Shown here: positions 1 to 64,000 of the stretch, piece after piece
How the letters are laid out: every line of letters begins with the position of its first letter
Position numbering within the stretch: the first letter of the stretch is position 1
NCBI GenBank assembly: GCA_030737835.1
Contig: CM060854.1
Coordinates: forward strand, 13,177,314 to 13,241,313
Direction of reading: 5' to 3'
DNA length: 64,000 nt
DNA from: Acorus gramineus
Lineage: Eukaryota; Streptophyta; Magnoliopsida; Acorales; Acoraceae
Program-made: the position numbers and the translations under genes
Notes under the pieces: generated by a model
Seen by the model: the letters and a program-made list of their open reading frames with translations, nothing else
Database searches by the model: none
Told to the model about the DNA's origin: nothing

Positions 1-683
1 GATCCCAAACAAACAGTCTTAAGCTGGGACGCGAAGGCCGTCTTCCTGAGCTCCTCCATGAATTGCATGAGCTGTGAATGAGTCCTACTACTAAAGAACA
101 CCTTTGGCGACACCTCCTCCTCTTCCGTCTCCCCATCATCACCACTACTTGAATCAACATGAATCCCCCCTTTCCTCTTCGACTTCCCCATCAACCCTTC
201 CTCCTCGCTCTCATAATCCTCCACCAGAAACTCCTCCTCTTCATCCAATTCAACAACAGACGATCTCCCCTTGATGGGTTTCTCAACAGAGGACTTATTC
301 TCCTTCTTGGGGTGGTTCTCCAGACCAAAACCCACCAATCCTTTCTTCTTCTTCTTATTCAATTCCTTCAATGGTGGTGGCGACGGCTTCTTTGGGTCGA
401 TGGGGATGACAAAATCCCTCATCCAGTCGGGCTCGTCTTCTCGACCAGCGTGGGTGGTGCTCGGTTCTTTGGGTGGCTGCCGCTGCTTCTGGTCCATGAT
501 CCATTGGAGAGCGCTGCATATGATGCTTAGGGTTTTGCCTGTCCCTGTGGGGCTCTCGAGCATGGCGATGCCACCGCTGTCGAGCGAATCGTAAAGGGCC
601 GACATGAAATCGAGCTGTATCGGGTACGGTTCATACGGAAACGAAGGGAATCTCCGACTCTGTGGTGGTTGATTATCCCCCAT
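1..683 (-). CDS. CHL1: CHL1/DDX11-type ATP-dependent DNA helicase, N-terminal part (runs off left edge)
   Basis: An uninterrupted minus-strand frame of 227 codons runs from ATG at 681-683 to the window edge, so only the 5' end of the gene is present. Seen: an aromatic/proline-rich Q-motif region with Y-P-I-Q-L-D-F-M at residues 20-27, Walker A S-P-T-G-T-G-K-T at residues 44-51, a long charged insert, then motif Ia [10 protein letters not shown] near residue 200. Known: this order belongs to the XPD/RAD3 iron-sulphur DEAH helicases. The spacing, and the S-R-T-H-S-Q-L block after a long acidic insert, fit DDX11/CHL1 best, a nuclear helicase that acts in sister-chromatid cohesion and replication-fork repair. 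FANCJ and RTEL1 share Walker A and motif Ia but have a different N-terminus. The Fe-S cysteines and motifs II-VI would lie beyond the left edge. No intron is visible in this part. Confidence 0.85.
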
Positions 684-1072
684 CACGACTCCTCTCTCTC
701 TCTCTCTCTACCGCTCTTTTTTCCTTGATTTATTATAAAAGTTGGAATTCATTTTCCCGCCATTTTGGTGTTGGTTCACTTGCGACGGGCCGGCATTGCA
801 CAGCCCGGCCTGTCATCCTCCCGTTTCACGGGCCGCGCCGTTCCAGTCTGGCACCTAGTACGGTAGCCTGGCACAAAATTCATGTTTCACCGCCTAAGCT
901 CTAAGCCCCTCTTTATAACGAGAATAGAATCTATTCTTAAATATACATTTATTCTGACATAAATAAAGATAAATTGATTTTGTGTTTAGTTGTATTTTAA
1001 ATTATTCTCGTTGGTAAACATAAAAATAAATGTTTTGTTGTTTGAATAAAATGTAAATAAAGTATGGATAAG
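684..1072. promoter_or_regulatory. 5' flank of the helicase gene
   Basis: The segment directly upstream of the minus-strand helicase ATG. A TC tract at about 693-710 reads as GA on the transcribed strand and is a common plant 5'-UTR or core-promoter feature. An AT-rich TTTATAATA-like stretch at about 728-738 could act as a TATA element. From about 900 the sequence becomes AT-rich and no gene is visible. The regulatory role is inferred from position only. Confidence 0.35.
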
Positions 1073-1612
1073 GATTTATAAAAAGTGAAAAAATAATAAT
1101 AGTTGATTTGACAGGTGATTTATAAGAGGTGATAACAGTTGATTTGACAGTGGGTCCACATATTCTTTGGGTGAAATAACTTAGGATAACTTTAATTCCA
1201 GGGGTTGGTTGGAATCCATTTATCATTTTATACCAGTTTATTTTAGCATACTTCATCCCTAGTTAATCTGTGTTTCCAAACACCCAAAAACAATTATTCC
1301 CCTTTATACCAGGTTATCCAAGGAGTTATTCCTGTTCCAAATGGGGGCATAGCCCCCGTTTTGTTCCAGAATAAGCTCAAAATAAGTGGAAATAAATCGT
1401 AATAATTTTAAAATGGGTGTTTGGATAGCTTGAATAAATGAGAATTTGTATGTCATAATTAACTAATATAAAGTAGTATATGGATTCTAGTCAACCCTTG
1501 AAATTAAGTTATTCCAAGTTATTCAATCTAAAAAAATACGTGGGTTCGCTGTGAATTCAATTGTTGTCACCTCTTATAAATCAACTATCATCATTTTTCA
1601 GTTTTTATAAAT
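1073..1612. repeat. Inverted-repeat (fold-back) unit
   Basis: The left arm (about 1073-1138) and the right arm (about 1558-1612) are reverse complements over roughly 55 bp, allowing a small insertion in the left arm. Both contain TTGATTTATAAGAGGTGA-like sequence or its complement. Inside, a second short pair (CAAACACCCA near 1275 and TGGGTGTTTGG near 1415) is also inverted. No coding sequence or clear target-site duplication is visible. A MITE or a decayed fold-back element is the likely origin. Confidence 0.5.
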
Positions 1613-1616
1613 TAGT

Positions 1617-1854
1617 CCCGCCTACAGCCTCCTTGATCGTCTGGCTCCTCCTTCCTTCCTCTGGGGCTTTGGGTACCTGAAACTCACATCAGTGTGGTGC
1701 CGGCTAACGCCCCTCTGACGCTCGAGTCAGTAAATCTCTCCCTTCCGGGAAGAAGAGGAATTTAGAGTTATTCCATTTTTCTTAGGAGAGAGGGTCAGTG
1801 TTTGCATACCTCTAAAAGGAGGGGAAGTCTTCCTTTTTATACTCCATAAGGGCG
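1617..1854 (-). repeat. Truncated 3' LTR of the Ty3/gypsy element
   Basis: Nearly identical to about 5441-5668, including the block around the TATA box. The terminal ~110 bp on one side and the whole U3 side on the other are missing. The break at 1854/1855 falls exactly at the TG terminus of a long-LTR-family fragment. Confidence 0.75.
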
Positions 1855-2024
1855 TGTTATGCCTGTGTCATTTGGAGCCATTTTGGTTTAAGCCTTGGTC
1901 ACATCTGGGTCATTCAGAGCCTTTTTCTTTTTCGATCGGAGTCGCTAAAATTTTGGCTTTTAGCCACCTGCGGGAGTTGGAGTACTCTAATTGAAAATCT
2001 AACTGCATATTATGGGTCCTGGTA
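1855..2024 (+). mobile_element. 5'-terminal fragment of the long LTR family
   Basis: About 170 bp that match the first 170 bp of the unit at 40209-43984 almost base for base, starting exactly at the TG terminus (TGTTATGCCTGTGTC). It ends at GGTCCTGGTA, where the Ty3/gypsy reverse transcriptase frame takes over. It is the only trace of this family in the left half of the window. Confidence 0.85.
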
Positions 2025-3480
2025 GGGAGATTTCTCTCAGTTGCCTTAGAGATAAACCAATTTAGGGCCGCAAACCTCCCAGTCAGCCTTTGAACTTCCT
2101 TTCTGTTTCTTGGTGGGTTCATCTCGAGCACAGCTTTGACCTGATCGGCGTTGGCTTCTATACCCCGATGCGTGGTCAAGAACCCGAGGAACTTTCCTGA
2201 TTCTACCCCGAAGGAGCACTTAGCCGCGTTAAGTTTCATGCGGTAGTTCCGGAGAATTCTGAAAGCTGCCTTGAGATGCTCGAGATGGTCGCCCCGTTTG
2301 TCTCTTCTTACCAACATGTCATCTATATAAACTTCAACAGTCTTGCCAATCTATCGCTCAAACATCTTGGTGATGAGCCTCCGCATTTTTTAGCCCGAAG
2401 GGCATGACATTGGAACAGTAGGTGCCCATCGGGGTAATGAACGCCATTTTTTCGACATCATGCTCGTACATCGAAATTTGATGATATCCCGAATATGCGT
2501 CGATGAAGCTCATCAACTCATTTCCCAAGGAGGCATCTACTAACTGGTCTATTTTTGGTAGGGGAAGCTGTCCTTCGGACAAGAGCTGTTCAGATCAGTG
2601 AAGTCGACGCACACTCGCCACTTGTCGTTCTTTTTGGGTACTACCACCGTGTTGGCTAACCAGTCGGGATACCGGACTTCCCTAATGAACCCAGCGGCGA
2701 GGAGCTTCTCTACCTCTTCTTTGATGGCTTCGGCGTGAGTTGGAGCTACTCGCCTCTGGCGCTGCTTGACGGGTCACACCATGGGAGAGATACACAGTCG
2801 GTGGCAAATTATACTTGGATTGATGCCGGGCATTTCTGACGGCTTTCACGCAAACACATCCACGTATTCATAGAGCAACTTGATCAAATTTGCTCTTTCG
2901 TTCTGGTTCAGCGCGGTGCCGATAAGAAAGTACTTTTCTGGTTCGAGCGTGTCAAGGAGAATCTTCTCTAGGTCTTCCACCACCCGCTGGGCTGGACCGG
3001 GTCTGGCCTCATCGGCTTTCACCCGGTCCTTCAGTAATTGCTATCTTTTGGAATGTATGTCGTCTATGCTCCCGGGCGGCTCTTCGGCCTTAGCCTTACC
3101 AGAGGTAGCAATGGCATAGCACCTCCTCGCTATGGACTGATCGCCTCGTATCTCCATGATTCCACGTGGGGTCGGGAAGCGCAACTTCTGATGGTATGTT
3201 GACGGTATGGCTTTCATTGCCTTCAGCCAGGTGCGGCCCATGATGGCATTGTAGGGGGATAGGAGGTCCATGACGGTGAATTCGGTTAGGACAGTTTCTT
3301 TGCCCCCGCACTTATACGTCCCGCCGGAACTACCTGGCTCCCATTGAACGCGATCAGTGGGTCCCGCATTGGCTCAAGGTTAGAGGGCTTCAGGCCCATC
3401 TTGAGATAAGGCTGCATGAACAGGATGTCAGTCGAGCTTCCTGTGTCGACCAGTATCCGTTTAACATCGTAGCTCGCAAT
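2025..3480 (-). pseudogene. Ty3/gypsy pol remnant (protease and reverse transcriptase)
   Basis: Seen on the minus strand: aspartic protease motif D-T-G-S-S near 3455, the linker typical of this clade (Y-N-A-I-M-G-R-T-W-L) near 3240, then reverse transcriptase with D-A-Y-S-G-Y-H-Q near 2490, M-P-F-G-L-K-N-A near 2400 and the catalytic Y-I-D-D-M near 2310. Frames change near 2565 and around 2340-2350, so the gene is dead. The reading stops at A-T-E-R-N-L-P near 2030, where the connection to RNase H would begin. Everything after that, RNase H and integrase included, is lost at the junction with the foreign LTR piece. Confidence 0.85.
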
Positions 3481-5272
3481 TCATAGGGTGATGACTAGAG
3501 CGTCACTGTGAGGTGTGGACACGTCAGATAAATCATCGTCGGACAAAGATATGACCCCGGGGTCCTCCACTTTTGGCCTTTTGGGGATGAGCCGGGCTTC
3601 CTGGTTGATCCGCAATACCTCCATATGATCCGCACTCCTTTTCTCAGCTCGTTGGATCGACTTTGGATCTCTCAAGACAGGCAGTCTTCTGTACATCATG
3701 TCTATAACTCCGGCTGCGTGCGAAGGGGCAACGGCGACCACGTGCTTTTCGGGCTTCCTTTCCTCCTGGGCGTCTATAAATTCTCTAAGCTTCCCTTTTC
3801 GGATCAGCGTTTCCATGAATCCTTTGAGAGTTTGACAACTTTCTGTCTGATGCCCATAGTCTCTGTGATAGTCACACTTGAGATCCTTATCCCGAGTGGC
3901 AGAATCGCTCTTCATCGGGGGTGCCCATTGGAAGAATGGGGCGCTTTTTATGCTTTCCAGGATTTGAACAAGAGGCAAGGTGAACTTGGTGTATGAGCGC
4001 TCTCTGACTTCGTTGGTCGTCGGATTGCTCTTGATGTCGGTTTGCGTTCTCCGTTCCTTGTCTTCCTTTGTCGGGGGGTTCTTGGAGACTACCGCGACTG
4101 CCTGTGGTCGGGAAGGGGCGGCCTCGTCTTCGACCTTCACGTATTTCTCTGCGCGGCACATCAACTCGCTTAGCGACTCCAGGACCTTCTTCACCAGAGA
4201 GTTTCGCAGTTCGTGCTTTGGGGGTAAACCGTTCCTGAATGCCATGATGGCCACGTTCGGATCGCATCGGTCAACTTCGAACATGAGGAGGCAGAAGCGG
4301 TCCACATAACACCGAATAGGTTCTCCAGGTTGCATGTGAACCTTCATGAGGCCATCGAGATCCTTCCTCTGCTTTCTACTGCATATGAAGTGCTTGGCGA
4401 AAAGGGTGCCGAGTTCTTCAAAACACCGGATTGATCCTCTAGGAAGCTGATGGAACCAACTGAGTGCTGCTCCTTCCAGGCTTGAAGGAAACATCCTGCA
4501 CATGAGCTCGTCATATTGTTCGTACAAGGCCATTGCATGTCGAAAACCCAACACATGATCAAATGGGTCAGTGGTCCCATTGTATAATCGAAACTTGGGT
4601 TGGACAAACTTCTTAGGTGGGGTGCTGTGCAAGACATGCTGCACGAAAGGGGACTCAAATCCCCTCAGCGCTCTAGAAACGAACTCTCGATCTCGGGTGT
4701 TCGTCACTTCACTCCTATAGGTTCGCTTTGTCCGTTCAGGACGGTCCTCCTCGTAATCGTCGTCTGATGTCGAGTATTTACTTGGGCTTCAGAGCCAACC
4801 TCGCCGTGCCTGGTGATGGGAAGTGGTATGCTTGTCTCGCTGTGTCTGGCCCGATTCTCGGCGGTGGGAAAGTCTGGGGTTCTGGTTCGTCTTCCTGTTG
4901 CTTGTGACCCCCGCCAGAGGAGTACACCGATTCATGGCTCCTTCCGTTGGCTTGCCGGCTTTGGCGGTCACGATCTCGTGATTCGACTCCCGCCCTCATC
5001 GGGTTTTGCTGGTTTCGTGCTGCAGGGGGAGGTGGTGGTTTGACCTCCTTCCGCTTCAAGAATTCTTCCATGAGGCTCTCCAAATGGTGGTATCGTTGAT
5101 TCATCACTTCGAGCTCCTTGACGAAGTCGCGGCCCGCCTCCGGGGTTGGGTTTCGTGAGGTGGATCCGTCGATTGTCTCCTTGCCCTTCGGCGGGGGTGG
5201 GTCGTTGGGCGTCACGCGCTCTCCTTCTCCACCTTGCTCATGAACTGTCGATTGAGTCCTTGTCAACACCAT
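3481..5272 (-). pseudogene. Ty3/gypsy gag, frameshifted
   Basis: Retrotransposon capsid/nucleocapsid gene. The likely start is the ATG at 5270-5272 (reads M-V-L-T-R). The first part has a coiled stretch and a proline run and ends at a stop near 4778. The frame then shifts and continues from about 4770 to 3481 with a typical gag capsid domain, including W-F-H-Q-L-P near 4450 and a Tat-like knuckle C-X2-H-X4-H-X4-C near 3870. The only upstream start for the second frame is GTG, so it is a broken continuation and not a separate gene. One frameshift and a stop mean no intact gag could be made from this copy. Confidence 0.8.
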
Positions 5273-5311
5273 CTTCTTTAGTCGTAGTTTAGGACGGCTT
5301 CTTGCTCGGTC

Positions 5312-5326
5312 CCACAAACGGCGCCA
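5312..5326 (-). other. Primer-binding site
   Basis: TGGCGCCGTT on the minus strand, two to three bases inside the 5' LTR end. The first nine to ten bases match the complement of the 3' end of plant tRNA-Asp, a common primer for this retrotransposon lineage. The match weakens after that. Confidence 0.5.
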
Positions 5327-5329
5327 ATT

Positions 5330-6070
5330 TGTGGGGGATGGAATCCGGTTCTCCCCTCTCGCGCCGGATCTTCGATGATTCGGGTTTGGATTGTAGACCC
5401 GAGATGGCGTGGGCTGGCTCTCCCTTTCGCGTCAATTCATCACCGCCTGCAGCCTCCTTGATCGTCCTTCTCTTCCTTCCTTCCTTACCTGAAACTCACA
5501 CTAGTGTGGTGCCGGCTAACACCCCTCCGACGCTCAAGTCAGTAAATCTCTCCTTTCCGGGAAGAAGAGAAATTTAGAGTCATTCCGTTTTTCATAGGAG
5601 AGAGGGTCAGTGTTTGCATACCTCTAGAAGGAGGGGAAGTCTCCCCTTTTATACTCCATAAGGGCGTGCCGAGCTTGGCCTTGCGGGGTGATCATATCAC
5701 GATATGGAATCTCCACGTGGCCTCAGGATCCTTGAACACGTGGCTCCTAGGGATCATCATCATACTATAACCGTTCTTCTGACGAACTGTCCTTTTCCAG
5801 TGTTAGGGAATATTCCCTCTGCTAACCGTTCTTTTGCAAAGGAGGGCCATATGGCCGACCTGCCTTCTACTCGGGTATTGCCCTCTAGTCAGCTTAATCT
5901 TAAGGTCGGGCAACGTGTGATTCCTGTCTTGCGACTTAACAGCGTATGGTTGCCTTTTTAGGTCGAGCTTAATCATCTGCCCAACTTTCAAAGGAAAGCG
6001 GATTCATATGAGCTGTTGGTGAAATTTCGGACCCATGGGTTCTCCTTCCTCCGGCCCATTTTTATCAACA
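5330..6070 (-). repeat. 5' LTR of the Ty3/gypsy element
   Basis: On the minus strand it would start TGTTGATAAA at 6070 and end CCCCCACA at 5330, giving the usual TG...CA. A good TATA box (TATAAAAGG on the minus strand) lies near 5655, followed by the part shared with the other LTR piece. The outer end at 6070 is inferred from the TG dinucleotide. The opposite LTR is truncated, so no target-site duplication can confirm it. Confidence 0.6.
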
Positions 6071-7152
6071 GGGGCTGCTCCTAGTCCAGCCCTTGTGTTT
6101 ATTCGGCACTGACTAATTCGGTCACTTACAAAAATAATTCAAAACACAATTATACGTAAAAAATCATTTTATCCTTATTTATACTAAAATAGTCATAAAC
6201 TTCATAATTCTCTATCCAAAGGAGGCTTAGGGTTTGTTTGGGAATATCCGCGTTCTGATAAGCAAGTAGTTGAAACCTTCTACTTGAGAAACATTGTTGT
6301 AGGAGTTTCTCAAATACGGATTGATTTTGTACATAAAAAGCATGAAACACATTTGAAATGCCCACCACCACAATCTGCTCCATCATGGATCAAAATAGGC
6401 ATCAAACAACGACATTTTATTTCATGGTCATCTATGGAATCTCCATCATGTTCCGGTTGTGATTACGGTGATTCCGAGTTAATGAAAAATATTCCACATC
6501 ACTTTGATGATTCAGTTGGGTCATTTAAAGTTCACTCTTCCAAGTTTCACATGGATGCATTATATGTGAAGATGCTTATTTTGCTTGGACTTTGGAGATT
6601 TAATCTGCTCAGGGAGTGTGGAGTGACGGAGTCCCCTCAAGGTTCTGCTATGAACAATTTGTTGATTTCCTTGAACACGTTTTCTGCTATCAAAAATACA
6701 AAAAAAAAAACACCACGACCATGTTTTCTGCCTTCTTGTCTTCTTAAAAATTGTCATTGATGAATTTAACATCTGATCTTGGATTAAAGAGTTCTCTAGC
6801 AAACACATAGAAAGAGAAGATATGGAGAACACACATGCAAGTTCGAGGATGCTTTAGTAGACAAATATAAGAAATACAATAATGGTTGAGCACGGAATCA
6901 CAGGTACTTTGAAATATTAAGGTGCTGGCCTTGGGATTAAAACTAAACCATTAAAATGAAGAAAAGATATATTATTATTAAGATGGAGATTTGGTTAAAT
7001 ACACACACAATGATATAATGCTAATAGAAAATTATAAACATTTCATCGAAGTATTTGGCAATGTTTTAATAATCTAGCATTTCATCAAGAAGCAAAGTCA
7101 TCAGATCTTTGCTTCCAGATGTCCTGCAAATTGTGAATATGCACTTTGTGGA
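6071..7152. other. Intergenic, no gene recognised
   Basis: About 1.1 kb between the retrotransposon and the last exon of the FKBP gene. Open frames here (for example 6284-6760) show no domain, no codon signature and no splice context that I recognise. The part next to 7153 should include the 3' UTR of the FKBP gene. Confidence 0.5.
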
Positions 7153-10100
7153 CTACCATAGAGTGGGACTTTTCTTTGGGCTGTATATTCTCGACTTTCC
7201 AAACATGTTGGTGAAGAGCTTGGATTCTTTTTTGTCGTAGTATGACTGTAATTTCTTCACTCGTGCAAGTTGCAAAATCACTTCCCTACACATGCATCGA
7301 ATCCATGTGAATAACAAGCATATCTGTGCATGTTGAAAATATAACAGATTTCAAATGCTTTGTTCAGAGGACATACAATGTATATGGTCTGATGTTCGGG
7401 TGTGGGCATACATTGTGTATTTTTTATGGATGATCATAAAAGGCAAATATGCCCCATCTTTATATCGTAAATTATTAAATATGAAAGACAATAATGTTTG
7501 GTTAATCCTTATTTGCCAAAAAAAACATACTTTTTCCACTCAATTTAAGTCAAGTCTTTTGAAAATATTATGATAATAAAGAATAGATGATGTATGGACA
7601 AATGTGATTCTGTGACTTCTGTCTGTGTATCCATGTATGCATTAACTTGTATTTGTGTGGTATGTTAATTTGTACCACTTGCGATGTATACAAAAAATGA
7701 AAACAAAATTGCAGAGAGCAAGAGAGAGAGCTCACTGATTATGGGGGTCTATCTCATGTGTCTTCTTCAAGTCCAACGCTGCCAGGTCGAAATCAGTCAT
7801 CTCTATGTATGCCTGAGCTCTCCTGAAAAGTGCTTTGATATTGCAAGACTCAAGTTGCAATACCTGCAATGGGAAGAATAGAAGCCCATAAATTATTTGA
7901 CTCCAATTTGAAAGAGAATTTATAGATCTTCTACAACAAAACCATACTTTAATCATGTTTGCATGGTCAATAAAACATTACCAGTCATGTTGTACATTCA
8001 TGTTATGTAGTTCTTGAATCACTATTATTTATTATATTATTTATGTGGAGAATAAGCATTTCCTCTTCAGCTATAAAAGCATAAGAAATCCCAAAAGTAG
8101 TGAAGGTTGAGTATTTACCCTTGAGCACAATGCAACAGCTTCCCTGAATTCTTTCAACCTAATCTTGCATGCTGCATTATTAAGATTACAAGAAACTTTG
8201 AAGAACTTTCCCATTTTTTTTTGCTCCTCATTGAAAACAGCATCAAACTCCACATATTTCACCGCCTATTTAATGAAGAAATAATTAGCAGCTAAAAATA
8301 TCAAATGCAAAATGCGAATATAATGATGAAATGGGATGAAGTAGCTCCAAGATGGACTAAAATGAAAAGCCATTATTTTATTTTGTACAAGTAACTGCAA
8401 TAGCAAGTACGCTACTTGATGAGTTCTCTTCTTCTCCTTGTTAACATGTTTATTATTTCCTATTAAAACATACCAATAATTTTCGTACTAAAGATCTCTC
8501 TGTCAATTCAATCTTACAGAAAATGCCGTAAACTTGAGGACCTTCCACATCAATTCGTCTAGCTAAGTGGGGGCCAGGTTAATGAAGCTATGTGTAGAGA
8601 TATGTTGCTCTGAAGAATTATCTTACCGTGTCATATCTCAGTGAAGCTCGTTGGTACTTTCCAGCCTTGAAATATAGATTACCTTCCTCTTTCCTTTTAG
8701 CAGCATATTCAATCTTCTGCTCTGGTTCCATGTCCCATGGCTCTTTCACCTGAACCACAATGTACCAATCAATATCTTAGTAGAAAAAATACGGAAGAGA
8801 TAGCTACACAGAAATTATATTGCTCTTATTATAATATTATGAGATCTTACGATACAATTATTCAAGTACAATAGTAGAATCGCGGAACTGCTCAGCAACA
8901 GTCAGACTTGGAAAAAAAAAAAGAAATAAACTAGATATGAGTGGGCTAAATTCTGTACCTTTGTGAATTCTACCATCTCAACTTCATAATACAAAGTTGA
9001 GAATGAAGGGATTGCAACTAGATTCATCTGGGTCTGAGTGTTTCCAAATCCATATTGATGATCAATGATGATAAGAGCACCCTCTCCACGTTTCATGGAA
9101 GCGACTGCTAGATCAAGGCCAATAATGACTTGCTCTGTAGATCCATATATATACTTGATTCAGATCATATTACGAGGAGAAGTGAAAGCAAGACATATAT
9201 TCACTACAAGTCTACAAACCTTCATCGATTTTGAATTCAAATGGATCCTCCCCATCAAATCCCTTTTGGTCGAAAAGAGTACCATCTTCAAGTTTAGCAA
9301 TATACCTAACTGCATTATGGTCACTCGTAAATGTCATCATATAGTGATATTTATTGCACATGATGCTTGTCATCAATGCAATACCAGAGAACTTACTTTG
9401 GACAATGGTTCCACTATTCGGCTTCTCAAAGCTCTCCACTGGTTTTGTTATCTTCTTGACAACCTTCATATCCTCTGTGATACATTCTATAAGTTTAAAA
9501 GCAACCAATTCCAAGGAGATGATGATGACAGCATTAGGTGGTATAGCAGAAAGGCCATCTTGTGCAGGCCTTCCATAACAACCAAATGCATCTGCATATG
9601 AGGGAAATACAATGGGCTTGAGACAAGTCAGAACTCCAAGGAAGTCAACAAACTGATTTCATTTTTTGTTTGTGTCAACTGTCAAGAAATGTGCATCTGA
9701 AGCTCCCATATTTAAACACGGATTTGAAAGGCACTGCAAATTCCAAATTTTCTTAAAACAATAACATGGACATCATAATGGAGCAAACTAAAATAGCTTA
9801 CTAGCATTGAAAATAAGATAAGTGGATGTTTTTGCAGTGAGATAGAAAGGAAGATGCTTACATCTTTGTAAGATAATTAAGGGCATCAAAATCTTATTTA
9901 CCGCTTCTGCTGATTTCAGTTCTAATGAGGTCTTCTACTGCCATGAGATCAATTAGTTATCCCACTTGAGTTTGCAATTGCATGGCTTACTGTGCACATA
10001 TTTGTAGTTCCAGGGACTGAAATACTAGCATGCATTTTTGTTGTGGAAGAACAAAACAGCCACTAAATGTAAGAACTACGTACAGACATAAAAAAGGCTC

Positions 10101-12022
10101 AACAAAGAATAGAAAAAGATGTTGAGGATTCAACATGCAACATAAATGCAATTTTACAAAAGAAAAATACTAAATATCCAGTCTGTATCATTTCAAAATG
10201 TACAGAGAAAAATAATGACATAAAATCGGAGACATCTAGTAATTCCATTAAATGAAAGTAAGACACATATTAAATACACAAACGGCGTGTAGAGGATTCA
10301 AAGCAGAAGAATAACATACATCGTGAATCCACTCGTAGCAGAGCCTTTTCTCCTTTCCTCATGGTTACCACTGCTTTCTCAACAGCATGACATAGGTGAC
10401 CTATTTTGAGACATTAAACTCAAATTTGTTAAGATAAATGTCCACTGCTTATTTGAGATATTCAATAAGATATAATACAACATCAAGTAAATCTACCATC
10501 ATTTACGAGGAATTCCACTCCTGTTTCAGGGGACATTGCCACGAGGCTATCATCTTCCAGTCTTGCTTCGTATCTCACTACAGCAATGTGTCATGAAAAA
10601 TAAGATGAAAGAATACAAAATATAGACATCTCATAATTGGATTTGGATTCCATGATAAACTAGTATTTACCTGTCACTTCGTCTTTCTTTTCTGGGCGCA
10701 CCAACATCTCACTTCTGCTTAAGATTTTCTTGATTATACCTCCATCCCCACACACATCGACAACTTTCAACCAAGATATCATCTCGATTTCAAACTGCAG
10801 ATTCGCATCAATAGGGATGGCAAAGAAGACATCATGGGATCCATGAGTCGACTTAGGAGGCACAGTAAAGACAGCAATTTCTCCTTTCCTCATAGTCACA
10901 AGGCCATCATTGCATCCCTTAAGCACATGGTCTGTCATAAGAAAACATATCTTCTTATGTGTGTAGCTGAGGGCATAATATAAATAACTAAATCAAATTA
11001 CATAAATTTCATCACACATCAATTTTCATCCATGCAATGTTTTCTTGTATGATAGATCACCCAGAAATCCATAAATTAATCAATAACACAAAAAAAATAA
11101 AAACACGTCTCAAAAAATAGCACAGAATTATATTTCAATGCCCTCCAAAGTCGATGACATTTCAAACTAGTAGTTTTACTTGCACATGAAAATCAATTCC
11201 ATTAAACTGACAAGAATAGATAGTACACTTGATGTCCTATCTAAATCAGCTACCCACTCTTTTCCTTATAAATTTTACAAGGGATGAATTTTCAAACATT
11301 TGCAAAGGTGAATTTGCGTTGTTCATGTGTAGACAATATTGAGAATGCACGGGGTATGCCTATTTAACACGGTTTGTTGGATCATCAGAACATAAAGAGA
11401 ACTTATGTTAACTGAAAGAAAGCTATCTTAACATGATAACCCAAATGTTGGAAAACACGTACCATCACCAATCACCACCACCAATGGCTCCCCCTTGTTC
11501 CTACTGGAGGAAAACTGCTCCCCACCCAACACTCGACTCGTATAATGAACTGCACAAAACAAAAAAACATTTCAAACAATACCCATCAAAACTTTAAGCA
11601 CAACAGATTAAGATAATACATAGAAAGAAAGAAACAAAGAACAATAAAAATATAACATCAATTTTTTGTTATTTTGTCCTATTCCTCCTTTGTAAACTCA
11701 CTCGGTCATAGTCTATTTTGATTTTAATTGAAATAGATAAGCCCACATGTTCCTCCAAAAAAAAAAAAAAAAAAAAGAAAGAGCAACCAGAAACCGATGA
11801 TGATTGACGATTATAGCCACTATTATGGGTTAAATGAGTGTTTGACGTACCGGAGACTTCGTCGCCGGGCTCGGGGGAATCCCATCCATGCCCAGCCCGA
11901 ACGAGCTTCTTCTTGAGGCCGCACCTCGTGAGGATTCCTTCTTCATCTGCCCTGTTCGGATACTGTGGCCTGAACTCCTCCGCCTTCATCGGCGGAGCCG
12001 TATCTTCGTCGATCTCCTCCAT
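7153..12022 (-). CDS. FKBP62: ROF1/FKBP62-type immunophilin: three FKBP domains plus TPR
   Basis: Twelve exons (minus): 11851-12022, 11463-11549, 10671-10931, 10497-10577, 10320-10400, 9397-9591, 9220-9309, 8959-9134, 8627-8749, 8119-8265, 7736-7863, 7153-7285. They total 1674 nt, giving 557 residues, with GT-AG introns and every junction in phase. Arabidopsis ROF1 is about 550 residues, so the length fits. Domains: FKBP1 about 58-150, FKBP2 about 172-270, FKBP3 about 292-380, three TPRs about 392-515. Clamp-type K/N/N/K/R positions in the TPRs (E-E-G-N, N-N-A-A-C-K, K-A-L-F-R-R) predict binding to the Hsp90 C-terminus. Known: ROF proteins are cytosolic/nuclear Hsp90 co-chaperones in heat-stress tolerance. 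Odd: FKBP1 has lost the active-site Trp (G-C-N for G-W-D/E) and the Y-A-Y/F-G tyrosine (S-T-H-G), so isomerase activity is doubtful. The C-terminus is short. FKBP65/ROF2 is an equally possible ortholog. Confidence 0.88.
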
Positions 12023-12036
12023 TAGAGGACGCTCAT
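12022..12036 (-). promoter_or_regulatory. uORF overlapping the FKBP start codon
   Basis: A four-codon upstream frame starts at ATG 12034-12036. Its TAA shares one base with the main ATG (TAATG, 12020-12024). Such an overlap can limit initiation or allow reinitiation at the main start. No other in-frame ATG lies just upstream, so MEEIDED remains the best N-terminus. The effect on translation is inferred. Confidence 0.4.
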
Positions 12037-12797
12037 GATCACACAGAGAGAGAGACAACACTGTTATTAGTGTTTATTTAACAACCCACGAGTGGGCACC
12101 GAAACCTCACCCCCCACGTGTTGCTCGTGTTATATGGTGATGGTCCTTCAATTGATCAGATCCGTTGAACCCGTGTATTATTCCCGAAATCTGAAGAAGT
12201 AGATTTCATGAGATATCTGGCGCTGGGCCGTTCCGGCGATTTCATTTACGGACCGGTGGAGACAGTCCGGTGTGCAATTTGGACAGATTGAGCACAACCC
12301 CATTCTAATATGATCATGATTTTGAGTTTGAATTTTAGCATTCAAATTCAATCTAAAGATTAATCCAAACTTAATTTGAATTAAAGATTCAGAAAACTAG
12401 AAACAAACCGGATCATATAGAGAGTGATAAATTTTAATAAAGTTCTAATTGTCTAAATAACATCTTGTTAAACTAGTCCATCGGATTGGATTTAAATTGA
12501 ACTTTTTAAGTTTGAGAACTGATTGGGTTAATTTTGGACTAGAAGATTTAGCTTCAACCCGATTCATTCACCCATCCTTTTTATTTACAATCCGACACGA
12601 CAAGTCCATCATATAAACGGACCGGGCCGGGGCCCGGTTACATGGATAATTCGTGCTTGATTTGAGACCGGAAACATCCACCACTGGTAACCGTCCGATC
12701 TCAGAGACCGCCGTCAGATCCACTCTACAGAGACACGCACACGGGACAATAAAACCCTGCGAGGACTTCGTCGGTTAGGGTTTCCAACCGCGCGAAA
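12037..12797. promoter_or_regulatory. Head-to-head promoter region, FKBP gene / RPL37
   Basis: The two genes diverge from this ~760-bp space. Seen: a G-box core CACGTG at 12115-12120 on the FKBP side, GGGCC-type site II-like motifs near 12225 and 12625, and a telo-box (TTAGGGTTT, the complement of AAACCCTAA) at 12775-12783 right before the L37 start. Known: site II plus telo-box pairs are typical of plant ribosomal protein promoters. Whether the promoter is truly shared is inference. Confidence 0.5.
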
Positions 12798-13339
12798 ATG
12801 GTAGGCCCGTCTCCTCTTCCGTCGGTTCTGATTCATGTTTCAATCGATCGATCTGACAGTGATGATTTTGATTTCAGGGAAAAGGTACTGGAAGCTTCGG
12901 GAAGAGGAGGAACAAGACGCACACGCTGTGCGTGAGGTGCGGCCGCCGCAGCTTCCACCTTCAGAAGAGCCGTTGCGCCGCCTGCGGTTACCCGGCCGCC
13001 CGCACCCGCAAATGTAATGCAAAACCTAATCAATCCCATCCGTCAATGTTTTTATTAGATAGATCTGAATCACGTGATCTGATTTGATCTGTTTTGTATG
13101 AAAGACAACTGGAGTGTGAAAGCGATAAGGAGAAAGACCACCGGCACTGGCAGGATGAAGTACCTCCGCCACCTCCCCCGCCGCTTCAAGTCCAACTTCC
13201 GAGAAGGTGTTGTTTGTTTTACTCTCTCTTTTAACTCTCTCATTTTGTTGTTTGAAGAGAAAAAAAAAATAATTCGGTATGTGATGAATTAGGTACGGAA
13301 GCTGCTCCAAGGAAGAAGCCGACGGCACAGTCGGCTTAG
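12798..13339 (+). CDS. RPL37: 60S ribosomal protein L37 (eL37)
   Basis: Four coding exons: 12798-12800 (only the ATG), 12878-13013, 13105-13206 and 13293-13339. They total 288 nt, giving 95 residues, the normal size. Every intron is GT-AG. The product is the small zinc-binding protein of the large ribosomal subunit, which contacts 5.8S/25S rRNA. The C4 zinc motif (C-V-R-C-G about residues 19-23 and C-A-A-C-G about 34-38) is intact. Also seen are the diagnostic [15 protein letters not shown] and F-R-E-G-T-E-A-A-P blocks. A telo-box just upstream fits co-regulation with other ribosomal protein genes. Nothing suggests a pseudogene. Confidence 0.95.
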
Positions 13340-14366
13340 TTCTGAGGTTCTTTTGGTGAATTTTTTGTGTCGACTTATTTGTAGTGCTTCTCTCTGTTTC
13401 TTTCTTTCTTATGGTTGATTTAGTTGGCCCTTTGAGAGTTTTAGATGGATGTTCTCTTGGTTTTATGTTTTCTTATATGGATTTTGGTTGTTCATTGTGG
13501 GTCTTTGTATTAAAATTATCATCTTTTGAGAACATCTTTGATGGTTGGGATAGCTTTATATTGAATACCTAACATGACCAGTCACATTGAGTGTCTTGCT
13601 TTTGATATTTGATGTTATTTTATCAAATTCTGCTTCTCTGGTCGAGGTCCTCGTGTTGTGATTTTAGTATATGACCTCAGATTTCTGTCTTGGGTCTTGC
13701 AACTTGTGAATTGGGACAATTTTGTAAAATGGTTTTTGCATTTCTTCAACAATCCACTGTTCATATGTATGTGCCTGTGGATGAACTTAGGTAATTGTTT
13801 TAGATTTTGCATGTACATTGAAAATTCAGCCGGTTCTTAAGGCTTACCTATGACCTGAGTCATTAAAAGCATTCCTCTGTTTGTGCTCCATTCCTGTTAG
13901 GTTCGAAAATTGGATATTGCACCCACTGCTGGTTTAGTACCATATCACCCTTCTATAGAGCCCCAGGTTCTGTTTTTACAACAGCAAACTGGACTGGTAC
14001 ATCACTCAATTGGTTAACCTGTTTTAATTTTGTACTAGATGACATTTAGAAAGTGGTGTGGACGAGCGTGTGACTTATCTGATGATCTAAATAGGTTATG
14101 AAAACATTATGTAGAGGATTTTAAGGATGAAAAGAGCTGGAACTTCGTAGTGCAACATTGCAAAAGATTATGAGCAGAAAAAATGTTTTTCTCCACTATT
14201 ACATGGGTACAACTGGACAAGAAATGTGCTAAGACAAGGATTTCAACCATATCAATCCCTTGTGTGTTGTATGTGTAGATGAGTGGATTTCTTATCACCC
14301 TCAAGTAAAATGAAATCAAGATGCAGGTGGACGTAACCTAAAATGTTGTTTATTAATGTTGAGGGC

Positions 14367-14437
14367 TTGATCATCTTATGTGGATTAATTGATTTTGATT
14401 CTTGATCATCTTATGTGGATTAATTGATTTTGATTCT
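14367..14437. repeat. Two-copy 35-bp tandem repeat
   Basis: The 35-bp unit beginning TTGATCATCTTATGTGG occurs twice in direct succession with no mismatch. It looks like a recent local duplication. Confidence 0.85.
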
Positions 14438-15340
14438 ATATCTTCACCTTGTTACATGATTAGATTTTTGGCTTGGACTTTCTTCTTTTTTTCTGGATGG
14501 ATATCTTTCAGAGTTTCCAGCATGCCCTATATATTGCATGTGCAAGCTGCATGGTAACTCTGTGACTTGTTTTCTTAATTTTATGATTTGATTTTGTTTA
14601 TGCAGCTCATACCAATCTCATCAGTCTCACAGGCATGCTAGATTATTGGACCTTTTTTCCTGTCACTTGCACAGTGAGACGATTCATATTGTCTGTGTTC
14701 CTGTATAACTATTATAAACTGTTTTTCTCTGCCATTGTTGTGCTTGATATAGATAACAAGAGCACTGGTATCTGGGATTAATTCATGCCTTGCCTTTTAT
14801 CTTTCCTTCCCATCACAACACAATTTGAGGTCCTATATTGGGACCTTTTCCATGCACTAGGTCCCAGTTTATTTACTGAGCTCTATTACTCAGTCTTTTT
14901 AGAGTCACAAATATAGTCCTATATATCTCTTTAGCTTCTTCACTCACTGTATCGAGATATATACCTCGTTAAATTTTTTTCATAATTTTATAAATGATTA
15001 TGCATCATCTTTTATCAAAGTATATACGTCATCAAATGAGGTATATGATTTTTAGAAAAATGAAAACATGTGTGGTCTGCGTTTTAGACTGTGTAACATT
15101 TTCCATTTACTGTATATATGTTCCTGGGATTGAAGTTTCTGTGAGTAATAGTTTGGGTTTTTTGTCTGAGAGTTCAATGCAGGATGCTAAGAACTATTAG
15201 CAGTATAAACTTTCCATCCATGATAACTCAAATCATCCAGAAGCAGTTACTATACGTAAATGAGAAAAACCACAATAGCGGAAGAGAGAATTACGCAATT
15301 ATATTGAAAGTAGTGGTTGTACGTTGTATGATTAGTCTGA

Positions 15341-15561
15341 GGCTCCGTTTGGCATGGAGTTTGCCTCGAATTTGCGTCGGCAAACACCAAGACTTGCATA
15401 CGCTCAAATAAATGAAATTCGCAGCTTCTGTGTTTGATTTTATTTTGTATGATTAGTGTGTATTTGTTGGTCTCTTCGCCAACGCTAAAAAAAACCGCTT
15501 TAGCAGTATGCCCCTGCCCTTGGTAGACACGCTGGCTCAAGAAGATCTCCCAAACGGAGCC
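15341..15561. mobile_element. MITE-like unit with 12-bp terminal inverted repeats
   Basis: GGCTCCGTTTGG at the left end and its exact complement CCAAACGGAGCC at the right end bound a ~220-bp non-coding segment. The terminal sequence resembles hAT- or PIF/Harbinger-derived MITEs. No clear target-site duplication is seen at either boundary, so the family stays open. Confidence 0.6.
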
Positions 15562-16366
15562 CGCATTGGATCAAAATTAAGTGCCACTCATTTCTGAGTT
15601 TTCGATCTTACCCATATAGCTATGCATCTGTACCAGGAACTAGCTATAATTTATCCGAAATTGATTAATGCAATGGGTATTCCCTGCATGGGCAAATAAT
15701 AATCAGATCGAAATGTATTTTTCACATATGTGCAACTGTGCAATTAATTTATATATATCATTAAATGTAAGTGTGATGATTTAAAAATAAAAAAATTAGT
15801 GCCCAAGGGGTTTGATCCTTGGACGGGTGCAAACCGGTTACCAAAATTAGGTTTGGGCAAGCGAGTAATTTCATTAGGGTCTGAACTTGCTTAACATTAG
15901 CTGAGCTCTTTGAGAAAATTCCTCTGATGCATCCATCTTAAAACAACAGAAGCAGGGTCATGAATACAACACTTTTGCAGTCGTTTTTTTCGTAGACACT
16001 ACATCATGTAACACTATATATACTTTATTATATATTTTCTATTACAAAGAAAATGTAGGCATTCAATTCATTAAAATATGTATTTTATTTATTATTAAAA
16101 CATGTATTTTATTTAACAAATATATTTGCAAAAGTGATTGTAATGATGACTTAACAATTTCCTAAAAACAAAATCGTAGCCTATGAGAAGGGTGGTCATT
16201 CATCTCTGTTCACATAATTGTGCTGCTTGAATGGGGGGTATCTATAATCTAGTTAAACCATACCAGCTGAAAACTCAATTTTTTTTAAAAAAATCAGTTT
16301 AAAAAGTATGGTTTCGTGTAAAATAGTTTAATAAAAATTAATTCTTAGAAAACTCACGTTCTTTGC

Positions 16367-17250
16367 TTTTAAAAAAGGAAAAATACAAATAACTCCATGT
16401 AAACTGTCTGAAGTCCATACAACCTTTTTTTAATAAACGGATGTAACGTTAATGGTTTTTCTCAATCATTTCATGTCTTCAAATTATGTTTTGGTGCATT
16501 GCTTTTGTTCTAGTTATTTTTTTTTAAGTGTTTATCATATTCTTGTGAGCTTTCAGAGAACCTATAAACCCTCATTTTCAGAAATTAATATATGGTTGGG
16601 ATTCTTATTCTGTTAGCTTTCCAACGCATCTTTCAGATTAAGAATCAGATGTGTATCGGTAAAGTTATGAACAAATTTGTGACCATGGGTCTGAGTGCAT
16701 GTTCCTGGACACCTGAACTTGGAGCCCTCGACGGCTCATGGTCGGGCCGTCGAGATCGATGGCTCCCTGATTTTTGCTAAAGTTCATATAACCCCCCCCC
16801 CCCCCTCCCGAAAGCATCTATGTAAATCCAAATATCCCCCAAAGTTAAACTTCTGTTGATAGATGAAGAATATTCTGTAAACATTCTATTTGATCCCTAT
16901 TGAAAATACAGTATACCAAAAACCTTATTCAATTTATTTAAAATGTAAAAAATAATATGTAAATAATGATTTTACTTCTTGAAATAGATTATAAAACCTA
17001 TGAGAAAGGACAAACTCATCATTACTGAGAATTTTCTACATTTTTATCACATTGAAGGTTTTTTTGTATACTATGTTTTCAACAAAGGTTATTTTTTTCA
17101 TCAACAGAAATTTAACTTAAGAAACTATTTAAATTTACATATAGAAGTTTTCAGGGGGCTATATGAATTTCAGAAAAAACCAAGGGATTATATGGATTTC
17201 AAACAGTTTATTACAAGGGGTTTATATGAACTTTTCCCTTTAAAAAATAT
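16367..17250. repeat. Long inverted-repeat unit
   Basis: The segment 16778-16925 and the reverse complement of about 17041-17250 align over most of their length. Shared blocks include AAGTTCATATAA(C), TCTATGTAAAT, GTTAAACTTCTGTTGAT and AGTATACCAAAAA. A further partial copy of the outer arm (AACTGTCTGAAGTCCATA) lies at 16367-16430. Transcribed, this would form a hairpin of roughly 150-200 bp with mismatches. No coding sequence is present. Its origin is probably a fold-back or MITE-type element. Confidence 0.6.
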
Positions 17251-17455
17251 ATACTTCTATACTAAAAACTGAAGAAAAAAAATAATTACGCAGGCTTTAC
17301 CAATAAAATGTTTAGCCTTCCCGATTTCTAGTAAAACAAAATCACGTGAAGACGGATTTCCAAATGGCCTTTTTAAGTCCTCAAACAGCCCCAGAATAGT
17401 AAAATCTCAAGATAATCAAACAATCAAGGTTCCATGCTCCTTGTAGCCTATGTAT

Positions 17456-17517
17456 ACAATAAAAAAAAATACGATATACAATTAAAAAAAATACAATATA
17501 CAAATAAAAAAAATACA
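17456..17517. repeat. A-rich short tandem repeat
   Basis: Three imperfect units of about 24 bp containing AAAAAAAATACAATATACAA. Simple-sequence expansion. Confidence 0.6.
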
Positions 17518-18018
17518 TGGCATACGTAGAAGCACTTATTTGGAGTTATTAGAATCAGCCCTGCTGTATAACACGCAACACACACCCCGGCCCACATCCC
17601 CCCCCCCCCCCCCAAACAAACCCTAACCCAAAAACAAAAAAAATAAAAAATTGGCTTGTGAAAGGAATACAAATACACAAAGAATTGATGCTGAATCACC
17701 ACCATTTGAAAGAATTAACTATGCAAACCTAACTACCAAAAAAAACAAGCACTTCTCCTCTTAAATCAAAGCTAATAACTGAATGCGGGGCAGAACAAAC
17801 ACATTCATCACCGCAAACAACCACCGCTACAAAACCACATATGCTGAAGTCAGTTACCCCTCAGTCCCGACCTTCTCAATCAGCTATTATTGCGTAAGAA
17901 AGTCCAAACTCTCGATGCCAGCAACAGTCACAGGTCAAGGCATATTTTTCGAATGGAGCATGAATCCTGTCAAAGCATACACAGACCAAAAGGCACTTGA
18001 CTTTAATTCATGAACGAT

Positions 18019-21000
18019 TTAGGTTCCTTCAAAGACCCCAAACTTTTCCTTCTCTTCATGGCATTGCCTGACCACATCATCAAGTTCGGGGAAACCTGAT
18101 AGTAGGAGCAATTCGAGGAGTTCAATTGCCAGGTGCTTCATACAAACAGGTGACTGCATAAAAAATAAAAAAAACAGTAGCAATTTGTCAGAAGTGAACA
18201 CACACGTCTAAGGGACAACTCCATTTTCCAATTAGTATGAACAATTTAATACTAGGTTGAATATAGTTTTTGATACATCCATATATCAATTTGGAATTTA
18301 AAAAAAAAAAAAAATTCTTCTTTAGCTTGTTCAAATGGTGACATTAAAGATGGCATTCAACCATGTTTTCAATATTGAAATTTACCTGTAAAAAGAAGTA
18401 AAGGTCGTGTGCACCCTGTTCGTACTCCTTTCGACCAACAAGGCCTACAAGGGCAGAAGGAGCATTATCTGCACGAAGAGAAGATCACTTGTGTGTTAAC
18501 AATTAAGTAAATCAGTCCATAAAACGACAACTAGACAATAAATTAATGAGTTTCTTTTTATGAGGTGGGGAAAAAAAGATAAACTTCCATTTTTTAATGA
18601 CGCTTTACATGCAAACAAACATATTATGTCTGATTATGAGATACTTGTCCACTTTTGCATCTGCTTTCCTCTAAAATGATTGATACCGATATTTTCCCAG
18701 CCGTTTCCCCCTCTATTTTTAACAATTAAGATCATTTGGTGAGTCAAAGCTAGATGTTGATTGCTTGAGGAAATATCGATAGTCTTCCATTGAACTAACA
18801 CATAAGAAATTTCTGTCGAGGGAATGACAACAATTCCATTTAAAATGAGGTATGGAAATGTTTATCCCCCAAACATATAATTTCATCAAGAAACATTACA
18901 CAAATTTCCATGCATTGGAAGACTCTTATGAAGTAGGAAAGAAATCTGTGTAGATGAACACCATTCTTGCATGAGCATGGACATGGTGTTTCTCCAAATG
19001 GAACATCAAAATTACCATCATAGGATACATGAAAGGAAATGAGTACTGATCTTACCAATCATAAGCTCATAAACAAACTTTGCACGACGATCCGCTTCTA
19101 GCTGCTGCTCAGGGGTCAATAAACTGTTTGCCATTTGGTCATTCTTTTGAGGGTCCCCTTCTTTAGGTGAAGAGGTCGGTGCGGGTCGTCTACGCTTTGG
19201 ATGTTTTGTTATAAATATTCCATCGGGCCAAAGGATCTACAACATACAAGTGCACAATTTAAAGCATAAATTTACAACATCTATGATAAGGAAAAACATA
19301 GCATTCCTGCTGCTTACAAATTATGACGGGAATCTATTAGAACATCCAACATGAACAAAAAGAGAATGTGAACTTTCAACTAATTTCATGGTAAAATAGC
19401 ATTTGAAATTTCATAGTTATCTGCTAAAAATAGGCACCATACACACAACTAAGCATACCCAAGCATATTTCCAAACATTAAGGAAAAAAATGTCAGATTC
19501 CACGTCATGAAAAAATAAAAAATCCTCAGAATAGCCAAGCATTTTTCCAATACTTTTATAGTTTGGCCTTATGTTCATACCATGCCATGGATCCTCCTTG
19601 GTGAGCCTTTTCAATCATAAGTCTGTCATCTCTCATAAAGTCAATTGCATACATGTTATACAGACAATGTGATGTGGGTAATAAACCAGAAGAGTCCTCT
19701 GAAATAACTAGTTGATAAAATATCAGGAAAAATTGATGCACACACACAAAACTGGGTTGATAACAGGTTTAAACCTCATTTGAATAATTTATCTGATTAA
19801 CCAAAAAAGTTCGTGGCTATGATGGTGGTGAAATAAGGCAACAACTAAACATATGAACTTAACAAAAGGCTTTATGGATTACCTTCTCAATTCGTTCAAC
19901 TGCAGAAGCAATCACTGATCCCTTTCTCAAAAGCTGTATTTTTTCAATCAACCAGTCATCAAATGCATCTCCCATTCCCAACTGTAGTATTTGTTTCGCC
20001 ACCCAAAATGCTTGACGTCTTCAGCAGAGAAGAAAGTCATGTTGTTAAAGATTACAGATGGAATAACAAGAAAATCAACTGATAAAGAAGCTCCAAGTCT
20101 ACAAGTGGAAAACAAAAGGTATTTGCTTCCTTGGATTACCTAATCCACCCACCATCTTGAAGCTGGAAAATGACATCCACTAAATCGAGTATAGGAGCAC
20201 TCAAGTTAGGGGGCACCCACTGCATATAAGCCAGTTTTGTCAAACAAAACACACAAACAAATGCAGTTGAACTCCAAATCACACGAACAGAAGAGGCAGC
20301 AGCATATTCAATTCAGGAGTATGGATCAAAGTTATACATAATCATTCCGTACAGAACATGCAATTTTAGTTAAAAAAATTGGCTGACTTAATAACAAGAT
20401 AAGTATATAATTTACCTCAGTAGGTATGCTGGGATCAGCAGCAGCTTCTGAAAGGAACTGAGATGGTACCTCTTCACTCTCTGTACCTCTGACCAAAACT
20501 TTAACAGGCTTCTCAGATTTGTTAAATGAAGAACCACTCTTTCGAGGCCTATCATCAAAATCCTTTCCAGAGCCATCACTTTTTGCAGAAACAGTCATTG
20601 GTTCTGTAATTTTTGTTTTTGACTTAAAATTTCCTGATTCAGAATTTTGCTTTGTCTTTGAAGAAGACTCCTTACATATCGATCCAATTTGTTCTCTGAC
20701 GATGTCTGATTGGTCCTTTGCAGGATCCACTGATCCCTGGACCATCATGCTTTTCTCATATGGCTTCTCATCTAGTTTAACTTCCATAGAAGTGAAGAAA
20801 ATATGTTAGCCAAGAAAGTCCTAATAATAAGAGGAATGTATGACATATGAGGTTCCAAACTCACCTGATAATGTCTGTCTAATAGAGAGAGAGTCCAAGA
20901 AAACATATGTCTGTTCATTTAATAGAAGTGCACCAGAAATTATTCCCAATGTTATTGAATGGGTGGATGGGAAAAAGGCAAGAAGAACGAATAGGAAACT

Positions 21001-24000
21001 GTAGTACCTGAGAATCGACACTAAGGAAATCCCAAACTTCAATGGATCCCGATACAGTTGGAAGCTGGAGAAGCTTCTGAAAAAGAGAGACATGATCAAG
21101 AGAGTTCAAGGATAATAAAGAGCGAGAATGAAAATGGTTGGTAGAAAAAAATCTTCAAATTAAATTAACTCATTAAATGTTCTCTCTTTATGAACACATA
21201 TATGAAATTCAAGGTACAAGCAGGATAATACACATGCCATTGAAACTAGCACCACGGCAACAGGACCAACTCCTTAATTCATAGTTCTGATCCTAGTGGT
21301 CGTCAAACTACCTGGAAGCATCCAAACTCATTTTTTATTATGTTAATTCATGTGGTGATGGTATAATTGTAAAACTTCAAGCAGCCCTGCCACTCCCCCT
21401 TACAACCTGATGTCCTCACCACATATGAAGATTAAAAACTCCAGATTAGCACCAGAAATATGTCAAAAAGTAAATCCACTGAAAATGGTATTGACATCAT
21501 TTCTTGATGTCTTGCTTCATGTGGTCAGTGTATAAAAAAAACACAACCCCCCACCCAAAAAAAAAAAAAAAGAACAAACCAAATTGTGATGTATGTTATC
21601 AAGCGGAATGTTTAATGAGCAGCAGTTGATACTAGTCCTTAGGCAGTCCTCATTCCAAATAAGAAAATTATACATAGGCACATGTCTTACCTTCAAATAT
21701 TTGTCAAGTAGTTTAGATCTTTCTTGAATAAGAGGCGCATCTAGGCCTGATGAGAGAAAATGCTTGGGTGGCAAACTAAGATTGTATTCAGGGAATTCCT
21801 TTAGACGACGATGCAGTTCCTCAAAATGACGGAACCTAAAAATAGAGAGTCAAGGCTCAAAAACAGACCATAAATTCTCAAATCAGTAAATAAATGTAAC
21901 AGATTCACAAAAATAATTAATAAATTTTGTTGGGCACCTTCTTTTGATGGACCAATTATTGTTATTTACATCTGTCACAGAGATAGAATACACAGCAAAT
22001 AATCCGGAACCACTCTTCACAATGTTGGCCCCTAGCACCTATAATTTAACAAAAAAAAAAGTGCATCATCACACCGCAAGGCAACCAGCATAACCTTGTT
22101 ATATTTTAAAGATGAACAAGGACGTAAAAAGGAGAGAAATGCATCATAATTACCTCACATCTCAATTTTAGGAATGAATCTGACAACACAGAATTTATAG
22201 GAGATTCCAAAGAGTTGTGAGGACATGATGCTGATATGTATGATGCAGAAGAAGAGGCAGATGCTCCACTGTATATTCTACCCCAGTCATCCACCGCAGT
22301 GTCATCGCTAAACTCATCTTCTCTCACATCTCCTTTTGATGGATTTAAAACATCCAGACCATCTCCCAGCAAGAATGATGTTCTTTCAACCTCTTGCCAT
22401 GTGGACAACTTTTGACTGCCGATTCTAGACCTTTTTCTAGCTAATCGTGTTCTAGATGTCCTATGGCAATCCAAATCCTTACTGTTCGTCTTCCCCGGAT
22501 GGACTTCAGAGCTCTCAAGAGGGTGTCGTATGCGGGAAACAATGGCATTCCTGGTGTTTTTGCTATCCCAGACTTTCGTTCCTGGGGAATCAAGACCTGT
22601 GACGACGTTGCTTTCATCATCATCAGTTGAATAAGAGCTCTCACTGTCCAATTCAGAATCATCCTGAATGAGATCCTGGTTTAAAGTTCCTTCATATGAT
22701 TCAGCTTTCAGATGATGCAGTCCATTTTTACCAGTGTAGTTATGCAGACTTCCGACCACCTGATCCTTGAGCTGGAGAGAATCAACCTTTCTCTCAGATC
22801 TGTCATCCTGTGCATCTGGAAATTGATAATTAGATGACACACTCATGCATGCTGAAGCATCAGAAATACCTTCAGATGCATTCTCAACACGTTGTTTTTC
22901 CAATCGATCTGCTCCTTCCTTTCTTTTATAGTTCCTCCCCTTTGTCCACATGTTTTCAAAATGTTCTGGAGCCAGTGCCTGAGTTTTTCTTTTAGACATT
23001 ATATCTAACATCTGTCCCCATTCGCCAGATCGTTGACCAGAAGTGATTCTCCCATCAACAGCTTGGGTACCTGAAGGCAGAAAACTGCCACTTGGGGATG
23101 ACCCAGCAGTCCCGGAAGCAATATTCAAAGGCATCGAGTTGGTATTATTCATGCCAACTGAATGCTTCGCAAAATTATAACTTATGTCCCTTGGAAGTAA
23201 GTAAGTACTCTTCTGCACGTGATCAGCAGAGGGATTAACAGAATGGTTGTGTTTCAAAGGGACAAGTTCAACCCCCACAGTATGGTCTATTATCCCTGAA
23301 AAGTAATCCCCTGTGATCCTTGCAGTAGGTCCATTTGGCTTGACTGATGTTGTCTCTTGGGCTAGAGGTGTGACTGCTCTATCGGCCTTTTGGGTACGAG
23401 AAAGAACCACAGATTCAATCCTTTCATTGATAAACCTGACTTGTGAGTTAAAACCAGGAAGATTAAATTAGACGGAAAAAAAACAAAGAACCAAAGAATG
23501 AAGGGAAATATTATAATAAAAAAGGCCAAACCTGGGGTTAGCTAAGTTCAAGACAGGTCGTATAACTGCACAAGCGAGAAGCTCTCTAACTGTACGCCGA
23601 AAAAAGGAACAGCGCAGATCTTCTTCCTTGAAAGTGAGTGACATTAGCCCACTCATTAGATGCTGCAAAACCTAGGAAAATGGATACTGGTTATTATATA
23701 CCTAAGCAACAACCGAGAAGTTCATATGTCCACTCCCTTGGAAATATAGTTAAAAGGCATAATAGAACTCAAATTGAACTACCAAAAACAATATATACAT
23801 AAGATTACACAGCACAGTAGAAGTAATTAACAAACAAAAGAGATAGTGAGCGAACCACACACTTTGAATAATATATCAGGCAAAACAGAGTTATGAACAT
23901 TTGTGCCTGCTTTGTAGTAAATCAGTCCAATAAATCGCAAAATAAGAAATTGTAGTTCAACGCTTTATTATCTATGAAAAGTTGGTGGTATTATGCCCGA

Positions 24001-25852
24001 GCCAAGAAAAACTGAGTACTGAGTTCAAACCCAATACAAAAAAGTATGTGCGGAAGGTAAGGTACAATTAAAAAATAATTCCCATTGGAGAAAAGAATAA
24101 AAAATTTACCAATCCACTTTGTAAAAAATAAAAACACCCCCCCCCCCCCCCAACCCCCAACCAAACACAGTAGTGCATGCAAGCACACACATGACTTGAT
24201 TGTTTCATGCATTGATTGCATTATAATTTGTACAATCTGCTCTAGGTTCCTTTCCACATATGCATTTCCTCTCCCCGCCCAATAATTCAATACAATGCAC
24301 AAAAATAACTAGAAACTTCACTTAAACATGACAGGCATGCCACAAGGTTGATATTGGAAAGATCACAGGATCACTACTGAACCACCTTTAAGGAACTTGA
24401 GTGGCTAACCTTGTGTTCAGCATCAGCAGAAAACAATGCAGGATGCAACTTGTTCTCAGCAGCCAAAACAAGCTTCAACTGCCTATCCCATAGATCAATT
24501 GGAAGCTTTCTTAGTTCATGCTGTTTAATCTTGGCCTGAAAGAAACGATACAGTTCCAAGTGGCTGCAGATCAGATTGACTATATCCCTGTAATATAATC
24601 AAGTGTCATTTCCGTAAGTTGATTCAGACATAAGCATATCACAAACCAAATGAACACATTGGAAGTTGAGGAACCTGGTGAGAAAATCAATGAGATTTAC
24701 ATCTCTTGCACGAAATGCAATTTCACCTAGGACACTGTTCATGGTGTCCACAAGAACTTCTGGGCCAGCCTTATCTGGTGTTATCCGTGAATACCAAAGA
24801 TCCGCCACCCACTCAGAAATCAGATGCCTGGTAAATTGATCCATTGCAGCCTCAACAGCAGGGGAGTTCACTTTTCTTCTCCAGTCGGATGTCTCATGTG
24901 AATAATCAACTTCTACAATAGATTTCTTCTGAGAGAGATCACTTGCTGAAGACTTCTTGTCCCCAACCACAGTTCTTCTTCTCATGTCAATATCAAGTGA
25001 GATGTAGCGCAGAAAGACAATCAAGGAGGCAGCAGCAGGCAGATTAACCCAAACCGAGGAACTTGTCACTGAGAAGCAAGCAATGAGAAACAAAAAACTA
25101 AAATGCAGTCCTGTTTTTGCCAATATGATTGAGAACATGTGATTAACTAAAGCAGAAACCTAGGAAACACACAACAAAATGCACCTTCTTAAAGGCGCAC
25201 ATGAAATCAATTTGGGCCACAACCAATGCAACTCAATAGTTAATACCCATTCTTTGATTTGATAGGCATAGACATGAACCAATGGTGTCTGAACAACTAT
25301 AAATTTATTTCTTGCATCGCATTTCCCGTAAATTGTCAATCAGCTGAACCAATTCACATGTTCCCAAAAAAATTGGATTTTCATAGCTCCAAATCGTTGC
25401 AAACTAATCAGATCAATGCACCGCTTCATTACGATATATGTATAATCACAAGTTCCCTAAATCTTTAATTTCTCACTTCAATTGCACAAATTAGGTGGTT
25501 TCAATAAAAACAACTTTCCCTTCCGATTAAACACACATTAAAAAAAACATGCATCTTTGCATTTAGAATTCAAAATTAGACAAAACAACGATTAATTTCT
25601 GTACAAAAGACAAATCCGCCCCCATCTTTAACACCACTACATAATCATTACATGAACATACGAACCGATGTTTATACGACTGCGATGATTAAAAAACCAT
25701 AGCAAACAGACCACATCGACCAACAAAAGAAGAAGAAGAAAAAACTCACACGACATGAGATAGGAGAGACCGAAGACGCAGACGAGAAGAAGAACCGCCC
25801 GTTTCTTCGCCTCCTCCACCAAGTCCATCACCGTCTGCCTCCCCGTATTCAT
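18019..25852 (-). CDS. PXA-PX-Nexin_C domain protein (plant sorting-nexin-like)
   Basis: Fifteen exons (minus): 25750-25852, 24675-25068, 24410-24587, 23532-23671, 22154-23435, 21938-22038, 21691-21835, 21008-21076, 20865-20910, 20416-20780, 20140-20219, 19883-20018, 19056-19236, 18386-18468, 18019-18153. They total 3438 nt, giving 1145 residues, with GT-AG introns and all phases consistent. N-terminus: two hydrophobic segments (about 13-33 and 40-57), likely membrane anchors. The PXA domain (about 90-260) follows, then a long polar Ser/Asp-rich linker in the 1.28-kb exon 5. The PX domain is about 700-818 ([20 protein letters not shown]), and Nexin_C about 942-1060. Known: this layout matches SNX13/14/19-type proteins without an RGS domain. 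The plant relatives are large PX proteins, presumed phosphoinositide-binding and endomembrane-anchored. The lipid and compartment are inference. Starts upstream of 25852 would need a non-ATG codon. Confidence 0.9.
24137..24159. repeat. C-rich tract in PX-gene intron 3
   Basis: A run of about 16 C followed by AA and more C, in the intron between exons 3 and 4. A simple sequence with no function visible. Confidence 0.7.
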
Positions 25853-27524
25853 CACTAACTCTCTCTAATCCCCGCTCGATCGCATCCAGATCGAACGATC
25901 CAATCGAAATTCAGATCTGAAACCCTAAAAAGAGCAAGAAAAAAAAATAGGAGAGAATCGGGAGGTGACGGAGGAGGGACTCGAGACTGGTAGTTCTTTC
26001 GGAAAGTGTTTCTCTTAGCGAAGCAAACGTGGAACTAGGTGTAAAATGACGTGTTTACCCTTGGACGAGTGATGGAAAATCGGGTTTATTTTCCCGAAAT
26101 CAATGGGTGGGGGGGTATTCCGAGTTTTTTAAACAACGTAACCGTCGCTGATTTTTTTTATTGAAGATTTAAAATCCGGTGATCAACGGTCCAGATCACT
26201 AGGAGAGAGAGTGAGAGCGATATGAACATTACATATGAAAAAAATCCATTTTTCTTCGGTTTGAAGTTTATATGGGAATGTGATTTTGAGTAATAAATGG
26301 GCAAGCTTGTCACACGATCCTGTATAAACTATAATCCGATTCCGTATTCAAATTTGTCATTGAGTGTCCTTGTCCAATTCGTATATATTCAAAATTTCAA
26401 TTACTACATTTGAATTTGCATATCATATTTATATAATGCTTTAATATTTACAATTATCTATATATTATATATGTATAAATAAAGATATTTATAATAAATA
26501 AATATAATAAATATCCCTTTGATAGAAAATATTTCAGCAATCTACAGATACGGATTAGTTTTTTAAAATAATTGATAAGCATGGTGATAAAAATAACATC
26601 CTTGGTAGGTAGAGAAAGCTTTTCAATTGGACACAATTATTTGATTCGTAATCATAGTATTAGAAAAGGAACATATATCTATATTGAATCAATGTTGTGA
26701 AACATGATGACTCCCCGATTTGACAGTCTTGCAGTTGCTCTTTCCAATTCAAATCAGATTGTTCGTGATTCAATTTCATTTTTTTTTTATCAAATGTATT
26801 AACCGTGGTTGATGGAGCCTTGTAACAACCTCTTTCAATGTCATAGATGCAAACTATTTTAAATAGAGGAAAAAGTTTTTTTTTTACAGGAAAAGTAGAC
26901 GATTGCCACCTCGATTTCAAATAGAGAAAATGTAAGGTAAATTAGTTATTTTGAAGCTTGTTTTAATAAATAGAGTTATAACACACAATCTTAGATATCA
27001 ATCATGTTTTTTTCTAAAAAATATTTTTTTAAATAGTAGACAATTTCTACCTTGATTTATATTAAAACCGAACTTACAAAAATATGAAATTGATAAAAGA
27101 AAAATGAAGAAAGCAAAAATAAATAGAAGCAAAACAAACATTGAAGAATTAAAACATAACCTCACATGCCACAGCTAATAGCACCGGGTAGAAGAGGATT
27201 CTAAGCCCCATGACCATGCTGAGATGCCATTGTTAAGCTATGATTCTCAAGGAACCACCACGTTGGAACTTGATGTTTCAACGCACACTATTAGGCTGCG
27301 TTTGGTTCGGCTGAATGCTGAATTTAAGTGTTGAATTATTCAGTGCTGATTATATAAGTACTGATTGTTTTATGCAGTTCAGATGATAAAAATTGTTTGG
27401 TTCAACGAAAAATATAAGAACTTATTCAAATAAGTGTGTTTGATTCATCACTTAACAGTAGTGGTTATTAGAAGGGTATTTTGGTCTATTTAATAAGTAC
27501 TAAATGTTATTTTGATGTTTGGTT

Positions 27525-27830
27525 GAATATTTAAAAAACTTGCTTATTTTTGAACTATTTCAAAAATATGGATTTGTTCCCCGAAATATGTCTCACTTTA
27601 GAGAATGAACATTTCACAAACTTGAATATTTAATAAACGTGCTTATTTTTTAACTATTTTCAAAAATATGGATTTGTTTCCCAAAATATATGTCCCACTT
27701 TAGAGAGTGAATATTTCACAAACTTGAATATTTAAAAAACGTGCTTATTTTTTAACTATTTCAAAAATATGGATTTGTTTCCTGAAATATATGTCTCACT
27801 TTAGAGAGTGAATATTTTACAAACTTAAAC
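27525..27830. repeat. Three-copy ~100-bp minisatellite
   Basis: Three direct units of about 99-102 bp, each starting GAATATTTAA(A/T)AAAC and containing CAAAAATATGGATTTGTT and CACTTTAGAGA. They differ by scattered substitutions. Confidence 0.85.
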
Positions 27831-28969
27831 CCAATAGCATTCATATAGTTGTAAATCATATTTTTTTTCCCATCGAGGAGTTCCATGTAATCTGAATTTC
27901 AGGATGATTAATTTTATGCAGATAACATTTTCCCAAAAATGAAAACCACATCCAACATTGATAGTATTGAAATAATTTTATGGAAAAATTATTTTCATTG
28001 TTTGTTTCCCAAAAATATACTTTGAAATTACTCTCTGATCCAATATATCCATTTAAATATTTAATGAATATTAAAAACCAAATCTATCAAATCTAATATA
28101 TATTTAAATATCTAATTAATACAAACAGCTAAATCTATCAATTTTTTTCAAGGTTCAACAAATTTACAAAAAGATAATGAATTTGTTAATTTTATAGAAG
28201 ATAATATTTAAAAAAAATAAAAATTAAATAAATCTACAAAAGCATGAGATAATCTTTTTAAATAGTAACAAATATTAACACTTCAAGTTCAAGATATAAT
28301 CTAAAAACCAAAAGATAATGAGTTTGGTGATTTGAGATAATTTAACTATCTTTTTTTTACCTCTAAAACAAAACTACAACCATTCAAAGCTCACACAACA
28401 ATCCTTATCAATGTGATTGTATGATTAACACTATTTTAAAAATACTTTTTATGAATATTTCGTTAAAGATTGTGAAATGTTTTTTTAAACACGTGGTTTT
28501 TAAAAATAATTTAAAAGATATTGTCAAACCAATTTTCAGATAATATTTATCATATATTGTTGAAATATAGTCTTTTTTTGCAAAACAAATTTCTTAAAGA
28601 AATATAATTTTTTTTATAATTATTAAACAACTCTTTCCATTTTTAAAATTTTATCATCTTTTCAAACATCTTTAAATAATTTTTTTATATTTTAAAAATA
28701 TTTTATCTATCTTTTCAAATAATGAAAGTATATTGTAATTCAAATAAACAAATATTACATATTTATAAATATTATGATATTCATTCTGATTTAAAACTAT
28801 TTATTTTTTATATATCTTATAAATTTTAATATTTTTATATTTATATCATAAAAATTATATTGGTGAATCCTTGAGAATAATTACGAAGATAACATCTTCT
28901 TTTTAAGTTGATCCCAAAATCAAGATTTTAATCATCGCATTTCTTAGAGACATCCAAACATTTCTTTAC

Positions 28970-29220
28970 TTTTCGAAATCATAGCGCATGCGATGAGTTT
29001 TACATCAAAATAAACAAACTCAAGTCTTTCATCGCTTCCCATAAATTTTCCATATAAGAAGCGTGCTGTCCCGGGAATACCACTAAGTTCCGAGCAATCC
29101 AAATTGCCTATATCCCACCAATATTATCCCTCTCGCCACCTTGGCCTTAGTGTTGTTGACCTATTGTCTCCTCACCTCACCATTTGTTTGGCCGGTTCCC
29201 ATAGATCCTTAGTTGTCTGA
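28970..29220 (-). pseudogene. LINE (non-LTR) reverse transcriptase C-terminal relic
   Basis: A minus-strand reading contains A-I-W-I-A-R-N-L-V-V-F, a signature of the region after the reverse transcriptase in plant L1-type LINEs (zf-RVT / RNase H-like). A stop lies just upstream of it. Only a short scrap remains, with no poly(A) tail or target-site duplication seen. Confidence 0.4.
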
Positions 29221-29779
29221 ATCCTCTAGTAAATTGGCTAGTAAAGCAAATTTGTGAGCAAATTATCTGAAACTCACAAAAACCTAATTATCATTCCTGG
29301 ATTAAATTTCCATCCAATTTTTTTTAGCAAGATAGGCATTGTCATTAAGTAAGTATAATAACAATGATTGAATTGGAGATGAGAGGATTAGAAGAATTAA
29401 AAACTATAAAAGATAGCAAATAAAAAAAGTGAACTCCATGTTATGTTTGTATCACTTTTGAACTGTCAAATACAATATTTTTTATTTATTTTAAGTGTTT
29501 GGATGCTCAGTTCAAAAATATAACCGCATATCGGTGATCCTAGTATCTTCTTTGGCCTACCTATAAATATTTTCGTGTTCTGATATCGTTTTAACAATTT
29601 TGTTACTGGGTTTTGGTAAGTGAGAATTTCTCTAATTCTTGCTATGCAAGTTTTCCTTTGTGGTATGTGTGTGGGTGACCATAAGCAAGCTTCACCCCCT
29701 CCCCAATCTTTTTTCCCAATTATCCTATTACTTGGTGAATTTAAATTTAAACTTACTCCCATCCCATCTCATACACTCA

Positions 29780-31150
29780 AATCCCTAAAAGTGAGTTTCT
29801 CATTTTGTCTCTCTCTCACACTTTTTCACTCCCTCTCATGGACTTCTTTTTCCCTTTTGTGTGTGTTTTGTTGAGCAAGTGAAGGTGGAGAAGGAGAGAA
29901 GAAAAAGAAAGCAAGCAGTAGTTAGGTTGAGGAAGAGGTGATGATGGTGTTGGGAGGCTTAGTTGAGGAAGTGGTGATGATGGTGTTGGGAGGCTTGGGT
30001 GGTGTTTTGAGAGGGTGTGTGTGTGCCTAGGTGTGGTGGTGCCCCCTCTTTTGCTCCCTTCTTGTTCTTGTTCTTGTTCTTGTGGGCTCGATGTGTGGCG
30101 AACCGATCTTCGATGAGTGGTTCGATCCACTCACTTGGGAAAGCGCGTAATACCATAGTCGAGCATCGTGTATTATTATAGCGCCGTATTTATGTAGTAT
30201 TCGCATAAATGGTTATATTATTAGAATTGTAATTTATCATGCTAGATAACTTATATTCTGCATATACATAATTCGTATTTTCGCATAGACAACTTACATT
30301 GCATCCAATACTTGCCTGTACATAGTAATACATGCACAATAACCATATTTTTATATAACTATTTGTTAAATGATATTGTTTCTTATGTATCTTGTACTAT
30401 AGAGTATGACATGCCATAGATGGTTCACTTATTGAATTTACTCAATGATTAGTTAAATATTCGATATGCTATTCATCATTTAGCTTGTAAGGCTCCATGC
30501 TTAGCCTTTTGGTACGGTTAATGCATGTAATTAATTATATTCTTGAATAATAAACCATACATATCAGTTATAGATGCGTGTAGGACCCGCCTTTAGGATC
30601 ATACTAGTTTGAGAATATAATTCATCTCCTCGAATTTGAAGGATGCAACTTTTATAGGAATTCATGAGAATTTGATAATGTATCAGTAATGGCTTATCGA
30701 TTGTAGAGAATCCATAAGGATCATGTTATGACCGTGGAGTGTTTATTCTTCACATAGCATCTGCATTGAAGCTTCCAGGTGTCGGAGCTGTCCTGTATGG
30801 TGCCGCCGTGCTGTTGGAAGGCCGCCAGGAAGAGGGCTACTTGGGAGAGGGCTACCAAATGGTCTCGCAAACGTGTTTATTCCCTACATCATTGTGCATT
30901 GAAGCTGCCCAGTGTCAGAGCTATCCTGGATGGTCCCGCTGTGTTGTTGGAAGGCCACCAAGAAGAGGACTACGTGGGAGAGGGCTATTAGATAATGTAG
31001 GGCATTAACGTATTGATTTCTCCTAAAAGTCCCTTGTCATCCCTATGGGTAAAGGTGAGGGCATGGTGAGGTGTTAGCGCATTAATTTCTTCTAAGAGTC
31101 ACCTGTCATCCCTAAGGGCTACATGGGTGAGGGTGTGGAGAGGGCACGTC
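29780..31150 (+). mobile_element. Diverged relic of the long LTR family
   Basis: The order of blocks matches the complete units to the right. A CT/CA-rich stretch (about 29810) is followed by a GGTGATGATGGTG block duplicated at about 29925-30000. Then come a mini-exon-like block ending CCGATCTTCG and GAGTGGTTCGATCCA (about 30085-30130), and a block like TGGAGTGTTT...TTGAAGC...GCTGTCCTG (about 30736-30795). It also carries GGGTGAGGGTG near 31128. Both ends are uncertain and no target-site duplication was found. No GC-rich intron lies between the Gly-codon-rich block and the mini-exon block. Confidence 0.5.
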
Positions 31151-31352
31151 ATTACATGATATTTCTATTTTTAGATTTTATTCCATGTCTTGATTGGAAC
31201 TATTATTGTATTATAGTCGGTTTGGATGAATTGGGTGGCCTCTCGACCACTAGGTTTCCTTGCTTCGGGGGAGGGGGGCGGGTTGTCGGTATTGTTTTTC
31301 GGGGAAGACGACCCTCCCGAAAGTGGATTTTCTACTTCGGTGTGTGTGGTGG

Positions 31353-32839
31353 TGTAACGCCCCCGAATCCTTCACCCATATTAGGCGAGGGAGACAGTGC
31401 GCTACGTGACATAAACCTCGAATCTCAGAGTAATATAAGAAAATTAACCGTTATTCATCCAAGCATAAATAAATAATCAATTAAACTATCAATAATTCAC
31501 TAGGATCTATCAATAATTCATCCCAAGTTTGGATGATTTCACACATAATAATTATTAAACGTAACAATCTCTACGGTTTTGCTGATAGAGCTAAGGAAAG
31601 TTAGCAAGAGCTAAGGAAAGTCAACTACATGCCAAAGAAAGGCTTTATTCACCCAATGAAAGCAAAATTAGACGATCAAGGATGACGACCCAAACTTGAT
31701 CTCGCTAACTCCTTCAAGATCCACAAACGCTACTACTCGATCCTCAAATCTGAAAGGGGAAAAGGAGGGGTGAGTTACAACACGCTCAGTGAATGGACCA
31801 TCATCATCCCGTTAGTACATTTATATTCAAAATATCTATATCGTAATTTGTCTACACAGACATGTAATAAATATACAACAAGACCACCAAGACATGCAAT
31901 AATATATATACACACACACACAGTCCTATCCAACATGATGCATGCAACACCATGAATACGCATGCCCGTCTTCGCAGCACCTAGCTCACGGGGCCTTTCA
32001 CAGGCATGGTCACGTAGACATAGCCACGAAGACTTGGGTCCTACGTTCTCGGACCTGGCCACGTAGACGTACGCTCACCTAGACGTTGGTCACCAAGACT
32101 GAGCCACCTAGACGGAATGGATGCATTGATAACCTATCATATCTTCAAAATTCACAAAAGAATAGAGCATGCAAAAATCTCAACACACCAATCAATTCAT
32201 GATAAATATCTCAATAAAAGGCATGCTCACATTTTTATTTCAAAACTAGCAATTATATTCCACAAAATAGATGATCCTAGCATGAATACATAATATATTC
32301 TTTTGAAACTACATATGAAACTCAAGTCCACTCACCTTCGATTCAACGACAATATGCGTGACACAATACCGGGCTAATCCGTATACGAAACTCCTGAAAT
32401 AGAATAATAATTCTAATAAATAAAAAAATAAATTGAAAAGCCATATTAAATAAACCACCCATTTATTCTAATCCATTTATTCCAATAGCCCACACTGGAC
32501 AATGGGCCTCTAGAACCCACTGGTTTATGGGCCAATCTGATTGGGCCTAGAATCATTGCCCAACAAAACTAGAAATTACAGAACACCCAAAGCCCAAGAC
32601 CCACTGGCCCACGGGCCAGTCGGGTTTGGCCCAGGCCCACTGTCTAGAAATTCTGGACCAACCCAAACCCATATATTCCTTTCTTCCTCCATCTTCTTCT
32701 TCTTCCTCCTTCATCTACCTCTTCTACCCAACCAAGAAAACTTCAAACCCATCACCACAACCATCACCCTTCCTCCTCCAAACCCACCACCGGACCCGCC
32801 ATCCAGAGGTCCGCCGGCCGGAGACCCACCGGCGACTCA

Positions 32840-32882
<43 letters not shown>

Positions 32883-33589
32883 TTTTTTCTTTTTTATGCC
32901 TCTTCTTCTCATCTCCTTCAAATACTCACATGTCCCTCTCTCTCTCTCATAGACCCAAATACAAAATATACCCAAATACAAAAGACAATCACTCAAAATC
33001 CTTCTTCATAACACAATCACCCAAAATTAATATTTAACAAACATCTTCCATTCATGATAAATCTCTATCACCACCATCTAATCTAAGTTCTAAAACCCAA
33101 ATCACATAAACACCATGAAAAGGAAAAACTAAGAAGATCATGATCAAGAACCAAATGAATAAAAGATTCAAGAGATAAGGGATGAAGGAAACATACCTAG
33201 ATTGACAATGACAATGCCTCAAGATCTCAACCTGAATTAGGGTTAATGGGGAAGGTAATAGGGGTATTTAAAGGGGTTACTTTGCAATCAAAATCCCTTA
33301 AAAATCTGGGCTGTTAAAATTTCAGATTGAGAAAATTGGAGGGACGATTTTGGATAGGTCCAGACAGAATTGAAATTTGCAAAAAGGTCCTTCCCTGGCT
33401 AACCCAAAATCTAATAATTACAACTGAGTCCCCAGATCCAATTAACATACTAACAACCTCTATTAAAGCCCATCGAAAATAAAATACCAACCTTTTGACC
33501 TAAGCAACTGCACAAAATAATAAATTATTATTTCTCTCAATATATAAATATATATAATATATAATTATATAAAATATGCAGTTGTTACA
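31353..33589 (-). mobile_element. Solo LTR unit S (distant subfamily), TSD GGTGG
   Basis: It begins TGTAACGCCCCC and ends GTTGTTACA on the plus strand, flanked on both sides by GGTGG (31348-31352 and 33590-33594). Length is 2237 bp. In its own (minus) orientation it holds a donor-like CTAG|GTATGT at about 33195, a Gly-codon-rich block at about 32720-32830, a CT microsatellite, and an exon-like block ending GAAG|GTGAGTGG near 32335. The order is the same as in the other units. No internal retrotransposon domain or second LTR is present. Confidence 0.85.
32843..32880. repeat. (CT)n microsatellite
   Basis: About 19 uninterrupted CT dinucleotides inside LTR unit S. On the unit's own strand this is (GA)n. 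Confidence 0.9.
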
Positions 33590-33594
33590 GGTGG

Positions 33595-35581
33595 TTTCTC
33601 TGGGTTTCTGAATCCGATTGCGCCTTGGGCGGGCCTGGATGGATCGTCTCTCGGAGAGGGGGGAAAGGGGATGTGGTTCCTTGCTGAGGGGCCCAACATC
33701 TCCTCAGGAGGATTCAGGGGTGGTTGTGATCGCCACCTGCTTTTTCAAAAAGCAGGAAAAGTTGGGGTTGGATTTGATCGCTTTCATGGGGGAGTTTGTG
33801 GAGTCTCCGCTCTGAGATACGGGCTTTCCATACACAGAGGTGAAGAACAGGGATCCTTTTCTGCCTCGGGAACTTGACAAAGGGGGTTTGGAAGTCAGGG
33901 GGGGTGCAGGTGAGGGGCCGGCTAGTGGAAAATAGATGCCTGGTGGGGGACGGCTAGTGATGATTAGCCGCCTGGTGTTTGGTTCAATTTGGGCAAAACT
34001 TGGGCAAGAAATGGGTTAGGGTTTGGGCAGAGGTTTAAGCTAGGTTTAACTTGGGTTTTGGAGAGGGTTTTGGGAGAGTGGATTTATGTAGGAAGTGGGT
34101 TTCCTACTCACAAGTGGGACTCTCTTTCTCTCTCTCTCAAGGCTTAAGGTGGGGTGGGAATGTGTGTAGTATTGGATTAAGATGGTGGATTGAATGAGTG
34201 ATGATTCTTGTGGATTGGGGATATGTTAGAAATGTCTATTTATAGTAAAAGAGAGGCATGAGAATGTCCAATGGACAATAGATCTTTGTTCTTCTGACAT
34301 TTTGCAGGAGGGGGGCGGCTAGTTGAAACTAGCCGCCCAGTGAGGGACGGCTACTCTCAAGTTGCCGCCCCAATGATGGCTTGCTAAATGTCCCATCTTT
34401 GACAAGCGATGGCTTGGGTCGGCTACTAGGGTTGAACTAGCCAAGATGGGGCGGCTAAATGGAACAAACCACTGCAATCATCAACATTAAATGCTGCTTT
34501 ACGTCCCATCCAAGGGAAGTGGTTTAGGGTTGGTCAGGGGGGCGGCTAGTTAAAACTAGCCACCCAATATGGGGCGGCTACTCTCAAGTAGCCGCCCCTG
34601 TCCAGCCTTAGAGATTGCTAAGGTTTCAGACTAGGGCTTCTCTGGTTTTGTTTCTAAGGAAGTTTTCTTTATGATCTTCCAAATGTGGTCATTTCTAAAT
34701 ATTACTTGAAGTATTTTCGTCTCTTTTGATGGTCAAAATTGGGGTATCCATAATTGTCCCTCATCGAACGGAGTCTTTTGTGTGAAATAGAAAGATTTTG
34801 ACCGATGATAAGGAAAGAGACCCCTATTTGGGTTGGCCCAATCTTCAAGAAGTCTAGGTAACATGACCAATACTATTCAGGGAGTTGATTTAGGCTATCA
34901 GAGGCTAGGTCTTCACTAGAATTTTCAACCGAAAGGAATGATCCAAGTGAAAGATGGGAAAAAGTAAAGTAGCGAGTGATCCAACCCTCAAACAGGGTTC
35001 TTAGCTATTGTGTGTAGGGCAGCCCGGCGTTAGTTTCCTTGTGCTTACCGTGCCGTGCATAGCAACTCAGCGAACAAGGGGATATCGCAGACAGAAAGCA
35101 AGTAAAGATATTGAGTTGGTGAATTGGATCATCCAAAGGATAAAAATTCTAGAAAAGAACCAGAACTGAAGAAATTCGAATTGAACGGCATTGGAAATGT
35201 GATAAAACTTCGAGAGGGTTGTGTTTGATCAAGTAGGGTTTGGAAATAAACCAATACATGGCTGTTTGAGAAGCTGACAGAGGGCAGCTAGTTGATTTTA
35301 GCCGGCAGGGTGGGGTGGCTACTTGTGTTTAGCCGGCAGACGGGGGGCAGCTAGTGGTGAGTAGCTGCCGCCCAACTAGGTCCCTTATAACCGAAAAGAG
35401 ACCCTCTCTCTCTCGCACGTTTTTAAAACGGTTGCTCTTCCCTCTCTTCTTTTTCTTCACCATTTTAAACCAAAAAAACTTGGTTTCCTTGGCTTTGATT
35501 TGCCCTAGATCATCTCCTTCTTCTTGATTTCAAAACCCTAAAACCTTTTGGGTTCTCCTTTTTCTTGTGAAATCAGGAGAG
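33595..35581. other. Leader-like region upstream of the 35582 ORF, with hairpin array
   Basis: The sequence to the left of unit S (31151-31352) and this segment join cleanly across the insertion. The joined segment contains a long open frame I cannot identify. From 33.9 to 35.4 kb there are at least seven self-complementary GGCGGCTA/TAGCCGCC motifs. A TATA-like TATTTATAGTAAAAG lies near 34240, and CTTATAACC with a following TC tract at about 35390-35415. It could be the promoter/leader of a host gene or the LTR/leader of another retroelement. I cannot decide between these. Confidence 0.4.
33951..35369. repeat. Array of GGCGGCTA...TAGCCGCC hairpins
   Basis: Clear cases are 33951-33970, 34313-34338 (12-bp stem, 2-nt loop), 34541-34563, 34571-34598 (perfect 12-bp stem, 4-nt loop) and 35346-35369 (8-bp stem). 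Weaker ones lie at about 34346-34371 and 35284-35305. The stems share the core CGGCTA/TAGCCG while the loops vary. Confidence 0.75.
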
Positions 35582-36153
35582 ATGACAAAGGGGAAGAAGA
35601 CATCCTCGATGGTGAAGCAACTTCGGTCTTCCCGTGAGCAGAGGGGGGCTGTCTCGGGGTCGGGCTCGTCGGAGAGCGATGGGTCAAAAAGGGGGATCGT
35701 GGAGGAAATGACCCAAATGGTGGAGACGCCAATGGTGGGCGCGGGTGCATCCTCGGGGGCTGTCCCGAGAGAAGGAACGGGGCTTATAAGGTATTCACGT
35801 AAGAGGAGGCATGGCGACCAATCGGTGGCAGTCGAGGCCGCGGGCTTGGAGGCTGGAGGATCGGCCGAAGGTGTAGTAGGGGCCAAGGGCGTTAGTGAGG
35901 GGGAGAGGGCATCTTTGGATGATATTGTTGGGATGTTGGATAGGGAAGCCACAAAGGCCAGGGCTGAGGAGGAGAAGAGAAGGGCTATGGGTGTTTTTGA
36001 GGTGTTGGCCTCCGGTTTGGTGGGCATGGAGGAAGGTGAGGGTGTTGGAGTTGGGGCCGAAGAGGCCGTGGGTGCTGATGTCAGGGCCGCGGAGGGGGAG
36101 TTTGAGGATGAAGGGGCCACAGAGGCCAATGTTGAGGGTGCCGAGGCCGCGGA
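35582..36153 (+). pseudogene. Acidic Ala/Gly-rich ORF split by a 26-kb LTR nest (5' part)
   Basis: ATG at 35582-35584 opens 190 full codons up to the insertion. The N-terminus is basic (MTKGKKTSS...). The rest is rich in Gly, Ala, Glu and Asp with one possible amphipathic stretch (R-A-E-E-E-K-R-R). The outer LTR unit O1 starts at 36154 after the duplication GCGGA (36149-36153). After O1 and the second GCGGA, the frame resumes at 62241 and stays open to 62328, where GTATTT could be a donor. If unspliced, it stops within nine more codons. The total is 220 codons to the putative donor. I recognise no domain. It may be a host gene or the first ORF of another retroelement. As it stands, the read-through protein ends shortly inside O1. 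Confidence 0.5.
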
Positions 36154-36729
36154 TGTTAGGCATGTGTCATTTGGAGCCTTATTTTTTGATCGGAGTCACT
36201 AAAATTTTAGTTTTAGCTATCTGTGGGAGTTGGAGTACTCTGATTGAAAATCTAACTGCATATTATGGGCCCTAGTATCGTTTAGTGCTGCCCATAAAAA
36301 ATTCATCGAATTCCAGTAACGTTTTGGAAATTATGCAATTTTGATTGATATTCGGATTTAATTTTGTTAATATCCAAGATGAAGTGATTTAAATCTGATT
36401 TTGTCATGGGATGTTCATTTTTTAGTTATATTTCATGTAAAAGTAAAATTAGATCAACTGGATTCATGTAGCAAAAGTTATGGGCATTTTTCCAATTATA
36501 CCTCGGGGATGAGAAAATCCTGGCAGCAGCCCTGTTCGATGTTTAGCTCACATTTTGGAATAGATGGAGGGGCTATTTGATCTTGGAATAAAGATGAAAG
36601 TTGTAGATAATCTTTTTAGCTTTTCAACGGATTTTGAATTGTACAATTCGGAGCTAGATTGTAGAAGTTATGGTTGTTTTAGTGAAGCCTGTCCAGAATT
36701 TTTTTAATCAGGGACAGCTTGGTCATTTC

Positions 36730-39321
36730 TGTCATGCCCCAGGGCGGCCGTCCCCGATACGTGGCAAATATATATAATATCAGCAGTCTATATAGGAGAT
36801 CAATAAAATACTCTAAACAACATCGAAAATGACAACACAGACAATAATGTAGCTGACATAATATATACAAATAGCGGAAGCTTAAACGACTGAGTCTGTA
36901 ATTCAAAGACATATTACAGACCTGAATACATAATCAACTGTCCTGTGAGAGCCAATATACACAATGACATCCAAATACAAGTGTGTGCCCAAGCACGGAT
37001 AACAATACATACAATCAAGAAGGGGATGCTGATGGCCTCTCACTCGCAGAACCCAAAATGTGACGCTGCTCCGCTACTGCTGTGGTGCCTCGGGGAGCTC
37101 CTCCTTCAGATCCGACTCAGATATAACTAGAGGAAAAGAATATGCGAGGGGTGAGCCACACGCTCAGTGAATGGCACAAGCTACGCATCACAATTCATAT
37201 TAACCTTAAACAATTTATAGCCCCTAAAACGGGAGCAACTACACATTCTAGTGGGTCGTTTCATCGCCAACCCACCCCCCCCTCACCCTCACCCTTTACG
37301 GGGGGTGACATGGGCCTCTTGGGGCATACTAGACCGCTCTCCACCCCTGGTCCACCCGGTAGCCTCTCTCACACTCCGTAGCCTCTACCTGGTATACTCC
37401 CACTATCAGTACTGTCCGACGCATCGGAGGTACCTACGGATGGGAGCCCTCTGTCAGGTCAGCTTTCCAACGCCAGGGAGTCCTTACTCGGATCCAACCA
37501 AAAGGAGAAGACAGCCTACTCACACGGATATGATCCTCTTGGATCCATCGACAACGATTTGTAACACTACTAATGTCTTGAATTCTCAAGAATTCCTCCA
37601 GGGCGCATAACTAAGATGCGGGGAAACCTATATTATAACAACAAGGTTATAATATTCTCTAAGGCATGCTTATAACAATATGCTCTCATTTTGATTTAAT
37701 TAGATTAAACTAGATGGGAACATACATAGTTCGGGGCTTTCCAATCAAGGGACATGGTGTCTAGGCATGCATAGGCCTCTATACATGATATATGGGTGCA
37801 TATGCCTAGCATACAAAGTCTAATGTGGCATGGTTACATCATATTAATCATGCATTGCATAGTTTTACATTTATCACTAGTTAATACACAATTATGGTGC
37901 CCCAGGGGAGGGCAATGCACGCCTACGTGCATCGAACGCCTCCCTACTGGGTTGGATTGTCCCACTCACCGAAACCCGGGTCGTTGCGTGACCGTCCGTC
38001 AAGATCTGCAAGACATGGGCATTCAATATGGTGAGTAAACTACACAAATACATAAGAAATTTACTAGAAATACCCAATACTCGAACAAGCATGCATACGG
38101 ACCCGCACGCATGCGAGCATGCGCGTACGCACGCGAGTCCGAGTGCCCCGACACCCTCCCGAACCCTCGGGCAGCCATACGCATGGCCCCCCGCACGCGC
38201 ACGCACGCATGCGCCCCTGCGCCCCTGGCGCACTGCCGTGCCCCTGCCCGCGCGCCCACGCGCACCCGCGTCCAGCCCAGCGCGTACCCGCACGCACTAC
38301 GCCCCCGTGCAGCACCCCATGCGCACGCCCGTGCGTCTGCGCGTACGAGCGCGCGCCCGTCTGCGCGCGCCAGCACCTATCTGCGCGCGCAGACACGGGC
38401 GCACGCGCGCGGATGGCTCCGCGCGCGCGCCCGAGCCCCTTCCACCCCCTCCTCAGCCCACCCACACCCCCTAACACCTATGCATAGCATGCATAACCAT
38501 TTAAACACCCTAATCAATCATCTAAACAAGCATAGGGAGGAGAAGGACTTACCAACAAGGAGGGAAAGGAAAAGGGAGGAAACTCGGGTGCCCTTTGCGC
38601 ACCAAACCACCACAACCGCCACCACCAAGACCACCACCTCCTCAGCCACTCTCAGCCCCAGAAATGGCTGAAAACAGGGGTGGGGGAAACCATGAGAGGG
38701 AGGTAGAGAAAGAGAAATAAAAAACAAACACCATGCAAAGGTAGATCACACCCTTACCTTTCTTTTTCCCTTCTAGGGTTTTCTTCTTCTTCTTCTTCTA
38801 CAACCTCTAATGGCCAAAAGAAAGAAGAGGGAGTGATGGATTGTGTGTGAGAGAGAGAGAGATGGGGAAGAAAAAGTGGGCGCCCAACACTAGTGAACAC
38901 ACACACACACACACACTCACACACTTGGAACATGTTTTGGTGGGCTTGACTTTGAGTCAACCCAACCACACAAACAAACAAAATGATTTGACCAAGTCAA
39001 TGGTCAAACTTGACTTGGTCCAAGTCTTCTTTGACTTGGTCAAGTCCCCCCTTTGACATTCCCACTCGGTCAAAACCCGGATACGATTCGGAACTGCCAA
39101 ATTCTAAAACGTTACCGGAATTCGATGAAACTTTCGTGAGTGGTTTGAAATGGCACCAGGACACATAATGTGCAGTTAGATTTTCAATCAGAGTTCTCGA
39201 ACTCATGCAGATAGCTAAAAGTCCAAAATTTTAGCGGTTCCGATCGAAAAGGAAAAAGTTAAAAAACTGCTAGAAATGTTTCATAGGTGACCAGAAGGCT
39301 AAAAGTGACACATATATAACA
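36730..39321 (-). mobile_element. Solo LTR unit A inside O1, TSD ATTTC
   Basis: It starts TGTCATGCCCCAGG and ends CATATATAACA, flanked by perfect ATTTC (36725-36729 and 39322-39326). Length is 2592 bp, short subfamily (5' end TGTTATATATGTGTCAC on its own strand). In its orientation: Gly-codon-rich block ending at 38553, intron-like block 38006-38552 (547 nt, CG-rich), and 36-nt mini-exon 37970-38005 followed by GTGAGTGG. No internal retrotransposon domain. Confidence 0.9.
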
Positions 39322-40208
39322 ATTTCGCCCCCACCAAATCAATGGTTTATTTAGAGCATCAGGGGGGGGGGGGATTTCTGCTGGTATTTTGGGGGGTCCA
39401 TCAGAGAAATCCAAAGAGGAGAAGAAGAGAAGGAGGAGTAGTAGAAAAGGTGAAGGTGAGTTTGTGTGTGTATGAGGTTGTTCTCCTCTCTTTCTCTTCC
39501 TCTAGCTCATACCCTCTCTCTTGCTCCCTCCTCTCTTTGTGTTTCAGCCATGAAGAAGGTGTGTTGTGAAGAAGTGAAGGAGATGGTGGTGAAGTGGTGG
39601 TGGTGTGTGTGTGGTGTGATTGTGAGCCCCCCACACCTTCCCTTCTCCTCCCCCTCTCTTGGTAATCTTCTTCCCCTTCTTTTATATTTGCTAGAATGTT
39701 GTTGAGGGCATGCATGTGTGGGTGCTGTTGAGGGAGTATTATTATGTGTAATTGCTGCACATGAGGTGTTTGTATTTATGCATGGATGGTGGTGGCTATG
39801 TGTTGTAAGAAAAGCAGATTTCTGTCTCCTTAAGATCCTTGTGGAACAAGTATTTAGAGGTATATTATAAGGATTAGGACTCCATATGATATGATCATCT
39901 ACATGTCTAGATGCTATATATGAAATTTGGTATCATTTTATGATATGTGTTGTAAGTTATAACCTGATTTGCATTGCCTGTCCAAATTCACGTAGGATTT
40001 GATTAGTTTCTGGAAAAATTTCATTTCCGAAATGTAGAGGCTAAATTAGGTTATGATGTCTTCATGGATTATGATCCCAACATGTCAGAGAATGTGTGTG
40101 ATTTATTTCATAAGTTGTGGATGTGTATTTGATGCTGTGGAGCTCAAAGAGTAAGGCTGTTTGCTGTAGATGCACCAGTTTTACATGGCTGTGTCAATGA
40201 GTTATTTA

Positions 40209-43200
40209 TGTTATGCCTGTGTCATTTGGAGCCATTTTGGTTAAGCCTTGGTCGCATCTGGGTCATTCAGGGCCTTTTTCTTTTTCGATCGGAGTCACTA
40301 AAATTTTGGCTTTTAGCCACCTGCGGGAGTTGGAGTACTCTGATTGAAAATCTAACTGCATATTATGGGTCCTGGTACTATTTCGTACTACCCATAAAAA
40401 TTTCATTGAATTTCGATAACGTTTTGAAAAATATACAGTTCTGAACCGTATCCGGGTTTTGAGAGTTCCTGGTTGGTCGAATAGTGTGAGATATTTTAGG
40501 GATGTGGTGACCCTTGGTAACCTTACCCCCACCTTGCTTGGGGATGAAGAAACCATTGGTTATTTGATATGTGAGTGGGTGAGCCTAACCCTAACCTCAC
40601 CCCCCCTTAAGGCCACCCCTAGGCACTATTTGGGCATGAAAATGACTTTTTTGCCCTCTCTCTCTCTCTCCCCCTCTCTCCCATTTCGTGGAACACCTTC
40701 TCTCCCTCTCTTGGTCTTTTTTTTTTTCTCCTCTTTGTGTGTGAAGAAGGAGGAGGAAGAAGCAATTGAAGGAAAAGATGAAGAAGAAGCACAAGAAAGA
40801 GTGAGAAAGGGTGAGTATGTGTTGTTGTTTCTCTTCTCTCTATCCCCTTCTCATGCCCCTTTGAACCCCTGTTTTCTGCCATTAAGGGCTTGAGGAGATG
40901 CTGATGAGGTGGTGGTAGTGGTGGTGGTGGTGGTTGAGGTGGTCGTGGGTGTGTCGAGAACCCCGCATCTCCCCATTTCCCTCCCCCTGTTTTGGTAAGG
41001 CAGCACTCTGTATTTTAAAGATCTCAGTGCATCTAGTATTTAGAGACACATTTTTAGGATTATGTCTTCATATGATATGATCATCTATGTGTCTAGTTGT
41101 TATATATGAAATTTGGGCTCATTATGATATCTGTGGTGTAAGTTAGAACCTGTTTTGCATGGCCTGTCCAGATTCACGTAGGAATTGACCTGCTTCTGGA
41201 AATAATTTATTTCGGGCTTGTAGAGGCAAAATTAGGTTCTAATGTCTGCATGGATTATGATCCCAGAATATCAGAGAATGTGCACGTTTTATTTCATAAT
41301 TTTTGGAAGTGTATTGGGTGCTGTGGAGATCAATTAGTAGGGCTGGTTGCAGCAGGTTTGGTAGTTTTGTTTGGTTGAGTGTCAAGGAGTTGTTAGCATG
41401 TGTCTTGTGTGATAATATGGAAGTATCAGGGGTTAGGGTCTTCATGAAGTAGGCTTATATGTGTGATAGGAGGTTCCATAATTTAATTATGGATCATTGG
41501 TTGTGTTTTGCAGATCTCGTAGACCGGACGCGCGGCTATCCGGGTATCAGTGAGTGGTTTGATCCAACCCTTCAGGAAGCGTTGGATGCACGTAGTCGTG
41601 CGTCACGCATCCGTTGGGCACCCTGACTATACTACTTAATTAGATAAGTAGTATGGTCATGTCTAACTCATAATATGTTAGATATCTTGCATGCTAGGCT
41701 TATATTGCATGTATTGTATCCATGTATGAATGATTGTGTTGCATGCGCCCCTCTAGTATGGGCATGTATTTTGTGATGTGTATGGATGTATAGAATATGG
41801 CATGCCTTAGGTAGTATTGTAATACTACTCCCACCATATTAATTGGAATATCCAGCATGATTAAGTCTGGGTTAATAACGGGCACCTGCCTAATATTCCC
41901 TTGCGATAAGACTCGAGGGCGTGGTGTAATTGTTGCGCCCATGCTAATGGGGCAAAGCTATGACCAACTTCATGAGATGATGATCTCTCTCACCCTCTCC
42001 CTTTGCACGAACTAAGTAAGTAGAGGCGATTTCCTACTCGACTCGGGTTCGTTTGGAATATTAGCATTCACCTGTTAGTGCGCGAGATCGCGCTTGACCC
42101 TTCCCTTTTGAGTTGGCGATATCCCAAACATGTTAGAGTATATTTTGTATGTTTATACAATTAGTGCCCTCATATGCATGTGTAGTTAGGCCTTGCCTTG
42201 TATGTATGTTGCATGATGTGTTGTTTATGCCATATACTCATGTTAGGGAGAACCCCTATAGTTAAGCATATGTTATTGTGCATGTGGATCAAGTTCCTTC
42301 AGTGATAGAATTCTCCTGTAATAATTATGCGCATGTTAAAACTGATTAGGCCTATCTGAAATAGGCATGGGTATGACCCGTTGTCGGGTTGTACCTTATT
42401 AGTTAGAGCGCTAGCGATGTAATCGCCCCCGTGCATCCGAGCGATGCACTCGTTTGAAATTCAGGAGAATTCATTATCTTATCGGTTTTGTTAAGCCGGT
42501 AGTTGTGGCATTAAGCTAGGCCTACCCGTGCTAGGCGAGTATATGAACCGCCTGTTGGGTTATGTGCCTTGGGATTATTTCTGCGTGAGAGCAGAGGCAA
42601 CCCCCTTGTGTCCGAGCGACGCAACCGTGTGGGAGTACAATAGTATTTGATATTATCGATATGTGATTATCAAGAGTAGTTGTTTTTCCATTGGGTTCGC
42701 TTTGTGAACATGGAGTGTTTCCTCCCAATGTCGTCTGTGTTGAAGCGGCCCGGGTTGTAGCTGTCCTGACAGAGGGCCCCCACCTGTAGGTACTATCGAT
42801 GCATGCGGCAAGATGTACTGATCATGGGGGGTATACCAGGTAGAGGCTACCCGGGAGAGGGCTAACGAATGATATTGTGAGCGTGGAATCGTTCTCCCCT
42901 TCGTTGGATCCGTGTAGGAACTCCCCAGCGTTGGAAAAGCTTTCCTGACAGAGGGCTCCCATCTGTAGGTACTACCGATGCGTTCAGAAGCGTACTGATC
43001 GTGGGAGTATACCAGGTAGAGACTACCCGGGGAAAGGGCTACCGGTGGACCAAGGGTGTAGAGCAGTCTAAGTCTCTTCCAAAAGTCCTATATCACCTCT
43101 AAAGGGTGAGGGTGAGGATGAGGTGAAGACACATCGCCGCGTGACCCATTCGTTGTTCGTCCGTTCCCATAGTTGTTGGGTCTGGTTGCGTATCGATGTT

Positions 43201-43984
43201 CAAAGACATCGTTGGGCAGTTATCCCGATGTAGATGATCCAGTAGCGTTGTGTAGACCAGTAATTCCGGGTCTCTTCGACCAACGGTATGGTCTCTCCCC
43301 AAGAGACCCAAGAGTCTCCCTCCGGGAGTGAGGGTGAGGGTGAGGTTGGTGATTCAGTAGTGTTGTGTGGACCAGTAATTCCGCGTCTCTTCGACCAACA
43401 GTATGGTCACTCCCTAAAAGACCCAAGAGTCTTCCTCCGGGAGTGAGGGTGTCGCGCCGCCGCGTGACCCTGTTATCCATGGGTTTCCACCCATGTTTTC
43501 CTTGAAAGGAAATTGCTTTAGTATTGAACTGTTGTATGGTGATTGGTTTCCAGCCACTCACTGAGCTTGTAGCTCACCCCTCGCATACTGTTTCTTTTCA
43601 GGGGCAGTGTTCGGCGTGGAGCTGGAGCTTTCCTGTGGCATGGTCTTATGGGCGTGGAGCGTTCTTCCGGCGGGTGGCGAGTGTGAGGTTGTCAGCAGTC
43701 CTAGAGTCATTTTATGTATTGTAAATCGTGCATGTGGCACAGGTTGTATTTTATTTGGACTAGGCTTGGCTCTCACAGGACAGTGATTGTGTATTCGAGT
43801 CTGTAATAATGTTTTTGGTTTACAGACATTGTTGATATCTTATGCTTCCGCTTTTCAGTCAGTTATCATTATCATTGCTTTGCCACCTTGTGTGTTGTTG
43901 TTGGAGTCTTTGTTGACCTCAAGTATTGATAGCTGATATTTCATTATTGCCACGTCTCGGGGACGGCCGACCTGGGGCGTGACA
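40209..43984 (+). mobile_element. Solo LTR unit D inside O1, TSD ATTTA
   Basis: It starts TGTTATGCCTGTGTC and ends GGGGCGTGACA, flanked by perfect ATTTA (40204-40208 and 43985-43989). Length is 3776 bp, long subfamily. Exon-like layout: block ending TTTTG at 40994, donor GTAAGG, intron-like 40995-41513 (519 nt), 36-nt mini-exon 41514-41549 then GTGAGTGG, and a last acceptor-like CTTTTCAG near 43600. The intron-like block here is not CG-rich, unlike in the short subfamily. Confidence 0.9.
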
Positions 43985-45261
43985 ATTTATGCATGTTATA
44001 GGCAATATTAAGAGTTGGTTTCTCCATGAAGTAGGATTACATGTGTGTCAGGAAGCTTCATATTGGATTTGAGCACGGGGTTTATCTATATTGTGTTGTG
44101 TCTTGCAGATTTCGTAGACCAGATGCGCGGCAATTCTTGTGAGTGGTTCGATCCAACCCTTCGGGAAGTGTTCGATGCATGCAGTTGTGTATCGCGCATC
44201 CATGGTGCATCTTGGCACCCATATTATGTTAGATATTGCATGCTAGGACTGTATAGCTCGTATATTGCGTAGAACCCCCTATTCTACCATGTACTTGCCT
44301 ATGTATGGTATTCATTTAAGAATGATTGTGTTACATGCGCCCCTTTGGTTTGGGCTTGCTTTATGTGTGGTGTATGGATGTATAGAATATGGCATGCTTT
44401 AGGTAGTCTTGTAATACTACCCTTATATTAATTATATCTAGCATAATCAAGCTTGGGTTAATATTCGGGTACAGGCCTAATGTTCCCTTGTTATAAAGAC
44501 TTGAGGGCGTGGTGTAGTTGTTGCGCCCATCTTGTTGGGGGCAAAACTATGACCTTTGTGAGATGATGAGGCTTCATCTCTTTCTCGTTCTCTCTCTTTG
44601 CGCGAACTAGTAAATAGATGTGGTTTTTGCTTGACTTAGGTTCGCTTGGGAATGCTGGCATGCACCTATTGGTGCGCGAGATCGCGCTTAACCCTTCCCT
44701 TTTAAGTTGGTGATATCCAACGCATGTTAGATTATATATTGCATGCTTGCATGATTAATTTCCTTGTATGCATGTGTTGCCAGGTCACGCTTTGTATGTA
44801 TGTTGCATGATATGTTGTTTATGATGTGTATTCATGTTAGGTGGATCATATATATAACTGCGATAGAATTCTCCTATTATAATTGCGCATGTTAGACTAT
44901 TCGTGCCTACCTGTGCTAGGCGTGGGTATGTGTTATATATGTGTCACTTTTAGCCTTTTGGTCACCTTTGGGACATTTCTGGCAGTTTTTCAATTTTTTC
45001 TTTTTTCGATCGGAACCGCTAAAATTTTGGACTTTTAGCTATTTGCATGAGCTCGAGAACTCCGATTGAAAATCTAACTGCACATTATGAGTCCTGGTGC
45101 CATTTCGAGCCACTCACAAAAATTTCATCGAATTCCGGTAACGTTTTAGAAAATTTGGCAGTTCCGAATCGTATCCGGGTTTTGACCGATTTTGGAATGT
45201 CAAAGGGGGGACTTGACCAAGTTAAGAAGACTTGGACCAAGTCAAATTTGACCGTTGAATT

Positions 45262-48200
45262 TGTTATATATGTGTCACTTTTAGCCTGCTGGTAACCGTT
45301 GGAGCGTTCTGGCAGTTTTTCCTTTTTTTTTCTGTTTTCGATCGGAACCGCTAATTTTTGGACTGTTAGCTATCGTCTTGAGCTAGAGGACTCCGATTGG
45401 AAATCTAACAGTATATTTGGTGTCCTGGTGCCATTTTAGGCCTCTCACGAAAATTTCATCGAATTCCGATAACATTTTTGAAATTTCGCAGTTCCGGGGC
45501 GTATCCGGGTATTTTAAGTGACTTGCTATATAAGTGAGATCTAAAATCTTGTTGGCACTATTCATCATCCCTACCAAATGATCCTTCTCTCTCCCCTCTC
45601 TCCTTTTCTTTGATTTGAGCCCTCTAGAGTCCTCAAACCTAAAAACCTAAAGCATAGGAAGTGTAGATCGGGTCCCGATCTACACCCCGGTGGTTTCAAA
45701 TTCGCATTCCGGCGAGTTTTGCCCCTCCATACCCCCTCTCTTCTTCCCTGATTTGGACCATTTCGGAGGTGGGAGTAGATCCGGGCGTTGGAAGCCTTTT
45801 GGGAGAGGTTTCGGTGCGCGGAGAGCAACCGGACTTCTCTTCCTCCCCTTGGTAAGCCCTCTTTCTTCTCTTTTTATGCTTAGATGTATGTTAGGAGGGT
45901 GGAAATGAGGTTGGGTGGTGGTCGGTGGCGGTGGGTGGCCGTCGGAGGCTGTGGGGTGGTGGTCGGAGGCCATTAGTGGCCGGAGGTGGGTGGTAGAGGA
46001 GCTCGGGCTGGCAGTCCCGGGCAGCAGGCAGCACAGGCAGCGCCCAGGCAGGCGCAGCGGGCGTGCAGCGGCAGGGGCGCGCGCGTGCGCTCGGGCGTGC
46101 GCGCGGGCGTGCGCTCGGGTTGGCGCTGGGCGTGCTGAGTGCTGGGTGTGCTGGGCGCGCAGGGAAGACTAGCTCGGGTAGGCTGGGAGCAGGTGCACCA
46201 GTTTGCGCGCGCGAGCGCGTGCGCGCGGGTGCGCGCGCGGGCGTGCACTCGGGGGGTGCAGGGGGAGGCGTGCGGAGTAGGATGGCTGCGGGCGGTGCAA
46301 GCAGGGCAGGCCATGCTCGGGTAGCTGGCAGGGGGCGCTCGGGCATCAGGCGGGCAGTGCCCAGGCGTGCAGGCGAGCGGTGCTCGGGCTACTCGGCGAC
46401 GCGCGCAGGCAGGCAGCGCGGGTAGCAGCGCGGGCGGGCGCGCTGGGTGAGGGTCCCGGGTGCTGGGCGCTGAGCGCTGGGAGCTGGTCGCGGATACCGG
46501 GTGTTGGGCGAGGGTGTTGAGCGCTGGGCGCAGGGGCGCTGGGCACCGCAGAGGTGCATGTGCGTGGGGCGCTGGGCAGAGGCACTGGCGTGCGCGTGGT
46601 GAGGAGAGTAGTGGGTGCGAGCGGGTGGTGCGCGCGGGGCGAGGCTGGTGGCGCGCGCGGAGTGCGCGCGGAGCGGAGCTGGTGGTGCGCGCGGGGCGAG
46701 GCTGGTGGCGCGCGCGGAGTGCGCGCGGAGCGGAGCTGGTGGTGCGCGCGGGGCGAGGCGCTGGGTGCGCGGGGCGTGCGGTGTGCTCATGGGTCAGCGC
46801 GCGGGCTGAGGCGCGGCGGCGCATCCGAGGGCGGGAAGCCGTGCGGGTGGTTGCCGGGAGTGCGGGAGTGAGTCAGAGTGCTCGGGCTAACGTGCGTACG
46901 GGCCGTATGTACGTTTGCCCGAGTGTTGGGTTCTTTTGGAGTATTTTGTGAGTATTTTGATGTATTTGTGTATTTAACTCACCGTATAAATGTCTGTCTT
47001 GCAGATCTTTACGGGCGGTCGCGCGACGACCCGATCTTCGGTGAGTGGGACAATCCAACCCAGTAGAGAGGCGTTATACGCATTTGGGCGTATACCGACC
47101 TCTCCTGGGGCACCATGGATTTATATTAACCTGTTATAATGTGTATTCCATGCGAGCATGATTTAAATGTAGAATGCATGCTACCCTAGACTTTGCATGT
47201 TAGGGACTTGCACCCTTAGGATATGTGTATGAGCCATGCATCATGTCCCCCTCCCCCCCCCGTTCTCATGCTAGGAAGCCTTGGCCTATGCATGTGCCCT
47301 ACTAGTTTATTTATTAAATTAAATGCTAGTGTATGATAAACTGCATGTCTTAGATGGTATTATAGGGAGGAGCCTTGCGAGGTCAACACTGAGACCCGGG
47401 TTAGGGTACTCCGTGTTCCTTGTTTGGTTGTCGGGGTGTCCTGTATCGGGAACTCAGGCTGCCCTCCCAAGGTTTCTTGTCCCAATAGTATTATAAGAAA
47501 TGTTATAACAAATTATATGATTATTAACATATTTACTGAATATTATAGGGGAGGGGCCTCGCGAGGACAGCGGTGAGACCCGGGCTAGGGTACTCCGTGT
47601 TCCTTGTTGGTTGTCGGGGTGTCCTATATCGGGAACTCACGCTGCCCTCCCAAGTTTCTTTCCCCCAATGATATTCCACCCTTGCTAATTATTGTGTATG
47701 TTCCCCTCATATTGGTTATGCGCCTTGGAGGAATTCTGAGGAATTCATGACATTTGAGTTGTACAGATGTGTTGTCGGCGGATCCGAGTGGATCATATGC
47801 GTATGGATAGGCTGTTCTGTTTCCCTTCGTTGGATCCGGTAGAGACTGCCCCAGCGTTAGAAAGGCCGTCCCTTCCAAGGGTTCCCATCAGGAGGCGCCT
47901 CCTGATTTGGTTTCGGACTGGGCTGAAGTTGTGGGTGAAAGCCAAGCGGCCTACGGAGTGGAGGAGAGACTATCGGTGGACCAAGGGTGACCAACAGCCT
48001 AGTCAGTCCCAAAATCCTATGTCACCCGTGGTAGGGTGAGGGTGAGGGTGAGGGTGTAGTGGGTTGGCGATGAGCGACCCGCTGGATTGTGGTTGGATGA
48101 TTATCAGTCCCAATAGCCTATGTCACCCATTGATGGGTGAGGGTGAGGGTGTGGTGGTTCGGCGATGTACGAACCACTGGATTATGTTGTTATGCCACTT

Positions 48201-48706
48201 AGAGGTTGGATAAATAATTGCATTGTGGTCAATATTGTCTGTGATGCATGGGTTGTGCTGTTCACTGAGCGTGTGGCTCACCCCTCGCATATGTTTTCCC
48301 CAGTTGCCACTGAGCCTGAGCTGGAGCCGGAGCAGCAGTTGGAGCTTTTCGAGGGATTCCTTCAGTAGCGGAGCAGCGCCACGTTCCGCGAGTACCAGAG
48401 GTTATCAGCATCCCTTCTTGACTGTATGTATTTTATTTCCGTGCTTGGAACGCGTCTGTGTATATTCAGTTGTATTGGTGTATATTGGTCTCACAGGACA
48501 GATGATTGAGTATCGAGTCTGTAGTATGTTTATTTACAGATTCAGTCTTTTGCTTCCGCATTTGGTGTATATATCATGTCAGCCTCTTTGTTGTCTGTGT
48601 GTCATTCTGGTTGTTTGTGTATGATATATTATTGACCTCCTGTGTAGATTCTGATATTTTATATACACTTGCCGTGTCCCGGGGACGGCCACCCTGGGGC
48701 GTGACA
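45262..48706 (+). mobile_element. Solo LTR unit E inside F, TSD GAATT/GACTT
   Basis: It starts TGTTATATATGTGTCAC and ends GGGGCGTGACA, 3445 bp. The flanks GAATT (45257-45261) and GACTT (48707-48711) differ by one base. Unit A gives TTGACTTGG at the same place, so GACTT was the target. Layout: block ending at 45851, GTAAGC donor, intron-like 45852-47004 (1153 nt, the longest and most CG-rich of all), mini-exon 47005-47040 (36 nt), and last acceptor-like TTTTCCCCAG near 48303. Confidence 0.85.
46624..46760. repeat. 57-bp CG-rich tandem repeat inside unit E
   Basis: A 57-bp unit beginning GGTGGTGCGCGCGG starts at 46624, 46681 and 46738. The first two copies are nearly identical and the third is partial. 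It lies within the intron-like CG block of unit E. Confidence 0.85.
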
Positions 48707-51700
48707 GACTTGGTCAAACCTTTTTGTTTTTTTGTGTGGTTGGGTTGACTCAAAGTCAAGCCTCACCAACCATTTTTTTTTCTCATTAATGTGTGTGTGT
48801 GTGTGAGTGTGTGTGTGTGTGTGTGGTCCTATTAGTGGGCGTCCCCCTTCATTTCCCATCTCCCTCTCCCTCTCACTCCCATCTCCCTCTCCCTCTCACT
48901 CACTCCTTCACTTCCTCTTCCTTCCTTATTGTCCCAAATAGAGGTAGTAAAAGAAGAAGAAGAAGAAAGACCTAGAGAGGAGAAGTGAAGGTATGTGTGT
49001 GTGCAATCTTTGTGTGGTGTTTGTTTTTGTTTCCCTTCTCTCTATCTCCCTCTCATGCCTTTCCCCACCCCTGTTTTCAGCCATTTTAGGGCTTGAAAAG
49101 TGGCTGAGAAGGTGGTGGTGTTGGTGGTGGCGGTTGTGGTTGTGGTGGTTTGGTGCGCAAAGGGCACCCAAGTTTCCCCCCTTTTTCCTCCCCCTCCTTT
49201 TAGTAAGTTTTCCTCCTCCCTTAGCCTTGTTTAGATGATTGTTAGGGTTTTTAAGTGGTCATGCATGCCTTGCATAGCTGGTGGGGGGAGTGGGAGGGCT
49301 GAGGAGGGGGTGGGAGGGGTTCGGGCGCGCGCAGAGGGGCGCTGGCGCGCGCAGACGGGCGCGCTGGCGGGCGCGCGCACGTACGCGCAGGTGCGCGGGC
49401 GTGCGTGCGGGGTTCTGCACGGGCGCAGTGCGCGCGGGCTGGACGCGCGATGCCCGTGGGCGCGCGCGCGGCAGCGCGTCTGGGCGCGCGGTAGTGCGCC
49501 AAGGGTGCTGGGGCGCGTGCGTGCGTGCGCGTGCGGGGGGCCATGCGTGTGGCTGCCCGAGGGTTCGGGTGGGTGTCGGGGCACTCGGACTCGCGTGCGT
49601 ACGTGCGTGCTCGCATGCGTGCGAGTCCGTATGCATGCTTGTCTGAGTATTTGGTATTTCTAGTAAATTTCATGTATATTTGTGTAGTTTACTCACCATA
49701 TTGAATGCCCATGTCTTGCAGATCTTGGCGAACGGTCACGCAACGACCCGGGTTTCGGTGAGTGGGTCAATCCAACCCAGTAGGGAGGCGTTCGATGCAC
49801 GTAGGCATGCATTGCCCTCCCCTAGGGCACCATAATTGCATATTAACTTGTGTCAATGAAAAACGATGTTAATGCATGTTTTACTATGATGTAACCATGC
49901 CATATTAGACATTGTATGCTAGGGATATACATCCATATATCATGTATAGAGGCCCATACATGTCTAGACACTATGTCCCATGCTTGAAAAGCCTTGATCT
50001 ATGCATGTTCCCATTTAATTTAATTTATTTAAATCAAAATGAGATTATATTGGTATAAGCATGCCTTAGAGAATATTATAACCTTGTTGTTATAATATAT
50101 GTTTCCCCGCATCTTAGTTATGCGCCCTGGAGGAATTCTTGAGAATTCATGACATTAGTAGTGTTAGAAATCGTTGTCGTAGGCTGTTTTCTCCCCTTCG
50201 TTGGATCCGAGTAGGGACTCCCCGGCGTTGGAAAGCTGTCCTGACAGAGGGCTCCCATCTGTAGGTACCTCCGATGCGTTCGGAGGGTGCTGATCGTGGG
50301 AGTATACCAGGTAGAGGCTACGCGAGGGAGAGGCTACTGGTGGACCAAGGGTGGACAGCAGTCTAGTCTGTCCCAAAAGGCCCATGTCACCCCTTAAAGG
50401 GTGAGGGTGAGGGTGGGGTGGGTCGGCGATGTTACGACCCACTAGCTTGTACAGTTGCTCCCGTTTAGGACTTTAATTATTTTAAGGTTAATATGAGTTG
50501 TGTTGCATAGATTGTGCCATTCACTGAGCGTGTGGCTCACCCCTCGCATATTCTTTTCCTCCAGTTGTTACTGAGTCGGATCTGAAGGAGGAGCTCCCCG
50601 AGGCATCACAGCAGTAGCGGAGCAGCGTTCACGTTTTGGGTTCTGCGAGTGAGAGGCCATCAGCATCCCCTTCCTTGCTTGTATGTATTGTTATCCGTGC
50701 TTGGGCACAACACTTGTATATGGATGTCTTTGTTTATATTGGCTCTCACAGGACAGTTGATTATGAATTCTGGTCTGTAATATGTCTTTGAATTACAGAC
50801 TCAGTCGTTTAAGCTTCCGCTATATGTATATATATTATGTCAGCTACATTGTTGATTGTGTTGTCATTTTCGATGTTGTTTAGAGTCTTTTATTAATCTC
50901 CTGTATGGACTGCTGATATTATATATATTTACCACGTATCGGGGACGGTCGCCCTGGGGCGTGACATTATGACCCGTTGTCGGGTTGTACCTTAGTTAGT
51001 TAGAGCGCAAGCGATATAATTGCCACCCTCCATCTGTGTGATGTACTTGTTGGAATCAGGAGAATTCGATGTTTTACCGGTGTTTCAAACTGGTGGTTAT
51101 GGTGTTTAAGCTAGGCCTACCCATGTTAAGCGAGTGTATGAACCGCCCATTGGGTTATGCCTTGAGCTTACTTTTGGTGCGAGAGCCGAGGTAACTCCTT
51201 GTGTCCGAGCAATACATCTGTGTGGGAGTTCATATGTATTCGATAGCATCGGTAGCCGATTATCGAGAGTAGTTGTTTTTCAATTGGGTTTGCTTTGCGA
51301 ATATGGAGTGTTTCTTCCCAATATCGTCCATGTTGAAGCGGCCCGGGTTGTAGCTGTCCTGACAGAGGGCCCCCACCTGTAGGTACTATTGATGCATGCG
51401 GCAAGATGTACTGATCATGGGGGTATACCAGATAGAAGCTACCCGGGAGAGGGCTAACAAATGATATTGCGAGCATGGAATCATTCTCCCCTTCGTCGAA
51501 TCTGTCACGCCCCAGGGTCGCCATCCCTGAGACGTTGCAATAATAAAATATCAGCTATCAATACCTGAGGTCAATAAAGACTCCAACAACAATACACAAG
51601 GTGGCAAAGCAAGATAATGATAACTGACTGAAAAGAGGAAGCATAATATATAAACAATGTTTGTAAATCAAAAACATTATTACAGACTCGAATACACAAT

Positions 51701-53391
51701 CACTGTCCTGTGAGAGCCAAGTCTAGACCAAAGAAAATACAACCTGTGCCACATGCACGAATTACAATACATACAATGACTCTAGGACTGCTGACAGCCT
51801 CGCACTCGCCACCCGCCGGAAGAACGCTCCACGCCCATGAGACCACGCCACAGGGAAACTCCAACTCCACGCCCAACACTGCCCCTGAAAAGAAACAGTA
51901 TGCGAGGGGTGAGCTACAAGCTCAGTGAGTGGCTGGAAACCAATCACCATACTACAGTTCAATACATATACACTTTCCTTTCAAGAAAAACATGGGTGGA
52001 GACTCTTGGGACTTTTGGGGAGAGACCATACCGTCGGTCGAAGAGACCCGGAATTACTGGTCTACACAACACTACTGGATCATCTACATCTAGATAATTG
52101 CTCAAACGATGCCTTTAAACATCGATACAAGACCGGACCCAACAACTATGGGAACGGTCGAACAACGAATGGGTCACGCGGCGATATTCTTCACCTCATC
52201 CTCACCGTCACCCTTTAGGGGTGACATAGGCTTTTGGAAGAGATTTAGACTGCTCTACACCCTTGGTGCACCGGTAGCCTCTCCCTCACTCCGTAGCCTC
52301 TACCTGGTATACTCCCACAATCAGCACCGTCCGACGCATCGGAGGTACCTACAGATGGGAGCTCTCTATCAGGACAACTTTCCAATGCCGGGGGGTCCCT
52401 ACTCGGATCCAACGAAGGGGAGAACGATTCCCACGCTCGCAACATCATTCGTTAACCCTCTCCCGGGTAGTATCTACCTGGTATACTCCCACGATCAGTA
52501 CGCTTCCAAATGCATCGGTGGTACCTACGGATGGGAGCCCTCTGTCAGGACAGCTACAACCCGATCTCCTCAACTCACCGCTCTACACCCTTGGTCCACC
52601 GGTAGCCCTTTCCCCGGGTAGCCTCTACCTGGTATACTCCCACGATCAGTACTCTTCCGAATGCATCGGTGGTACCTACGGATGGGAGCCCTCTGTCAAG
52701 ACAGCTAAACCCGAGAAGTTCCTACATCGGATCCAACGAAGGGGAGAACGATCCCATGTTCGCAAAGCGAACCCAATGGAAAACAACTACTCTCGATAAT
52801 CACTTATCGAGATATCAAAACACAGGCATAACAACAATCTATGCAACACACTCATATTAACCTTAAAAATAATTAGAGTCCCTAAATGGGAGTAACTACA
52901 CAAGCTAGTGGGTCGTAACATCGCCGACCCACCCCACCCTCACCCTCACCCTTTAGGGGGTGACATGGGCCTTTTGGGACAGACTAGGCTGCTCTTCACC
53001 CTTGGTCCACCAGTAGCCTCTCCCTCACTCCGTAGCCTCTACCTGGTATACTCCCACGATCAGCACTGTCCGACGCATCGGAGGTACCTACAGATGGGAG
53101 CCCTCTGTCAGGACAGCTTTCCAACGCCGGGGAGTCCCTACTCGGATCCAACGAAGGGGAGAAAACAGCCTACCCACACGGATACGATCCTCTTGGATCC
53201 GTCGACAACGATTCCTAACATTTCTAATGTCATGAATTCTCAAGAATTCCTCCAGGGCGCATAACTAAGATGCAGGGAAACATATATTATAACAACAAAG
53301 TTATAATATTCACTAAGGCATGCTTATACCAATATATTCTCATTTTGATTTAAATAAATTAAACTAAATGGGAAACATGCGTAGGCCAAGG

Positions 53392-56106
53392 TGTCACGCC
53401 CCAGGGCGGCCGTCCCCGAGGCGCGGCAATGGTATATATGATATCAGCAGTCTATACAAGAGGTCAATAATATACTCTAAACAATATCAACAATGACAAC
53501 ACAGACAACAAAGAGGCTGACATAATATATACACAAATAGCGGAAGCTAAAGGACTGAATCTGTAATTCAAAGACATATTACAGACTCGATACATAATCA
53601 ACTGTCCTGTGAGAGCCAATATATACAACGACATCCAAATGTAATACAAACATGTGCCTAAGCACGGAATACAATACATACAATCAAAGGGGGATGCTGA
53701 TGGCCTCTCACACGCAGAACGTGACGCTGCTCCGCTACTGCTGATGTGCCTCGGGGAGCTCCTCCTTCAGATCCGACTCAGATATAACTGGAGAAAAATA
53801 TATGCGAGGGGTGAACCACACGCTCAGTGAATAGCACAACCCATGCATCACAATTCATATAAACCTTATACAATTCATAGCCCCTAACACGGGCGCAACA
53901 TCAACATTCTAATGGGTTATTTCATCGCCAACCCACCTCCCACCCCCCCCCCCCCTCACCCTCGCCCTCTCTGAGGGGGTGACATGGGCTTCTTGGGGCA
54001 TACTAGACCGCTTCCAACCCCTGGTCCCACCGGGTAGCCTCTCCCACCCTCGTAGCATCCACCTGGTATACTCCCACGATCAGCACAGTCCGAAACACAT
54101 CAGGAGGTACCTACAGATGGGAGCCCTCTGCCAGGCCAGCTAACGCCGGGGAGTTCCTACCTCGGATCCCAACCAATAAGGAGAAGACAGCCTAGTCACG
54201 CGGATACGATCCTCATGGATCCGTCGACACCGGTGGTAACTCTACTAATGTCATGAATTCTCAAGAATTCCTCCAGGGCGCATAACTAAGATGCGGGGAG
54301 ACACATATTATAACAACGAGGTTATAATATTCTCTAAGGCATGCTAATAACCATAAGCTCGCATTTGATTTAATCAAATTAAACTACTTGGGAACATGCA
54401 CAGGTCGGGCAAGGTGTCTAGGCAGGCACGGGCCTCTAACATGATGTAAGGGTGTATATCCCTAACATACAAATCTAAGGTGGCATGGACACATCATAAT
54501 AATCAATATAAGGGTGCATATCCCTAACATGCAGGTCTAAGGGGGGCATGGATACAACAAAATATTCATGCAAGGCATAGTTTACATTCAATACTAGCTA
54601 ATATGCAACTATGGTGCCCCAGGGGAGGGCAATGCACGCCTACGTGCATCGAACGCCTCCCTACTGGGTTGGATTGTCCCACTCACCAATACCCGGGTCG
54701 TCGCGTGACTGCTCGTCAAGATCTGCAAGACATAGGAAATCAAAATGGTGAGTAAAATACACAAATACACAAGAAATATGCTAGAAATACCCAACACTCA
54801 GACAAGCATGCATACGGGCCCGTACGCACGCGAGTCTGAGTGCCCCGACACACTCCCGCACCCCCGGGCAGCCATGCGCACGGCCACCCGCACGCGCACG
54901 CACGGGTGCGCACGCACGCACGCACGCCCGTGCCCTGGGCGCACTGCCGCGCCCCAGCCCGCGCGCCCAGGCACCGCGCGTCCAGCCCCGCGCCTACCCG
55001 TATGTACTGCGCCCCTGCGCAGCACCCCGCGCGCATCCCCGCACGCACTGCGCCCCTGCGCAGCGCTCCGCGCGCACGCCTGCGCGCCCGCGCGTACGCG
55101 CGCGCTCACCCAGCGCCCCCGATTGCGCGCCTGCTCTGCCTGCGCGCGCGCAAACTCGCGCGCACGCACGCGGATGACCCCGCATGCGCGCCCGAGCCAA
55201 CCTCACCACCTCCCTCAGCCCTCCCCCACCCCAAACACTTATGCAACCCTTGCACATCCAAAAACACATCCTAAACATGCATCTACACAAGAAATAGGGG
55301 GGAGGAAAGCTTACCCAAGGGAGGAAAGGAAAGGAGGGATCTTCGGGTGCTCTTCGCGCACCGATTTGCCACCACCAAAGCCACCACTACCAAGACCTCC
55401 CTCAGCCCTAAAAGTGGCTGAAAACAGAGGTAAAAAGGGGCTAAGAGAGGAGGCCTCACAAGGGGGAAATAAAAAATGAAACCATGGAAAGATAGATCGG
55501 GACAATACCTTCCTTTTCTCCTTCAATGGCTTTTATTTTTAACCACCCTAGCTAGGTCAAAAGTGGGAAAAAGAGAGAAGATGAGAGAGCTTGAGAGAGA
55601 TGGAGAAGAAGATGAATAGGAGGGGGTGCACTATTCTTGGGCATGGACCTCACTTAAAGCCACACACACACACACCACTCACACTCACACACTCACACAC
55701 TTAGAATTAATTAGGTTAAGTTAGGTTTAGGTGATCTTTGACCCTAGTCAACCCAACCACACTAGAAAACAAAAGATTTTGACCAAGTCAAGGGTCAACA
55801 TTGACTTGGTCAAAGTCCTCTTTGACTTGGTCAAGTCTCCCAATGACTTTTCGCTTGGTCAAAGGATACGATTCGGAACTGTGAAATTCTGAAACGTTAC
55901 CAGAATTCGATGAAATTTTTGTGAGTGGCTTGAAATGGCACGAGGACACATAATATGCAGTTAAATTTTCAATCGGAGTTCTCTAGCTCATGATGATAGC
56001 CAAAAGTCTGAAATTTTAGCAGTTCCGATCGAAAAAAGAAAAAGTTGAAAAACTGCTAGAATGCTCCAATGGTAACCAGAAGGCAAAAAGTGACACATAT
56101 ATAACA
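53392..56106 (-). mobile_element. Solo LTR unit C inside B, TSD CAAGG
   Basis: It starts TGTCACGCCCCAGG and ends CATATATAACA, flanked by perfect CAAGG (53387-53391 and 56107-56111). Length is 2715 bp, short subfamily. Layout on its own strand: Gly-codon-rich block ending at 55315, GTAAGC donor, intron-like 54723-55314 (592 nt, CG-rich), mini-exon 54687-54722 (36 nt) then GTGAGTGG. Confidence 0.9.
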
Positions 56107-56129
56107 CAAGGCTTTCCAAACATGGGACA

Positions 56130-59100
56130 TGTCGTGCCTGTGTCATTTGGAGCGCTCTGATTGAAAATTTGGGTACATAATTTTTTTCCTCTCTCCTAGA
56201 AGTTATGTATTTCCAATTTGGTATTTGGATTTGATTTTGTTAAAATCAAAGATGAAGAGGTTTAAATATGATTTTATTATGAAATATCCAGTTTTGAGTT
56301 AGCTTTCGTACAAAAGTGGAATTAGGTCAACTGGATTCATGTAGTAAAAGTTATGGGTATTTTTCCAAGTATACCCCAGGGATGGAAATTCTGGCAGCAG
56401 CCCTGTTCTATGTTTAGCTCTAATTTCGGAATAGCTGGAGGGATTATTTGATCTTGGTATAAACATGAAAGTTGTAGATAATCTTCTTGGCTTTCCAACA
56501 GAATTAGAATTGTGCAATTTGGAGCTATATCGAGGACGTTATGGCTGTTCTAGTGAAGCTTGTACAGAATTTCAAGTCAAAGGATGATTTGGTCATTTCC
56601 ATCCCTTTTAGATATTTGTGTGCAACAAATATCTCTTCTCTCTCTCTCTCTCTCTTCCCCTCCCATTCCCCACGTAGACATTCTTGGCCCTCTCTTCTCT
56701 CTTTTCAAAGCCCCCTAGGTGTTTGTTTTAAGTCCCCAATGAAAAGGAGATGGTGGAGGAGGAAGTGTTGTGTAGGTTTTGTTGTTGTTGTTGATCTCCT
56801 CTCTCTCAAGTTCCCTTGCATGATCTTTCCCCCCCCTGATTTGCAGCCATGGGAGGGCTGAGGAGGCCGAAGAGGTGGTGGTGGTGGTCGAGGTGGCCGT
56901 GGGCGCGTCGAGAGCCCCGCATCTCCCCCTTTCCGTTTCCCTCTTTTGGTAAGTCCTCTTCCCCTTCTTTTTGATTTTTTAGGGTTGTTGGGATGGTTGG
57001 GGAAGTCATGCATGCCATGCATAGGGGTTAGAGAGTGTGTGAGGGGTTGGGGAGGGTTAAAATGGGGTTAGGGTTGGCTGGGCGCGCATCGGGAGCTGTC
57101 TGCGCGCAGGCGGGCGCTGGCAGGCGCGCAAACGCGCGCGGGTGCGCACGAGCGTGCGCGTGCGGGGCAGTGCACCTGGGCGTGCGTCTGGGCTCGGGGC
57201 TGGGGGCCAGTGCGCGCGTGCGTGTGCGTGCGCATGCGTGCGCGTGCTGGGGCGTGCGCGCTGTTCTGCACGAGCGTGCGCGTGCAGAGCGTTTGGGCGC
57301 GCTGGCTGGCGCGCGGCAGTGCGCCGAGGGTGCTGGGGTGCGTGCATGCGTGCGCATTCATGCGTGCGTGCGTGGGGGGCCATGCGTGTGGCTGCCCGAG
57401 GATTCGGGTAGGTGTCGGGGCACTCGGACTCGCGTGCGTACGTGCGTGCTCGCATGCGTGCGAGTCCGTATGCATGCTTGTCCAAGTATTTGGTATTTCT
57501 AATGATTTCTATGTGTAAATTGTGTTGTTACTCACCAAATTGGATGCCCCTACCTTGCAGATCTCGTCGGATGGGATGCGCGAGGTCCCAGGTCGTATGG
57601 TGAGTGGTTTGATTCCAATCCCCCCCCCCTCTCTAGGGATGCGCTCGACCCGCAGAGACGCGCGCAAGGCAGTGCGCCTGGGCGCGGGGTTGGGGGCCAG
57701 TGCGCATGCGGGCGCGCGTGCGCATGCGTGCGCGTGCTGGGGCGTGCGCGCGGTTCTGCACGGGCGCGCGCGAGCGTGGCAGAGCGTATGGGCGCGCGGG
57801 CAGGCGCGCGGCAGTGGACTGAGGGTGCTGGGGTGCGTGCGTGTGTGCGCATTCATGCGTGCGCGTGCGGGGGGCCATGCGTGTGGCTGCCTGAGGGTTC
57901 GGGTAGGTGTCGGGGCACTCGGACTCGCGTGCGTACGTGCGTGCTCGCATGCGTGCGAGTCCGTATGCATGCTTGTCCAAGTATTTGGTATTTCTAATGA
58001 TTTCTATGTGTAAATTGTGTTGTTACTCACCAAATTGGATGCCCCTACCTTGCAGATCTCGTCGGATGGGATGCGCGAGGTCCCGGGTCGTATGGTGAGT
58101 GGTTCGATTCCAATCCCCCCCCCCTCTCTAGGGATGCGCTCGACCCGCATAGACGCGCGGCGCGCATCGATGGGGCCCCCTAGCTATAATATGTAGATAC
58201 TATGTAATGCATGATTAATATGATGTAACCATGCCATATTAGACTTTGTATGCTAGGGATATGCATCCATGATATCATGTATAGAGGCCCATACATGCCT
58301 AGACACCATGTCCCTTGATTGGAAAGCCCCGATCTATGCATGTTTCCCATTTAGTTTAATTTAATTAAATCAAAATGAGAGCATATTGTTATAAGCATGC
58401 CTTAGAGAATATTATAACCTTGTTGTTATAATATATGTTTCCCCGCATCTTAGTTATGCGCCCTGGAGGAATTCTTGAGAATTCATGACATTATTACTGT
58501 TACAAATCGTTGTCGACGGATCCAAGAGGATCGTATACGCGCGTGAGTAGGCTGTCTTCTCCTTTTGGTTGGATCCGATGTAGGGACTCCCCGGCGTTGG
58601 AAAGCTGACCTGACAGAGGGCTCCCATCTGTAGGTACCTCCGATGCGTCGGACAGTGCTGATCGTGGGAGTATACCAGGTAGAGGCTACGAAGTGTGGGA
58701 GAGGCTACCGGGTGGACCAGGGGTGGAGAGCGGTCTAGTCTGTCCCAAAAGACCCATGACACCCCTAAAGGGTGAGCGTGGGGTGGGTCTGCGATGTTAC
58801 GACCCTCTAACTTGTGTAGTTACTCCCGTATAGGGACTATGATTACTTTAAGGATAATATGAGTGTGTTGATTGTTGTTATGCCTGTGTTTTGATATCTC
58901 GATAAGTGAGTATCGAGAGTAGTTGTTTTCCATTGGGTTCGCTTTGCGAACATGGGATCGTTCTCCCCTTTGTTGGATCCGATGTAGGGACTTCTCGGGT
59001 TTAGTTGTCCTGACAGAGGGCTCCCATCCGTACGTACTACCGATGCATTCGGAAGAGTACTGATCGTGGGAGTATACTAGGTAGAGGCTACCCGGGGAAA

Positions 59101-60234
59101 GGGCTACTGGCGGACCAAGGGTGTAGAGCGGTGAGTTTAGGAGATCGGGTTGTAGATACTACCCGGGAGAGGGTTAACGAATGATGTTGCGGGCGTGGGA
59201 ATCGTTCTCTCCTTCATTGGATCCGAGTAGGGACTTCCCGACGATTACAGCTGTCCTGACAGAGGGCTCCCGTCCGTAGGTACCACCGACGCGTTTGGAA
59301 GAGTACTGATAGTGGGAGTATACCAGGTAGAGGCTACGCGGGAGAGGCTACCGGTGGACCAAGGGTGTAGAGCAGTCTAAGCCTCTTCCAAAAGTCCCAA
59401 TAGTCTCCCTCCTTGAGTGAGGGTAAGGATGAGGTGAAGACACATCGCCGCGTGACCCAGTCGTTGTTCGGCCGTTCCCATAGTTGTTGGGTCCGGTCTT
59501 GTATCAATGTTTAAAGGCATCGTTTGAGCAATTATCTAGATGTAGATGATCCAGTAGTGTTGAGTAGACCAGTAAATCCGGGTCTCTTCGACCGACGGTA
59601 TGGTCTCTAGACCAGTAAATCCGGGTCTCTTTGACTGACGGTATGGTCTCTCCCCAAAAGTCCCAAAAGACTCCCTCCGGGAGTGAGGGTGGGGGTGAGG
59701 TTGGTCGCGCCGCCGCGTGACCCAGTTATCCATGGGTTTCCACCCATGTTTTCCTTGAAAGGAAATTGATTATGTATTGAACTGTAGTATGGTGATTGGT
59801 TTCCAGCCACTCACTGAGCTTGTAGCTCACCCCTCGCATACTGTTTCTTTTAAGGGGCAGTGTTGGGCGTGGAGTTGGAGCTTTCCTGTGGCGTGGTCTT
59901 ATGGGCGTGGAGCGTTCTGCCGGCGGGTGGCGAGTGCGAGGCTGTTAGCATTCCTAGAGTCATTTTATGTTTTGTAAATCGTGCATGTGGCACAGGTTGT
60001 ATTTTCTTTGGTCTAGACTTGGCTTTCACAGAACATTGATTGTGTATTCGGGTCTGTAATAATGTTTTTGATTTACAGACATTGTTTATATATTATGCTT
60101 CTGCTTTTCCGTCAGTTATCATTATCATTGCTTTGCCACCTTGTGTATTGTTGTTGGTGTCTTTATTGACCTCAGGTATTGATAGCTGATATTTTATTAC
60201 TTTGCCACGTCTCGGGGACGCCTGGGGCGTGACA
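56130..60234 (+). mobile_element. Solo LTR unit G inside B, TSD GGACA
   Basis: It starts TGTCGTGCCTGTGTC and ends CTGGGGCGTGACA, flanked by perfect GGACA (56125-56129 and 60235-60239). Length is 4105 bp. A ~495-bp tandem duplication (57170-58155) accounts for its greater length than unit D. Layout: block ending at 56948, GTAAGT donor, intron-like 56949-57560, mini-exon 57561-57599 (39 nt) with a second copy at 58056-58094, and last acceptor-like CTTTTAAG near 59854, which has lost the CAG. Confidence 0.9.
57170..58155 (+). repeat. ~495-bp tandem duplication carrying the mini-exon (unit G)
   Basis: The segment that contains part of the CG-rich block, the CCTTGCAG acceptor, the mini-exon, GTGAGTGG and the following ~60 bp occurs twice. 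The period is 495 bp (GTATTTGGTATTTC at 57486 and 57981). The copies differ by a few substitutions. Confidence 0.88.
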
Positions 60235-60481
60235 GGACATGGTGTCTAGGCATGTATGGGCCTCTATACATGATATATGGATGTATATCCCTAGCATACA
60301 ATGTCTAATATGGCATGGTTACATCATATCAAACATGCATTAACATCGGTATCTACATATTATAGCTAGGGGGCCCCATCGATGCGCGACGCGCGTCTAG
60401 GCACGTCAAGCGCATCCCTAGGGGGGGGATTGGAATCGAACCACTCACCTTACAACCCGGGACCTCGCGCATCCCTTCCGA

Positions 60482-60493
60482 CGAGATCAAAAG
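60482..60493 (-). other. Precise intron-loss junction in unit B
   Basis: Minus strand reads CTCTTTTG|ATCTCGTC across 60493-60482. In unit G the same two blocks are split: CTCTTTTG ends at 56948 before GTAAGTCC, and ATCTCGTC begins at 57561 after CCTTGCAG, with 612 nt between. Flanking sequence on both sides aligns well between B and G. The boundary is ambiguous by one G but agrees with GT-AG removal. Confidence 0.85.
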
Positions 60494-62235
60494 AGGGAAA
60501 CGGAAAGGGGGAGATGCGGGGCTCTCGACGCGCCCACGGCCACCTCAACCACCACCACCACCACCACCACCTCTTCCGCCTTTCTTCAGCCCTTCTTGGC
60601 TGCAAATCAGGGGGGGGGGAAGATCATGAGAAGGAACTTGAGAGAGGAGGATCAACAACAACAACACATGAACAACCCTTCTCTTCTTCCTTCACCATCT
60701 CCTTCTCTTTAGGGAATAAACACAAACACTTGGGGGGCTTTGAAAGAGAGAAAGGGAGGCCAAGAAGAAGGTTGACATGGGGTTGGGAGGGAGAGAGAGA
60801 GAGAGAGAGAAGATATTTTGGGTACAAATAAATATCTAAAGAGGGATGGAAATGACCATTTCATCCCTGACTTAGAAATTCTGCGCATGCTTCACTAGAA
60901 CAGCCATAACTTCCTCAATATAGCTCCGAATTGCACAATTCAAAATCCGTTGGAACGCCAAGAAGATTATCTACAACTTTGATGTTTATGCCAAGATCAA
61001 ATAATCTCTCCAGCTATTCCGAAATTAGAGCTAAACATAGAACAGGGCTGCTGCCAGAATTTTCATCCTCGGGGTATACTTGGTAAAATACCCATAACTT
61101 TTCCTACATGAATCTAGTTGATCCAATTCCACTTTTGTACGAAAGCTAACTCAAAACTGGACATATTTAAACCTCTTCATCTTGGATTTTAACAAAATCA
61201 AATCCAAATACTAAATTGGAAATACATAACTTCGAGGAAAAAAATTATGTAGCCAAATTTTCAATCAGAGTGCTCCAAATGACACAGGCACAACAGAATC
61301 TGTGTCGATGCTACCTAGCGTTGTAGTTGTTCTGTAGAGGGCCCCCACCTGTAGGTACTATCGATGCATGCGGCAAGATGTACTGATCATGAGGGTATAC
61401 CAGGTAGAGGCTACTTGGGAGAGGGTTACCGGATGATGAAGGGTGTAGAGCAAACAGTTTTATCTCAAAAGTCACTAGGATCACCCCTGCAGGGGCGAGG
61501 GTGAGGGTAAGTTGAGTCACGTCGTCACGTAACTCTTATACCCATCGAGTATACTCTGGGTATGATACTCCTAACGCGTGAGGTATCGAAGTATATCTCT
61601 ACCTCGTAGCGGATGGACTCGTCGTATTTTTTTATCTAGTAACACCATGTGTTATGGTTAATAGTTGTTCTTCCCCGAGTGTCCCAAAAGCCTCCCTCCA
61701 GAAGTGAGGGCGAGGGTCTTGTTATCCATTGGGTTCCCACCCATGTTTTCCTTGAAAGGAAATTGCCTTAGTATTGAATTGTTGTTATGGTGCTTGGCTT
61801 CTTGCCACTCACTGAGCTTGTAGTTCACCCCTCGCGTACTGTTTCTTCTACAAGGGCGGTGTTGGGCGTGGAACTGGAGCTTCCCTGTGGCATTGTCTTG
61901 CGTGCATGGGAGCGTCCCATCTGGCGAATGGCGAGTGCGAGGCTGTCAGCAGTCTTAGAGTCTTGTATTTGTAATAGTGCGTGTTGCACTGGTTGTATTT
62001 TATTTGGACTAGACTTGGCTCTCACAAGATAGTGATTGTGTATTCAAGTCTATAATAATGCTTTTGGTTTACAAACATTATTGATATTTTATGCTTCCGC
62101 TTTTCAGTTAGCTATCATTTATCTTTTCCTTGCCACCTTGTGTGTTATTGTTGGAGTCCTTGTTGACCTCAAGTATTGATAGCTGATATTATATATATTG
62201 CCACGTCTCGGGGACGGCCGCCCTGGGGCGTGACA

Positions 62236-62970
62236 GCGGAGGCCATGGCTGAGGAGGAGGGAGATGACGACGGGATGGATGATCTTGACGAGGCCGAGGC
62301 GGATGTCCCTCGGGCCACAAGAGCCACGGTATTTTCCTTAATTCTCTTTTTCTAATTTCAGATTTGTATATTACATTTATGTATGAATTATGGGTGTTTT
62401 TATGGACATATGTTGGTAATTTAATGCATATTTTAGCTATGATACATGGTGTGAGAGAAAGTAGTGTAATTTTCTAAGGAGAGGGTATGTATGTGGTAGG
62501 GATAGATCACAGTGGGATGGGGAATATGCTAAAGTAAAAATAAGTTTTTTTTGGTGGGGTTTTGATATGCTTGCTTTGTTTGTGGGAGTTTGTGATGGGC
62601 ATGCTTTATGATTTTTAGCATAGGGTGTTATGGTGGGGTTTGCATGTATGTATTTCATGAGTCTAGGTAGGTTTATATATGGTGTGTATTTTTAAGGGAG
62701 GGACAATTTTTCATATGCTTTTATCATGGTGATTATGTTATAAAAGGGTTATGTAAGCATGATAGATGATGCATAAAAAAGCACGTAAGCATGATAAGGA
62801 AGACCATGGTGGGACAAGCGGAGGGGTGATAATATGAACAAGTTTTGTAGTAAAGGAGTTTGAATTTTCCTTTTTTTAGTTTTATATATTTCATGCTTTA
62901 TTAATCTTTTTGTGAGAAATTTTTACTAAGCATGGTTTAGAATGAATTTTAGATTTAGAATGATTTGTTG
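62236..62970 (+). other. Continuation of the interrupted ORF and downstream sequence
   Basis: After the second GCGGA (62236-62240) the acidic frame resumes (A-M-A-E-E-E-G-D-D-D-G...) and stays open to 62328. There GCCACG|GTATTTTCC could be a splice donor. The remaining ~640 bp is AT-rich without a recognisable exon before the next LTR fragment begins. Confidence 0.45.
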
Positions 62971-63511
62971 ATAATGATAACTGACTGAAAAGCGGAAGCA
63001 TAAGATATCAACAATGTCTGTAAACCAAAAGATTATTACAGACTCGAATACACAATCACTGTCCTATGAGAGCCAAGTCTAGTCCAAATAAAATACAACC
63101 TGTGCCACATGCACGATTTACAATACATAAAATGACTCTAGGACTGCTGACAGCCTCGCACTCGCCACCCGTCGGAAGAACGCTCCACGCCCATAAGACC
63201 ACGCCACAGGGAAGCTCCAGCTCCACGCCCAACACTGCCCCAGAAAAGAAACAGTATGCGAGGGGTGAGCTACAAGCTCAGTGAGTGGCTGGAAACCAAT
63301 CACCAATACAACAGTTCAATACTAAAGCAATTTCCTTTCAAGGAAAACATGGGTGGAAACCCAATGGATAACAGGGTCACGCGGCGGCGCGACCAACCTC
63401 ACCCTCACCCTCACTCCCGGAGGAAGACTCTTGGGACTTTTGGGGAGAGACCATATCGTTGGTCAAAGAGACGTGAAATTACTAGTCTACACAACACTAT
63501 TGGATCACCAA

Positions 63512-63544
<33 letters not shown>

Positions 63545-64000
63545 CGGAGGGAGACTCTTGGGACTTTTGGGGAGAGACCATACCGTTTGTCGAAGAGACG
63601 CGGAATTACTGGTCTACACAACACTACTGGATCATCTACATCGAGATAACTGCCCAACGATGTCTTTGAACATCGATACGCAACCGGACCCAACAACTAA
63701 GGGAACAGACGAACAACAAATGAGTCACGCGGCGACGTGTCTTCACCTCATCCTCACCCTCACCCTTTAGAGGGGACATAGGACTTTTGGAAGAGATTAG
63801 ACTGCTCTACACCCTTGGTCCACCGGTAGCCCTTTCCCCGGGTAGTCTCTACCTGGTATACTCCCACGATCAGTACGCTCCCAAACGCATCGGTAGTACC
63901 TACGGATGGGAGCCCTCTGTCAGGAAAGCTTTTCCAACACCGGGGAGTTCCTACACGGATCCAACGAAGGGGAGAACGATTCCACGCTCGCAATATCATT
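62971..64000 (-). mobile_element. Long LTR family fragment I (runs off right edge)
   Basis: From GATAATGATAACTGACTG at 62971 the sequence follows unit B from about 51614 onward. The terminal ~110 bp (TGTCACGCCCC end) is missing, so this side is truncated. It continues to the window edge through the GGGTGA-type repeats (here as CCCTCA on the plus strand) and one copy of the GGGAGTATACCAGGTAGAG module. Confidence 0.85.

Follow-up and report, generated by a model that had tools for sequence, protein, structure and literature searches.

Putative spliceosomal introns within the LTRs of an Acorus gramineus retrotransposon family and their precise absence from some genomic copies

The long terminal repeats (LTRs) of a retrotransposon family in Acorus gramineus appear to carry internal spliceosomal introns, which the RNA serving as template for reverse transcription would mostly retain and at times have lost by splicing. 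On the DNA evidence, this reading is given a probability of about 0.9. It centres on B, a solo LTR in the window (the whole 64,000-nucleotide stretch of DNA that was analysed), whose RNA template was probably spliced at a GC-rich block, intron B, and left unspliced at a second, upstream block, intron A. The first-pass annotation had proposed that the GC-rich block is an intron and that B stems from a partly spliced template. This is supported by the sense placement of the block in the LTR, by exact and recurrent junctions, by the retention of intron A, and by the C55 element. The structure of the LTR, the exact junctions and their recurrence, the combinations of introns A and B and the loss from both LTRs of the C55 element can be read directly from the DNA, and the precise loss extends beyond B within the genome.

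Solo LTR B occupies 61295..51503 on the minus strand, is flanked at its start (61296..61300) and end (51498..51502) by the target duplication GATTC read on that strand, and is interrupted by the solo LTRs G and H. Its 5' part (60235..61295, minus) starts with TGTTGTGCCTGTGTC and runs up to the insertion site of G; the start is set by the TG and by the limit of homology at 61295 in relatives, and polypurine tracts (PPTs) lie upstream of some such starts. A short middle piece (56107..56124, minus) is bounded by the duplications of G and H, and the 3' part (51503..53386, minus), which is homologous to G 58334-60234, is placed by its terminus CTGGGGCGTGACA and the adjoining flank. G itself lies at 56130..60234 on the plus strand between copies of GGACA (56125-56129 and 60235-60239), and H, from a divergent subfamily, at 53392..56106 on the minus strand between copies of CCTTG (53387-53391 and 56107-56111). 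The surrounding region, 36000-64000, is a dense nest of LTRs of several subfamilies with GC-rich blocks that reach 73% GC in one 1-kb bin, and these blocks are possibly versions of intron B.

Reading B along its minus strand, U3 and the first transcribed segment cover 60677..61295, with transcription presumably starting in the region of a CT-rich run near 60810. Intron A follows at 60600..60676 (77 nt); it is preceded by AAGG, extends from GTTGTTC to GATTTGCAG and is followed by CCAAG, limits that are defined by precise loss at the same site in other copies. Comparison of sequences places a 112-nt exon at 60488..60599 between introns A and B. The exon-exon junction where intron B is missing lies at 60487..60488, as identified by junction patterns and by comparison with G, and the exon downstream of it would be 39 nt long (60449..60487) if the next donor is used. 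That conserved donor-like site, GTGAGTGG at 60441..60448, also occurs elsewhere in the window, where four divergent LTR stretches out of six examined have it (near 38.0, 47.0, 49.8 and 54.7 kb), and is possibly the donor of a third intron, C, ending outside the LTR.

The junction in B is exact when set against G. Minus-strand positions 60495-60480 read CTCTTTTG joined directly to ATCTCGTC, a 16-mer found once in the window. On the plus strand of G, CTCTTTTG ends at 56948, intron B runs from GTAAGTCC at 56949 to CCTTGCAG at 57553-57560, and ATCTCGTC resumes at 57561, so both sequences confirm that B joins at 60488/60487 two blocks that G keeps 612 nt apart (56949..57560). Through a 495-bp tandem duplication (57182..58159, plus), G has the intron B acceptor and the beginning of the exon that follows twice over; the second, identical acceptor at 58055/58056 would make the block 1107 nt long if used. 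Homology on both sides, as the earlier reading of the window had claimed, amounts to 85.6% upstream (B 61295-60488 against G 56130-56948) and 91.6% downstream (B 60488-60235 against G 58055-58313), and the other intron-like gap said to be retained in B is present as intron A at 60676-60600. Microhomology at the junction is limited to 1 nt. When 601 nt of B were compared with the A. gramineus genome (398.6 Mb, 137 contigs), matches at the 39 places scored besides B ended at query position 413, the junction, in 27 cases, at 408 in 8 and earlier (398, 398, 380 and 347) in 4. For 19 of the 39 places there was a second matching piece, which began at 413 in all but one (414), and this piling up of ends and starts at 413 excludes a chance junction.

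Copies that carry intron B are abundant and have the ends of a spliceosomal intron. A donor pattern allowing up to 3 mismatches was found at 907 places in the genome and its backward control at one. Among the 25 intron-bearing copies in which both ends were located, the block begins with GT in all 25 and ends with AG in 24; a further 7 rows, whose acceptor was not found within 2 kb, were excluded from this count. The GT...AG ends are thus conserved despite a length that varies from 421 to 842 nt among measured copies, as is characteristic of U2-type introns. In L012 (donor at 3406) the acceptor of intron B reads GCAA, a natural splice-site variant. A point against an intron is base composition, as the measured blocks have a GC content of 0.58-0.69 and plant introns tend to be U-rich (PMC3735527).

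Copies without intron B are far from confined to the window. The junction pattern (up to 3 mismatches) occurs at 21 places in the genome, against 2 for its backward control, which disposes of B as a unique oddity. At 19 of the 21, B included, homologous exons on both sides are joined directly; aligning genomic copies around the site, the check that had been suggested with the original observation, therefore returned the same exact junction in further copies. The other two were set aside, L049 lacking exon homology at the junction and L045 having only its exon-1 tail aligned. Scanned for CTTTCCSTTTCCC and ATCTCGTCGG at a spacing of 0-30 nt, the genome gave five places, each with exactly TCTTTTG as the spacer, so that the graded series of deletion endpoints named beforehand as a refutation is not seen within this range. 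Copies whose exons end in CCTCCCAAG, CCTCCCTTG, CCTCCCTAG or CCTCCAAAG have the same join point in all 11 regions, out of 20 retrieved, in which the pattern used resolved the intron B junction. The endpoint is therefore identical across subfamilies that differ in their exon ends (TTTTG, CCAAG, CCTTG, CCTAG). Two intronless copies, L040 (C94) and L042 (C73), have in common an abrupt change at which the interior of intron A directly adjoins the end of another LTR; an insertion or template switching may be the cause.

The alignments also revealed the upstream block, intron A, which is about 75-105 nt long across copies and is retained in all 25 intron-B-bearing copies of the first sample. Members of one subfamily differ exactly by this block, with L036 reading CACAAGAAG, then GTGTTTGTG...TTTTTCAG, then CCAAG, while L034 has CACAAGAAG joined directly to CCAAG; L039 and L032 differ from each other by intron A just as precisely. 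Most of the intron A block is missing from L035 and L037 too, with a differing join. Exact patterns for the four states of the two introns gave genome counts of 546 with both, 5 with A alone (B included), 3 with B alone and 4 with neither, and 0 for each of the four backward controls; since no mismatch is tolerated, these counts are too low and leave out subfamilies whose exons end differently. Every combination is thus present, which is what independent splicing or retention of the two introns would give, and copies with intron B alone demonstrate that A and B have been lost separately.

The orientation of the block follows from relatives that retain internal sequence. In the 20 loci L009-L028, 5 of 27 end-pattern matches (L012, L017, L019, L027, L028) show an LTR end followed by GTTGGTATCAGAGCC, which we take to be a primer-binding site (PBS) for initiator tRNA-Met. 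A purine-rich PPT such as CCTAAGGGGGGAAGAA precedes the LTR start at 6 of 38 start-pattern matches (L009 twice, L010, L018, L021, L025). The remaining matches to either pattern are solo, nested or chance occurrences and were left unsorted. The reverse arrangement gave a PBS before the start at 0 of 38 and a PPT-like tract after the end at 1 of 27, in L012, where an LTR start on the opposite strand abuts. These positions place the intron B block in sense inside the LTR and rule out a reversed LTR in which GT-AG would be antisense. The LTRs run from TG to CA with short target duplications (GATTC for B, GGACA for G, CCTTG for H, GGCTA for the C55 element), that of L018 is about 3.7 kb long, and internal open reading frames match Retrotrans_gag (E 8.7e-18), SH3_Tf2-1 and, below threshold, a zinc knuckle (CCHC). 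Such features are consistent with a Ty3/Gypsy LTR retrotransposon, perhaps a Tekay/Del chromovirus given the resemblance of the PPT and integrase tail.

Loss from a whole element, beyond that from solo LTRs such as B, is found in the C55 element, read as the reverse complement of 573300-590400. Its first LTR spans positions 477 to 3355 and its second starts at 6735, directly after a PPT, and ends at 16495, with other inserted sequence at 8662 to 15537. GGCTA stands at both outer ends, and the LTR pair is 95.9% identical over 1936 positions and 95.3% over 958. Block B is absent at the exact place from both LTRs, so that an exon-exon junction, the mark of a retrocopy, is carried by both; in the second LTR the base preceding the join is A instead of G. 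Both LTRs also lack block A, with one common join, GTGATG/CCAAGG, which is exact on the acceptor side and not fixable to the base on the donor side, where the nearest intron-bearing relative, L016_p5541, differs. In standard reverse transcription the R and U5 of both new LTRs are copied from the 5' end of the RNA, and a spliced template is therefore predicted to produce loss in two LTRs, as seen here. Two points count against the C55 element: a partial older LTR with an intron acceptor sits between its LTRs, and where a PBS is expected downstream of the first LTR, the sequence is unlike that of other copies. L035, also considered as an intronless pair, was rejected since the middle LTR of its tandem array carries the intron.

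The number of losses was estimated from a tree that excludes intron columns and takes in the 31 rows, out of 46, with 600 or more aligned columns; a free alignment is unsuitable here, as several copies lack homology in their 5' parts. The tree needs 6 changes of intron B state, at least 3 of them forced by well-supported branches, and rejects a single clade for the 8 intronless rows (p-AU 4.3e-6). Supported branches unite intronless with intron-bearing copies, namely the C55 element with L016_p5541 (98/99) and L039, L032 and L033 with L021_p1404 (100/100). The tree has weak points, as 7 of its 28 inner branches are well supported and the bootstrap had not settled. B sits in an unresolved fork, and when labels were shuffled 500 times, 78 of the shuffles required no more changes than the actual intronless group does.

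Inheritance would explain many intronless copies. With the intronless L038 as query, 37 of 40 scored matches continue across both junctions and the other 3 are interrupted precisely at that of intron A, in a search that such a query biases toward intronless matches. The L038 subfamily looks largely intronless and amplified, and inheritance accounts for many of its copies. B is not unique, and not every intronless copy represents a separate splicing event. With L035 as query, 7 of 40 places, itself included, run through the junction; with L046, 12 of 40 run through and 28 begin exactly at the B junction. These 28, which are 95-97% identical to the query downstream, presumably carry intron B.

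The alternative with most weight, improbable as it is, holds that recombination with an already intronless relative, or a switch of template to one, gave B the stretch that lacks the intron, splicing itself being a rare event of the distant past, one or a few in number. There are indeed groups of intronless copies, and L074 and L035 (C8:14391000-14400873) form a tandem array of LTR-internal-LTR-internal-LTR in which the middle LTR is intron-bearing and the last intronless, which indicates that copies do recombine. Yet the surroundings of the B junction are nearest to intron-bearing copies over 129-132 positions (L011 at 99.2%, then L010, L012 and L013 at 98.5%), with 97.7% for the best intronless copy, L032; this margin is small and may leave room for a short conversion tract in B. 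Further against such an exchange, B retains intron A, the copies with intron B alone point to separate losses, and the tree rejects a single origin.

It is very unlikely that the intronless state is ancestral and that the block was inserted later in one lineage as a new intron. The appearance of at least one divergent subfamily as largely intronless would fit this, but divergent LTRs of the window have a donor-like site at the matching place (aligned to exon 1 at 40994, 4 nt past the alignment near 38552, and in H judged from position alone). That supported branches group L039, L032, L033 and the C55 element with relatives carrying the intron also argues against a late gain, as do the 28 L046 matches starting at the junction. 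Least probable of all is an ordinary DNA deletion that fell by chance on the ends of the block. LTR deletions are common and this family varies in length elsewhere, but a single nucleotide of microhomology, an endpoint unchanged by differing exon ends, the lack of any slack in five of five places and the like behaviour of intron A all speak against it.

Under the preferred reading of copying from partly spliced RNA, the LTR would contain at least two complete spliceosomal introns, A and the GC-rich B, most likely in the transcribed R/U5, and its promoter would lie close to the CT-rich run around 60810. Splicing would take place in the nucleus, and the RNA that is packaged and reverse transcribed would mostly be unspliced, as 546 of the 558 copies caught by the four exact patterns (about 98%) keep both introns. 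Now and then, RNA lacking A, B or both would be packaged and copied, and as the 5' end of such an RNA is the template for R/U5 in the DNA product, both new LTRs would lack the intron concerned. B would then be the solo LTR remnant of an element whose template was spliced at B and unspliced at A. We infer the transcription start, transcription itself, cellular splicing and packaging, as well as which of the kept or lost changes reflect splicing and which inheritance or recombination. A further suggestion, tentative and on balance doubtful, is that the introns act as a life-cycle switch in which RNA for translation is spliced in R/U5 and RNA for packaging escapes splicing, which would leave most copies with both introns. 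If so, the amplified intronless lineages are a natural experiment on the purpose of LTR introns.

Complete introns in LTRs, if real, would place splicing signals in the very repeat by which the element is defined. Each solo LTR would keep a potential promoter-plus-intron unit, and each new copy would be a record of a spliced or an unspliced template. As one genome offers 907 donor-pattern places and the full set of intron states, the rate and order of copying from spliced RNA could become measurable from DNA alone. The family resembles Ty3/Gypsy chromoviruses (Tekay/Del-like) in its TG...CA LTRs, 5-bp target duplication, PBS AAAGTTGGTATCAGAGCC, purine-rich PPT and reading frames matching Retrotrans_gag, SH3_Tf2-1 and, below threshold, CCHC, and differs in an LTR of ~3.7 kb with at least two internal introns. 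As far as the accessible parts of the sources go, plant LTR elements are generally without introns, with Ogre and EVADE as exceptions (PMC12786077), and splicing of retrotransposon RNA is likewise described for CRR, Ogre and Bagy2 (PMC3735527), so that Gypsy (Ogre, CRR, Bagy2) and Copia (BARE1, EVADE) elements provide parallels (PMC3735527, PMC12786077). In BARE1, splicing makes Gag and packaged transcripts are unspliced (PMC3735527), a packaging from the unspliced pool that parallels the one proposed here (PMC3735527, PMC12786077). In what is accessible on these five elements, splicing concerns coding regions or subgenomic RNAs, whereas here whole introns lie inside the LTR and intronless genomic copies exist. 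A literature search made mostly in papers open without subscription found no description of LTRs that contain entire introns and also have spliced copies in the genome. A further likeness is to intron-marked assays, as the intron placed in yeast TyH3, and those in later reporters, proved an RNA template through precise intron loss, in the account available (PMC12786077); those introns were engineered, whereas the ones in A. gramineus are natural and located in the LTR. Retrotransposition from a spliced template is already known, and what is new here, and well supported by the DNA evidence, is the presence of introns inside the LTR.
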